NCBI GenBank assembly: GCA_003152215.1
Contig: PLZP01000120.1
Location: forward strand, 1-33,955
Direction of reading: 5' to 3'
Origin: Acidimicrobiaceae bacterium
GTDB lineage: Bacteria > Actinomycetota > Acidimicrobiia > Acidimicrobiales > RAAP-2
DNA: 33,955 bases
The notes under the pieces are model-generated. The model saw nothing but the letters and a program-made list of their open reading frames with translations. It did no database searches and was not told the origin of the DNA. Positions 1 through 33,955 of this stretch are shown here, piece after piece; within the stretch, counting starts at the first letter, position 1; the number at the start of each line of letters is the position of its first letter. Both the position numbers and the translations under genes were made by a program.

Positions 1-87
1 GGGATCCTGCACGGTTGCCTCGAGAGCGACACCCCCTACGACGAAGCGATCGCGTGGTCACAACATCGTTCAGACGTCGCCGCTTGA
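1..87 (+). CDS. Probable IS110-family transposase, C-terminal end (partial)
   Basis: The frame is open from base 1 and ends at TGA 85-87, giving 28 residues. The piece ILHGCLESDTPYDEAIAW resembles the extreme C-terminus of IS110/IS116/IS902-type transposases, where an 'ILHxCL...Y.E..AW' tail just before the stop is common. The gene begins outside the window. The non-coding stretch that follows (TTGACATTAACGACC, then a GGGGTGTC motif) could be the end of the insertion sequence, but I cannot place a terminus because IS110 elements usually lack inverted repeats. Family assignment rests on 28 residues from memory of the family, so it is tentative. A mobile element beside the tRNA fragment at 838 fits a recombination-prone border. 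Confidence 0.5.
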   Translation, partial: GILHGCLESDTPYDEAIAWSQHRSDVAA

Positions 88-204
88 CATTAACGACCAA
101 GGGGTGTCTCCGACTGGCGTCTGGAAGTTTGGGGTTGAATTACGCTGCCCTAAAGCCCCTAGTAGGCGGCGTCATTCAGCGAGGAACCAAATAAGTGGGC
201 AACC

Positions 205-672
205 GTGGCTAAGCAGTGGCTGAGAAAACTGACTGACCGGCAACTGGACCGTGTTGCATCAGGCAAAAATGCCGAATGGTGGCAAGTCAGGTTGGAGGAG
301 GAACTCGCTGCGGAAGTGAAGCAATTCGGAGTCGATGGTTCGAAAACGCAGACTGGACGAGCGGGACTAGCGAAACACTTGGAGACAAATGAGAAGTTCA
401 TGGAAGCACGCCAGCTTCGTATTGAGAATCTTGAGTCATTAACGCGGAGCAATGGTCCAGCTGATCTCAAGACTGCATTCGCGCACCAAGATTTGGCAAA
501 TAACTATGGAATGACAGGCGAATACAAAGAGGCACGTTTCGAGCTCCAACAGGTTTATGAAATCCGACTGAGTGCCCTTGGGCCACAACACGACCAAACA
601 AATTTCGCGCGTGATCAGCTCGCGACAGTAGTTGACCTCCTACGCGATGACGGCGAAACTGGGAACGAATAG
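205..672 (+). CDS. Small tetratricopeptide-repeat protein
   Basis: 155 residues starting at GTG 205, with no strong ribosome binding site. The first 60 residues are charged and helical and I do not recognise them. From about residue 65 the protein carries TPR-like helices of the kind seen in long TPR arrays (TPR_10/TPR_12 style): an 'EARQLRIENLESL' helix, 'DLANNYGMTGEYKEARFELQ', then 'ALGPQHDQTNFARDQLATV'. Such repeats mediate protein-protein contacts; no catalytic motif or membrane segment is visible. One to two repeats is short for the family, so it may be the tail of a larger NB-ARC/TPR-type protein or an island orphan. It lies between the transposase end and the tRNA-Gly fragment. Base composition is lower in GC than the right half of the window. 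Function unknown. Confidence 0.5.
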   Translation: MAKQWLRKLTDRQLDRVASGKNAEWWQVRLEEELAAEVKQFGVDGSKTQTGRAGLAKHLETNEKFMEARQLRIENLESLTRSNGPADLKTAFAHQDLANNYGMTGEYKEARFELQQVYEIRLSALGPQHDQTNFARDQLATVVDLLRDDGETGNE

Positions 673-738
673 ACCAACGGTAGATGAACGGGTGCGTCCC
701 CTGAATCAGACATTGTCACTCAATAGACATCGTGTGCG

Positions 739-759
739 GTATGCCCGTAGTATGCCCGT
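739..759. repeat. Tandem pair of GTATGCCCGT
   Basis: GTATGCCCGT occurs at 739-748 and again at 750-759, separated by one A. The pair lies about 80 bp before the tRNA-Gly fragment. Short directly repeated motifs beside an attachment site can be recombinase arm sites, but nothing here proves that role. Confidence 0.5.
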
Positions 760-837
760 CCATGAGAAATTGTCTCGCGATCAATTGATTTATGGCTTCC
801 GATCAGGAGTTAATGACCGGGTTCGAATTTGCAACGC

Positions 838-884
838 TCAGCTTCCCAAGCTGAGAACGCGAGTTCGATTCTCGTCGCCCGCTC
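838..884 (+). pseudogene. tRNA-Gly(CCC) 3' half, 5' half missing
   Basis: The anticodon stem TCAGC/GCTGA (838-842 and 850-854) encloses the loop TTCCCAA with anticodon CCC. Next comes a variable stretch, a T stem GCGAG/CTCGT around the TTCGATT loop, and the acceptor 3' strand CGCCCGC with discriminator T; no CCA is encoded. The matching acceptor 5' strand GCGGGCG and a D arm are absent: the bases expected to hold them (about 812-837) do not fit. This is therefore a tRNA 3' fragment. The anticodon-loop to 3'-end segment is the usual crossover region for tRNA-targeting integrases, so it most likely marks an attachment site. A functional tRNA-Gly(CCC) should exist elsewhere in the genome. Confidence 0.75.
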
Positions 885-981
885 TAAATGGTTTCGTTCA
901 ATCACCAATGTTTTGAAGGCATTTTGGATGGCCACGGTTGTCCGTTGTTGACCACCGTTGTCCTTTGTGCGACGCCCAAAT

Positions 982-1008
982 GACGCCCGAGACGCCCGAG
1001 ACGCCCGA
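982..1008. repeat. 9-bp tandem repeat (GACGCCCGA, three perfect units)
   Basis: GACGCCCGA is repeated exactly at 982-990, 991-999 and 1000-1008. A degraded unit lies on each side (971-979 and 1009-1017). It sits about 100 bp inside the island from the tRNA fragment. It could be a slipped-strand minisatellite or a cluster of protein binding sites. Confidence 0.7.
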
Positions 1009-1189
1009 GACGCTCGCATGGCACCCACAGATCGAACTGATTAAGAGCTCACATCGGAGGGATATCGATGAAAGTTCGTTGGACCTATCTCTCTCAACCC
1101 CCAGAGGCCCGATAGCGCGACAACACGTCAGCAGGGATGGATCTTTCACTGCTTTAGTTGGCACCTCCGCACCGCCAATTCCCCTGACC

Positions 1190-1224
1190 GAGAACGCGGA
1201 TCCGATTCTTGCCGCACGCTCCCA
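1190..1224 (+). repeat. Possible second, degenerate tRNA-Gly 3' end
   Basis: Aligned without gaps to 853-886, this stretch shares GAGAACGCG and then a TCCGATTCTTGCCGC-like T loop and acceptor strand. About 26 of 34 bases agree by hand count. The preceding AATTCCCC resembles a decayed anticodon loop. It could be a leftover of an older integration at the same kind of site. Chance similarity cannot be excluded without an alignment score. Confidence 0.35.
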
Positions 1225-1342
1225 CAATTTTCGCTTGAGACCCAATTGGCTGGTTGCCCGTCGGTGGCCGGTCATAACCGCGACTCATTCAATGAACTTT
1301 TCGCGAGAGGCCATCATGAGTTGGTGTTCGCGCTGACAACTC

Positions 1343-1948
1343 TTACAGGTAGGGACGCAACACTTCGGAATTGCGTACGGCAGGTGACTCGGTCCGGGCT
1401 ACGTTCATGATCCAGCAAACCGTAATGAAATATCCAATCAACGTGGACAGTTCAATAATTGCTTCCTCGCCAAACTCCAGTTTCGCTTCCGCAAAGAGAG
1501 AATCCGGGACACTGTGTACGGACATCAAACGTTGCGCGAATTCGAGGGCCAGGTATTCGTCATTTGGAATCTCCTTCGGAATTCTGCCCTCAAGCACGGC
1601 GGTAATCGTCGCAAGTGAGACTCCTGCGGCCTCCGCAAGAGGAACATGCACCGTCCACTCGAATTGATTTGATGTGTAACGCGCGACAGCGCATATCACT
1701 AACTCTCGAATTCGGTTGTCCAGTCGACCATGGAAACGGAGCTCCGCTCCTAAGGGTTCCATGAGATTGAGAAGTCGTGGAGATTGCATCAATGGGATGA
1801 AAGGTCCGAAAACGCCTTTCCTGGGTCCGTTAGTCAACGACTCTGCGACCTGTCTCTGTTCGTCAGTCATGAACGCCGAGTCGGGGAATGGAATTCGTTC
1901 CTTTTGGCGGATGTCAGACTGTGAATCTTCAGATGCAGTGTCCGTCAT
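1343..1948 (-). CDS. Carboxymuconolactone decarboxylase family protein
   Basis: 201 residues. I place the start at ATG 1948 because AAAGG lies seven bases upstream; a TTG two codons earlier would leave no room for that site. Residues about 50-150 carry the alpha-helical CMD fold signature: 'LGAELRFHGRLDNRIRELVICAVARY', then 'FEWTVHVPLAEAAGVS' with the E-W-x-x-H pattern of gamma-carboxymuconolactone decarboxylase relatives. The CxxC pair of AhpD peroxidases is absent, so a redox role is unlikely. Related proteins act in protocatechuate catabolism or remain uncharacterised. Here it is leftward and alone, 340 bp from the next gene, within an island that degrades hydroquinone through 3-oxoadipate. 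An accessory role there is possible, but that pathway does not need a decarboxylase step. The exact substrate is unknown. Confidence 0.8.
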   Translation of the reverse strand: MTDTASEDSQSDIRQKERIPFPDSAFMTDEQRQVAESLTNGPRKGVFGPFIPLMQSPRLLNLMEPLGAELRFHGRLDNRIRELVICAVARYTSNQFEWTVHVPLAEAAGVSLATITAVLEGRIPKEIPNDEYLALEFAQRLMSVHSVPDSLFAEAKLEFGEEAIIELSTLIGYFITVCWIMNVARTESPAVRNSEVLRPYL

Positions 1949-2174
1949 TGACAAGCCTTTCCATGATTAACAGAATCGAACTAACGCTTTTTGTCTCGAT
2001 TGGTCGGCGTCACGAGTTAATGCAAAGTCGGGAGATTCCGGCCGAGGCCGCAAAAGTTACTCGGTCCGATCGGGATCAACGAAAGACAATCAATACCCGT
2101 GAACTGCCACTCATGGCGGGAAATTTCTTGATTGCGGGTCTTAGCGATTCGAATAGGTCCAGCCAATGAGCGCA

Positions 2175-2205
2175 CAAATGACGTCATCTGGGTTGACGTC
2201 ATTTG
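2175..2205. promoter_or_regulatory. Perfect 12-bp inverted repeat built on TGACGTCA
   Basis: CAAATGACGTCA (2175-2186) and its exact reverse complement (2194-2205) flank the 7-bp spacer TCTGGGT. Each arm contains the self-complementary octamer TGACGTCA. The repeat lies about 225 bp upstream of the carboxymuconolactone decarboxylase-family start and about 85 bp beyond the stop of the membrane protein. It could be a regulator's double operator or an RNA hairpin; no T-run follows it on either strand. Confidence 0.6.
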
Positions 2206-2218
2206 CACGCACTCGAAA

Positions 2219-2252
2219 CCTCTCCCGTTTCGCGTGAACGATATGGGAGAGG
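2219..2252 (-). terminator. Weak hairpin after the membrane protein gene
   Basis: CCTCTCCC (2219-2226) pairs with GGGAGAGG (2245-2252) across an 18-base loop. It lies about 40-70 bp downstream of the stop of the leftward membrane protein gene. There is no U-tract, so it is at best a weak or Rho-assisted terminator. Confidence 0.3.
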
Positions 2253-2290
2253 TCTCGAATGGCGAACTCATCTGTTGTCTTCGTGTCTAA

Positions 2291-2830
2291 CTACTTCAGT
2301 TGTGGATCATCCAACGCAAGCGGATTGTAAATGGCGCCGAGGTTGACACCGTAAAGCAGGTGCCAAAGGTAGATGGCGAAGACCAACTTCCATCCGCCAT
2401 AATGGATGCCACCAAAACCCACGTGAAAGCCCTTGAAGTAGACGAAGGGCACGAGGAACGCTGCCGAAATCGTTGCCAGGACAACTGAAAAGCCGAGAGC
2501 CTTCAACATGTTCATTCCTGGGGTCACTACTTTGCCAACCAATGGGAAGACAAAGAGCGCAAAGACCAGCGCGAACACAAGGCAATCCAAGGCGTGGAAA
2601 AGTCCACCCATCGCAAATTGTGCAACGAACGTGCCCTTTGGATCGATTGTCGCGCCGTTGGTGAGTGGCCAGTTCAACGCAGGGAGTCCAACTCCCGGGA
2701 ACCACATTCCCCACAACGTTGCTATCTGTCCTCCGACCACTCCAGCCCACATGGCTGCGCCAATGGGATGTCGCGTTACCCACACGCGCCATGCTTTGCC
2801 CGCATTGAGCCCTCCTAATTGTTCTTCCAT
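2291..2830 (-). CDS. Small multi-pass membrane protein, unknown function
   Basis: 179 residues from ATG 2830, chosen because AAAGGTGAG precedes it at a good distance; a GTG three codons upstream is less well placed. Four to five hydrophobic segments are visible: near residues 24-45 ('AAMWAGVVGGQIATLWGMW'), 68-98 ('FAMGGLFHALDCLVFALVF'), 109-132 ('ALGFSVVLATISAAFLVPFV') and 147-165 ('KLVFAIYLWHLLYGVNLG'). Conserved-looking histidines and tryptophans lie near the membrane faces. There is no signal peptide, transporter signature or cofactor motif I recognise. The gene is leftward, isolated, with a 5' gap of about 550 bp. It could help aromatic compound entry, but that is only suggested by location. 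Confidence 0.7.
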   Translation of the reverse strand: MEEQLGGLNAGKAWRVWVTRHPIGAAMWAGVVGGQIATLWGMWFPGVGLPALNWPLTNGATIDPKGTFVAQFAMGGLFHALDCLVFALVFALFVFPLVGKVVTPGMNMLKALGFSVVLATISAAFLVPFVYFKGFHVGFGGIHYGGWKLVFAIYLWHLLYGVNLGAIYNPLALDDPQLK

Positions 2831-3382
2831 TCTTCTCACCTTTCGTCTCTTACGTAGTCGCCCCCAAGCGGATCTGATCGATCCGCCCTAAATGACTTCC
2901 GTGCGCACTGCGAACAAATGTTTTGCGTGCGAACACACCATGTCAGGTTTGTCCCCGTGAGTCAAGTGACCAGTGACCGTTTCTGCTTTCGAACAGATTC
3001 TTCTGACCCAAGGTCGTCGCGAATCAACTCGCGACATGAAATCCAGTTGCAGTTGCCACCGTCGAGAGTGCCCTTCGCCTCCAAGTGTGACGACGGAGTG
3101 CCACGGGGCATTGATGAACCACTCGAGTGATTGCAGAACGACATCTTTGTCGTCAACACAAGTCATGCTGCAATCCATCGACAAGTTTCGAGATTCTTGT
3201 CTCGGTAGTGGAAATGGCGGATTTTCAATCCATCGGTTGATGACAATCTCACCATCGTGGGCGCAACTCGTCGATGCGCAGTTGCTCAATCCAAACTGCC
3301 ACCGGCGACCTCCATCCGAACCGGCTCGATTTGAGATCTCACGGATCAGTGTTCTGCGTTGCAGTGAAAGAAGTTAAAAAAT
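2831..3382. other. Region with only doubtful coding potential
   Basis: About 550 bp between the membrane protein and the thiolase. The only frame I would consider is the leftward one at 2888-3289. The thiolase terminator and the membrane protein promoter should lie here, but I cannot identify them securely. Confidence 0.5.
2888..3289 (-). CDS. Hypothetical protein, doubtful
   Basis: An open frame of up to 133 codons; the codon at 3289 is TTG, and an internal ATG would give about 92 residues starting MTCVDDKDVV. The C-terminal part has an ordinary composition ('LQSLEWFINAPWHSVVTLGG', 'RRWQLQLDFMSR'), unlike the Ser/Arg-rich frames on the opposite strand. I see no ribosome binding site, no recognisable domain and no operon link. 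It could be a decayed gene or non-coding. Confidence 0.3.
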   Translation of the reverse strand: MSNCASTSCAHDGEIVINRWIENPPFPLPRQESRNLSMDCSMTCVDDKDVVLQSLEWFINAPWHSVVTLGGEGHSRRWQLQLDFMSRVDSRRPWVRRICSKAETVTGHLTHGDKPDMVCSHAKHLFAVRTEVI

Positions 3383-4564
3383 CTAAACTGCCTCAAGGAC
3401 GACGGCAACGCCTTGGCCCACACCGACGCACATGGCGGCAAGTCCGAATCCGCCGCCTCGGCGGTGCAATTGCCACGCCAACGTCGTGAGCAATCGTGCT
3501 CCTGAGCAGCCGAGGGGATGGCCGAGGGCAAGAGCACCGCCAAGGGGATTGACGATTGATGGGTCGAGCTCGGACCACTCGCGCAAACAGGCCAAGGATT
3601 GGGATGCGAATGCCTCGTTCAACTCAACTATCGCGAGGTCTTCCCAGTTCACGCCCGCACGAGCGAGCGCGAGTTGGGCTGCCTTGACCGGTCCAATTCC
3701 GTAGAGTTGAGGATCAACGGCACTCACCCCCCGCCCCGCGACGCGGGCCAGCGCTACACAACCACTTCGGTTCAATCCCACGTCATCGACCATGAGGAGC
3801 ATGGATGCCCCGTCGTTCATCGGTGACGAGTTTCCCGCGGTGACCGTACCATCTGCGCGAAACACTGGTCGCAACGCCGACAATTGCTCCAGTGTCGTGT
3901 CACGAATGGATTCGTCACGTGCCAACTCACAATCGGCGAACTGGACTATCTCGTCATCGAACGCGCCCTTGTCCCACGCGGCCGCCGCTTTGACATGACT
4001 GTCGTAGGCGAAAAGGTCTTGCTCTTCGCGAGTAATTTCGTAGAGGTCGGCGAGTATCTCCGCGCCCTCACCAAGCGGCACAGTCCACTCGGCGGGCATC
4101 GCCGGATTCACCATGCGCCAGCCCAGGGTCGACGAGTACAACCTTGCATCACCGCGCGGCAGAATTTCTTCGGACTTCGGCAGGATCCACGGAGCACGAC
4201 TCATCGACTCAACTCCGCCCGCAATTGCCACGTGGGCGTCGCCGACTTCGAGCGCACGACTGATTTGGACCACTGCTTCCATTCCCGAAGCGCACAAGCG
4301 AGTCACCGTCGCACCGGGCACCGAGTTCGGGAGGCCCGCCAGCAAGACCGCCATGCGCGCAACGTTTCGATTGTCCTCACCGGCACCGTTCGCATCTCCG
4401 AGAATGACGTCATCAATCGTTGCCGGATCAAGATCGGGATGGCGATTGAGAAGTGATCGAAGTGTTCCGGCCGCGAGATCGTCCGGCCGAATTCTTGATA
4501 ACCCTCCGCCGATTCGACCAATCGGCGTTCGCACCGCGTCAACCAACCAAGCGGATGATGTCAT
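3383..4564 (-). CDS. Acetyl-CoA acyltransferase (3-oxoadipyl-CoA thiolase type)
   Basis: 393 residues. I start at ATG 4564 (MTSSAWLVDAVRTPIG), one base beyond the upstream stop; a longer frame would run into the CoA-transferase gene. Thiolases cleave 3-oxoacyl-CoA with CoA. The triad is complete: Cys91 in 'TRLCASGMEA', His349 in 'GHPLGCSGAR' and Cys379 in 'MCVGVGQG'; the NEAFA motif is also present. Length is normal for the family. It ends a leftward operon with the two CoA-transferase subunits and the IclR regulator. Since the divergent operon makes 3-oxoadipate, the likely reaction is 3-oxoadipyl-CoA to succinyl-CoA plus acetyl-CoA, the PcaF step. The family call is firm; substrate specificity is inferred from context. 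Confidence 0.9.
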   Translation of the reverse strand: MTSSAWLVDAVRTPIGRIGGGLSRIRPDDLAAGTLRSLLNRHPDLDPATIDDVILGDANGAGEDNRNVARMAVLLAGLPNSVPGATVTRLCASGMEAVVQISRALEVGDAHVAIAGGVESMSRAPWILPKSEEILPRGDARLYSSTLGWRMVNPAMPAEWTVPLGEGAEILADLYEITREEQDLFAYDSHVKAAAAWDKGAFDDEIVQFADCELARDESIRDTTLEQLSALRPVFRADGTVTAGNSSPMNDGASMLLMVDDVGLNRSGCVALARVAGRGVSAVDPQLYGIGPVKAAQLALARAGVNWEDLAIVELNEAFASQSLACLREWSELDPSIVNPLGGALALGHPLGCSGARLLTTLAWQLHRRGGGFGLAAMCVGVGQGVAVVLEAV

Positions 4565-4565
4565 C

Positions 4566-5336
4566 TCAATTCGTCGCTTCGGCACTTGTGCCAAAGTTGA
4601 GGCGACGAACATAATCGAGCTCCTCGTCGGTTGGCTCGGCAGTTTCAATCAGTTCGCCGCTGACCTTAAGATCCCAGCCGGTCGCGTTGCGCACGTCAAC
4701 GACACTGACGCCAGGGTGTAACGACGTAAGAATCATCTCGAACGTCTCTGGATCTGGTCGAAACATGCCGAGGTCGCTTATCAAAACGCTCGGTCCGGCA
4801 CCCGGCATACCCAGCGACGCGCGCGATCCCGCTCCGACGCCGAACCCCACCGTCGTCAGAAAGTCGAGATGCGCAACGAAGGTCCGTTTGGACTGACGCA
4901 TGACGATGATGGTCCGAGGGCAGGCCGTGGCAATCTCGGGGGCACCTCCAGCGCCGGGAAGACGGACCTTCGGATGTTCATACGATCCAATGACTGTCGT
5001 ATTCAGGTTCGCGAAGCAATCAACCTGTGCACCGCTAAGCATGCCGACGTCAATGCGACCGGGCTGCAGCCAATAATTGAAAATCTCCGGCACTGACACA
5101 ACGATGTCGGCAGTGCGCGCAAGTTCGCCGTCGCCGATGGAAAGGGGAAGGCGCGTCGGTTTCGCTCCAATCGTCCCAGATTCGTATACCAAAACCAACC
5201 CCGGCGAGTGTAAGGAACGCGCCAAGTTAGCGGCGATGCTCGGAAGTCCTATGCCGACAAAGCAGCTACGCGCACCAATGAGTTCTCGTGAAGCAGCAAT
5301 AGTCATGATCTCGTCAGTAGTGAATGCGCGCTTCAC
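4566..5336 (-). CDS. CoA-transferase beta subunit (3-oxoadipate CoA-transferase type)
   Basis: 256 residues from GTG 5336, which overlaps the stop of the alpha subunit (GTGA), so translation is probably coupled. It is a family I CoA-transferase of the GctB/CatJ/PcaJ kind: 'GARSCFVGIGLPSIAANLAR' near residue 21, then 'LVYESGTIGAKP' with Glu52, the residue that forms the glutamyl-CoA thioester in this family. The paired gene, thiolase and 3-oxoadipate-producing neighbours point to transfer of CoA from succinyl-CoA to 3-oxoadipate. Glutaconate CoA-transferase and IpdB of steroid ring degradation are related, so the substrate is a contextual inference. Length is typical for the separate beta subunit. 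Confidence 0.88.
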   Translation of the reverse strand: MKRAFTTDEIMTIAASRELIGARSCFVGIGLPSIAANLARSLHSPGLVLVYESGTIGAKPTRLPLSIGDGELARTADIVVSVPEIFNYWLQPGRIDVGMLSGAQVDCFANLNTTVIGSYEHPKVRLPGAGGAPEIATACPRTIIVMRQSKRTFVAHLDFLTTVGFGVGAGSRASLGMPGAGPSVLISDLGMFRPDPETFEMILTSLHPGVSVVDVRNATGWDLKVSGELIETAEPTDEELDYVRRLNFGTSAEATN

Positions 5337-6160
5337 GCGGAACCGCGTTCGTACACCCGACGTTCGAGCCAGTCTTCAAATACTGCTCGATCCCGACTGA
5401 GGTCTTCCCATGCTTCGTAATAGTCATTGTCCCGTTCCGAATACCCGGCCGCGTACGAGGGATAACAGCCTCCCGGGACATGCGCGATTGCTGTGACTGT
5501 CCACGATGGAAGTACGACCGCGTTTCGATCATCGCTGAAATTGTCGACAATCTCTTCGACGGTCACGATGGACCGAGTCGCGGCCAGCACCGACTCCTTT
5601 TGAACACCAGTAATGCCCCACAATCGAACATTGCCCGCACGGTCTGCCTGTTGGGCGTGAATGATTGTAATGTCGGGTCGAATTGCGGCGACAGCGGCGA
5701 GAACCTCACCGGTGAATGGGCACGTGACGTTTGCAATCGTTGAATTTGCCGCGCGGACATCCGTCCCGGCATAGGCGCGCAGAACGGCGAAAGGTAGGCC
5801 TGCCGCGCCCGCGACAAATCGATTCGCGAGTCCGGCGTGGGTGTGTTCATCGAGATCCAAGGACCGCGGCCAGCCATTTTCAACGGCATCACGAAATCGA
5901 TGCAGAGAACCTACTCCGGGATTGCCACCCCATGAGAAAATCAACTTTCGCGCACACCCCGCTCCGATCAGCTGATCACAAATGAGATCGGGCGTGAGAC
6001 GGACCAATGTGAGATCACGACGTCGCTGTCGGATTATTTCGTGTCCCGCGGCAAAAGGAATGAGGTGGGTGAACCCTTCCAGTGCGACCACATCGCCATC
6101 GTGAACGTTCGCCGCGATAGCGGACTCCAACGTTAAGAACTCCGCCACACCCTCTCCCAT
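5333..6160 (-). CDS. CoA-transferase alpha subunit (3-oxoadipate CoA-transferase type)
   Basis: 275 residues from ATG 6160; GTG 6148, preceded by GGGAGAGG, is an alternative start. It is the alpha partner of the neighbouring beta subunit, with family features 'VVALEGFTHLIPFAAGHEII', 'LVRLTPDLICDQLIGAGCA', 'FSWGGNPGVGSLHRFRDAVE' and 'IIHAQQADRAGNVRLWGITG'. These match the GctA/CatI group rather than the shorter SCOT A subunits. The complex exchanges CoA between succinyl-CoA and a dicarboxylate, here probably 3-oxoadipate. It follows the regulator gene after an 88-bp gap that could hold its own promoter and a GAAC/GTTC dyad, so it may be both co-transcribed with the regulator and separately controlled. 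Confidence 0.88.
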   Translation of the reverse strand: MGEGVAEFLTLESAIAANVHDGDVVALEGFTHLIPFAAGHEIIRQRRRDLTLVRLTPDLICDQLIGAGCARKLIFSWGGNPGVGSLHRFRDAVENGWPRSLDLDEHTHAGLANRFVAGAAGLPFAVLRAYAGTDVRAANSTIANVTCPFTGEVLAAVAAIRPDITIIHAQQADRAGNVRLWGITGVQKESVLAATRSIVTVEEIVDNFSDDRNAVVLPSWTVTAIAHVPGGCYPSYAAGYSERDNDYYEAWEDLSRDRAVFEDWLERRVYERGSA

Positions 6161-6183
6161 CTGAGACCAACGTTACAATATCC

Positions 6184-6195
6184 GAACGACTGTTC
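6184..6195. promoter_or_regulatory. GAAC-N4-GTTC dyad, candidate IclR operator
   Basis: GAACGACTGTTC is a perfect 4-bp inverted repeat (5-bp half-site resemblance to CGAAC/TGTTC) located 24-35 bp upstream of the CoA-transferase alpha start. Its half-sites are the same words as those in the dyad at 7069-7085, in the opposite arrangement. Control by the adjacent IclR protein is inferred. Confidence 0.35.
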
Positions 6196-6248
6196 TCCCT
6201 GCGCACAAATCCGGCAGGCGGATTGAGTCCGGCCGTGAGCATAATTCG

Positions 6249-7016
6249 CTAGCGTTTTGTCAGGAGCGCATTCACGCGTCGGGTGGTCGCGAGCAGGGCA
6301 GGCACCATGACCTCGCGAAGTTCCTTTCGATTTGTCCGCGTGACATGGGTTGAAATGTTCATCGCAGCCACGGTGCGATTCGAAGAATCCACAATTGGCG
6401 CCGCTATTGAACGTAAACCTTCCTCAAGCTCTTGATCGTTCATGGCCCAACCCTGTTTGGCCACCTTCGCAAGCTCTGCCAAGATCTCGTCCTCATCTGT
6501 GAGCGTGAATTTCGTGAACGCTTTCAGAGTCGTTCTCGCCAAGTGTCGACGTTGATCCTCGACGGTCATTGACGCCAGAAGTACTCGACCCATCGAAGTG
6601 CAGTATGCGGGAAGTCGATTGCCAACGCTAATCGACACCGTCATAATTCGCGATGTGGCAACGCGGCTTACATAGACCACTTCGCCCTCGTCGATTACCG
6701 AAACTGAAACTGACTCTTTGACTTCGCTACTGAGCTGTTCAACGAATGGTTCGACAATGCGACGAAACGGCAAGGAGGATAGATAGGAGTAGCCGATATC
6801 CAGCGTGTGCGGCAACAGAAAGAAATCGCGTCCGTTCGAACCAACGAAGTGCAGTTCCTCAAGCGTGATCAGTAGTCGTCGACACGCCGCACGGCTGTAA
6901 CCGGTCCGTCGCGCTACTTCGCTCAGCGTCTGTCGCGATGAATCTTCGCCGAAGGATTGGATGACAACCAATCCGCGCTCAAGCGACTGTACGAATTCTC
7001 GACTCCTATCGTCCAT
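6249..7016 (-). CDS. IclR-family regulator, PcaR/PobR-like
   Basis: 255 residues from ATG 7016. The N-terminal winged helix-turn-helix is clear ('SLERGLVVIQSFG', then 'TLSEVARRTGYSRAACRRLL', residues about 11-55), followed by the IclR effector domain (about 75-250; 'EVKESVSVSVIDEGEVVYVS', 'LPAYCTSMGRVLLAS', 'DQELEEGLRSIAAPI'). The linker with 'LDIGYSYLSSLP' is typical of the PcaR/PcaU/PobR branch that controls 3-oxoadipate-pathway genes. It sits between the two catabolic operons and reads away from the dioxygenase operon across a 103-bp shared region. It probably controls both operons, with a pathway intermediate such as 3-oxoadipate or the aromatic substrate as effector. The effector is not deducible from the sequence. 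Confidence 0.9.
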   Translation of the reverse strand: MDDRSREFVQSLERGLVVIQSFGEDSSRQTLSEVARRTGYSRAACRRLLITLEELHFVGSNGRDFFLLPHTLDIGYSYLSSLPFRRIVEPFVEQLSSEVKESVSVSVIDEGEVVYVSRVATSRIMTVSISVGNRLPAYCTSMGRVLLASMTVEDQRRHLARTTLKAFTKFTLTDEDEILAELAKVAKQGWAMNDQELEEGLRSIAAPIVDSSNRTVAAMNISTHVTRTNRKELREVMVPALLATTRRVNALLTKR

Positions 7017-7021
7017 GGTGA

Positions 7022-7043
7022 CTCGTCAGCATTCTCGTCAGCA
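7022..7043. repeat. Direct repeat CTCGTCAGCA in the divergent promoter
   Basis: CTCGTCAGCA occurs at 7022-7031 and 7034-7043, a 12-bp period, directly upstream of the TATAAT at 7047 and abutting the IclR start. Repeats on one face of the helix are common regulator sites; it may belong to the IclR protein. Confidence 0.5.
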
Positions 7044-7046
7044 CTG

Positions 7047-7052
7047 TATAAT
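7047..7052 (+). promoter_or_regulatory. Candidate -10 box (TATAAT) for the hydroquinone operon
   Basis: A consensus TATAAT lies 68 bp before the dioxygenase small-subunit start. There is no good -35 at the usual distance, which fits an activator-dependent promoter. Transcription would begin near 7059, so the TGTTCG/CGAACA dyad at 7069 would lie just downstream. Confidence 0.45.
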
Positions 7053-7068
7053 CTCCCTAGAGAACATT

Positions 7069-7085
7069 TGTTCGCACAACGAACA
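7069..7085. promoter_or_regulatory. TGTTCG-N5-CGAACA dyad, candidate IclR operator
   Basis: A perfect 6-bp inverted repeat with a 5-bp spacer between the divergent IclR gene and the dioxygenase operon. Operators of PcaR/PobR-type regulators often carry GTTCG-like half-sites, so it is a good candidate for the site used by the adjacent regulator. Binding is not shown by the sequence alone. Confidence 0.5.
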
Positions 7086-7119
7086 GTTTACTTCGTTGAC
7101 AGAAAAGGGGTACGTGTAT

Positions 7120-7617
7120 ATGCCGGAGTATAAAACGGTCTTTGGTTCATTGACGAACTACGAAAAGGGCGGGGTTGAAATAATCAATGACCAAGCGCAA
7201 AACTACGTTTTCTCGAATTTCTTCGAGGTGGCCAGCCATTCGAAGCCTTGGGAAAAGGTCGCAGTTGCCAAGAACATGGAATACGTGATTGAAGCAATTC
7301 GAGCCGACGGCGTTTCACCTTGGCGCATCGCATCGCACGATGAATTCGCTCTCGTCATGGACGGAAGCGTGACCATCGATCTTCTTGATCCAGACTCCGT
7401 GACCGTTGGCTCAGACACGACAGGGTCAATCGCTGTCAACGGCGAACCTTCAGGGACGAAAATGGGCCAAATCGTGGCCGGTCGTGGTCACATGGCACTT
7501 CTGCCGGCCAACCGTTGCTATCGCATGAGTGCCGCCACCGCTTCGGTCGTATTACTTCAAACCATCGTTGGACCCGACACAGTTCAACGCTGGGCCGAGA
7601 TCTGTCAAACGCACTGA
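7120..7617 (+). CDS. hapC: Hydroquinone 1,2-dioxygenase small subunit (HapC/PnpC-like)
   Basis: 165 residues from ATG 7120, preceded by AAAAGGGG at about 9 bp. Size and gene order match the small (about 18 kDa) subunit of the two-component hydroquinone 1,2-dioxygenases of 4-hydroxyacetophenone and 4-nitrophenol degraders. It has a cupin-like character: 'SPWRIASHDEFALVMDGSVT' near residue 68, a spacer, then 'GQIVAGRGHMALLPANRCYR'. The small subunit is thought to support the iron-carrying large subunit, which follows after 15 bp. The enzyme opens hydroquinone to 4-hydroxymuconic semialdehyde. First gene of a five-gene rightward operon; regulation through the divergent IclR gene is likely. The assignment relies strongly on the neighbouring large subunit. 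Confidence 0.82.
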   Translation: MPEYKTVFGSLTNYEKGGVEIINDQAQNYVFSNFFEVASHSKPWEKVAVAKNMEYVIEAIRADGVSPWRIASHDEFALVMDGSVTIDLLDPDSVTVGSDTTGSIAVNGEPSGTKMGQIVAGRGHMALLPANRCYRMSAATASVVLLQTIVGPDTVQRWAEICQTH

Positions 7618-7632
7618 GGAAGAGAGAAGAAA

Positions 7633-8619
7633 ATGACGACTTCACAAGAAAAGCAGTTAATGGGAACAGAGCCTAATGATCACGGTTACCGCTCGTACTC
7701 TCTAGGAGAGTTCACGTTCACTCGAGATGAGCACTTTGCCCACATTGAGTGGCCGACCGGACGCCACGTAATGGCGGTGGAACCATTTTTGAAAGCGCTT
7801 ATGCGTGACATCGCTTGGAATTTCTTTTACGGCACGGTCAATTTTGACTCGGTCATTGGCACCGTGAACCACTATGGCGACGTCGACCTTTTTGCGGGGC
7901 GTTTCAATGAGGACTACCGTCGAGCGGAAATTGATCACCTCGAGAATTTTCCACACGACGAAATCAAAGCGACATTCGAAGCGATGCTCGGCGATTGGGT
8001 GAACGCATCCTTCGACCCTTTCGCCGCACCTCAAGAGACGGGCTCGGCCTACGGTGATAAAGATGGGGACAATGTCGCAGCAGTCACGAGAACTCGAGTT
8101 ACGGCTACGAGAATGGTCGGGTTGCCCGAAGACGAGCCACTACGGTCCGATGAGTCAGGCTTCCCCGTAAACAGAATGTTTGCGGACGTCGACCAAAGTG
8201 AACCTGAAGTGACGTTCGAGGCCGGCTACGAGAAGGAGGTCTCCGCTTTCAGTCTCTTTAAATACCTCTCGCGAAGCGACGTCACTTGGAATCCTTCGGT
8301 TGTAACGGTGTGCAAGGACAGTCTGTATTGTCCCACCACCGAAGAGTTCATATTGCCGATTATCCATGGCAATGACCGCGTGGAATGGTTCATCCAGCTC
8401 TCCGACGAGATCATTTGGGAAGTGGCGGACCGTGAAACGGGCCGTCCGCGCGCGAACGTCGTTATGAAGGCCGGTGACTGCGCAGCGATGCCGGCCGACA
8501 TTCGTCATCAGGGCTACTCACCCAAGCGATCGATGCTCCTCGTATGGGAGAACAACTCGGCTGCCCTACCCCAGATGATCGCCCGAGGCGAAACGCCGAA
8601 CGTACCCGTCGTCTTCTAA
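7633..8619 (+). CDS. hapD: Hydroquinone 1,2-dioxygenase large subunit (HapD/PnpD-like)
   Basis: 328 residues from ATG 7633 with a GAGGAAGAGAGAAG-like binding site. The large subunit of HapCD/PnpCD binds Fe(II) and performs extradiol-type cleavage of hydroquinone to 4-hydroxymuconic semialdehyde. Family hallmarks are 'DIAWNFFYGTVNFDSVIGTV' (residues 59-78), 'EWFIQLSDEIIWEV' (251-264) and 'ADIRHQGYSPKRSMLLVWEN' (288-307). The metal pattern His-x-Asn-x3-Glu is intact as His245, Asn247, Glu251, with His292 a plausible fourth ligand. From memory, the PnpD ligands have the same spacing. Length is within a few residues of characterised enzymes. The next gene starts directly after its stop, so the subunits and dehydrogenase are co-translated from one message. 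Confidence 0.88.
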   Translation: MTTSQEKQLMGTEPNDHGYRSYSLGEFTFTRDEHFAHIEWPTGRHVMAVEPFLKALMRDIAWNFFYGTVNFDSVIGTVNHYGDVDLFAGRFNEDYRRAEIDHLENFPHDEIKATFEAMLGDWVNASFDPFAAPQETGSAYGDKDGDNVAAVTRTRVTATRMVGLPEDEPLRSDESGFPVNRMFADVDQSEPEVTFEAGYEKEVSAFSLFKYLSRSDVTWNPSVVTVCKDSLYCPTTEEFILPIIHGNDRVEWFIQLSDEIIWEVADRETGRPRANVVMKAGDCAAMPADIRHQGYSPKRSMLLVWENNSAALPQMIARGETPNVPVVF

Positions 8620-10092
8620 GTGACGGCACACAAGGGACTTTTCATTGACGGACGTTTCACGGAGGCTCTCGACGAAGCAACACTCGAGGTCTTGAACCCT
8701 CACGACGGCACGGTGATAGCGACCGTTGCCGAGGCGGGCGCGGCCGATGTCGATCGAGCAGTGGACGCCGCGACTCGGGCATTTCCCGCCTGGTCCTCGC
8801 TCGCCGGGAGCGAGCGCGGAAGGCGACTACTTCGTCTCGCCGATGCGATTGAAGCGAACGCCGATGAATTTGCACGACTCGAATCCCTCGACACCGGTCA
8901 TCCAATCAATGACACGACGTTGCTCGATGTTCCGCGAACGGCCGCCACCTTCCGCTACTTCGGGGGAATGGCGGACAAATTCGAAGGCAACTTGCCTCCG
9001 GTCGACGCGGGATTCTTGAACTACGTACTTCGTGAGCCGATAGGAGTCGTCGGGCAGATTGTCCCGTGGAACTTTCCTTTGATGTTTTGCGGTTGGAAGT
9101 TGGGACCGGCCCTCGCTGCAGGCAACACAGTCGTGATGAAGCCTTCTGAACTTGTGCCGCTGAGCACGCTGCGACTTTGTGAACTCTTCGAAGAGGTTGG
9201 CATTGCTGCCGGTGTTGTCAATGTGGTTCCGGGATATGGAAATCGCGCGGGCGCGCACCTCGCCGCACACCAAGACGTCGGGAAACTCAGTTTCACAGGC
9301 TCGACGCGAACCGGACGCAGCATCGTGGAGGCGTCGGCGGGCAACCTCAAGCGGCTACAACTTGAGCTCGGCGGCAAGGGCGCCAACATCATCTTTGACG
9401 ACGCCAATCTCGTCGCCGCGGTCAATGGTTCGGCCTTCGCTATTTTCCACAACCAAGGTCAGGCTTGCATTGCGGGTTCTCGACTAATCGTGCAAGAAAG
9501 CGTCTATGACGAGTTCGTGGAGCGATTCGTTGCCCTGGCGTCGTCCATACGACTTGGTGATCCGCTATCGAGTGATACCGAGATGGGACCACTTACTTCG
9601 GCTGAACACCGTGATCGAGTGCTCGACTACGTTGCCGTGGCGATCGATGAAGGCGGCGAACTCCTCGCCGGTGGTGCGCCACCCGATGCGCCCGACTTGA
9701 GAGCCGGCTTCTATTTTGCGCCGACGGTAATTCGGGCAGACCCCACATCACGCGTGTGCCGCGAGGAAGTCTTTGGGCCATTCGTGACGGTGTCGTCATT
9801 TCGCGATGAAGCGGAGGCCATCGAAATAGCCAACTTAACCGACTATGGCCTAGGCGCTGGACTCTGGACGAGCGATCTCTCTCGAGCGCATCGAGTCGCA
9901 GCAACATTACGGTCCGGCATGGTGTGGATCAATTGCTACAAGCGCGTGCATCCGGCTTCACCATTCGGTGGCGTGCGCCACTCGGGCTACGGGCGCGAAA
10001 TGGGATTTGACGCAATGCACGAGTACACCGAAGCAAAGTCGGTCTGGGTGAATGTCAACGCGACGGTCCCTCCTTGGTACCGTCGTGACTGA
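8620..10092 (+). CDS. Aldehyde dehydrogenase, probable 4-hydroxymuconic semialdehyde dehydrogenase
   Basis: 490 residues from GTG 8620, which abuts the preceding TAA with no gap. It is a complete NAD(P)-dependent aldehyde dehydrogenase: 'GQIVPWNFPLMF' with Asn151, 'GNTVVMKPSEL', the glycine motif 'FTGSTRTGR', general base Glu249 in 'LELGGKGANI', nucleophile Cys283 in 'NQGQACIAGSR', and 'EEVFGPFV' near residue 385. Its place between hydroquinone dioxygenase and maleylacetate reductase points to oxidation of 4-hydroxymuconic semialdehyde to maleylacetate, as HapF/PnpE do in characterised clusters. The family is broad, so without this context it could only be called an aldehyde dehydrogenase. 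Cytosolic; no odd features. Confidence 0.88.
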   Translation: MTAHKGLFIDGRFTEALDEATLEVLNPHDGTVIATVAEAGAADVDRAVDAATRAFPAWSSLAGSERGRRLLRLADAIEANADEFARLESLDTGHPINDTTLLDVPRTAATFRYFGGMADKFEGNLPPVDAGFLNYVLREPIGVVGQIVPWNFPLMFCGWKLGPALAAGNTVVMKPSELVPLSTLRLCELFEEVGIAAGVVNVVPGYGNRAGAHLAAHQDVGKLSFTGSTRTGRSIVEASAGNLKRLQLELGGKGANIIFDDANLVAAVNGSAFAIFHNQGQACIAGSRLIVQESVYDEFVERFVALASSIRLGDPLSSDTEMGPLTSAEHRDRVLDYVAVAIDEGGELLAGGAPPDAPDLRAGFYFAPTVIRADPTSRVCREEVFGPFVTVSSFRDEAEAIEIANLTDYGLGAGLWTSDLSRAHRVAATLRSGMVWINCYKRVHPASPFGGVRHSGYGREMGFDAMHEYTEAKSVWVNVNATVPPWYRRD

Positions 10093-10109
10093 CGCAACGT
10101 CGGTGAATA

Positions 10110-11216
10110 GTGGACCGGTTCGTGAAGCCATTTGAGTACGACGCGCTCCCGGGACGAATTGTTTTCGGATTGGGTAAGCGCACCGAGTTAGCAAACGAAG
10201 TTCGCCGCCTCGGTGCGACTCGCGTTCTGCTCATCGCGGACCCTCACGATGATGAGCGACTCCAAGAGTTTCGTGAACTCTTGGGTGATCTTTGTGTCGC
10301 GACGTTCACAGACGTCGCTCAGCACGTGCCTCGGGCCAAGGCGTCGCAAGCAATCGCTCTCGCACGCGAGTTTGAAATCGATGCCACGGTCAGCCTGGGC
10401 GGTGGTTCCGCGACCGGATTCTCCAAGGCTGTCGCCCTTGAAATGGCGACGCCTCAGCTTTGCGTCCCAACGACGTACGCTGGCTCAGAGCTCACGCCGA
10501 TCTGGGGAATGACCGAAGGAGATACGAAGCAAACGGGTCGCGACCTTCGTTCGCTTCCGGCCACCGTCATCTATGACGCGGAACTGACCATCGGGCTTCC
10601 CGTTGAGATCGCCGGGCCGAGCGCCATGAACGCACTTGCGCACGCGGCGGAAGGCCTCTACGCCAAGGGGGCAAATCCGGTCACCTCGCTGATCGCGCTC
10701 GAGGCGGCGCGCGTTCTTTACGAACACACGCCACTGATGTGCGCCGATCCAAGTGACATCGAGCAGCGTTCGTTTGTGCTCTACGGCGCCTATCTGGCCG
10801 GTGCGACACTCGCGGTCGCCGGTACCGATCTGCACCACCGAACGAACCACATCCTTGGTGGTCTGTTCAATCTCGACCACGGCAAGATGAACGCGGTCGT
10901 CCTTCCGTACGCGTTAGCGGTCAATAAACCGGCCATCGCAGGACCTTATGGTCGCCTAAGTGACGCACTTGGAGGTGACGCGGCAAGCGCAATCTTCGAT
11001 CTCGCTCGGCGAATCAACGCACCTCGGAGCCTCGCCGAAATTGGCATGCCGGCAGACGGAATTGAACAAGCCGTGCCCCTCGTTGTCGAGGCCTCACAGA
11101 AGGATGTTTGGCCTCTAAACGAAATTCAAGTGCGGAACTTCCTCCGGGCCGCGTATGAAGGTTCGGAACTATACGAAGCATTCCTCGGCCTCAGCAACTC
11201 CAGAACTGAAAGTTAG
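10110..11216 (+). CDS. Maleylacetate reductase
   Basis: 368 residues from GTG 10110, 17 bp after the dehydrogenase. It is an iron-type alcohol dehydrogenase fold: dinucleotide-binding N-terminal half with 'GRIVFGLGKR', 'ATVSLGGGSATGFSKAVA' and 'PTTYAGSELTPIWGMTEGD'; C-terminal helical half with 'ALAHAAEGLYAKGANP', 'TDLHHRTNHILGGLFNLDHG' and 'NAVVLPYA'. These are typical of maleylacetate reductases, which reduce maleylacetate to 3-oxoadipate with NAD(P)H. Length fits (350-370). The product is what the CoA-transferase and thiolase of the divergent operon need. It lies next to hydroxyquinol dioxygenase, whose product is also maleylacetate. Confidence 0.9.
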   Translation: MDRFVKPFEYDALPGRIVFGLGKRTELANEVRRLGATRVLLIADPHDDERLQEFRELLGDLCVATFTDVAQHVPRAKASQAIALAREFEIDATVSLGGGSATGFSKAVALEMATPQLCVPTTYAGSELTPIWGMTEGDTKQTGRDLRSLPATVIYDAELTIGLPVEIAGPSAMNALAHAAEGLYAKGANPVTSLIALEAARVLYEHTPLMCADPSDIEQRSFVLYGAYLAGATLAVAGTDLHHRTNHILGGLFNLDHGKMNAVVLPYALAVNKPAIAGPYGRLSDALGGDAASAIFDLARRINAPRSLAEIGMPADGIEQAVPLVVEASQKDVWPLNEIQVRNFLRAAYEGSELYEAFLGLSNSRTES

Positions 11217-11218
11217 AC

Positions 11219-12043
11219 ATGATGAGCCCAATTATCTCCTCCGACCGACACCTCGCTGAAGTCCTAGCGAGCTTTGATCAATCCACCAACGCTCGGACTA
11301 CGGAGATCTTGCGCTCCCTAGTGACGCATTTGCACTCATTCGTTACCGAGACCGGTCTCACCCGTGAGGAGTGGATGGCCGGCATTGATTTCCTCACTGC
11401 GACCGGTCGTGCAACCACTGAACATCGCCAAGAGTTCATTCTGCTGTCCGACACGCTCGGCGTTTCGATGCTCGTTGAAATGGTTAATCAGCACGCCTCT
11501 GATGGTGCTACGGAGCCAACGGTGTTCGGTCCGTTTTACCTCCCCAATGCACCGAGATTCGCAATGGGTCAATCCATTGCGCCCGAGGGAACGACCAGTG
11601 AAGAGATTGTAATTTCTGGAGCGGTGCGGACCTCCAACGGCGAACCACTCAGTAACGCACTCTTGGAGGTTTGGCAAGTCATGCCAAACGGTCTGTACGA
11701 CGTACAGGACCAGTCAATCGAAGGCGTGAGCCATCGCGGAATTTTCCGCACCGGCGATGACGGTCGTTACGAGTTTCGAACCACAGCACCCGTCGACTAT
11801 CAAATCCCCACCGATGGACCGGTCGGCGAGATGCTTCGGGTCACCGGTCGATCGTCTTGGCGTCCGGCCCACATCCACTTCATGGTGTCGCATCCCGGCT
11901 TCAGGACCGTAATCACGCACGTTTTTGACGAAAACTCCCCTTGCCTAGAAAACGATGCCGTATTCGGCGTTCGGGATTCGCTAGTCGTTGAATTCACGAC
12001 GGTCGGAGCCTCCTTCGACTTCGTGTTGGATTTCGACTCGTAA
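11219..12043 (+). CDS. Hydroxyquinol 1,2-dioxygenase (intradiol)
   Basis: 274 residues from ATG 11219; a second ATG follows at once. It starts two bases after the reductase stop. An N-terminal helical dimerisation domain (about 1-100, 'LGVSMLVEMVNQ') is followed by the intradiol beta-sandwich beginning 'TVFGPFYLPNAPRF'. The four Fe(III) ligands are in place: Tyr160 ('NGLYDVQD'), Tyr194 ('VDYQIPTDGPVG'), His218 and His220 ('RPAHIHFMVS'). Proteins of this length with the 'GPFY' and 'SWRPAHIHF' wording are mostly hydroxyquinol rather than catechol dioxygenases. The enzyme converts 1,2,4-trihydroxybenzene to maleylacetate and gives the operon a second entry point. Last gene of the operon. Confidence 0.9.
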   Translation: MMSPIISSDRHLAEVLASFDQSTNARTTEILRSLVTHLHSFVTETGLTREEWMAGIDFLTATGRATTEHRQEFILLSDTLGVSMLVEMVNQHASDGATEPTVFGPFYLPNAPRFAMGQSIAPEGTTSEEIVISGAVRTSNGEPLSNALLEVWQVMPNGLYDVQDQSIEGVSHRGIFRTGDDGRYEFRTTAPVDYQIPTDGPVGEMLRVTGRSSWRPAHIHFMVSHPGFRTVITHVFDENSPCLENDAVFGVRDSLVVEFTTVGASFDFVLDFDS

Positions 12044-12253
12044 AGACCTCCCGACGCCTCGCGCCACCGTCACGGATTCAGGTCTATCGCGCGGGAGCAG
12101 ACAACACCGCAAATCACATTCAGGACCAAAGAGACGGGAGGATTCTTGACGCTCAAACTGAGATAGGACTTAGAATCGAAGCCGCGTTTGCTGTCGTTGG
12201 CGTTGACAGTTTGACGTACACCTGTCATCGACTATGCCAACAAGTAATTCCAA
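12044..12253. other. Gap between the hydroquinone operon and the toxin-antitoxin pair
   Basis: About 210 bp between convergent units. AGACCT at 12045 can pair with AGGTCT at 12077, but the loop is long and no U-tract follows. No gene is seen. TTGACA-like boxes on the plus strand lead to no gene. Confidence 0.4.
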
Positions 12254-12571
12254 TCAAGAATTCAAAGGCACCGTCTCGTCCAAATCGTCAATCAGGCGAT
12301 ACGTCGCATCTCCAACCACCGCATTGATTTGGAGTTGACCGCCGAGCGCATGTACATATTTCGCGATTGAAGACAGTCGCAAATCATCACTGCGCTCAAG
12401 TTGTGACACATTCGGCTGAGAAGTGCCTAGTAATTCGGCCAACTCGACCTGGCTTTTGCCGAGCTGTTCTCGCAGAATCGCCAGACGCAACTGCAGTCGC
12501 TCTCGTGCGACCATCTGTTCGTCAACATCGAGACGGCTGCGCACCTCTTGCCACTTGTATGTCTTTGGCAT
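12254..12571 (-). CDS. higA: HigA-type antitoxin with XRE helix-turn-helix
   Basis: 105 residues. ATG 12571 shares one base with the end of the toxin frame, so the two are translationally linked. Residues about 39-62 form a Cro/C1 helix-turn-helix ('GKSQVELAELLGTSQPNVSQ'). The C-terminal tail is acidic ('RLIDDLDETVPLNS'), as in antitoxins that wrap their toxin. Toxin first and antitoxin second is the order typical of HigBA. The protein should bind the toxin and repress the shared promoter at the inverted repeat 12933-12966. It lies at the right end of the island, where a stabilising module would be expected. Confidence 0.85.
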   Translation of the reverse strand: MPKTYKWQEVRSRLDVDEQMVARERLQLRLAILREQLGKSQVELAELLGTSQPNVSQLERSDDLRLSSIAKYVHALGGQLQINAVVGDATYRLIDDLDETVPLNS

Positions 12572-12942
12572 CAGATCAATCCTTCCTTCCGAATTACGTC
12601 CAGGTATTCGTCATAAAGGTCATCGGCCAGCGGAACGTTTCGTTCATACCAGCCGTCCCAATCGTTGGTCTTGTCGCCGCCAAGCAAGATGATCGCCGTG
12701 CGCCGTGGATCGAAACAGAACAGAGCGCGAAGGTTTCCGCCAACCGAGCGAAGTTCTTTCATGTTGTGGTGTCGGGCATCTTGAATTGAATCCACTGCAG
12801 GTCGCCCCAAATTCGGTCCGTATTGCTCCAGGAGATCGATCGCCCCGGCAATCGCAGCGCGATCTGTTTGGTCTAGCGAAAGGAGCCATTCGGTTGCCTG
12901 GTCGGTGAGTTCGATTTCCCACACCATTCGAGTATAAGTCAT
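12571..12942 (-). CDS. higB: HigB-type toxin, phage Gp49-like RelE superfamily
   Basis: Up to 123 residues from ATG 12942; ATG 12927 (MVWEIELTDQ) would give 118. The fold signature is that of Gp49-like HigB toxins: 'EWLLSLDQTDRAAIAGAIDL' near the N-terminus, 'MKELRSVGGNLRALFCFDPR' at about 66-85, then 'TAIILLGGDKTNDWDGWYER'. Such toxins are ribosome-dependent mRNA endonucleases. The downstream antitoxin overlaps by one base. The operator-like inverted repeat covers the first start codon, and no strong ribosome binding site precedes either start, so translation may be from a leaderless message or from the later start. The pair is complete and looks intact. Confidence 0.85.
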   Translation of the reverse strand: MTYTRMVWEIELTDQATEWLLSLDQTDRAAIAGAIDLLEQYGPNLGRPAVDSIQDARHHNMKELRSVGGNLRALFCFDPRRTAIILLGGDKTNDWDGWYERNVPLADDLYDEYLDVIRKEGLI

Positions 12943-12966
12943 GACTTCTAGAAGTCACAACTTATA
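12933..12966. promoter_or_regulatory. 34-bp inverted repeat, toxin-antitoxin operator
   Basis: Two 17-bp arms meet without a spacer between 12949 and 12950; 15 of 17 positions pair. The central GACTTCTAGAAGTC (12943-12956) is perfect, and the outer TATAAGT/ACTTATA arms also pair. It sits at and just upstream of the toxin start on the leftward strand, where HigA-type antitoxins bind. The TATA-rich ends could serve as the -10 region. Confidence 0.7.
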
Positions 12967-13103
12967 TTAGAAATTCTGGAACTTTACTTCCGAGGATTCT
13001 TGGTGCCCGTAGAGTGCCTAAGGAGATTTCCGTGGAAGTCCGGGACAGCTGAAATAGTGCTCTAATCAGGTGTTTGACGTTCATTGATTTTCCACGGTCA
13101 TCT

Positions 13104-13128
13104 GCTTCCCAAACTGAGAACGCGAGTT
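13104..13128 (+). repeat. Right-border copy of the tRNA-Gly segment
   Basis: The 25 bases match 841-865 with a single G-to-A change at 13113, in the anticodon stem. The match ends abruptly after GCGAGTT; the T loop and acceptor strand do not follow. The shared core runs from the anticodon stem-loop into the T stem, as expected of an att core left by tRNA-targeted integration. No functional tRNA is present here. Confidence 0.7.
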
Positions 13129-13451
13129 ATGGCTTGACACGAAAATCCCTACGTTCAACGGGTTTGAGCAAATAATGAGCCCCTGGCGTAAAGGCTCCCA
13201 CCCGAAATAAATCACTGTTCTCTGTTCATGTGTACCACTTCCGAGCGAGACGTGGAAGGTCGTAGAGCACGTCGTCGTCGCGCATGAACTCTCGCGAGAC
13301 GAATCGCTCGGTCGTGAGGTGGACTCTCGCGCAGCTCCCGGTCGGCCTGCGGTGGATCCTCATTGCGGGGCTCGCGGTCAACGCGAGAATCGAGCGAGTA
13401 CACCGTACAGCCAACGGTGTCGACGCAGTAACTCACCACCAGACGTGGACC
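13129..13451. other. Gap at the island/chromosome junction
   Basis: About 320 bp without a convincing gene. A leftward frame at 13226-13414 ends in a protein-like stretch ('REFMRDDDVLYDLPRLARKW') with no recognisable family and a poor N-terminus; it may be the remnant of a gene interrupted at the border. The terminator of the leftward operon above should also be here. Confidence 0.4.
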
Positions 13452-14609
13452 CTACGACGAAGCGGCGTTGAGTCGATACAGATCGACAGCGTTCGCGCGA
13501 CCCACTTTGGTGGCGACGTCAATCGCGTCCGATAGGCCGCAGTGACCCTCGTCGACCCAACTAGAAAGCAACGCAGTGACGCCGTTTCGCCAGAGCCTCG
13601 CCCCCAGGTAGTGAAACTCCGCGAGGCCCCATCCGTCACTCGAGTAGAGCTGCTTATAGAACGGCGCGATCTCGAAGGACTCGGCGATCAACTGTCGCGA
13701 CTGCACGCCGGTGTAGTTGATGCCCTCGCCGACGTCAAAATACACGTTCGGGAACATTTGAGCGAGGTACGCCGCCTCGCGCTGGTAGGGGTAACAGTGA
13801 AGCAGTACCACAGCCGTGCCGAGCGGCTCGACCGCGCGCAGAAAGTCCGTCAGATACGCCGGGTTCGAACGGATGATGTCCAAGTCGGAGTCACCGTAAC
13901 CGGTGTGAATCTGCACTGGCAGTTTCGCGTCGACGCCACTCCAGAGCAGGAACGACAACAGCACCGGGTCGTCGACGCGTACGGTCTTGGATGATTCGAC
14001 GTTGCGCAACCAGTTGACCATCGCGGTCTCGACGTCTTGCGCCGACGGCCGTTCGTGCGGAACGTCGAGTCCGTAGCGATACGCGGCGATGCTCTTGGTC
14101 GCGACCGCGCCCTTTGAGAGGCGCTGCTGCAACATCGCACGGAACTCGTCGGCGAAGCCCTCCGCCGTCGTACCGGCGCGCACGATGTCCTCGGCGACCG
14201 CTTCGAGGCGCACCACCTCGAAACTTCTCGCGCCGCAGAACTCTCGCATCTCGTCGACATCGAGCAAATCCTCGGCCGCAAAACCCGTATCGACCAACAC
14301 CGTATCCAGGTTGGCAGCGGTGAGCAGACGTCGATTGACCTCGTCGGCACCGAGCGCTGTTCGGCGCTGCAGATAGGTCTCGGGATCGACGAAGACGTCG
14401 AGATCGAGCAGCGGCGCGCACCACCGACGAATCGCCAGTCCCAACTGCGTGTCGAAGTTCGTCGTGCCCGGCCGGCGAGGCCGATCGGACTCGGTCATGA
14501 CCTGTTCGAACACATCTCTGCTCAACGTCGATTTGAGCGCGCCGTGAACGTGGTGATCGACAAGTCGAAGATCTTCGACGACCTCGCGCACGTGGGGGTT
14601 ACTGGTCAT
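13452..14609 (-). CDS. FluG-like amidohydrolase (Amidohydro_2, TIM barrel)
   Basis: 385 residues from ATG 14609, with GTG one codon upstream as an alternative; GAGAATGAG precedes them. It begins with the metal motif 'LVDHHVHGAL' (H-x-H near residues 20-22). The barrel continues with 'LPVQIHTGYGDSDLDIIRSN', 'VVLLHCYPYQREAAYLAQM', 'FPNVYFDVGEGINYTG' and the late Asp in 'QLYSSDGWGLAEFHYLGARL'. This wording is characteristic of the amidohydrolase half of FluG and of separate actinobacterial relatives found beside glutamine synthetase genes. It probably hydrolyses an amide, perhaps a gamma-glutamyl amide. It is the last gene of a leftward operon with an aminotransferase and a permease; two synthetase paralogues lie nearby. 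Substrate unknown. Confidence 0.8.
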   Translation of the reverse strand: MTSNPHVREVVEDLRLVDHHVHGALKSTLSRDVFEQVMTESDRPRRPGTTNFDTQLGLAIRRWCAPLLDLDVFVDPETYLQRRTALGADEVNRRLLTAANLDTVLVDTGFAAEDLLDVDEMREFCGARSFEVVRLEAVAEDIVRAGTTAEGFADEFRAMLQQRLSKGAVATKSIAAYRYGLDVPHERPSAQDVETAMVNWLRNVESSKTVRVDDPVLLSFLLWSGVDAKLPVQIHTGYGDSDLDIIRSNPAYLTDFLRAVEPLGTAVVLLHCYPYQREAAYLAQMFPNVYFDVGEGINYTGVQSRQLIAESFEIAPFYKQLYSSDGWGLAEFHYLGARLWRNGVTALLSSWVDEGHCGLSDAIDVATKVGRANAVDLYRLNAASS

Positions 14610-14627
14610 CACTCATTCTCGTCGCTC

Positions 14628-15983
14628 CTACCAGCCCGCGTAGGCGGCCACTACGTCAGCGGGCACCTTGCCCGCAGCGGCGTCGTCGATAGCGGTCCCG
14701 ATTATCTCAACCGCCCGGTCAACTTCGGCGTCGGTGATCACGAGCGGTGGCGTCACCTCAAGGACGTTGCCGCCAACGTAGTAGACAACCACACCGAGCT
14801 CGAAGGCTCGATAGACCGTCGCCGCCGCCAGTTTCCCGTCGGGCGTCCTACTTTCTCGATCGACGACCAACTCGACCCCGTTAGCGAGACCGTGACCCCG
14901 GACGTCGCCCACGCGTTCGTTGTCCAGTGCCCTTAGTCCCGCGCGCAGTCGTTCGCCAGCCCGACGAGCGCGCTCGGGCAGCTCTTCTTCTTGAAGTATT
15001 CGCAGCACCGTGCGACCAACTGCGGTGCAGATGGGGTTGCCGGCGGTCGTGAGCAGTGCCGCGGCCGACGGACCGTCCAGGACTGAGGCTGGACCAACGG
15101 CCGCCGAGAGTGGCAGACCGTTGCCGAGGACCTTGCCGAAACAGACCAGATCGGGGGTCGCGCCATCGAGTTGGTAGGCGTGCATCATGCCTGGTCGACC
15201 GAGTCCGACCTTCACTTCGTCACAGACCAGCAGCGTGTCGTAGCGACGACAGAGCTCTTCGAGACCTCTCAGGAACCCCGGCGGCGGCACCACCATGCCC
15301 CCGTCGGCGAGGATCGGCTCGGACATTACGCAGGCGACGTCACCCTTGGCGAGCTCCTCCTCCACCTGGGCTAGCGACGCGCGCAACGCCGCTTCGGGAC
15401 CGGACGGATCGGTACTCGGTGGCCGGTAAGGATTGGGGTAGTCGACGAAGGTCATCAGGGGATCAGCGCTTACCGATCCGGCTTCGACGTGGACACCTGA
15501 AGCCGCCATCGCGACGCCGATACCCCCGTGGTACGAGTGGTGGAAACCCAGTATGCGATGCTTGCCCGTCGCGAAGCGCGCGGCGCGAATCACGACGTCG
15601 CAGGCGTCGCTGCCGGCGTGTCCTAGGTAGACCCGTCGATCACCCGAACCGGGCACGATCGCCAGGAGGTCCTCGGCGAGTCCCACTGAATCGGGATGCG
15701 CCGCGGACAGTCCGCCGGCACCCGGAGGGTTTTTCGCCGCCTTCACCATGGCTTCGACGACACGGTGATGTCCGTGACCCAAGCCCGCGGCGGTCCACGT
15801 TGCGCTCAGGTCGAGCAACTCGCGGCCGCCCGCTTCCACGAGCGTGCAGCCGTGTCCCGACTCAATCGCGAGTGGGAAGAAACGAAGTTTCTCTATACCC
15901 GCGACCGACTTCAGGTCGCGGGTATAGAGATCCTTCGCTCGGGGGTCTAGGTGGTCCAAACCCGGCGGGATGTTGACCGTCAT
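14628..15983 (-). CDS. Class III PLP aminotransferase
   Basis: 451 residues from ATG 15983, sharing one base with the stop of the permease (TAATG). PLP fold type I, class III: 'GHAGSDACDVVIRAARFATG' (phosphate site region), 'HHSYHGG', Asp255 in 'LLVCDEVKVGLGRPG' and Schiff-base Lys284 in 'CFGKVLGNGLPLSA'. These enzymes transaminate omega-amino groups (polyamines, 4-aminobutyrate, beta-amino acids) or related amino acids, and some relatives are mutases or racemases. Between a permease and an amidohydrolase it suggests an imported amine or amino acid as substrate. Residues 18-32 are encoded by a perfect 17-bp inverted repeat (15890-15930), which could fold in the mRNA just after the start. Exact substrate unknown. 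Confidence 0.85.
   Translation of the reverse strand: MTVNIPPGLDHLDPRAKDLYTRDLKSVAGIEKLRFFPLAIESGHGCTLVEAGGRELLDLSATWTAAGLGHGHHRVVEAMVKAAKNPPGAGGLSAAHPDSVGLAEDLLAIVPGSGDRRVYLGHAGSDACDVVIRAARFATGKHRILGFHHSYHGGIGVAMAASGVHVEAGSVSADPLMTFVDYPNPYRPPSTDPSGPEAALRASLAQVEEELAKGDVACVMSEPILADGGMVVPPPGFLRGLEELCRRYDTLLVCDEVKVGLGRPGMMHAYQLDGATPDLVCFGKVLGNGLPLSAAVGPASVLDGPSAAALLTTAGNPICTAVGRTVLRILQEEELPERARRAGERLRAGLRALDNERVGDVRGHGLANGVELVVDRESRTPDGKLAAATVYRAFELGVVVYYVGGNVLEVTPPLVITDAEVDRAVEIIGTAIDDAAAGKVPADVVAAYAGW
15890..15930. repeat. Perfect 17-bp inverted repeat inside the aminotransferase gene
   Basis: TCTCTATACCCGCGACC (15890-15906) and GGTCGCGGGTATAGAGA (15914-15930) are exact complements around the 7-base loop GACTTCA. 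The repeat lies 53-93 bases after the start codon of the leftward gene. The mRNA hairpin would be strong and GC-rich at its loop end. It has no U-tract. Confidence 0.85.
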
Positions 15984-17500
15984 TACACCTCGGGAGTGGG
16001 GAAGGGACTCTGACCATGACCGCTCGACGCCGGAAACTCTCGACTCTCAGGTTCGCGCAAGTTCCTCGAAAGACCGATACCCACTTTGCTCGCGAGGCCC
16101 GGGAAGCCCAGTGTGATGATCAGCCCGACCAGCATGATCGCTCCCGCGAGGAACGGTTCGGCGATCCAGTTCGTCTGGCCCTTCACGTTGAAGTAGAAGA
16201 CGGCGATGATCATCGCCGCGCCCAGGACCGGGAAGATGATCTCATAGATGATCTCCCTTCGATCTCGAACGAGGTGCACCATCGTGCCGACCTCCACCAT
16301 CAAGTACGAGACCATCAACGTCATCGCACCCACGGTGGCGAAGTAGAAGTACGAGTTCAGCGCGTCGTTGCCGGTACCCACGTTCGGGTGACCGGTAACG
16401 AACGAGATGTAGTCCACCACCGCGATGAGACCAAACACCGCAACCAGCGCCTTCACTGGCTGATTGCGCTTCTCGTCCAGTTCGGCCCACTGACGCGGCC
16501 CGAGTCCATCACGGGAGAAGGCGTAGAGCAGGCGACCCGACGTCCCAGCCGAGCCCAAGAAGCAGGCGAAGGCCGACATGACGGCCGTGAAGGAGAGGAC
16601 CAGCGAGAACCAGAGTCCGACGTAGGTGTGGCCCAACGTCGCAATTGAGTTGCCCGACGTCGAGAACGCCTTGATCCCCGCGGCAGTAGTGCCAAAACCT
16701 ATTGTCTGAGCGAACATCACCAAGATGAACAAGACGCTCGTACCCAAGACGCAACCGAGCAACGCCTTCGGGATGTTCTTCGCGGGATTATCCGTCTCCT
16801 CACCGAGTGACGCGCACGCTTCAAAACCTGCCCACGACAAGAAGGCCGCCACTACGGCGCCCATGATCGTCGTGAAACTCGTGCCCTTGGGATTGAAGGT
16901 GCTGAAGTTAAAGCCCCCGCCGTGCGCGGCTCCGCCCTTAGCGAAAATCACGATGATGAGGATCGTCATGGAAATGACACCGATTGTCTCGATCACCAGA
17001 AGTATCCGTACGACGTTCTTGAATTCGCGCGTCACGAGGTACCCGGCGATCAAGAACGCTCCCGCGCCGCTGTAGACCCACGGTATCTGAAATGGGTGCA
17101 GCGAACTACTCTGCACGTTCGCCAAGAACGCGTTGACGAAGCTACCCACCGCGCCGAGACACGCGATCGCGAAGAGCACGTACGTCACCATGATGCCGTA
17201 GCCCGAGAAGAAACCGGCCCTCGGTCCGACCGTCGATCCGACCAGGGCGTATGCGCTGCCAGCCTGATTGAAGCGCTGAGTCAGTCGGAAGAATCCGTGC
17301 GCGATGAGCGCGATACCGATCGCGCCCAGTAGGAAGATCAGCGGCACCGCCTTGCCAACTGCGGCGGCCGTACCCTGTCCGTTGCCGGACATGGCCAGGC
17401 TCGGACCGACGATACCAAGGGAAAGACCGATGGCCCCCCACATCTTGAGATTTCGCCGGGGCCGCGCGTACGGTGCCACCTCGTTTGTCTGTGTACTCAT
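15983..17500 (-). CDS. APC-family amino acid/polyamine permease
   Basis: 505 residues from ATG 17500 with a clear AAGGGGGAG ribosome binding site. About twelve hydrophobic segments are visible, from 'MWGAIGLSLGIVGPSLAMSG' near residue 20 to 'FLAGAIMLVGLIITLGFPG' near 460. APC hallmarks include the unwound first helix with 'GPSLAMSGNGQG' and 'SWAGFEACASLGEETDNPAK' (about 220-240), the conserved loop of amino acid and amine porters. It sits in the inner membrane and probably imports the amine or amino acid used by the enzymes encoded downstream. It is the first gene of the operon, followed by the aminotransferase and the FluG-like amidohydrolase, with a long 5' region before it. Substrate not deducible. 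Confidence 0.88.
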   Translation of the reverse strand: MSTQTNEVAPYARPRRNLKMWGAIGLSLGIVGPSLAMSGNGQGTAAAVGKAVPLIFLLGAIGIALIAHGFFRLTQRFNQAGSAYALVGSTVGPRAGFFSGYGIMVTYVLFAIACLGAVGSFVNAFLANVQSSSLHPFQIPWVYSGAGAFLIAGYLVTREFKNVVRILLVIETIGVISMTILIIVIFAKGGAAHGGGFNFSTFNPKGTSFTTIMGAVVAAFLSWAGFEACASLGEETDNPAKNIPKALLGCVLGTSVLFILVMFAQTIGFGTTAAGIKAFSTSGNSIATLGHTYVGLWFSLVLSFTAVMSAFACFLGSAGTSGRLLYAFSRDGLGPRQWAELDEKRNQPVKALVAVFGLIAVVDYISFVTGHPNVGTGNDALNSYFYFATVGAMTLMVSYLMVEVGTMVHLVRDRREIIYEIIFPVLGAAMIIAVFYFNVKGQTNWIAEPFLAGAIMLVGLIITLGFPGLASKVGIGLSRNLREPESREFPASSGHGQSPFPTPEV

Positions 17501-17803
17501 GCTCCCCCTTAAACTGTGTGCTCGAACCCGAGCGGTTAGTTGATCAACATCTCTCTATTCGTTACGACTTCGTTGCCCTGCTCACTCTTTATGTCGGCTC
17601 GACAAAGCGCCCCCTCTACGATTTCTTTACGAACCGTTCGGTGATTTCCACTCGTCCTTCGTCGACACACGACGTATCGACCGTCGACTCGTCTCGTCGC
17701 GCGTGACCCCGCGTCAGTGGGTCAACACGACTACTCATCCATCACCCCCTCGACCGATCCTCAACGCCTCAGTACTGCAAATGATTAGTCGTAAATTGGA
17801 CGT
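17501..17803. other. Long upstream region of the permease operon
   Basis: About 300 bp without a gene. It contains the perfect palindrome GTTGATCAAC (17539-17548), about 40 bp upstream of the permease start, and a small TGACCC/GGGTCA dyad (17704-17724). Both are candidate operators. I cannot point to a secure -10/-35 pair. Confidence 0.45.
17539..17548. promoter_or_regulatory. GTTGATCAAC palindrome upstream of the permease
   Basis: A perfect 10-bp palindrome 39-48 bp upstream of the permease start codon. GT...AC palindromes of this sort are common operators of GntR-family regulators, and a GntR/FCD regulator is encoded at 29987-30688. The link is inferred. Confidence 0.35.
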
Positions 17804-17847
17804 TAATGGTATACCGCACTGAATGCAAGGAGGAATTCTGGGGTGCA
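17804..17847 (+). promoter_or_regulatory. Repeated 44-bp element, copy A
   Basis: One of three near-identical elements (39/44 to copy B, 38/44 to copy C). In order: TAATGGTATACC (GntR-like GGTATACC palindrome and an extended -10, TGG-TATACC), CTGAATGCAAG, the Shine-Dalgarno-like AAGGAGGAATTCTG, then GTG (17843) followed by a His codon. Reading rightward, the frame from GTG 17843 begins MHANGELDFDYF and runs into the antisense of the glutamine synthetase gene. The element points away from the permease operon that starts 304 bp to its left. Confidence 0.7.
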
Positions 17848-17986
17848 TGCCAATGGGGAACTTGACTTTGATTATTTCAAAATCGCCGAAATCCATTGGC
17901 TCAATTTCAATGTTCGAACGTCCGGGGCACCTTGGGCGAGAGGGGATCAGGCGCTCTCGATTCGTCGGCTCGTCGCAGGGAAGGAA

Positions 17987-19351
17987 CTACGCCGACCACG
18001 CGTAACGAAACTTCTCCACCAACGCGTCCATCGTCTCTTCTTTGGCGATCTCCGCTTCGTGACCGCGCACCGCGACCATGGCGTCGACGAGCACGTCACC
18101 GAGGACGTCGCGAACTACCTGACTCGACTGCAGTGCTTCGATGTTTGTGATCTGGTCAGCACCAATCGAGACGATGTGGTGCAACGCGCGTTCGCCGTCG
18201 CTCATTGAACCGGGATCGCTCGAGACTTCATCCGGGAGTTCCAACGCTTCTTCCATTCCCCTTCGACTCAGCCCGAGAATCAACGCCGTCGCACTGTAGG
18301 GATTGGCCGAGTGGTCAATGCACTTGATCTCGAGGTTCGCCCCGCGGGGATTACCCGGCGTCGCTCCACACAACCGCAACGCCGCCTCCCTGTTGTCGAG
18401 TCCCCAACAGGCGAAGGCTCCCGACCAGTGACCCGGTTGCAGTCGTGTCGACGACAAGAGCGAGGGTGCGAGGACTCCCATACTCTCGGGGAGCCACTTC
18501 ACCAGTCCGCCAATGACGGACCCGCCACTACTTGTGAGTCCGTGAGGTCCCGGCCCGCCTGAGAACAGTGGCTCGCCGCTTCGCGTATAGGAGATATGCA
18601 AGTGAGCGCCGTTGCCAATGCCGTCCACCAGCGGCTTCGGTGAGAACGAGAGCTTGACGCCGTGGGCGCGCGCGATGCGGCCGAGCACGACGCGCGCCAA
18701 CACGTAATTGTCGGCCGCCTGTAGGGGCGGCGCGGGCTCAGTCGTGAGTTCGATCTGGCCGAGTCCGTACTCGGCGTGGACCTGTTCGAGTTTCAGGCCC
18801 GCGAAGGCGAAGGACTCGTGCACGTCGTCGAGAAACTTCGAGCGGTCGAGCAGTGGCCCGAGTCCGTACGCCGGTCCCCCACCCACGAGCCCCGTGACGG
18901 GGTCGAAGCACGTGAACTCAATCTCGAAGGCCGCGAGCGCCTCCACGCCGCTCGCCTCGAGGTCGGCCTGGTGTCGGCGTAACACGCCCCGAGCGCAGTG
19001 AGCGAGGGGCTCGCCCTGTTGGTCCGCCAATTCGATGGGCGCCCACGCGACGCCCCCTCCGAGATTTCGAACCGCTTCGAGGTCAACGCGCAGTCGCATG
19101 TCCCCGACGACCGAAAACGCGGGCGTCAGGACCAAGAGATCGTCAGCCGCGAAGACGGCCCACGACGGCGCCGCGCCCAGTCCCGGTGAGTGAAACGACC
19201 CCACCTTGGACGCCGGCACCTGCTTGGCCCGAAAGACGCCCGAATTATCGACGAACGTTCCAATGACGATGTGGACGCCGACGTCCTCCAACTCGCGCGT
19301 CACGCGCGAGACCACATTTGCGTTGAGGCGCGAAAGGACCGGCTCCGTCAT
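17987..19351 (-). CDS. Glutamine synthetase-like ligase 1 (gamma-glutamylamide synthetase type)
   Basis: 454 residues from ATG 19351; the frame is open further upstream but that part has no family similarity. The beta-grasp domain begins with 'VGVHIVIGTFVDNSGVFRAK' (the D-x-x-G-x-x-R-x-K line of the family). The catalytic domain shows 'AFEIEFTCFDP' (metal Glu pair), 'GLGQIELTTEP', 'GNGAHLHISY', 'DNREAALRLCG' and 'NLEIKCIDHSANPYSATALI'. These belong to the GlnA-related group that includes FluG, PuuA and IpuC. That group ligates glutamate, or in some members another acid, to an amine using ATP. The nearby FluG-like amidohydrolase, aminotransferase and permease favour amine capture. It lacks an obvious binding site and may be leaderless. 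Confidence 0.85.
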   Translation of the reverse strand: MTEPVLSRLNANVVSRVTRELEDVGVHIVIGTFVDNSGVFRAKQVPASKVGSFHSPGLGAAPSWAVFAADDLLVLTPAFSVVGDMRLRVDLEAVRNLGGGVAWAPIELADQQGEPLAHCARGVLRRHQADLEASGVEALAAFEIEFTCFDPVTGLVGGGPAYGLGPLLDRSKFLDDVHESFAFAGLKLEQVHAEYGLGQIELTTEPAPPLQAADNYVLARVVLGRIARAHGVKLSFSPKPLVDGIGNGAHLHISYTRSGEPLFSGGPGPHGLTSSGGSVIGGLVKWLPESMGVLAPSLLSSTRLQPGHWSGAFACWGLDNREAALRLCGATPGNPRGANLEIKCIDHSANPYSATALILGLSRRGMEEALELPDEVSSDPGSMSDGERALHHIVSIGADQITNIEALQSSQVVRDVLGDVLVDAMVAVRGHEAEIAKEETMDALVEKFRYAWSA

Positions 19352-19497
19352 GAGCGCCAAACTAGCAAGGACGCCGACGAGGTGACCAGTCGAGATTGCT
19401 TTGCTCCATTGTGGCCGAAATATAACATTGCAATCGCGAGAGCCGTCGCTCAGGAGTGGGGCGACGGTGCTACGTTCACCACGCGAAGGAGACGCCG

Positions 19498-19571
19498 TGC
19501 GCGACAGAACCAAGAGCGGAGACGTCCACCAGCGTCCAACAGGTGTTCGACCAAATCGCTTCGCAACGTGA
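19498..19571 (+). CDS. Possible 24-codon leader frame coupled to the decarboxylase
   Basis: GTG 19498 is preceded by a good GAAGGAG at 6 bp, which the decarboxylase start itself lacks. The frame encodes a basic 24-residue peptide beginning MRDRTKSGDV and ends at TGA 19569-19571. That stop overlaps GTG 19568, the proposed decarboxylase start, as GTGA. It could provide translational coupling. Equally, a sequence error could have split a longer decarboxylase N-terminus. No similarity recognised. Confidence 0.35.
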
Positions 19572-21010
19572 TCGAGCGACCACTGCGCGACGACGCACCG
19601 CTGCTCGACGCCTACTTAAGCGCACTCGACGAAGACCGATTTGACTTCATCATTCCCGGTCATAAGCGTCGAGCCGGGTTGCTCGACGAGGGCCTTGGTC
19701 GCGTGGTCGACGCTGACGTGCCACTCTACGGAGGACTCGACACAATTAAGCAGAGCGTCGGCACACTGCACGAGGCCGAGCGCCGCGCCGCGGCATACTA
19801 CGACGCTGACTGGTGCCGGTTCTCCACCGGCGGATCCACGCACACGAATCAGGCACTGGCCCTCGCGCTTGGTCGGCCGGGCGACGTCGTCATCGTGGCG
19901 CGCTCGCTCCATCGCTCGATGTTGCTCGGTCTCGTCCTGGCGGACTTTCGCCCGGTGTGGCTACCCACCCAACTTGACGCCGAGAGCGGGTTACCCGTTG
20001 GCGTCGCAACCGAGGACGTAGCGACCGCCTTGCGGCTGAACCCGCGCGCCGCCGCCTTGATACTGACCGAACCCGGCTACCTCGGCACGACGTCGGACGT
20101 GGCGACCATTAGCGAACTCGCCCATCGCTACGACGTACCCGTGATCGTCGACCAGGCGTGGGGCGCGCACTTTGGTGCACACCCCGATCTACCTCGCCAC
20201 GCGCTCGCCTACGGCGCCGACGCGCTCGTCACCAGCACGCACAAACTCCTCGTCGGCTACAGCCAAGCCAGCGTCGTCGCCGCCAGAACCGAACGCTTGA
20301 ACGTCGACCGATTGAACCGCGGCTTCGACGCGACCCAGACGACGAGTCCTGCGGGCGCCATCCTCGCCAGTAGCGACGCCGCTCGAGCACTCTTAGAGAC
20401 ACGAGGCGTCGAACTCATTGGGCGCGTGCTCTCATTGGTGCGAGCCGCGCGCGAACGCCTTCGAACAGAGGTGCCCGGACTTGTCATACCTGACGAACTT
20501 TCATTCCCGGTCGGTCGTTTCGATCCCACGCGGCTCATTCTCCAATTGGCGCCGATCGGCGCCGACGGCGTCGTGGTCGAACGACACCTTCTAAAGCAGC
20601 ACGTCTCGTTGGAATCGGCCGATCGTGACACGCTGTTGCCCATCATCACGGTGACCGACACCGACGAGAGCCTGACGGCGTTGCTTGACCGACTCGTTCC
20701 CGTGCTCAACGATGCCGTGGGAACGCCACGACGTCGTTCGACCGCGCTCAGCTGGCTCGTCAATCCCGTACAATCACTCAGCCCACGAGAAGCGTTCTTC
20801 GCTCCGCGCGAGCGAGTCGACGCCGCCGAGGCCGTTGGCCGTGTGAGCGCGGAACTCGTGGCCCCGTATCCCCCGGGCGTGCCGGTGCTGGCTCCGGGTG
20901 AAGTGGTCACCCGAGAACTGCTCGACGGACTGCTCGACGCCGCGCGCAGTGGCGTGCGAATTGCCTACGCGGCGGACCCGACCCTGTCAACTATCGAAGT
21001 CGTCGCGTAA
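19568..21010 (+). CDS. Orn/Lys/Arg-type PLP decarboxylase, short form
   Basis: 480 residues from GTG 19568; earlier starts would give an Arg-rich tail without similarity and finally overlap the divergent synthetase gene. Fold type I, group III decarboxylase features: 'DRFDFIIPGHKRRAGLLDEG' near residue 23, 'RFSTGGSTHTNQALALALG' (84-102), 'VIVDQAWGAHFGAHPDLPRH' with Asp195 and His201, and Schiff-base Lys226 in 'TSTHKLLVG'. The C-terminal half is the family's small domain ('PYPPGVPVLAPGE'). The length is that of the wingless actinobacterial and Bacillus SpeA/YaaO-like proteins. It should turn a basic amino acid into a diamine such as putrescine, cadaverine or agmatine. Divergent from synthetase 1 across 216 bp, and upstream of synthetase 2. 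Substrate uncertain. Confidence 0.8.
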   Translation: MIERPLRDDAPLLDAYLSALDEDRFDFIIPGHKRRAGLLDEGLGRVVDADVPLYGGLDTIKQSVGTLHEAERRAAAYYDADWCRFSTGGSTHTNQALALALGRPGDVVIVARSLHRSMLLGLVLADFRPVWLPTQLDAESGLPVGVATEDVATALRLNPRAAALILTEPGYLGTTSDVATISELAHRYDVPVIVDQAWGAHFGAHPDLPRHALAYGADALVTSTHKLLVGYSQASVVAARTERLNVDRLNRGFDATQTTSPAGAILASSDAARALLETRGVELIGRVLSLVRAARERLRTEVPGLVIPDELSFPVGRFDPTRLILQLAPIGADGVVVERHLLKQHVSLESADRDTLLPIITVTDTDESLTALLDRLVPVLNDAVGTPRRRSTALSWLVNPVQSLSPREAFFAPRERVDAAEAVGRVSAELVAPYPPGVPVLAPGEVVTRELLDGLLDAARSGVRIAYAADPTLSTIEVVA

Positions 21011-21074
21011 TGCCCTTCGTGCGTCGTCGTGTCGACAACGCTCGCGTCGAGCGACTGACGAGAAGCCGCCGTGA

Positions 21075-21347
21075 TTAGGTCGTCGGTGGCGGCGGCGGGT
21101 TCCCGAACAGCAGCGCCTTGGCGATGCGAAACGCATCCGCGGTGATCTCGCCTCGGGCGAAGCGTTGTTCCAGCATCCGTAGCGCTCGATTCTCGTGGCC
21201 GTAGACGACACCTTGCAGATTGTAAATCATGCGATGCCGCTCACCTGGGTGGTGAAAGACAAGAAAGACGAGTAAGAAGATGCCGGCCCAGACGACGAGT
21301 ATGACGAAGAGCGACCAGGTCCAGGCGCCGTGACCGACCCCCGGGTT
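21075..21347 (-). pseudogene. SHOCT-domain membrane protein lacking a start codon
   Basis: Reading leftward from the in-frame stop at 21348-21350 there are 90 codons ending at TAA 21075-21077. They encode 'GAWTWSLFVILVVWAGIFLL', a single hydrophobic segment, followed by a C-terminal 'RMLEQRFARGEITADAFRIA' helix pair that is a textbook SHOCT domain, and a proline tail. No ATG, GTG, TTG or CTG lies ahead of the membrane segment. The first ATG (21230) would leave 51 residues without it. The gene thus seems to have lost its 5' end by mutation, or it uses a rare start. It lies between two amine-metabolism genes and downstream of element copy B, which reads toward it. SHOCT proteins often act in membrane oligomers; function here unknown. 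Confidence 0.6.
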
Positions 21348-21493
21348 CTAATATCCGTAGCCCCTCACGGCGACGTGTCCACCTCTAGCAGTACCCCTTG
21401 ACTCGCCGATCGTGAGAACCGAGGATCGACCTGAAGTTCCATTGTGACATCATCAACGGGCGACCGATAATGCGCTTCCGGAGAGACACCGCC

Positions 21494-21514
21494 TTACTTC
21501 TCGCCGAAGTGCAT
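21494..21514 (-). CDS. Six-residue leader frame of element copy B
   Basis: ATG 21514 is preceded by AAGAAGGAA at a normal ribosome-binding distance and is followed by codons for HFGEK and TAA. Whether it is translated is unknown; it is listed because the same context recurs at 17843 and 31943. Confidence 0.25.
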   Translation of the reverse strand: MHFGEK

Positions 21515-21553
21515 GACAGAATTCCTTCTTGCATTCAGTGCAGTATACCATTA
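21510..21553 (-). promoter_or_regulatory. Repeated 44-bp element, copy B
   Basis: Read leftward it is identical to copy C at 41 of 44 positions and to copy A at 39. It has TAATGGTATACT with extended -10 TGG-TATACT, the AAGAAGGAATTCTG stretch, and ATG (21514) followed by a His codon. The frame stops after six residues (MHFGEK, TAA 21494-21496). Its left-hand target is the start-less SHOCT gene. It points away from synthetase 2, whose start is 126 bp to the right. Confidence 0.7.
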
Positions 21554-21678
21554 GCGTCACGTACAGAGTCGAGTTTTCGTCGCACCAAGAGCGACGAGTT
21601 CGATTGACGGGGGTGAGTGGTGAGTAGGCGAAGTGACGCGTCGGCGCGGCAATGCGCCTCATCAGGTGCAGGTACGAG

Positions 21679-23022
21679 ATGAACACGGACACCGCCGCCG
21701 CGTCGAACGACGACCTCGTGCTCGTGGCGACTGCGGACCTCGTGGGTCACGTGCGAGGACGAGCCTTCGGAGCGTCGCAACTCGCCGATCGCTTAGCCCA
21801 CGGTATCGGCTGGGTGCCCGCCGACTTAGCCCTCACGGCATTCGGTGACCTAGCGGCGTCCAACCCCTTCGGCGCGCTGGGCGACCTACGTCTGCGTCCC
21901 GACCCCGCCGCCAGTGTCCACCTTCGGGGGGCCGGCAACGGCCCCAGTGTGCAACTGATCCTCGCGGACATGCTGAACCTCGATCTCACACCCTGGTCGA
22001 GTTGTCCTCGTGACCTCCTTCGTCGCGCGTTAGCGGCACTCAAGAACGAGTTCGGACTCACAATGATCGCCACTTTCGAACACGAGTTCACGCTGCTTAA
22101 CGCCGACGGTTCGGCCAGACCCATTGGTGGCGCACCCTTTAGCGCAGCCGCGCTGCTTAGCGTGGAGCCCTTCGGGTCGCGGCTCTACGCCGCGATCAAG
22201 GGCGCGGGCTTTGAACCCGATACTTGGCTCGCCGAATTTGGACCGAATCAGTTCGAGATCACCCTCGGACCGTGCGACGCGCTCGCTGCGGCGGACCGGG
22301 CCCTCCTACTGCGCGAACTGGTGCGAAACCTCGCCAAGCAGTTCGAGTGGCGCGCCTCCTTCAGCCCGCTCGTCAGTGCAAGGGGTATTGGCAACGGCGT
22401 CCACGTGCATTTCAGTCTGCGCGACGAAGACGGAACGCCAGTCCTCTACGACCCCTCGCAATCCGGCGCCATCAGCGCCGTAGGCGGTTCCTTCGCCGCC
22501 GGGGTTCTCGCGCACGCGTCAGCCGTCTGCGCACTGACGGCGCCGAGTGTCATCTCCTACCTGCGAATGCGCCCACACACCTGGAGTGCCGGTAACGCAT
22601 TCCTAGGACTGCGAAATCGTGAGGCGCTGTTGCGCATCTGTCCCACCGTGGGAGGTGACGATGTCGGGCGACAGTTCAACCTTGAGTTCCGAGCCGCCGA
22701 CGCGACCGCGAACCCTTGGCTCGTCACGGCGGCGCTCGCGATTACCGGTCTGGACGGACTTCGGAGGAACCTCGCCGCGCCACCGGTCGTCGACGGAGAT
22801 CCGGACCGGTGGACGCAAGAGGAGCGCCAAGTTGCGGGCGTCGCCCCACTACCGAGTTCGCTCGACGAGTCCCTCGCGGCACTGACGAACGATGAGATGA
22901 TTTGCGGATGGTTAGGAAACGATCTGCTCGCGACCTTTCTCGCCGTCAAGGAGCACGAACTCGCCGGTCTACGCGACGCCTCAGCCGAGACGATCTGTGA
23001 GCAGTACGCGGGTGCCTATTAG
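21679..23022 (+). CDS. Glutamine synthetase-like ligase 2 (gamma-glutamylamide synthetase type)
   Basis: 447 residues from ATG 21679 (MNTDTAAASN); ATG 21652 is possible but less well spaced. It has the family's order of motifs: 'DLVGHVRGRAF' in the beta-grasp domain, 'IATFEHEFTLLN' and 'EFGPNQFEITLGP' for metal binding, 'GNGVHVHFSLRDEDG', 'RNREALLRICP' and 'FNLEFRAADATANPWLVTAA'. It differs clearly from synthetase 1, so the two probably take different amines or form a specialised pair. The substrate position after 'NLEFR' also differs. It follows the decarboxylase on the same strand after about 670 bp and precedes the M20 amidohydrolase by 69 bp. Probable reaction: ATP-dependent glutamylation of an amine. 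True glutamine synthesis is less likely. Confidence 0.82.
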   Translation: MNTDTAAASNDDLVLVATADLVGHVRGRAFGASQLADRLAHGIGWVPADLALTAFGDLAASNPFGALGDLRLRPDPAASVHLRGAGNGPSVQLILADMLNLDLTPWSSCPRDLLRRALAALKNEFGLTMIATFEHEFTLLNADGSARPIGGAPFSAAALLSVEPFGSRLYAAIKGAGFEPDTWLAEFGPNQFEITLGPCDALAAADRALLLRELVRNLAKQFEWRASFSPLVSARGIGNGVHVHFSLRDEDGTPVLYDPSQSGAISAVGGSFAAGVLAHASAVCALTAPSVISYLRMRPHTWSAGNAFLGLRNREALLRICPTVGGDDVGRQFNLEFRAADATANPWLVTAALAITGLDGLRRNLAAPPVVDGDPDRWTQEERQVAGVAPLPSSLDESLAALTNDEMICGWLGNDLLATFLAVKEHELAGLRDASAETICEQYAGAY

Positions 23023-23091
23023 TGACGACGGCGAGTGTGACCACAACGTCACGACCGCGACGTTGCCACGCACCACCAGGCGTACCCTGAC

Positions 23092-24363
23092 GTGACGTTG
23101 AAGCCTGAGATTCAAAGTTTCGTGGCGTCGGTCAACGAGGCATTGACCACGGAGCTCGCTGACGCCATCGAACTACGTCGACGCATTCATCAAACGCCCG
23201 AGGTTTCGTGGCAGGAACAACAGACCTCGGCGCTCGTCGCCGAAGCGCTCGAGGGTTACACGTTGGAGCGCGTCGCGGAGACGGGACTTCTCGTTCGAGT
23301 GGGCAACGCGGATGCGCTCGCCGTGGGCGTTCGAGCCGAACTCGACGGGTTGCCGATCGTGGAGTTGACCGGTTCGCCCTTTGCCTCGACGAACGGCGCC
23401 ATGCACGCGTGTGGCCACGACGTCCACCTGGCCGCACTGGTGTCGCTACTTCGTGCATTCACCCAGGTCCACAAATCCGCGGCGGCGCCCATCGCGCTGT
23501 TGGGGGTCTTCCAACCGAGTGAGGAGTCGTTCCCGTCGGGCGCGAAAAGGATCATCGAGACCGGCCGCCTCGAGGAGCATCATCTCCAAGCGATGTTGGC
23601 CGTCCATCTCCATCCCCAGGTCCCCTGGGGGGCGATCACCACGGGCGTCGGCGCGGTCAACGCGGGCGCCGACTCGTTCACCTTGACTATCTCGGGTGTC
23701 GGCGGGCACGGCGCCTACCCGCACCGCAGCCACGACCCGGTGCTCGCGCTCAGCCAGGTCATCGTCGCGCTCCAACAAATCGTCAGTCGCCGGACCGATC
23801 CAATGCACCCGACCGTCGTGTCGATTTGCCGTCTGCGTGCCGGCACGGCGTCCAACGTCATTCCCGACGAGGCCGTAGCCGAGGGCACGGTACGCGTACT
23901 CGTACCCGGTGATCGCGACGAAGTTCTCACACTCCTCACGTCCATCGCGTCTCAAACGGCGTCCGCCTTCGGCTGCACGTCGGCGCTCGAGATCCAACAC
24001 GGTGACCCGGTCTTAGTCAACGACGCTCGCCTCGTGACCAGCGTCGATCCGTGGTTGGCGCGTGTCGGCTTCACGGTCGCCGAACCAATGCGTTCGTGCG
24101 GCGCTGACGACTTCGCCTTCTACGGCGCATGTGCCCCGAGTCTCATGATGTTTCTCGGCGTGCAGGGGAGGAATCGCCATATGGACAGCGCGTCGAAGTC
24201 CATCGAAGAGAAGGCCGATGCCTCCGACGTAGAACTCAGTCCGGGACTGCACTCGCCCCTGTTCTTCGTGCCCGATGACGCAGTCGAGCGCACCGCGCGA
24301 GCAATGCTGGCCGCGTTCGCCGGCGCCGCCGAACTCGTGACGGACGAAGGTCGCGACAGATAA
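23092..24363 (+). CDS. M20-family amidohydrolase (hippurate/N-acyl amino acid hydrolase type)
   Basis: 423 residues from GTG 23092. M20D-type metal motifs are present: 'HACGHDVHLAAL' with Cys107, His109 and His112, 'FQPSEESFPSGAKRI' with the catalytic and metal glutamates, and 'AVHLHPQVPWG'. A dimerisation domain follows ('SGVGGHGAYPHRSHDPVLAL'), then 'GADDFAFYGACAPSLMMFLG' near the C-terminus. Such enzymes cleave N-acyl amino acids, hippurate or indole-3-acetyl amides with Mn or Zn. Directly downstream of synthetase 2, it could release the amine or acid from an amide made or imported by this region. It is convergent with the dihydrolipoamide dehydrogenase gene (28 bp gap). Substrate unknown; cytosolic, no signal peptide. 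Confidence 0.85.
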   Translation: MTLKPEIQSFVASVNEALTTELADAIELRRRIHQTPEVSWQEQQTSALVAEALEGYTLERVAETGLLVRVGNADALAVGVRAELDGLPIVELTGSPFASTNGAMHACGHDVHLAALVSLLRAFTQVHKSAAAPIALLGVFQPSEESFPSGAKRIIETGRLEEHHLQAMLAVHLHPQVPWGAITTGVGAVNAGADSFTLTISGVGGHGAYPHRSHDPVLALSQVIVALQQIVSRRTDPMHPTVVSICRLRAGTASNVIPDEAVAEGTVRVLVPGDRDEVLTLLTSIASQTASAFGCTSALEIQHGDPVLVNDARLVTSVDPWLARVGFTVAEPMRSCGADDFAFYGACAPSLMMFLGVQGRNRHMDSASKSIEEKADASDVELSPGLHSPLFFVPDDAVERTARAMLAAFAGAAELVTDEGRDR

Positions 24364-24391
24364 CGCGTCTCAGTCGAGCGCCGACGCTCCC

Positions 24392-25825
24392 TCAACGCGT
24401 ACTGCGTGAACTGTCCTGCGCAAGCACGTGCCTCGCGCGACCGAGCAACATCAGTGCCGCCTCGGACAACGATTCGCTGATCGTTGGATGGGGATGGATG
24501 GTCCCGGCGAGGTCCTCGGGGCTCGCGCCCATCTCCACCGCGAGGGCCGCTTCTCCTGCCAGTTCCGAAACGAGTGGTCCCACGAGGTGCACACCGATCA
24601 CGGTGTCGTGTCCGCGGTCGACAATGAGTCGAGCGAAGCCCTCGCGCGCGCCGAGCGTCGCCGCTCGACCTGATGCGCTCAGGGGGAACTGCGCGACGGC
24701 CACGTCCATGCCAAGCGCGCGAGCGGCTTGTTCGCTTAGCCCGACCGACGCCACCTCGGGATCCGAGAAGACCACCGCCGGTACGACGGTCGGGTCGAAT
24801 CGACGAGTGAGCCCCGAGAGCGACTCGGCCGCAACTTCTGCTTCGGCGGTCGCCTTGTGGGCCAACGCCGGACCGGGAGTGATGTCACCGATAGCGGCGA
24901 TGCCCCGAGCGGCAAGACGATTCGCCTCCACCTGCACGGTCCCGTCACTCGCGAGACGCGCGCCGGTCTTCTCGAGGCCGAGGTCCTTCGTTCGTGGTCG
25001 ACGCCCGATGGCCACCACCACGCGCTGCGCGTCGACGTGACGCTCCACGTCATCGACGCGAACCACTACACCCGCTTCGTCGAGACCAATTATTTCGGCA
25101 TTCAGCACGACCTGCACACCGAGTCGTTGCAGTGATCGCGACACGACACGTCCGATCACCGGCTCCATCGAGGGCAACACGGACCCCAGCGCTTCGACGA
25201 TCGTGACGCGTGTGCCGAGTTTGGCCAGGGCCGTGCCGAGCTCGACACCGATGTAACCGGCGCCGACGACCACGACGCTCGTTGGAAGTTCGCTCATCGC
25301 CAAGACGTCGGTCGAATCAAGCACGCGCACCCCGTCGCGCGCCAGCCCCGCGAGTTCGAGTGGCTCGGACCCGGTCGCGACAACGGCACTTTTGAACTCA
25401 AAGAAGGTCACGTTCCCATCGGGTAGCGCCACGGCGACCCGGTCGGGCTTGTTGAAGGTCGCGCTTCCGGCTACGACGCGCACGCGCTGATGCTCGAGCA
25501 ATGACGCGACGCCGCGCGAGAGACCTTCGACGATCCCGTTCTTCCAGCTCTGAAAGCGGGCAAGATCGACGTCGAGCGCGCCGCCGTGAAGACCTGCGAC
25601 TTCGAGCGCGATTGCCTGGTGACGCGTATTCGCGACCTCGATCAGGGCTTTGCTCGGGATGCACCCCACGCGCACGCACGTGCCGCCGAGTCCGCTGGTG
25701 CCGTCGCGTTCGACGAGGACGACCTCGCGACCAAGTTGCGCTGCGCGCAGCGCGGCGGCGTATCCGCCAGGCCCGCCGCCGACGATGAGCATGTCAATAC
25801 CTTCGGCCATCTCTCCGACGACCAT
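24392..25825 (-). CDS. lpd: Dihydrolipoamide dehydrogenase (E3)
   Basis: 477 residues from ATG 25825, which overlaps the stop of the acyltransferase; ATG 25810 is an alternative. FAD motif 'MLIVGGGPGGYAAALRAAQLG' begins at residue 12. The redox disulfide is Cys50/Cys55 in 'GGTCVRVGCIPSKAL'. The NAD motif is 'VVVGAGYIGVELGTALAKLG' near 185, and the C-terminal interface carries the catalytic His in 'AGTIHPHPTISESL'. It reoxidises dihydrolipoyl groups of the E2 encoded just upstream, passing electrons to NAD. A dedicated E3 in the operon is typical of branched-chain 2-oxoacid dehydrogenase clusters (LpdV). Last gene of the seven-gene leftward operon. Confidence 0.93.
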   Translation of the reverse strand: MVVGEMAEGIDMLIVGGGPGGYAAALRAAQLGREVVLVERDGTSGLGGTCVRVGCIPSKALIEVANTRHQAIALEVAGLHGGALDVDLARFQSWKNGIVEGLSRGVASLLEHQRVRVVAGSATFNKPDRVAVALPDGNVTFFEFKSAVVATGSEPLELAGLARDGVRVLDSTDVLAMSELPTSVVVVGAGYIGVELGTALAKLGTRVTIVEALGSVLPSMEPVIGRVVSRSLQRLGVQVVLNAEIIGLDEAGVVVRVDDVERHVDAQRVVVAIGRRPRTKDLGLEKTGARLASDGTVQVEANRLAARGIAAIGDITPGPALAHKATAEAEVAAESLSGLTRRFDPTVVPAVVFSDPEVASVGLSEQAARALGMDVAVAQFPLSASGRAATLGAREGFARLIVDRGHDTVIGVHLVGPLVSELAGEAALAVEMGASPEDLAGTIHPHPTISESLSEAALMLLGRARHVLAQDSSRSTR

Positions 25826-27048
25826 CAGGCCAACTCGGTGGTCAGGAACTCGTCGGGGCTCTCCAGCAAATGCACCAGGGTCGTAGCGAAGGATCCCAAC
25901 GTGTCGCCATCGAGGAGACGGTGATCACCCACGACCGAAAGCGTCAGTACCGGACGCACTACGGCGACACCATCGCGAGCCACGACGCGCTCGCTTATTC
26001 GACCAAAGCCCGTGATCCCCACTTCGGGCGTACGAATGATGGGCGTGCCCACCGAGGCCCCGATCGCGCCCAGGTTGTTGACGGTGTAGGTCCCGCCGCT
26101 GAGCTGTTCGAGCGACGCCTTCCTCGAGCGGGCGAGTTCTACCAGCGTCGCGATCTCCGTCGCCAAGTCGAGCACGGACTTTCGATCAGCGTCGCGCACC
26201 ACTGGGACGAGAAGACCGTCACTGGTGGCGGTCGCGACGCCTAGGTGCACGCGCCGGTGCAACACGTACTCACTCGCCGCCTCGTCGAATGAGGCGTTCA
26301 CCAATGGGTGTCGCCCCAGCGCCACCGCCGTTGCCTTCACGAACAACGCGTCGTAGCTCAACATGGCGGCGTGCTCGGGTGACGCCTCACGCAGCATTCG
26401 GCGAGCCTCGATGAGCTTCGACGCGTCGACGTCGCGGTAGTCAATGATGTGCGGGACGCTGCGCCATGACTCGCTCATCTTCTTCGCGATCTGACGACGA
26501 AGGCCACGAAGGGGCACGCGTTCGTCACCCTCGTCGGCGAACGTGGAAGGAGTGGTGTCGCTCGACGTGGACGAGTCGGCGCTCGCGCGCGACGCCTCGA
26601 GGACGTCATCACTGTTGACGCGACCGTCGGGTCCGGAGCCGTGCAGTGAATTCAGATCGACGCCATGCTCCACGGCGAGACGGCGCACCGAGGGTGACGC
26701 CTTCGGTCGACTCGACGGTCGCATCGATAAAAGCGGGGCCCCCTGGACCAAGGGAGTGAGTCGCCCCTCCTTGGCGTCCGATTCTCCACTCGCGTTCACG
26801 TCAACACCGTTGTCGGTCTCTACGGCCACCAGGACACTGCCGACGGACAGCAGACTTCCCGCTTCAGCGCCGAGCAGGACCACGGTTCCACTCAGAGGTG
26901 TCGGCATCTCCACGAGGGATTTGTCGGTCTGGATCGTCGCCACCACTTGGTCGGAGCGAATCTCGTCGCCCAGGCCCACGTGCCATTCGATGATCTCGAT
27001 CTCGGCGATTCCCTCGCCGATGTCGGGAACCCGGAACTCGCGCCTCAC
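25825..27048 (-). CDS. 2-oxoacid dehydrogenase E2, dihydrolipoamide acyltransferase
   Basis: 407 residues from GTG 27048, which overlaps the E1beta stop as GTGA; a longer frame would give a basic tail without similarity. One lipoyl domain carries Lys43 in 'TIQTDKSLVEMPTPLSG'. A linker leads to a peripheral-subunit binding domain ('SPSVRRLAVEHGVDLNSLHG', about 120-155), a second acidic Ser-rich linker, and the catalytic domain from about 180 ('PLRGLRRQIAKKMSESW') ending with the active-site 'VVGDHRLLDGDTLGSF'. A single lipoyl domain and this partner set favour a branched-chain rather than pyruvate complex. It transfers the acyl group from E1 to CoA. Confidence 0.9.
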   Translation of the reverse strand: MRREFRVPDIGEGIAEIEIIEWHVGLGDEIRSDQVVATIQTDKSLVEMPTPLSGTVVLLGAEAGSLLSVGSVLVAVETDNGVDVNASGESDAKEGRLTPLVQGAPLLSMRPSSRPKASPSVRRLAVEHGVDLNSLHGSGPDGRVNSDDVLEASRASADSSTSSDTTPSTFADEGDERVPLRGLRRQIAKKMSESWRSVPHIIDYRDVDASKLIEARRMLREASPEHAAMLSYDALFVKATAVALGRHPLVNASFDEAASEYVLHRRVHLGVATATSDGLLVPVVRDADRKSVLDLATEIATLVELARSRKASLEQLSGGTYTVNNLGAIGASVGTPIIRTPEVGITGFGRISERVVARDGVAVVRPVLTLSVVGDHRLLDGDTLGSFATTLVHLLESPDEFLTTELA

Positions 27049-28031
27049 GCGCCCGTCGTCCCTACGGTTCGCCGAAGTGCTTTGAGGACGCGCTCCTCGT
27101 TCGGGATGTACCACTCCTCGACGCCGGCAATCGGATACGGGGTGTCGGGAGCGGCGACGCGCGCGACAGGCGCCTCGAGGGAGTAGAAGGCTTCTTCTTG
27201 GATGGTGGCGATCACTTCGGCGCCGAAGCCGCCGGTGTAGGGAGCCTCATGTACGACGACCACGCGTCCGGTGTCCTCCGCGCACTGCGCCAACGCCTCG
27301 ACGTCGAGGGGCACGAGGGTCCGTAGGTCGAGCACGCGACACGAAATACCCTCTTCGGCCGCGCGCTCGGCGGTACGCAGACAGAGTTGCACCGCGGCGC
27401 TCCAGGCAACGAGCGTGACGTCGCTGCCCTCGCGAACGATCTTGGCCTTGCCAAAGGGGACGGTGTAGTCACCCTCGGGCACCTCGTCCTTCACGAGTCG
27501 ATACCCTCGCAGCGGCTCACAGAACAGCACCGGGTCCGGGTCTCGAATCGCTTCGAGAAGCAGCCCCTTGGCGTCATAGGCGCTCGCCGGCATGACGACC
27601 TTTAGACCCGGTGACTGGATGAACTGTGCCTCTAACGCGTCCGAATGCATTTCCGGCGTACGGACCCCGCCGCCGAAGGGAGCGCGGATCGTGATCTGCA
27701 TCGAGAAGCGGCCCTGCGATCGGAAGCGGTAGCGCGCGATCTGGTCAGCGATCTGGTGGAACGCCTGGTGCGTGAAGCCGAGAAACTGCATCTCGGGCAC
27801 CGGTACCATGCCGCTCATCGCGAGCCCCACCGACGCCCCGGCGATGACCGCTTCGGCCAGCGGCGTGTCGAGCACCCGCGCTTCACCAAAGCGTCGTTGT
27901 AGTCCGTCCGTCGCTCGAAAGACGCCGCCGAGACGACCGACGTCCTCGCCGAGGATCATCACGCGCTCGTCGCGCTCCATCTCCTGCTCAAGCGCTTGGC
28001 GTATCGCCTCGACCATCGTGAGAACGGGCAT
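27045..28031 (-). CDS. 2-oxoacid dehydrogenase E1 beta subunit
   Basis: 328 residues from ATG 28031 (MPVLTMVEAIRQALEQEM), sharing one base with the E1alpha stop. Features: 'VMILGEDVGRLGGVFRATDG' near residue 24, 'RVLDTPLAEAVIAGASVGLA', 'QITIRAPFGGGVRTPEMHSD' and 'GRVVVVHEAPYTGGFGAEVI'. Length is normal for the beta chain of alpha2beta2 E1 components (about 325). With E1alpha it decarboxylates a 2-oxoacid on thiamine diphosphate. The leucine dehydrogenase in the same operon makes branched-chain 2-oxoacids the likely substrates (BkdA2-like). Acetoin dehydrogenase has similar subunits but would be expected beside acoR-type regulators. Confidence 0.9.
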   Translation of the reverse strand: MPVLTMVEAIRQALEQEMERDERVMILGEDVGRLGGVFRATDGLQRRFGEARVLDTPLAEAVIAGASVGLAMSGMVPVPEMQFLGFTHQAFHQIADQIARYRFRSQGRFSMQITIRAPFGGGVRTPEMHSDALEAQFIQSPGLKVVMPASAYDAKGLLLEAIRDPDPVLFCEPLRGYRLVKDEVPEGDYTVPFGKAKIVREGSDVTLVAWSAAVQLCLRTAERAAEEGISCRVLDLRTLVPLDVEALAQCAEDTGRVVVVHEAPYTGGFGAEVIATIQEEAFYSLEAPVARVAAPDTPYPIAGVEEWYIPNEERVLKALRRTVGTTGA

Positions 28032-29116
28032 CAGAGGCCCTCCGCATCCCGAACGAACTCGTCGCGCTGGCGTGTGACCCGGGACCACGGGTTCGCGTAG
28101 ACGTGCTCGAAGACCTGGGTGACGTTCGCCGGGGCGTGCGCCTCAGCGTCGGCGATCGCGGTCGAGATCTCCTCATCGATTGAACGCTGCATCGCTGCTT
28201 CGCCCGCCGCGTCGAGCACGCCGAGGCCTTCTAAGTGGTTGCGCACGCGGGGAATCGGATCTTCGCCTCGGCGAACCTCGAGTTCTTCGGGCGACACGTA
28301 GCGCGACTGGTCGTCGGCGGTGTTGTGCGGGTAGAGGCGATACGTCTGCGACTCGATAAGCGTCGCACCCTCACCCGCACGGGCCCGTTGAACGGCGTCG
28401 CGCGCGACCTCGTACACGGCGAGCAGGTCATTGCCGTCGACGACGACCCCCGGCAATCCGTAACCGGCGGCGCGCGCCGCGAAGCTTGGGGCGGCACTCT
28501 GTTTCGACCGCGGCGTGGAGATCGCGTACCCGTTGTTCTGCAGCACGAATATGACGGGCGCCTTCACTACGCCCGCGAGATTCAACGCCTCGTGAAAGTC
28601 ACCCTCGGACGACGCGCCGTCGCCACAGAACGTCATGACGACCCCGTCGTCGCCCTGCATCTTCAGTCCCAGAGCGAGACCGACGGCGTGGGGCAACTGC
28701 GCGGCCAGCGAAATCTGGATCGGGGCCAGGCGCACCCCGTCGGGCGGACGCGCACCGAGAGGGTTACCCACGTAGTAGAGGATCAGGGTCGACAGCGGCA
28801 TGCCGTGTCGCAGTAATGCCGGTAACTCTCGGTACTGCGGGAAGATCCAGTCGCGGGAGGGATCGAGCGCAAGGGCAGAGCCGACCACCGACGCCTCTTG
28901 TCCGTAGACGGCGGAGTAAGTGCCGATGCGTCCCTGGCGTTGCAGGCTCACGGCGCGTTCGTCAAGTGTGCGCGACAGGAGCATCCAGCGAAATGCCTCG
29001 AGCAGTTGCTCGCTGGAGAGTGGCGCCGAGGCGCCCTCTAAGAGGACCCCGTTCGCGTCGAGCACGCGATACGCGTCCGCATCGGCGCCGCCTTCGAAGA
29101 TCGTGGTCGACGTCAT
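28031..29116 (-). CDS. 2-oxoacid dehydrogenase E1 alpha subunit
   Basis: 361 residues from ATG 29116, 27 bp after the SDR gene. The thiamine diphosphate motif is 'VVMTFCGDGASSEGDFHEAL' followed by 'VIFVLQNNGYAISTPRS'. The N-terminal 'LLSRTLDERAVSLQRQGRIG' and 'DWIFPQYRELPALLRHG' are characteristic of branched-chain rather than pyruvate E1alpha. 'YRLYPHNTADDQSRYVSPEE' corresponds to the phosphorylation-loop region of this family. It decarboxylates the 2-oxoacids formed by the leucine dehydrogenase, giving branched acyl groups to E2. It overlaps E1beta by one base, so equal synthesis of the chains is likely. Confidence 0.9.
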   Translation of the reverse strand: MTSTTIFEGGADADAYRVLDANGVLLEGASAPLSSEQLLEAFRWMLLSRTLDERAVSLQRQGRIGTYSAVYGQEASVVGSALALDPSRDWIFPQYRELPALLRHGMPLSTLILYYVGNPLGARPPDGVRLAPIQISLAAQLPHAVGLALGLKMQGDDGVVMTFCGDGASSEGDFHEALNLAGVVKAPVIFVLQNNGYAISTPRSKQSAAPSFAARAAGYGLPGVVVDGNDLLAVYEVARDAVQRARAGEGATLIESQTYRLYPHNTADDQSRYVSPEELEVRRGEDPIPRVRNHLEGLGVLDAAGEAAMQRSIDEEISTAIADAEAHAPANVTQVFEHVYANPWSRVTRQRDEFVRDAEGL

Positions 29117-29143
29117 CGTCCCATCTCACTCAGAACGTACTGC

Positions 29144-29920
29144 CTAGAGATAGCCGTAAGCCACCCACCCGCCGTCGACCACGAGACACGATCCGGTCAT
29201 GTAACTCGCCTCAGGGCTCGCGGCGAGCAGCACCGTCTGGGCGACCTCCGCGACCGTACCAAAACGTCCCATCGGCGTGCGCGCCTCGATTGACGCATCG
29301 TCGTAGCCGGCCGTCTCCTGGTCGCCGACGTCGAGCGGGGTCTTGATGTACGCGGGATCGACCTGGAGTACGCGAATGCCGTCGTCCACCCAGTCGAGCG
29401 CGAGTACCTTCGTGAGACCGACCAGGCCGTGCTTGGCCGAGCAGTACGCGGCGCGCATCGGAAAGCCCACGTGAGCCGTCACCGAACCGATGTTGACGAT
29501 AACCCCACCACCGCGCGCCTTCATCGAGGGATGTGCCGCGCGCGAACAGAAAAACGGTCCCGAGAGATTCGTGGCAATCGCGCGTTCCCACTCTTCGGGG
29601 TCAAGTTCGTCCGAGCGCGCGATCATGGAGATACCGGCGTTGTTGACCAGAATGTCCACGCCGCCGAAGGCCTTCACGGCACCGTCCAAGAGTTGACTCG
29701 CGCCCGCCCAGGTGCGCACGTCCGCCGCCACCGCGGTCGCTTGGGCGCCCGTCGCGCGTATCTGCGCGGCGGCCGCGGCGGCGCGCTCTTCGTTACGACC
29801 GTTGGTGACGACGTGCGCGCCCTCGACGGCGAAGCGCATGGCGACTTCCAGTCCAATGCCCCCGCCCGACCCCGTCACGACGACGACCTTGTCTGTGAAG
29901 CGTTGACCTGAGTGTTCCAT
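29144..29920 (-). CDS. Short-chain dehydrogenase/reductase (SDR)
   Basis: 258 residues from ATG 29920, preceded by GGGAGGAT at a good distance; the open frame continues upstream but without similarity. Classical SDR: cofactor motif 'VVVTGSGGGIGLEVAMRF' (residues 13-30), 'LVNNAGIS' (91-98), catalytic Ser146, Tyr159 and Lys163 ('YCSAKHG'), and 'VDGGWVAYGYL' at the C-terminus. Absence of an acidic residue just after beta-2 except in 'NGRNEE' makes NADPH preference plausible. Located between the regulator and E1alpha, it may oxidise a hydroxyacyl intermediate or reduce an oxo compound of the same pathway. SDR substrates cannot be read from sequence. Confidence 0.85.
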   Translation of the reverse strand: MEHSGQRFTDKVVVVTGSGGGIGLEVAMRFAVEGAHVVTNGRNEERAAAAAAQIRATGAQATAVAADVRTWAGASQLLDGAVKAFGGVDILVNNAGISMIARSDELDPEEWERAIATNLSGPFFCSRAAHPSMKARGGGVIVNIGSVTAHVGFPMRAAYCSAKHGLVGLTKVLALDWVDDGIRVLQVDPAYIKTPLDVGDQETAGYDDASIEARTPMGRFGTVAEVAQTVLLAASPEASYMTGSCLVVDGGWVAYGYL

Positions 29921-29986
29921 GAACGATCCTCCCTCGTTGTCCCACGTACTACGACGTCCGCCGCCCGTCACTACCGCGGTGTGTTC

Positions 29987-30688
29987 TTACCAACGGCCCT
30001 TGGTCAACAACACGGCGACACTCTCGAAGAGGTGCTCGCGCAAGATGCGCTCTGCCGCGTCCCCGTCGCGCGCCTCGAGGGCCGTGAACAGTTCTCGGTG
30101 ACCGTCGAGCGAGCGCTGCAGCTCATCGACGGTGTACATCTGGCCTACGCGATAATTAAAGTAGAACTCCGCGTTACGCTCGATTAATTCGATGAGGCGA
30201 GGGTTACCGCAACCGCGAACGACGGCCGAGTGGAAGGCCTCATTCTGATCCACCCAAAAGTCCGCGTCGTCGACCACGTCCTCACCGGGCTCCTCGTCGA
30301 GGATTCCGGCCATCACTACGAGTTCCTCGTCGCTCGCCCGTACGGCGCAGAGGCGTGCGGCGTAACCCTCCAGCGCCGCGCGGGTCTCGTAGATCCGCAA
30401 CAACTCTTCGCGGGTGTACTCGTGCACGGTCCAGCCGTGCTTGCCGCGACTGACGAGTCCGTCGGTCGCGAGGCGTACGAGGGCGTCGCGCACCGGGGTG
30501 CGACTCATCCCGAGTCGCTCGCTGAGCTCTACCTCGACCAGGCGCTCGTTCGGTCGCAGCACCCCCGAGACCACCTCGCCGCGCAGCCGTCGATAGGCCA
30601 CCTGGGAGAGCGACGGGCTCTTCAACTCCCGCTCGTCGCCTACGGAGGTTTGGCCACCGAGTTCATTGGGCGTCACGTTCGCCGACAT
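29987..30688 (-). CDS. GntR-family regulator with FCD domain
   Basis: 233 residues from ATG 30688 (MSANVTPNEL), chosen because AAGGAG lies six bases upstream; ATG 30724 with AAAGG is an alternative. A winged helix ('LSQVAYRRLRGEVVSGVLRP', 'LVEVELSERLGMSRTPVRDA') is followed by a helical FCD effector domain. Putative metal and effector residues lie in 'DFWVDQNEAFHSAVVRGCGN' and 'SLDGHRELFTALEARDGDAA'. FadR/FCD regulators bind short GT-N-AC palindromes, often as repressors released by an organic acid. The GGTATAC core of the three 44-bp elements has that form, so this protein is the obvious candidate to read them and control its own operon. Second gene of the leftward operon. Confidence 0.88.
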   Translation of the reverse strand: MSANVTPNELGGQTSVGDERELKSPSLSQVAYRRLRGEVVSGVLRPNERLVEVELSERLGMSRTPVRDALVRLATDGLVSRGKHGWTVHEYTREELLRIYETRAALEGYAARLCAVRASDEELVVMAGILDEEPGEDVVDDADFWVDQNEAFHSAVVRGCGNPRLIELIERNAEFYFNYRVGQMYTVDELQRSLDGHRELFTALEARDGDAAERILREHLFESVAVLLTKGRW

Positions 30689-30737
30689 CTTCTTCTCCTT
30701 CGACTGGAACGAAACGTCCTCCATCTCGTTCGCCTTT

Positions 30738-31814
30738 CTAACCTAGGAGCCGAACGTGGTCAAGGGCCTCGATGCGGGCCTCGGCCATACGATTCGCGGC
30801 CAAGTACGCCGAGATGTTGTCACGATCCGCAATCGCGAAGACCTCCTCGGTGCGCTCGAATATCCTCCGCACGTTGAACATGGCCCGCTCGCGCTGCAGT
30901 CCGCCCTTACGGAATCGGTCCGTGTCGAGGATCGTGCCGCCCGAATTCGCCACGTAGTCAACGGCGTAGATAATCCCTCGCGCGTCGAGGGCGCCGGCGT
31001 CACGCTCTTCGTCGGCGAAGATGTTATTAGCCGATCCAGCGACGATCTTCGCCTTTAGGCGCGGAATCGTCTCGGGGTTGATGACTCCGCCCAGTGCGTA
31101 GGGCGCGAAGATGTCGACGTCCTGATCGTAGATTTCGCCTGGCGCCACGGCACTGACGCCCTCGCGCTCGAGCGCTCGAGCGACCTTCAGTTCGTCAACG
31201 TCCGAAACAACGACCTCGGCCCCGTGCTCGAGCAGCATCCCGAGTGCGTTCCAGCCCACCGCCCCGAGACCCTGGAGCGCCACGCGGCGACCCTTCAATT
31301 CTGGCGATCCCCACGCTCGCGCGGCGCAGGCGCGCGTTGCCTCCACCGAACCGAGGGCCGTCGCCGGCGCGATATCGCCGGCGCCGCCACAGTGTTCGGG
31401 CAGGGTCACGAGGTGGTCGGTCTCGGTGTACATGACCTCCATATCCTCCAGCGTCGTACCAACATCCTCGCCAGTTTGGAACTCGCCACCGAGCTGATCG
31501 ACCATACGACCAAAGGCCCGTAGTAGTGCTTCGCTCTTGTCCGTTTTCGGATCCCCGATGATGACAGCCTTGCCGCCACCCATGTTCAGTCCTGCGGCCG
31601 CGTACTTGTACGTCATGCCCCTCGCGAGACGCAGGGCGTCCATGATGGCGTCTTGTTCAGAGGCGTAGGTCCACATCCGACAACCGCCGGTCGCCGGTCC
31701 GAGAGCCGTTGAGTGAATGGCGATCACTGCGCGAAGGCCCACGTCGGTGTCGTTACAGAGCACCAGTTTCTTGAACCCGTAGCGTTGCATGTAGTCCAAC
31801 ACCGGTGCGTCCAT
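30738..31814 (-). CDS. Leucine dehydrogenase (Glu/Leu/Phe/Val dehydrogenase family)
   Basis: 358 residues from ATG 31814, preceded by GTGGGAG; GTG four codons upstream is less likely. The catalytic domain shows 'LGPATGGCRMWTYASEQDAI', Lys70 in 'GMTYKYAAAGLNMGGGKAVI' for substrate and Lys82 as catalytic base. The NAD domain begins 'VALQGLGAVGWNALGMLLEH' near 185. The length (about 360) and the 'LNMGGGKAVIIGDP' wording fit leucine/valine dehydrogenases rather than the 410-450-residue glutamate enzymes. It deaminates branched-chain amino acids to 2-oxoacids and ammonia, feeding the E1-E2-E3 complex encoded in the same operon. First gene of that operon; divergent from an aminotransferase, with element copy C between them. 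Confidence 0.9.
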   Translation of the reverse strand: MDAPVLDYMQRYGFKKLVLCNDTDVGLRAVIAIHSTALGPATGGCRMWTYASEQDAIMDALRLARGMTYKYAAAGLNMGGGKAVIIGDPKTDKSEALLRAFGRMVDQLGGEFQTGEDVGTTLEDMEVMYTETDHLVTLPEHCGGAGDIAPATALGSVEATRACAARAWGSPELKGRRVALQGLGAVGWNALGMLLEHGAEVVVSDVDELKVARALEREGVSAVAPGEIYDQDVDIFAPYALGGVINPETIPRLKAKIVAGSANNIFADEERDAGALDARGIIYAVDYVANSGGTILDTDRFRKGGLQRERAMFNVRRIFERTEEVFAIADRDNISAYLAANRMAEARIEALDHVRLLG

Positions 31815-31870
31815 ACTCACTCCCACTGCTCAATTAACGGCCCGTGCGCCAGCTCACCCACGGTCGTTTC

Positions 31871-31884
31871 CCCATTGGTATGGG
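31871..31884. promoter_or_regulatory. CCCAT-TGGT-ATGGG dyad near element copy C
   Basis: A perfect 5-bp inverted repeat with a 4-bp spacer, 57-70 bp upstream of the leucine dehydrogenase start and 20 bp from element copy C. TTGGTATGG resembles the AATGGTATAC word of the element, so it could be a second, weaker site for the same regulator. Confidence 0.35.
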
Positions 31885-31903
31885 CTAGTCGCCGACCACA
31901 CCA

Positions 31904-31947
31904 TAATGGTATACTGTTCTGAATGCAAGAAGGAATTCTGTGATGCA
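31904..31947 (+). promoter_or_regulatory. Repeated 44-bp element, copy C
   Basis: 41/44 identical to copy B and 38/44 to copy A. TAATGGTATACT (extended -10 TGG-TATACT and GGTATAC core), CTGAATGCAAG, AAGAAGGAATTCTG and ATG (31943) plus a His codon follow in the same order without gaps. It lies in the 252-bp divergent region between leucine dehydrogenase (leftward) and the aminotransferase at 32067 (rightward), toward which it reads. This is the only copy with an intact gene downstream in its own direction. Confidence 0.75.
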
Positions 31948-31990
31948 TCCTAATTCGGAGAGCTCATTTCGGGCCCCTCGAGCGTTCTAG
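31943..31990 (+). CDS. 15-residue leader frame before the aminotransferase
   Basis: ATG 31943 to TAG 31988-31990, encoding MHPNSESSFRAPRAF. AAGAAGGAA precedes it as a ribosome binding site. The first nine residues share M-H-x-N-x-E-x-x-F with the frame that starts in copy A (MHANGELDF). It lies 77 bp upstream of the aminotransferase start. It could be an attenuator-type leader peptide or a relic of a duplicated gene start. Translation unproven. Confidence 0.3.
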   Translation: MHPNSESSFRAPRAF

Positions 31991-32066
31991 GACTGGTCTT
32001 TCACCTCGCCGAGAGATAACGCCATCGAATAACGACGCGCCACGCTGACATATATAAGGGGGCACG

Positions 32067-33479
32067 ATGAAAGCGCCGGACAACAGCGAAGACAGCACCG
32101 TCGGAACCAGTCACGACCTCTCCGAGCGGGCCCGTCGACACCTCTGGCTCGAGGTGACGCGGATGGGCTCGTTCTCGCAGACCAACGAGATCCCGGTCAT
32201 CGTGCGCGGCGAGGGGGCGTACCTCTGGGACGCGAAAGGCAACCGCTACTTCGACGGACTCTCGGCTCTCTACACCAACCAGCTCGGCTACGGCCGCCCG
32301 GACATCGCCGACGTCGCCGCCCGCCAGATCCTCGAACTCTCGTACTTTCCTCTATGGACCTACGCCCACCCCCGCGCCATTGAGCTCGCCGAGAAGATCG
32401 CCAGCCTCGCACCCGGTGACCTCAACCGTGTGTTCTTCTCCACCGGCGGTGGCGACGCGGTCGAGACCGCGTGGAAACTCGCGCGCCAGTATCACCGCCT
32501 GCGCGGGGACATGGATCGCTACAAGATCATCAGCCGCAACATCGCCTACCACGGCACGACGATGGGGGCCCTCGCGATCACGTCGGTCGACGCTTATCGC
32601 GAGAACTTTCAACCGCTCACCCCGGGCGGCATCAAGGTCACCAATACCGATTTTTACCACGCCGTTGAGTTCGCCGACGACCACAAGGCCTTCGGCCTCT
32701 GGTCGGCCGGCCAGATCGAAGCGACCATCGTGCGCGAAGGTCCCGAGAGCGTGGCGGCCGTCATCCTCGAGCCGGTCCAGAACGCCGGGGGCTGTTTCAC
32801 GCCGCCGCCGGGCTACTGGCAGGAAGTGCGCGCGATCTGTGATCGCTATGGCGTCCTGCTCATCTCCGACGAGGTCATCTGCGCTTTCGGGCGTCTCGGC
32901 ACGTGGTTCGGTGGTCAGAAGTACGACTACGTCCCCGACATCATCTGCTGCGCCAAGGGGATCACGTCGGGCTACTCGCCACTGGGCGCGATCATTGTCT
33001 CAGATCGCGTCGCCGAACCGTTCATGCACGGCGACACCACCTTCAGTCACGGTTTCACCTACGCGGGCCATCCAGTCTCGTGCGCGGTGGCGCTCAAATG
33101 CATCGAGATATTCGAAGACGAGCACATCCTCGAGAACGTGCGGGATAACGAGGAGTACTTCGAGGCGAGCCTCGAGTCCCTGCTCGACTTACCGATCGTA
33201 GGTGACGTGCGCGGTGCCGGCTACTTCTGGGGCATCGAACTCGTGAAGGACAAGGAGAAGAAAGAGGCCTTCGTCGGTGATGAGGCTCACTACTTGCTGC
33301 GCAACTACGTCGTACCCGAGATGTTCCGTCGCGGCCTCTACTGTCGCGTAGATGATCGAGGTGAGACCGTCGTGCAGTTGGCACCGCCGCTGATCTCGAC
33401 GCGAGCCGATATCGACTTCATGGCCGGCACCCTTCGAGAGGTTTTTGACGGGGCGCACCGACATCTTTTAAAGGCTTAA
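32067..33479 (+). CDS. Class III aminotransferase, polyamine/omega-amino acid:pyruvate type
   Basis: 470 residues from ATG 32067 with AAGGGGG upstream. Class III PLP fold: 'YFDGLSALYTNQLGYGRPDI' (61-80), 'VFFSTGGGDAVETAWKLARQ', 'NIAYHGTTMGALAIT' (158-172), Asp268 in 'LLISDEVICAFGRLGTWFGG', Schiff-base Lys297 in 'CCAKGITSGYSPLGA', and 'HGFTYAGHPVSCAVALK'. The wording is close to putrescine/beta-alanine/taurine:pyruvate aminotransferases (SpuC-like). It would move the amino group of a diamine or omega-amino acid to pyruvate. It is alone on this strand, divergent from the leucine dehydrogenase operon and downstream of element copy C, so it is probably controlled together with that operon. Substrate uncertain. 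Confidence 0.88.
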   Translation: MKAPDNSEDSTVGTSHDLSERARRHLWLEVTRMGSFSQTNEIPVIVRGEGAYLWDAKGNRYFDGLSALYTNQLGYGRPDIADVAARQILELSYFPLWTYAHPRAIELAEKIASLAPGDLNRVFFSTGGGDAVETAWKLARQYHRLRGDMDRYKIISRNIAYHGTTMGALAITSVDAYRENFQPLTPGGIKVTNTDFYHAVEFADDHKAFGLWSAGQIEATIVREGPESVAAVILEPVQNAGGCFTPPPGYWQEVRAICDRYGVLLISDEVICAFGRLGTWFGGQKYDYVPDIICCAKGITSGYSPLGAIIVSDRVAEPFMHGDTTFSHGFTYAGHPVSCAVALKCIEIFEDEHILENVRDNEEYFEASLESLLDLPIVGDVRGAGYFWGIELVKDKEKKEAFVGDEAHYLLRNYVVPEMFRRGLYCRVDDRGETVVQLAPPLISTRADIDFMAGTLREVFDGAHRHLLKA

Positions 33480-33509
33480 TCGATCGGCCCGACCTGGCAT
33501 AAAGGGATC

Positions 33510-33539
33510 AGCCTGTAGAAGACAAAAGTGCTTCAGGCT
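33510..33539. terminator. Possible bidirectional terminator between convergent genes
   Basis: AGCCTG (33510-33515) pairs with CAGGCT (33534-33539), and AAG/CTT inside can extend the stem with a 3-base bulge. A short T-rich stretch (TTTA) follows on the plus strand. It lies between the ends of the aminotransferase and the LLM oxidoreductase. Weak but well placed. Confidence 0.4.
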
Positions 33540-33588
33540 TTAGGTGTGACGACCCTGATACCCATCCGCCATGATTGTGTCGAACATC

Positions 33589-33955
33589 TCAACGCCATCC
33601 AAGCGCTGGCGCAACATCGCTCAACAGCGTCTCAAGCACGTGGGCGCAGTAGTCGACGCCGAGTTGATTGGGGATTGTGAGTAGCAACGTGTCGGCTCTG
33701 GCAATCGCCTCATCTTGGGCCAACTGCTCGATCAGCTGCTCAGGCGACGCGGCGTAGGTCTTACCGAAGCGCGCTATGCCGCCGTCAATGTAGCCGATCT
33801 GGTCCTGTGAATCGCCTTCGCGACCAAAATACGAGCGATCAAGGTCGCTGACGATCGGAAAGATACTGCGACTGACCGAGACACGAGGCTTACGCGTGTG
33901 GCCTGAAGTGGCCCAGGCCGTACGGAACAACTCGATCTGCTCGGCCTGCAGTTGA
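33589..33955 (-). CDS. LLM-class flavin-dependent oxidoreductase, C-terminal part
   Basis: The frame is open from the window edge to TGA 33589-33591, about 121 residues; the N-terminus lies beyond the window. The visible end matches bacterial luciferase-like monooxygenases: 'AEQIELFRTAWATSGHTRKP' followed by 'RVSVSRSIFPIVSDLDR', then 'GKTYAASPEQLIEQLAQDEA' and 'ADTLLLTIPNQLGVDYCAHV'. That C-terminal 'L...P...G.....H.LE' pattern is common in the family. Such enzymes use reduced FMN or F420 to oxidise small molecules. Convergent with the aminotransferase and probably unrelated to it. A TTG at 33930 is an internal codon, not a real start. Confidence 0.75.
   Translation of the reverse strand, partial: QLQAEQIELFRTAWATSGHTRKPRVSVSRSIFPIVSDLDRSYFGREGDSQDQIGYIDGGIARFGKTYAASPEQLIEQLAQDEAIARADTLLLTIPNQLGVDYCAHVLETLLSDVAPALGWR

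Follow-up and report, generated by a model that had tools for sequence, protein, structure and literature searches.

In FluG of Aspergillus, an amidohydrolase and a glutamine synthetase (GS)-like ligase are joined in one polypeptide, whose own substrate is given as not known in the part of the source available to us (PMC6478659). Neighbouring genes for GS-like and amidohydrolase proteins have already been published for bacteria, as excerpts of the same source and of a study on SCO6962/SCO6961 of the GlnA3 operon indicate (PMC6478659; PMC5403932). Like these systems, the locus described here has a ligase beside an amidohydrolase, and the ligase is devoid of the residues used with ammonia. A ligase is also shared with the Streptomyces GlnA4 ethanolamine pathway, for which the accessible sections of PMC9397018 give the PF05013 hydrolase SCO1615 with gamma-glutamylglycine as its substrate; a PF05013-type hydrolase recurs in the Proteobacterial form of our cassette (in the plasmid loci its identity was taken from record names). 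With the Puu pathway of E. coli, the locus has in common the ligase, the permease and the deglutamylase logic.

The PLP enzyme of the locus leads to another known protein, the alpha-amino-epsilon-caprolactam (ACL) racemase (EC 5.1.1.15; Achromobacter obae, 2ZUK/3DXV), and to the amide racemase 6GIO. Substrates listed for ACL racemases in the available portions of PMC7431475 and PMC11391342 are amino lactams, amino acid amides, esters and homocysteine thiolactone. In the available text ACL racemase is treated as an industrial catalyst, with L-lysine production as its old use (PMC7431475), whereas the relative in our locus would be part of a glutamylation cassette. Our literature search, carried out mostly without full texts, found no paper placing ACL racemase in a pathway.

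Gene content and the class-III PLP enzyme

The window, i.e., the whole stretch of DNA analysed (33,955 nucleotides; contig PLZP01000120.1 of the Acidimicrobiaceae bacterium assembly GCA_003152215.1, from a soil organism), holds seven cluster genes. All seven are real: the ORFs lie where the initial annotation had placed them, and the folds it proposed are seen in Pfam or NCBIfam profile matches.

13452..14609, minus strand: FluG-N-type amidohydrolase (AHY), 385 aa, Pfam Amidohydro_2
14628..15983, minus strand: ACL-racemase-family PLP enzyme of class-III fold, 451 aa
15983..17500, minus strand: APC-family amino acid permease, 505 aa, Pfam AA_permease
17987..19351, minus strand: GS1, the putative core-cassette gamma-glutamyl ligase, 454 aa, Pfam Gln-synt_C, ATG start chosen
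19352..19567: divergent intergenic region between the chosen starts of GS1 and the decarboxylase
19568..21010, plus strand: Orn/Lys/Arg decarboxylase family, short form, 480 aa, OKR_DC_1 and OKR_DC_1_C, GTG start chosen
21679..23022, plus strand: GS2, PA5508-like putative gamma-glutamyl ligase, 447 aa, Gln-synt_C, start chosen
23092..24363, plus strand: M20 amidohydrolase, proposed deglutamylase, 423 aa, NCBIfam TIGR01891 above cut-off

We chose the start codons for GS1, GS2 and the decarboxylase; as called mechanically, the decarboxylase ORF would begin at 19190, opposite GS1 on the other strand. The permease and racemase genes overlap by stop and start, and the divergent gap at 19352..19567 is likely regulatory. 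RNA control of the cluster was considered and rejected, as the window has zero Rfam matches at gathering thresholds. In contrast to FluG, ligase and amidohydrolase are encoded by distinct ORFs, which two other genes keep apart, and the locus adds a permease, a racemase, a second hydrolase and a decarboxylase.

The class-III gene, initially labelled an aminotransferase, encodes by sequence criteria a member of the ACL-racemase family, and we predict racemase activity for its product. The nearest solved relatives are ACL and amino acid amide racemases rather than aminotransferases: the protein scores 392 bits with 2zuk, sharing fold family and 45% identity with the A. obae enzyme, and 359 bits with 6gio. 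Isoleucine 2-epimerase (240 bits) and a broad-specificity amino acid racemase (~240 bits) come next, and dialkylglycine decarboxylase and the best 4-aminobutyrate aminotransferase chain reach 194 and 182 bits. No NCBIfam aminotransferase cut-off is reached among the best 25 of 69 matching models (best 295 bits, cut-off 608). The window protein carries D227, K258 and the PLP lysine K284. The Asp and Lys of ACL racemase, which we take to be Asp210 and Lys241, are each conserved in 88 of 89 aligned sequences, whereas Glu and Gln occupy these positions in E. coli PuuE and GabT; a GABA or omega-aminotransferase identity was rejected on this basis. The window's other class-III enzyme has A and I there.

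Recurrence of the cassette and its neighbours

We compared gene neighbourhoods in the best 80 of 329 racemase loci, half of them from Mycobacteriaceae (L044 and L047 among the 80 are, by length, the contigs of L027 and L029). The order ligase-permease-racemase-FluG-type amidohydrolase was found in 56 of these 80 nearest loci, and two same-genus genomes are collinear for the same four genes. The cluster is thus a recurrent cassette and more than a chance assembly, with the split FluG-type ligase/amidohydrolase pair, correctly recognized at the outset, as a recurrent side of it. Within the genus the cassette is patchy: of 14 genomes listed, three have the racemase, counting that of the window. 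Loci were regarded as fully flanked if the racemase had 6.5 kb or more of sequence before it and 4.5 kb or more after it; there are 62 of these among the 80, and 58 carry a ligase.

Six recurrent unnamed ORF families were checked in Pfam: five had no match and the sixth an endonuclease/phosphatase domain. Several recurrent ORF families run antisense to core genes and were taken as shadows.

The Orn/Lys/Arg decarboxylase occurs in 40 of the 80 loci, at several positions, which upholds its proposed membership of the cluster. It is the sole OKR_DC_1 match found in the window's 89.5%-complete genome, and across the order the family was found in 7 of 59 genomes (the window's own included; 6 above cut-off). 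PDB relatives score 96 bits at most. Among 44 aligned decarboxylases, which include three family members not encoded in the cassette, His115 and Asp195 are conserved in 44 and Lys226 in 43; presumably these are the stacking histidine, the pyridine-N aspartate and the PLP lysine, respectively. The gene is missing from 22 of the 58 fully flanked ligase-bearing loci and from all eight plasmid loci opened, so a basic amino acid would not always be the product.

This linkage of the decarboxylase bears on two other readings. The PLP enzyme might, like the broad-range racemases related to it, racemise free basic amino acids, with the L form decarboxylated and the amine taken by the ligase and hydrolases, and the epimerase and racemase ranking as next relatives would suit such D-amino-acid salvage. 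Yet the lactam/amide racemases are much nearer (392 vs. 240 bits), and the ligase and two hydrolases would be unexplained where the decarboxylase is absent, so we consider this doubtful. The cassette may instead serve to detoxify or use esters, lactones such as homoserine lactone or thiolactones such as homocysteine thiolactone: the portions of the sources at hand describe alpha-proton exchange on homocysteine thiolactone by the A. obae ACL racemase (PMC11391342) and racemisation of esters by an O. anthropi homologue (PMC7431475). We regard this as improbable, as it leaves the decarboxylase of 40 loci without a substrate.

No oxidoreductase has a fixed cassette position in the 80 loci: SDR relatives lie near 13, at scattered places, and aldehyde dehydrogenase relatives near 4. 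This argues against both transamination and Puu-like models. The genes between 13452 and 29116 include no aldehyde dehydrogenase and no C26 domain, and only one of them, the lipoamide dehydrogenase gene at 24392, gives an FAD-oxidase-type (DAO) match. As for the left flank, an iron alcohol dehydrogenase and an aldehyde dehydrogenase at 8620-11216 were rejected as cassette parts; they lie amid hydroquinone and intradiol dioxygenase genes, and their relatives were found near 0 and 4 of the 80 loci. The right-flank genes were likewise rejected, with relatives near 2 (E3), 0 (E2), 0 (E1 beta), 1 (E1 alpha), 0 (FCD regulator) and 1 (amino acid dehydrogenase) of the 80 loci; the E3 and amino acid dehydrogenase matches include the window's two sister genomes, and the SDR relatives near 13 loci are the scattered ones named above.

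Against this background, the initial view that the cluster is not a standard Puu one stands: PuuB oxidase, PuuC dehydrogenase and a PuuD-type (C26) hydrolase are absent from it, and its PLP enzyme is of another family. The accompanying remark that no PuuD is seen is right for the window but not for the genome, where a further ligase and a permease on contig C70 have a PuuD-type (Peptidase_C26) gene close by. A Puu-like route, in which decarboxylated Lys, Orn or Arg would yield a diamine that is glutamylated, processed by the class-III enzyme as an omega-aminotransferase and released by a hydrolase, would draw on the linked decarboxylase, on the class-III fold and on the Streptomyces GlnA3 operon, where a ligase and an Amidohydro_2 protein (SCO6961) are polyamine-induced according to the available part of PMC5403932. 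The near-invariant Asp/Lys pair, the scarcity of aldehyde dehydrogenase relatives, the 22 of 58 loci with ligase and racemase but without decarboxylase, and the separate gene set on C70 speak against it. We therefore hold it to be unlikely, and the transamination step once envisaged is unsupported for an enzyme of the ACL-racemase family.

Ligases and hydrolases

Both ligases have Trp at the flap position, like PA5508, instead of the acidic residue used with ammonia, in line with the initial reading; the roles of the flap residues follow the accessible text of PMC6529630. With the NCBIfam model GGputSyn, the scores are 227 bits for GS1 and 273 bits for GS2; the cut-off of 650 is not reached in any of the 14 control genomes either, E. 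coli being one of these. In trees built with fragments left out, GS1 groups with ligases of loci that carry an EgtC-like hydrolase, and GS2 with ligases from 8 of the 11 loci of the M20 form. GS2 therefore looks like a second unit added beside the core cassette, and the earlier treatment of the two ligases as one functional set does not hold up.

GS2 is nearest to PA5508 (369 bits to 4hpp), which would accord with capture of monoamines after the pattern of the GlnA4 ethanolamine pathway or the isopropylamine pathway, with oxidising enzymes encoded elsewhere; the families of the left-flank dehydrogenases at 8620-11216 are those given for the GlnA4 route in the consulted sections of PMC9397018. 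These genes are, however, embedded among ring-cleavage genes, with relatives near few or no cassette loci, and it is not evident what a racemase would do with ethanolamine or isopropylamine. In contrast to the GlnA4 pathway, the cassette has a racemase and lacks a fixed alcohol or aldehyde dehydrogenase. We consider this explanation very improbable, and its simple form, proposed initially, is not supported by any oxidoreductase fixed in the cassette.

The hydrolases come in three forms. The 58 fully flanked loci that have a ligase all encode exactly one of an EgtC-like protein (46 loci), an M20 enzyme (9) or an N-formylglutamate amidohydrolase (NFGase; 3), the other 22 being excluded from this count. 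In all 80 loci the numbers are 52 EgtC-like, 11 M20, 4 NFGase and 13 none, with two types in no locus. Profile HMMs trained on the same matches gave an identical type assignment for 80 of 80 loci, and a search at E up to 0.1 for a second, weak EgtC-like or NFGase match found none; plasmid locus L036 resembles an exception, with a weak M20-profile match (50.8 bits) in addition to its NFGase. Hydrolase type switches eight times on the racemase tree. On the amidohydrolase tree there are six switches (shuffled mean 8.5, minimum 6), a result that is weak when taken alone.

The window's cassette is of the M20 form. Its M20 product scores 257 bits with TIGR01891 (cut-off 153.75), and the metal-binding motifs CGHD and EE are present in 11 of 11 aligned sequences (the L042 gene, which includes a masked stretch, was used as is). 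The EgtC-like protein of the relatives resembles EgtC of ergothioneine synthesis in fold (the 13 best PDB matches) and in its N-terminal Cys, with about 20% identity in structure alignment; two members tested reach 49 and 57 bits, where the EgtC cut-off is 218.65. Residues of class-II glutaminases are conserved in it, and we assume that they have the corresponding catalytic roles. The window, in contrast, has M20, and no close EgtC-like gene was found in its genome. We propose that M20 stands in for the EgtC-like enzyme as deglutamylase here. The EgtC fold and the PF05013 listing make these hydrolase families fit gamma-glutamyl or N-acyl amino acids.

For the FluG-type amidohydrolase, 2qpx is both the sole PDB sequence match and the best fold match. 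H20, H22, K172, H235, H271 and D325 are invariant in 14 of 14 aligned proteins (L113 left out) and would, by analogy with the amidohydrolase fold, be metal ligands. In loci without this amidohydrolase an isochorismatase-type amidase occurs in 3 of 4, and also in all eight plasmid loci opened. In turn, four ligase-amidohydrolase pairs lack the racemase and any of the EgtC-like, M20 and NFGase genes (L021, L022, L023 and L025, the last at a contig end), so the amidohydrolase may itself be a deglutamylase, and its role and that of the M20, EgtC-like or NFGase enzyme could be swapped. In the more distant locus L032, outside the 80, the racemase gene is in a row with those for ligase, amidohydrolase and a divergent M20 enzyme.

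Proposed pathway

We judge the cluster to be devoted to glutamylation-based amine catabolism built around the racemase. With gene families, key residues, recurrent linkage and the mutual exclusion of the three hydrolases directly observed, we infer the substrate, the order of steps and the assignment of hydrolases to them. Our leading reading, held at somewhat less than even confidence, is that the genes form a single cassette for the catabolism of alpha-amino amides, with lysine or ornithine lactams as the likeliest substrates. The permease would import the amide or lactam, the ACL-racemase-family enzyme would interconvert its D and L forms, and the GS-like ligase would place a gamma-glutamyl group onto the amine. 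The FluG-type amidohydrolase could then open the amide or lactam to give a gamma-glutamyl amino acid, which the M20 enzyme (elsewhere EgtC-like or NFGase) would split into glutamate and the amino acid; where present, the decarboxylase would convert a basic amino acid to the diamine.

More tentatively, the cassette may represent salvage of both mirror forms of amino lactams or amides through racemisation, gamma-glutamylation, hydrolysis and deglutamylation, without oxidation, spread over Actinobacteria, Rhizobiales and enterobacterial plasmids; we found no description of such a pathway in the literature searched. If true, this would give ACL racemase a natural role and glutamylation a second use, in which the amine is handled during hydrolysis and not oxidation. 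A conserved cassette with defined partners makes the natural substrate of ACL racemase testable with a handful of purified proteins, and the one-of-three hydrolase choice is a clean case of unrelated enzymes replacing each other in one step. As the same ligase and amidohydrolase pair forms its core, the cassette may also bear on the function of FluG's two halves.

The biochemically studied A. obae enzyme has a relative of 84% identity on a Shinella plasmid, in the gene order RpiR regulator, isochorismatase, ligase, NFGase and racemase. Racemase genes without a ligase (L043, L109, L111 and L112) lie in mixed neighbourhoods, which include a transketolase-like protein, transhydrogenase and Wzz/phosphatase genes, an asparaginase with a purine/allantoin-type permease, and a peptide-binding ABC protein.

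Window genes and the PLP enzyme

All seven genes predicted in the initial annotation are present within 13452-24363, and their assigned folds were confirmed. The assembly of the window comprises 2.65 Mb in 127 contigs.

13452-14609, minus strand: FluG-N-type amidohydrolase
14628-15983, minus strand: class-III PLP enzyme (putative racemase)
minus strand, between the PLP enzyme and GS1: permease
17987-19351, minus strand: GS1, glutamine-synthetase-like ligase
from a GTG at 19568, plus strand: Orn/Lys/Arg (OKR) decarboxylase, 480 aa
21679-23022, plus strand: GS2, glutamine-synthetase-like ligase
23092-24363, plus strand: M20 hydrolase

The minus-strand order is GS1, permease, PLP enzyme and amidohydrolase, and that of the plus strand decarboxylase, GS2 and M20. 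The decarboxylase ORF as listed begins within GS1, on the opposite strand.

Among solved structures, the PLP enzyme is closest to alpha-amino-epsilon-caprolactam (ACL) racemase (392 bits; 45% identity with the A. obae enzyme) and amino acid amide racemase (359 bits), while isoleucine 2-epimerase and 4-aminobutyrate aminotransferase score 240 and 182 bits. It stays below the cut-off of every NCBIfam model among the best 25 of the 69 matching. Its residues D227 and K258, which we take to be the positions of Asp210 and Lys241 of ACL racemase, are each conserved in 88 of 89 sequences, with Glu or Gln in the remaining one; the corresponding residues of E. coli PuuE and GabT are Glu and Gln. Because of these relatives and residues, the initial label of aminotransferase was abandoned. 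The ACL racemase Lys is replaced by Ala in one chain among the PDB matches listed. Known substrates of ACL racemase, according to excerpts of two papers, include amino lactams, amino acid amides, esters and homocysteine thiolactone (PMC7431475, PMC11391342).

Recurrence of the cassette and its three hydrolases

GS1, permease, racemase and amidohydrolase are collinear in two genomes of the same genus, one of which has the decarboxylase alongside. Of the 14 genomes listed for the genus, 3 have the racemase; class-wide, at E up to 1e-80, the tally is 4 of 296 genomes. Its closest named relative (88% identity) belongs to an Acidimicrobiaceae MAG (L042). Searching named genomes with an alignment built from 12 racemases gave 329 relatives; the analysis covers the best 80, which make up the closest quarter. 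As 40 of these loci come from Mycobacteriaceae, they do not represent 80 independent events. They include a ligase (71), permease (68), amidohydrolase (66), RpiR regulator (60), EgtC-like protein (52), decarboxylase (40), M20 (11), N-formylglutamate amidohydrolase (NFGase; 4) and isochorismatase (4), and 56 of the 80 retain the ligase-permease-racemase-amidohydrolase string.

Racemase matches were also found in 82 plasmid records, 45 of them from Klebsiella. The loci opened (8 of the 82 records) carry NFGase and isochorismatase and lack the decarboxylase; in Pantoea and Klebsiella plasmids (L033, L034), these accompany ligase, permease and racemase in the window's order. On a Shinella plasmid, the genes run RpiR, isochorismatase, ligase, NFGase, racemase. 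This racemase shares 84% identity with that of A. obae, which places a close homologue of the characterised enzyme within the cassette. The NFGase form at a locus labelled Komagataeibacter xylinus (L088, 422-5900) includes a permease and follows a different gene order.

Full flanks (at least 6.5 kb before and 4.5 kb after the racemase) were available for 62 of the best 80 loci, 58 of which have a ligase. Each of these 58 encodes exactly one hydrolase type (EgtC-like 46, M20 9, NFGase 3), none having two types or no type, and all three types are missing from the four loci that lack a ligase. As second hydrolase, 54 of the 58 encode the amidohydrolase, three an isochorismatase-type protein and one neither. 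Profile HMMs, trained on the same hits that they re-assigned, gave identical assignments on stop-to-stop frames for 80 of 80 loci. At E up to 0.1, no weak EgtC-like or NFGase match appeared; extra M20-type matches occurred in an NFGase-bearing plasmid locus (L036, 50.8 bits) and in L119, itself an M20 locus (15 bits). Counted on the trees, hydrolase type switches 8 times among racemases (shuffled mean 21.5), 7 times among ligases and 6 times among amidohydrolases (shuffled mean 8.5).

Outside the best 80, L032 (5221-9223), from the class of the window, encodes in a row a 52% identical racemase, ligase, amidohydrolase and M20, followed by branched-chain-amino-acid-type ABC transporter genes. 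Its M20 is divergent (21 bits to the M20 profile), which makes M20 absence calls less firm than EgtC-like and NFGase ones.

Of 17 aligned EgtC-like proteins, at least 90% carry an N-terminal Cys, and EgtC provides the 13 best PDB matches to the predicted fold (mean pLDDT 89.9); two members score far under the EgtC model cut-off. The genomes of the window's two relatives have a close EgtC-like gene, and the window's own does not (best 22.6 bits, in a 616-codon frame).

The two ligases and the decarboxylase

GS1 and GS2, like PA5508, have Trp at the acidic flap position of true glutamine synthetase (residue roles from passages of PMC6529630). GS2 is close to PA5508 (369 bits) and GS1 distant (165 bits). 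A tree of 83 ligases places GS1 with ligases of EgtC-like-form loci and GS2 with M20-form ligases (support 1.0 with L042 and L107, 0.84 with L120 and L113). Based on these positions, the window looks like the core of one form plus an added ligase-M20 unit of the other. The clade of GS2 with ligases from 8 of the 11 M20 loci has support of only 0.46, and the remaining three (L060, L098, L101) have GS1-type ligases; the pairing of ligase type with hydrolase type is not strict.

Among tracked genes of the best 80 loci, the decarboxylase comes next after the amidohydrolase in 31, past the regulator at the opposite end in five, flanked by two ligases, the arrangement of the window, in two, and after a downstream regulator in two. 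For comparison, 7 of 59 genomes of the order (6 with a match above cut-off) encode an OKR decarboxylase at any position; the window's genome is one of the seven, and this gene is the only one found there.

A candidate route and the neighbouring genes

The cassette enzymes fit one line, of which we infer everything past family assignment. An alpha-amino amide or lactam would be imported, interconverted between D and L forms and gamma-glutamylated at its amine; the amide or lactam would then be hydrolysed, glutamate cut from the resulting gamma-glutamyl amino acid and, where this amino acid is basic, decarboxylation would follow. The absence of the decarboxylase from 22 of the 58 fully flanked ligase-bearing loci counts against this model. 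Glutamate removal is supported by the hydrolase families (EgtC and PF05013), the substrate of EgtC being a gamma-glutamyl amino acid. A PF05013 protein is given for gamma-glutamylglycine in Streptomyces in a passage of PMC9397018, and lactams form 250-500 fold more readily from ornithine than from lysine, as stated in an extract of PMC8001834.

Which hydrolase acts at which step may be assigned in two ways. Of the seven related stretches inspected, four (L021, L022, L023 and L025, the last at a contig end) pair a ligase with an amidohydrolase but encode neither a racemase nor a third hydrolase. The amidohydrolase may therefore act as the deglutamylase, leaving the amidase step to the other hydrolase. 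L020 and L024 have the amidohydrolase by itself, and L026 has weak matches to ligase, amidohydrolase and EgtC-like protein. The structure predicted for the amidohydrolase (pLDDT 94.4) is nearest to 2qpx, then to uronate-isomerase-type amidohydrolases, neighbours that name no reaction.

The cassette differs from both the Puu and the GlnA4 routes, as no oxidoreductase has a fixed place in it among the best 80 loci. Near these, SDR relatives occur at 13, in scattered positions, aldehyde dehydrogenase relatives at four and iron alcohol dehydrogenase at none; recurrent neighbours with an annotation have transport, regulatory or cell-wall functions or are unnamed. That glutamine-synthetase-like and amidohydrolase genes can be adjacent, and that polyamines induce one such pair in Streptomyces, is already published (passages of PMC6478659 and PMC5403932). 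We searched for literature pairing the racemase or its partner set with glutamine synthetase; titles and abstract openings, from a library lacking most subscription journals, yielded no description of the cassette, which does not prove that none exists.

The flanks of the cluster encode:

3383-12043: thiolase, two CoA-transferase subunits, IclR regulator, PnpD-type hydroquinone dioxygenase, aldehyde dehydrogenase, iron alcohol dehydrogenase, intradiol dioxygenase; probably a hydroquinone/hydroxyquinol pathway
12254-12942: helix-turn-helix and Gp49-like (DUF891) proteins in tandem, looking like a toxin-antitoxin pair
24392-31826: 2-oxoacid dehydrogenase complex (E3, E2, E1 beta, E1 alpha), SDR, GntR/FCD regulator, Glu/Leu/Phe/Val dehydrogenase-family protein
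32067-33479: class-III aminotransferase, above the PRK06541 cut-off

The only strong model for the Glu/Leu/Phe/Val dehydrogenase-family protein is tryptophan dehydrogenase ScyB, under cut-off, and the aminotransferase matches an aminotransferase structure from Streptomyces (9gh9) at 612 bits. Another contig of the same genome (C70; L132, 2311-7541) encodes an APC permease, a PuuD-like Peptidase_C26, a cytochrome P450 frame and a glutamine-synthetase-like gene, a second amine-type group that resembles a glutamylation-oxidation route.
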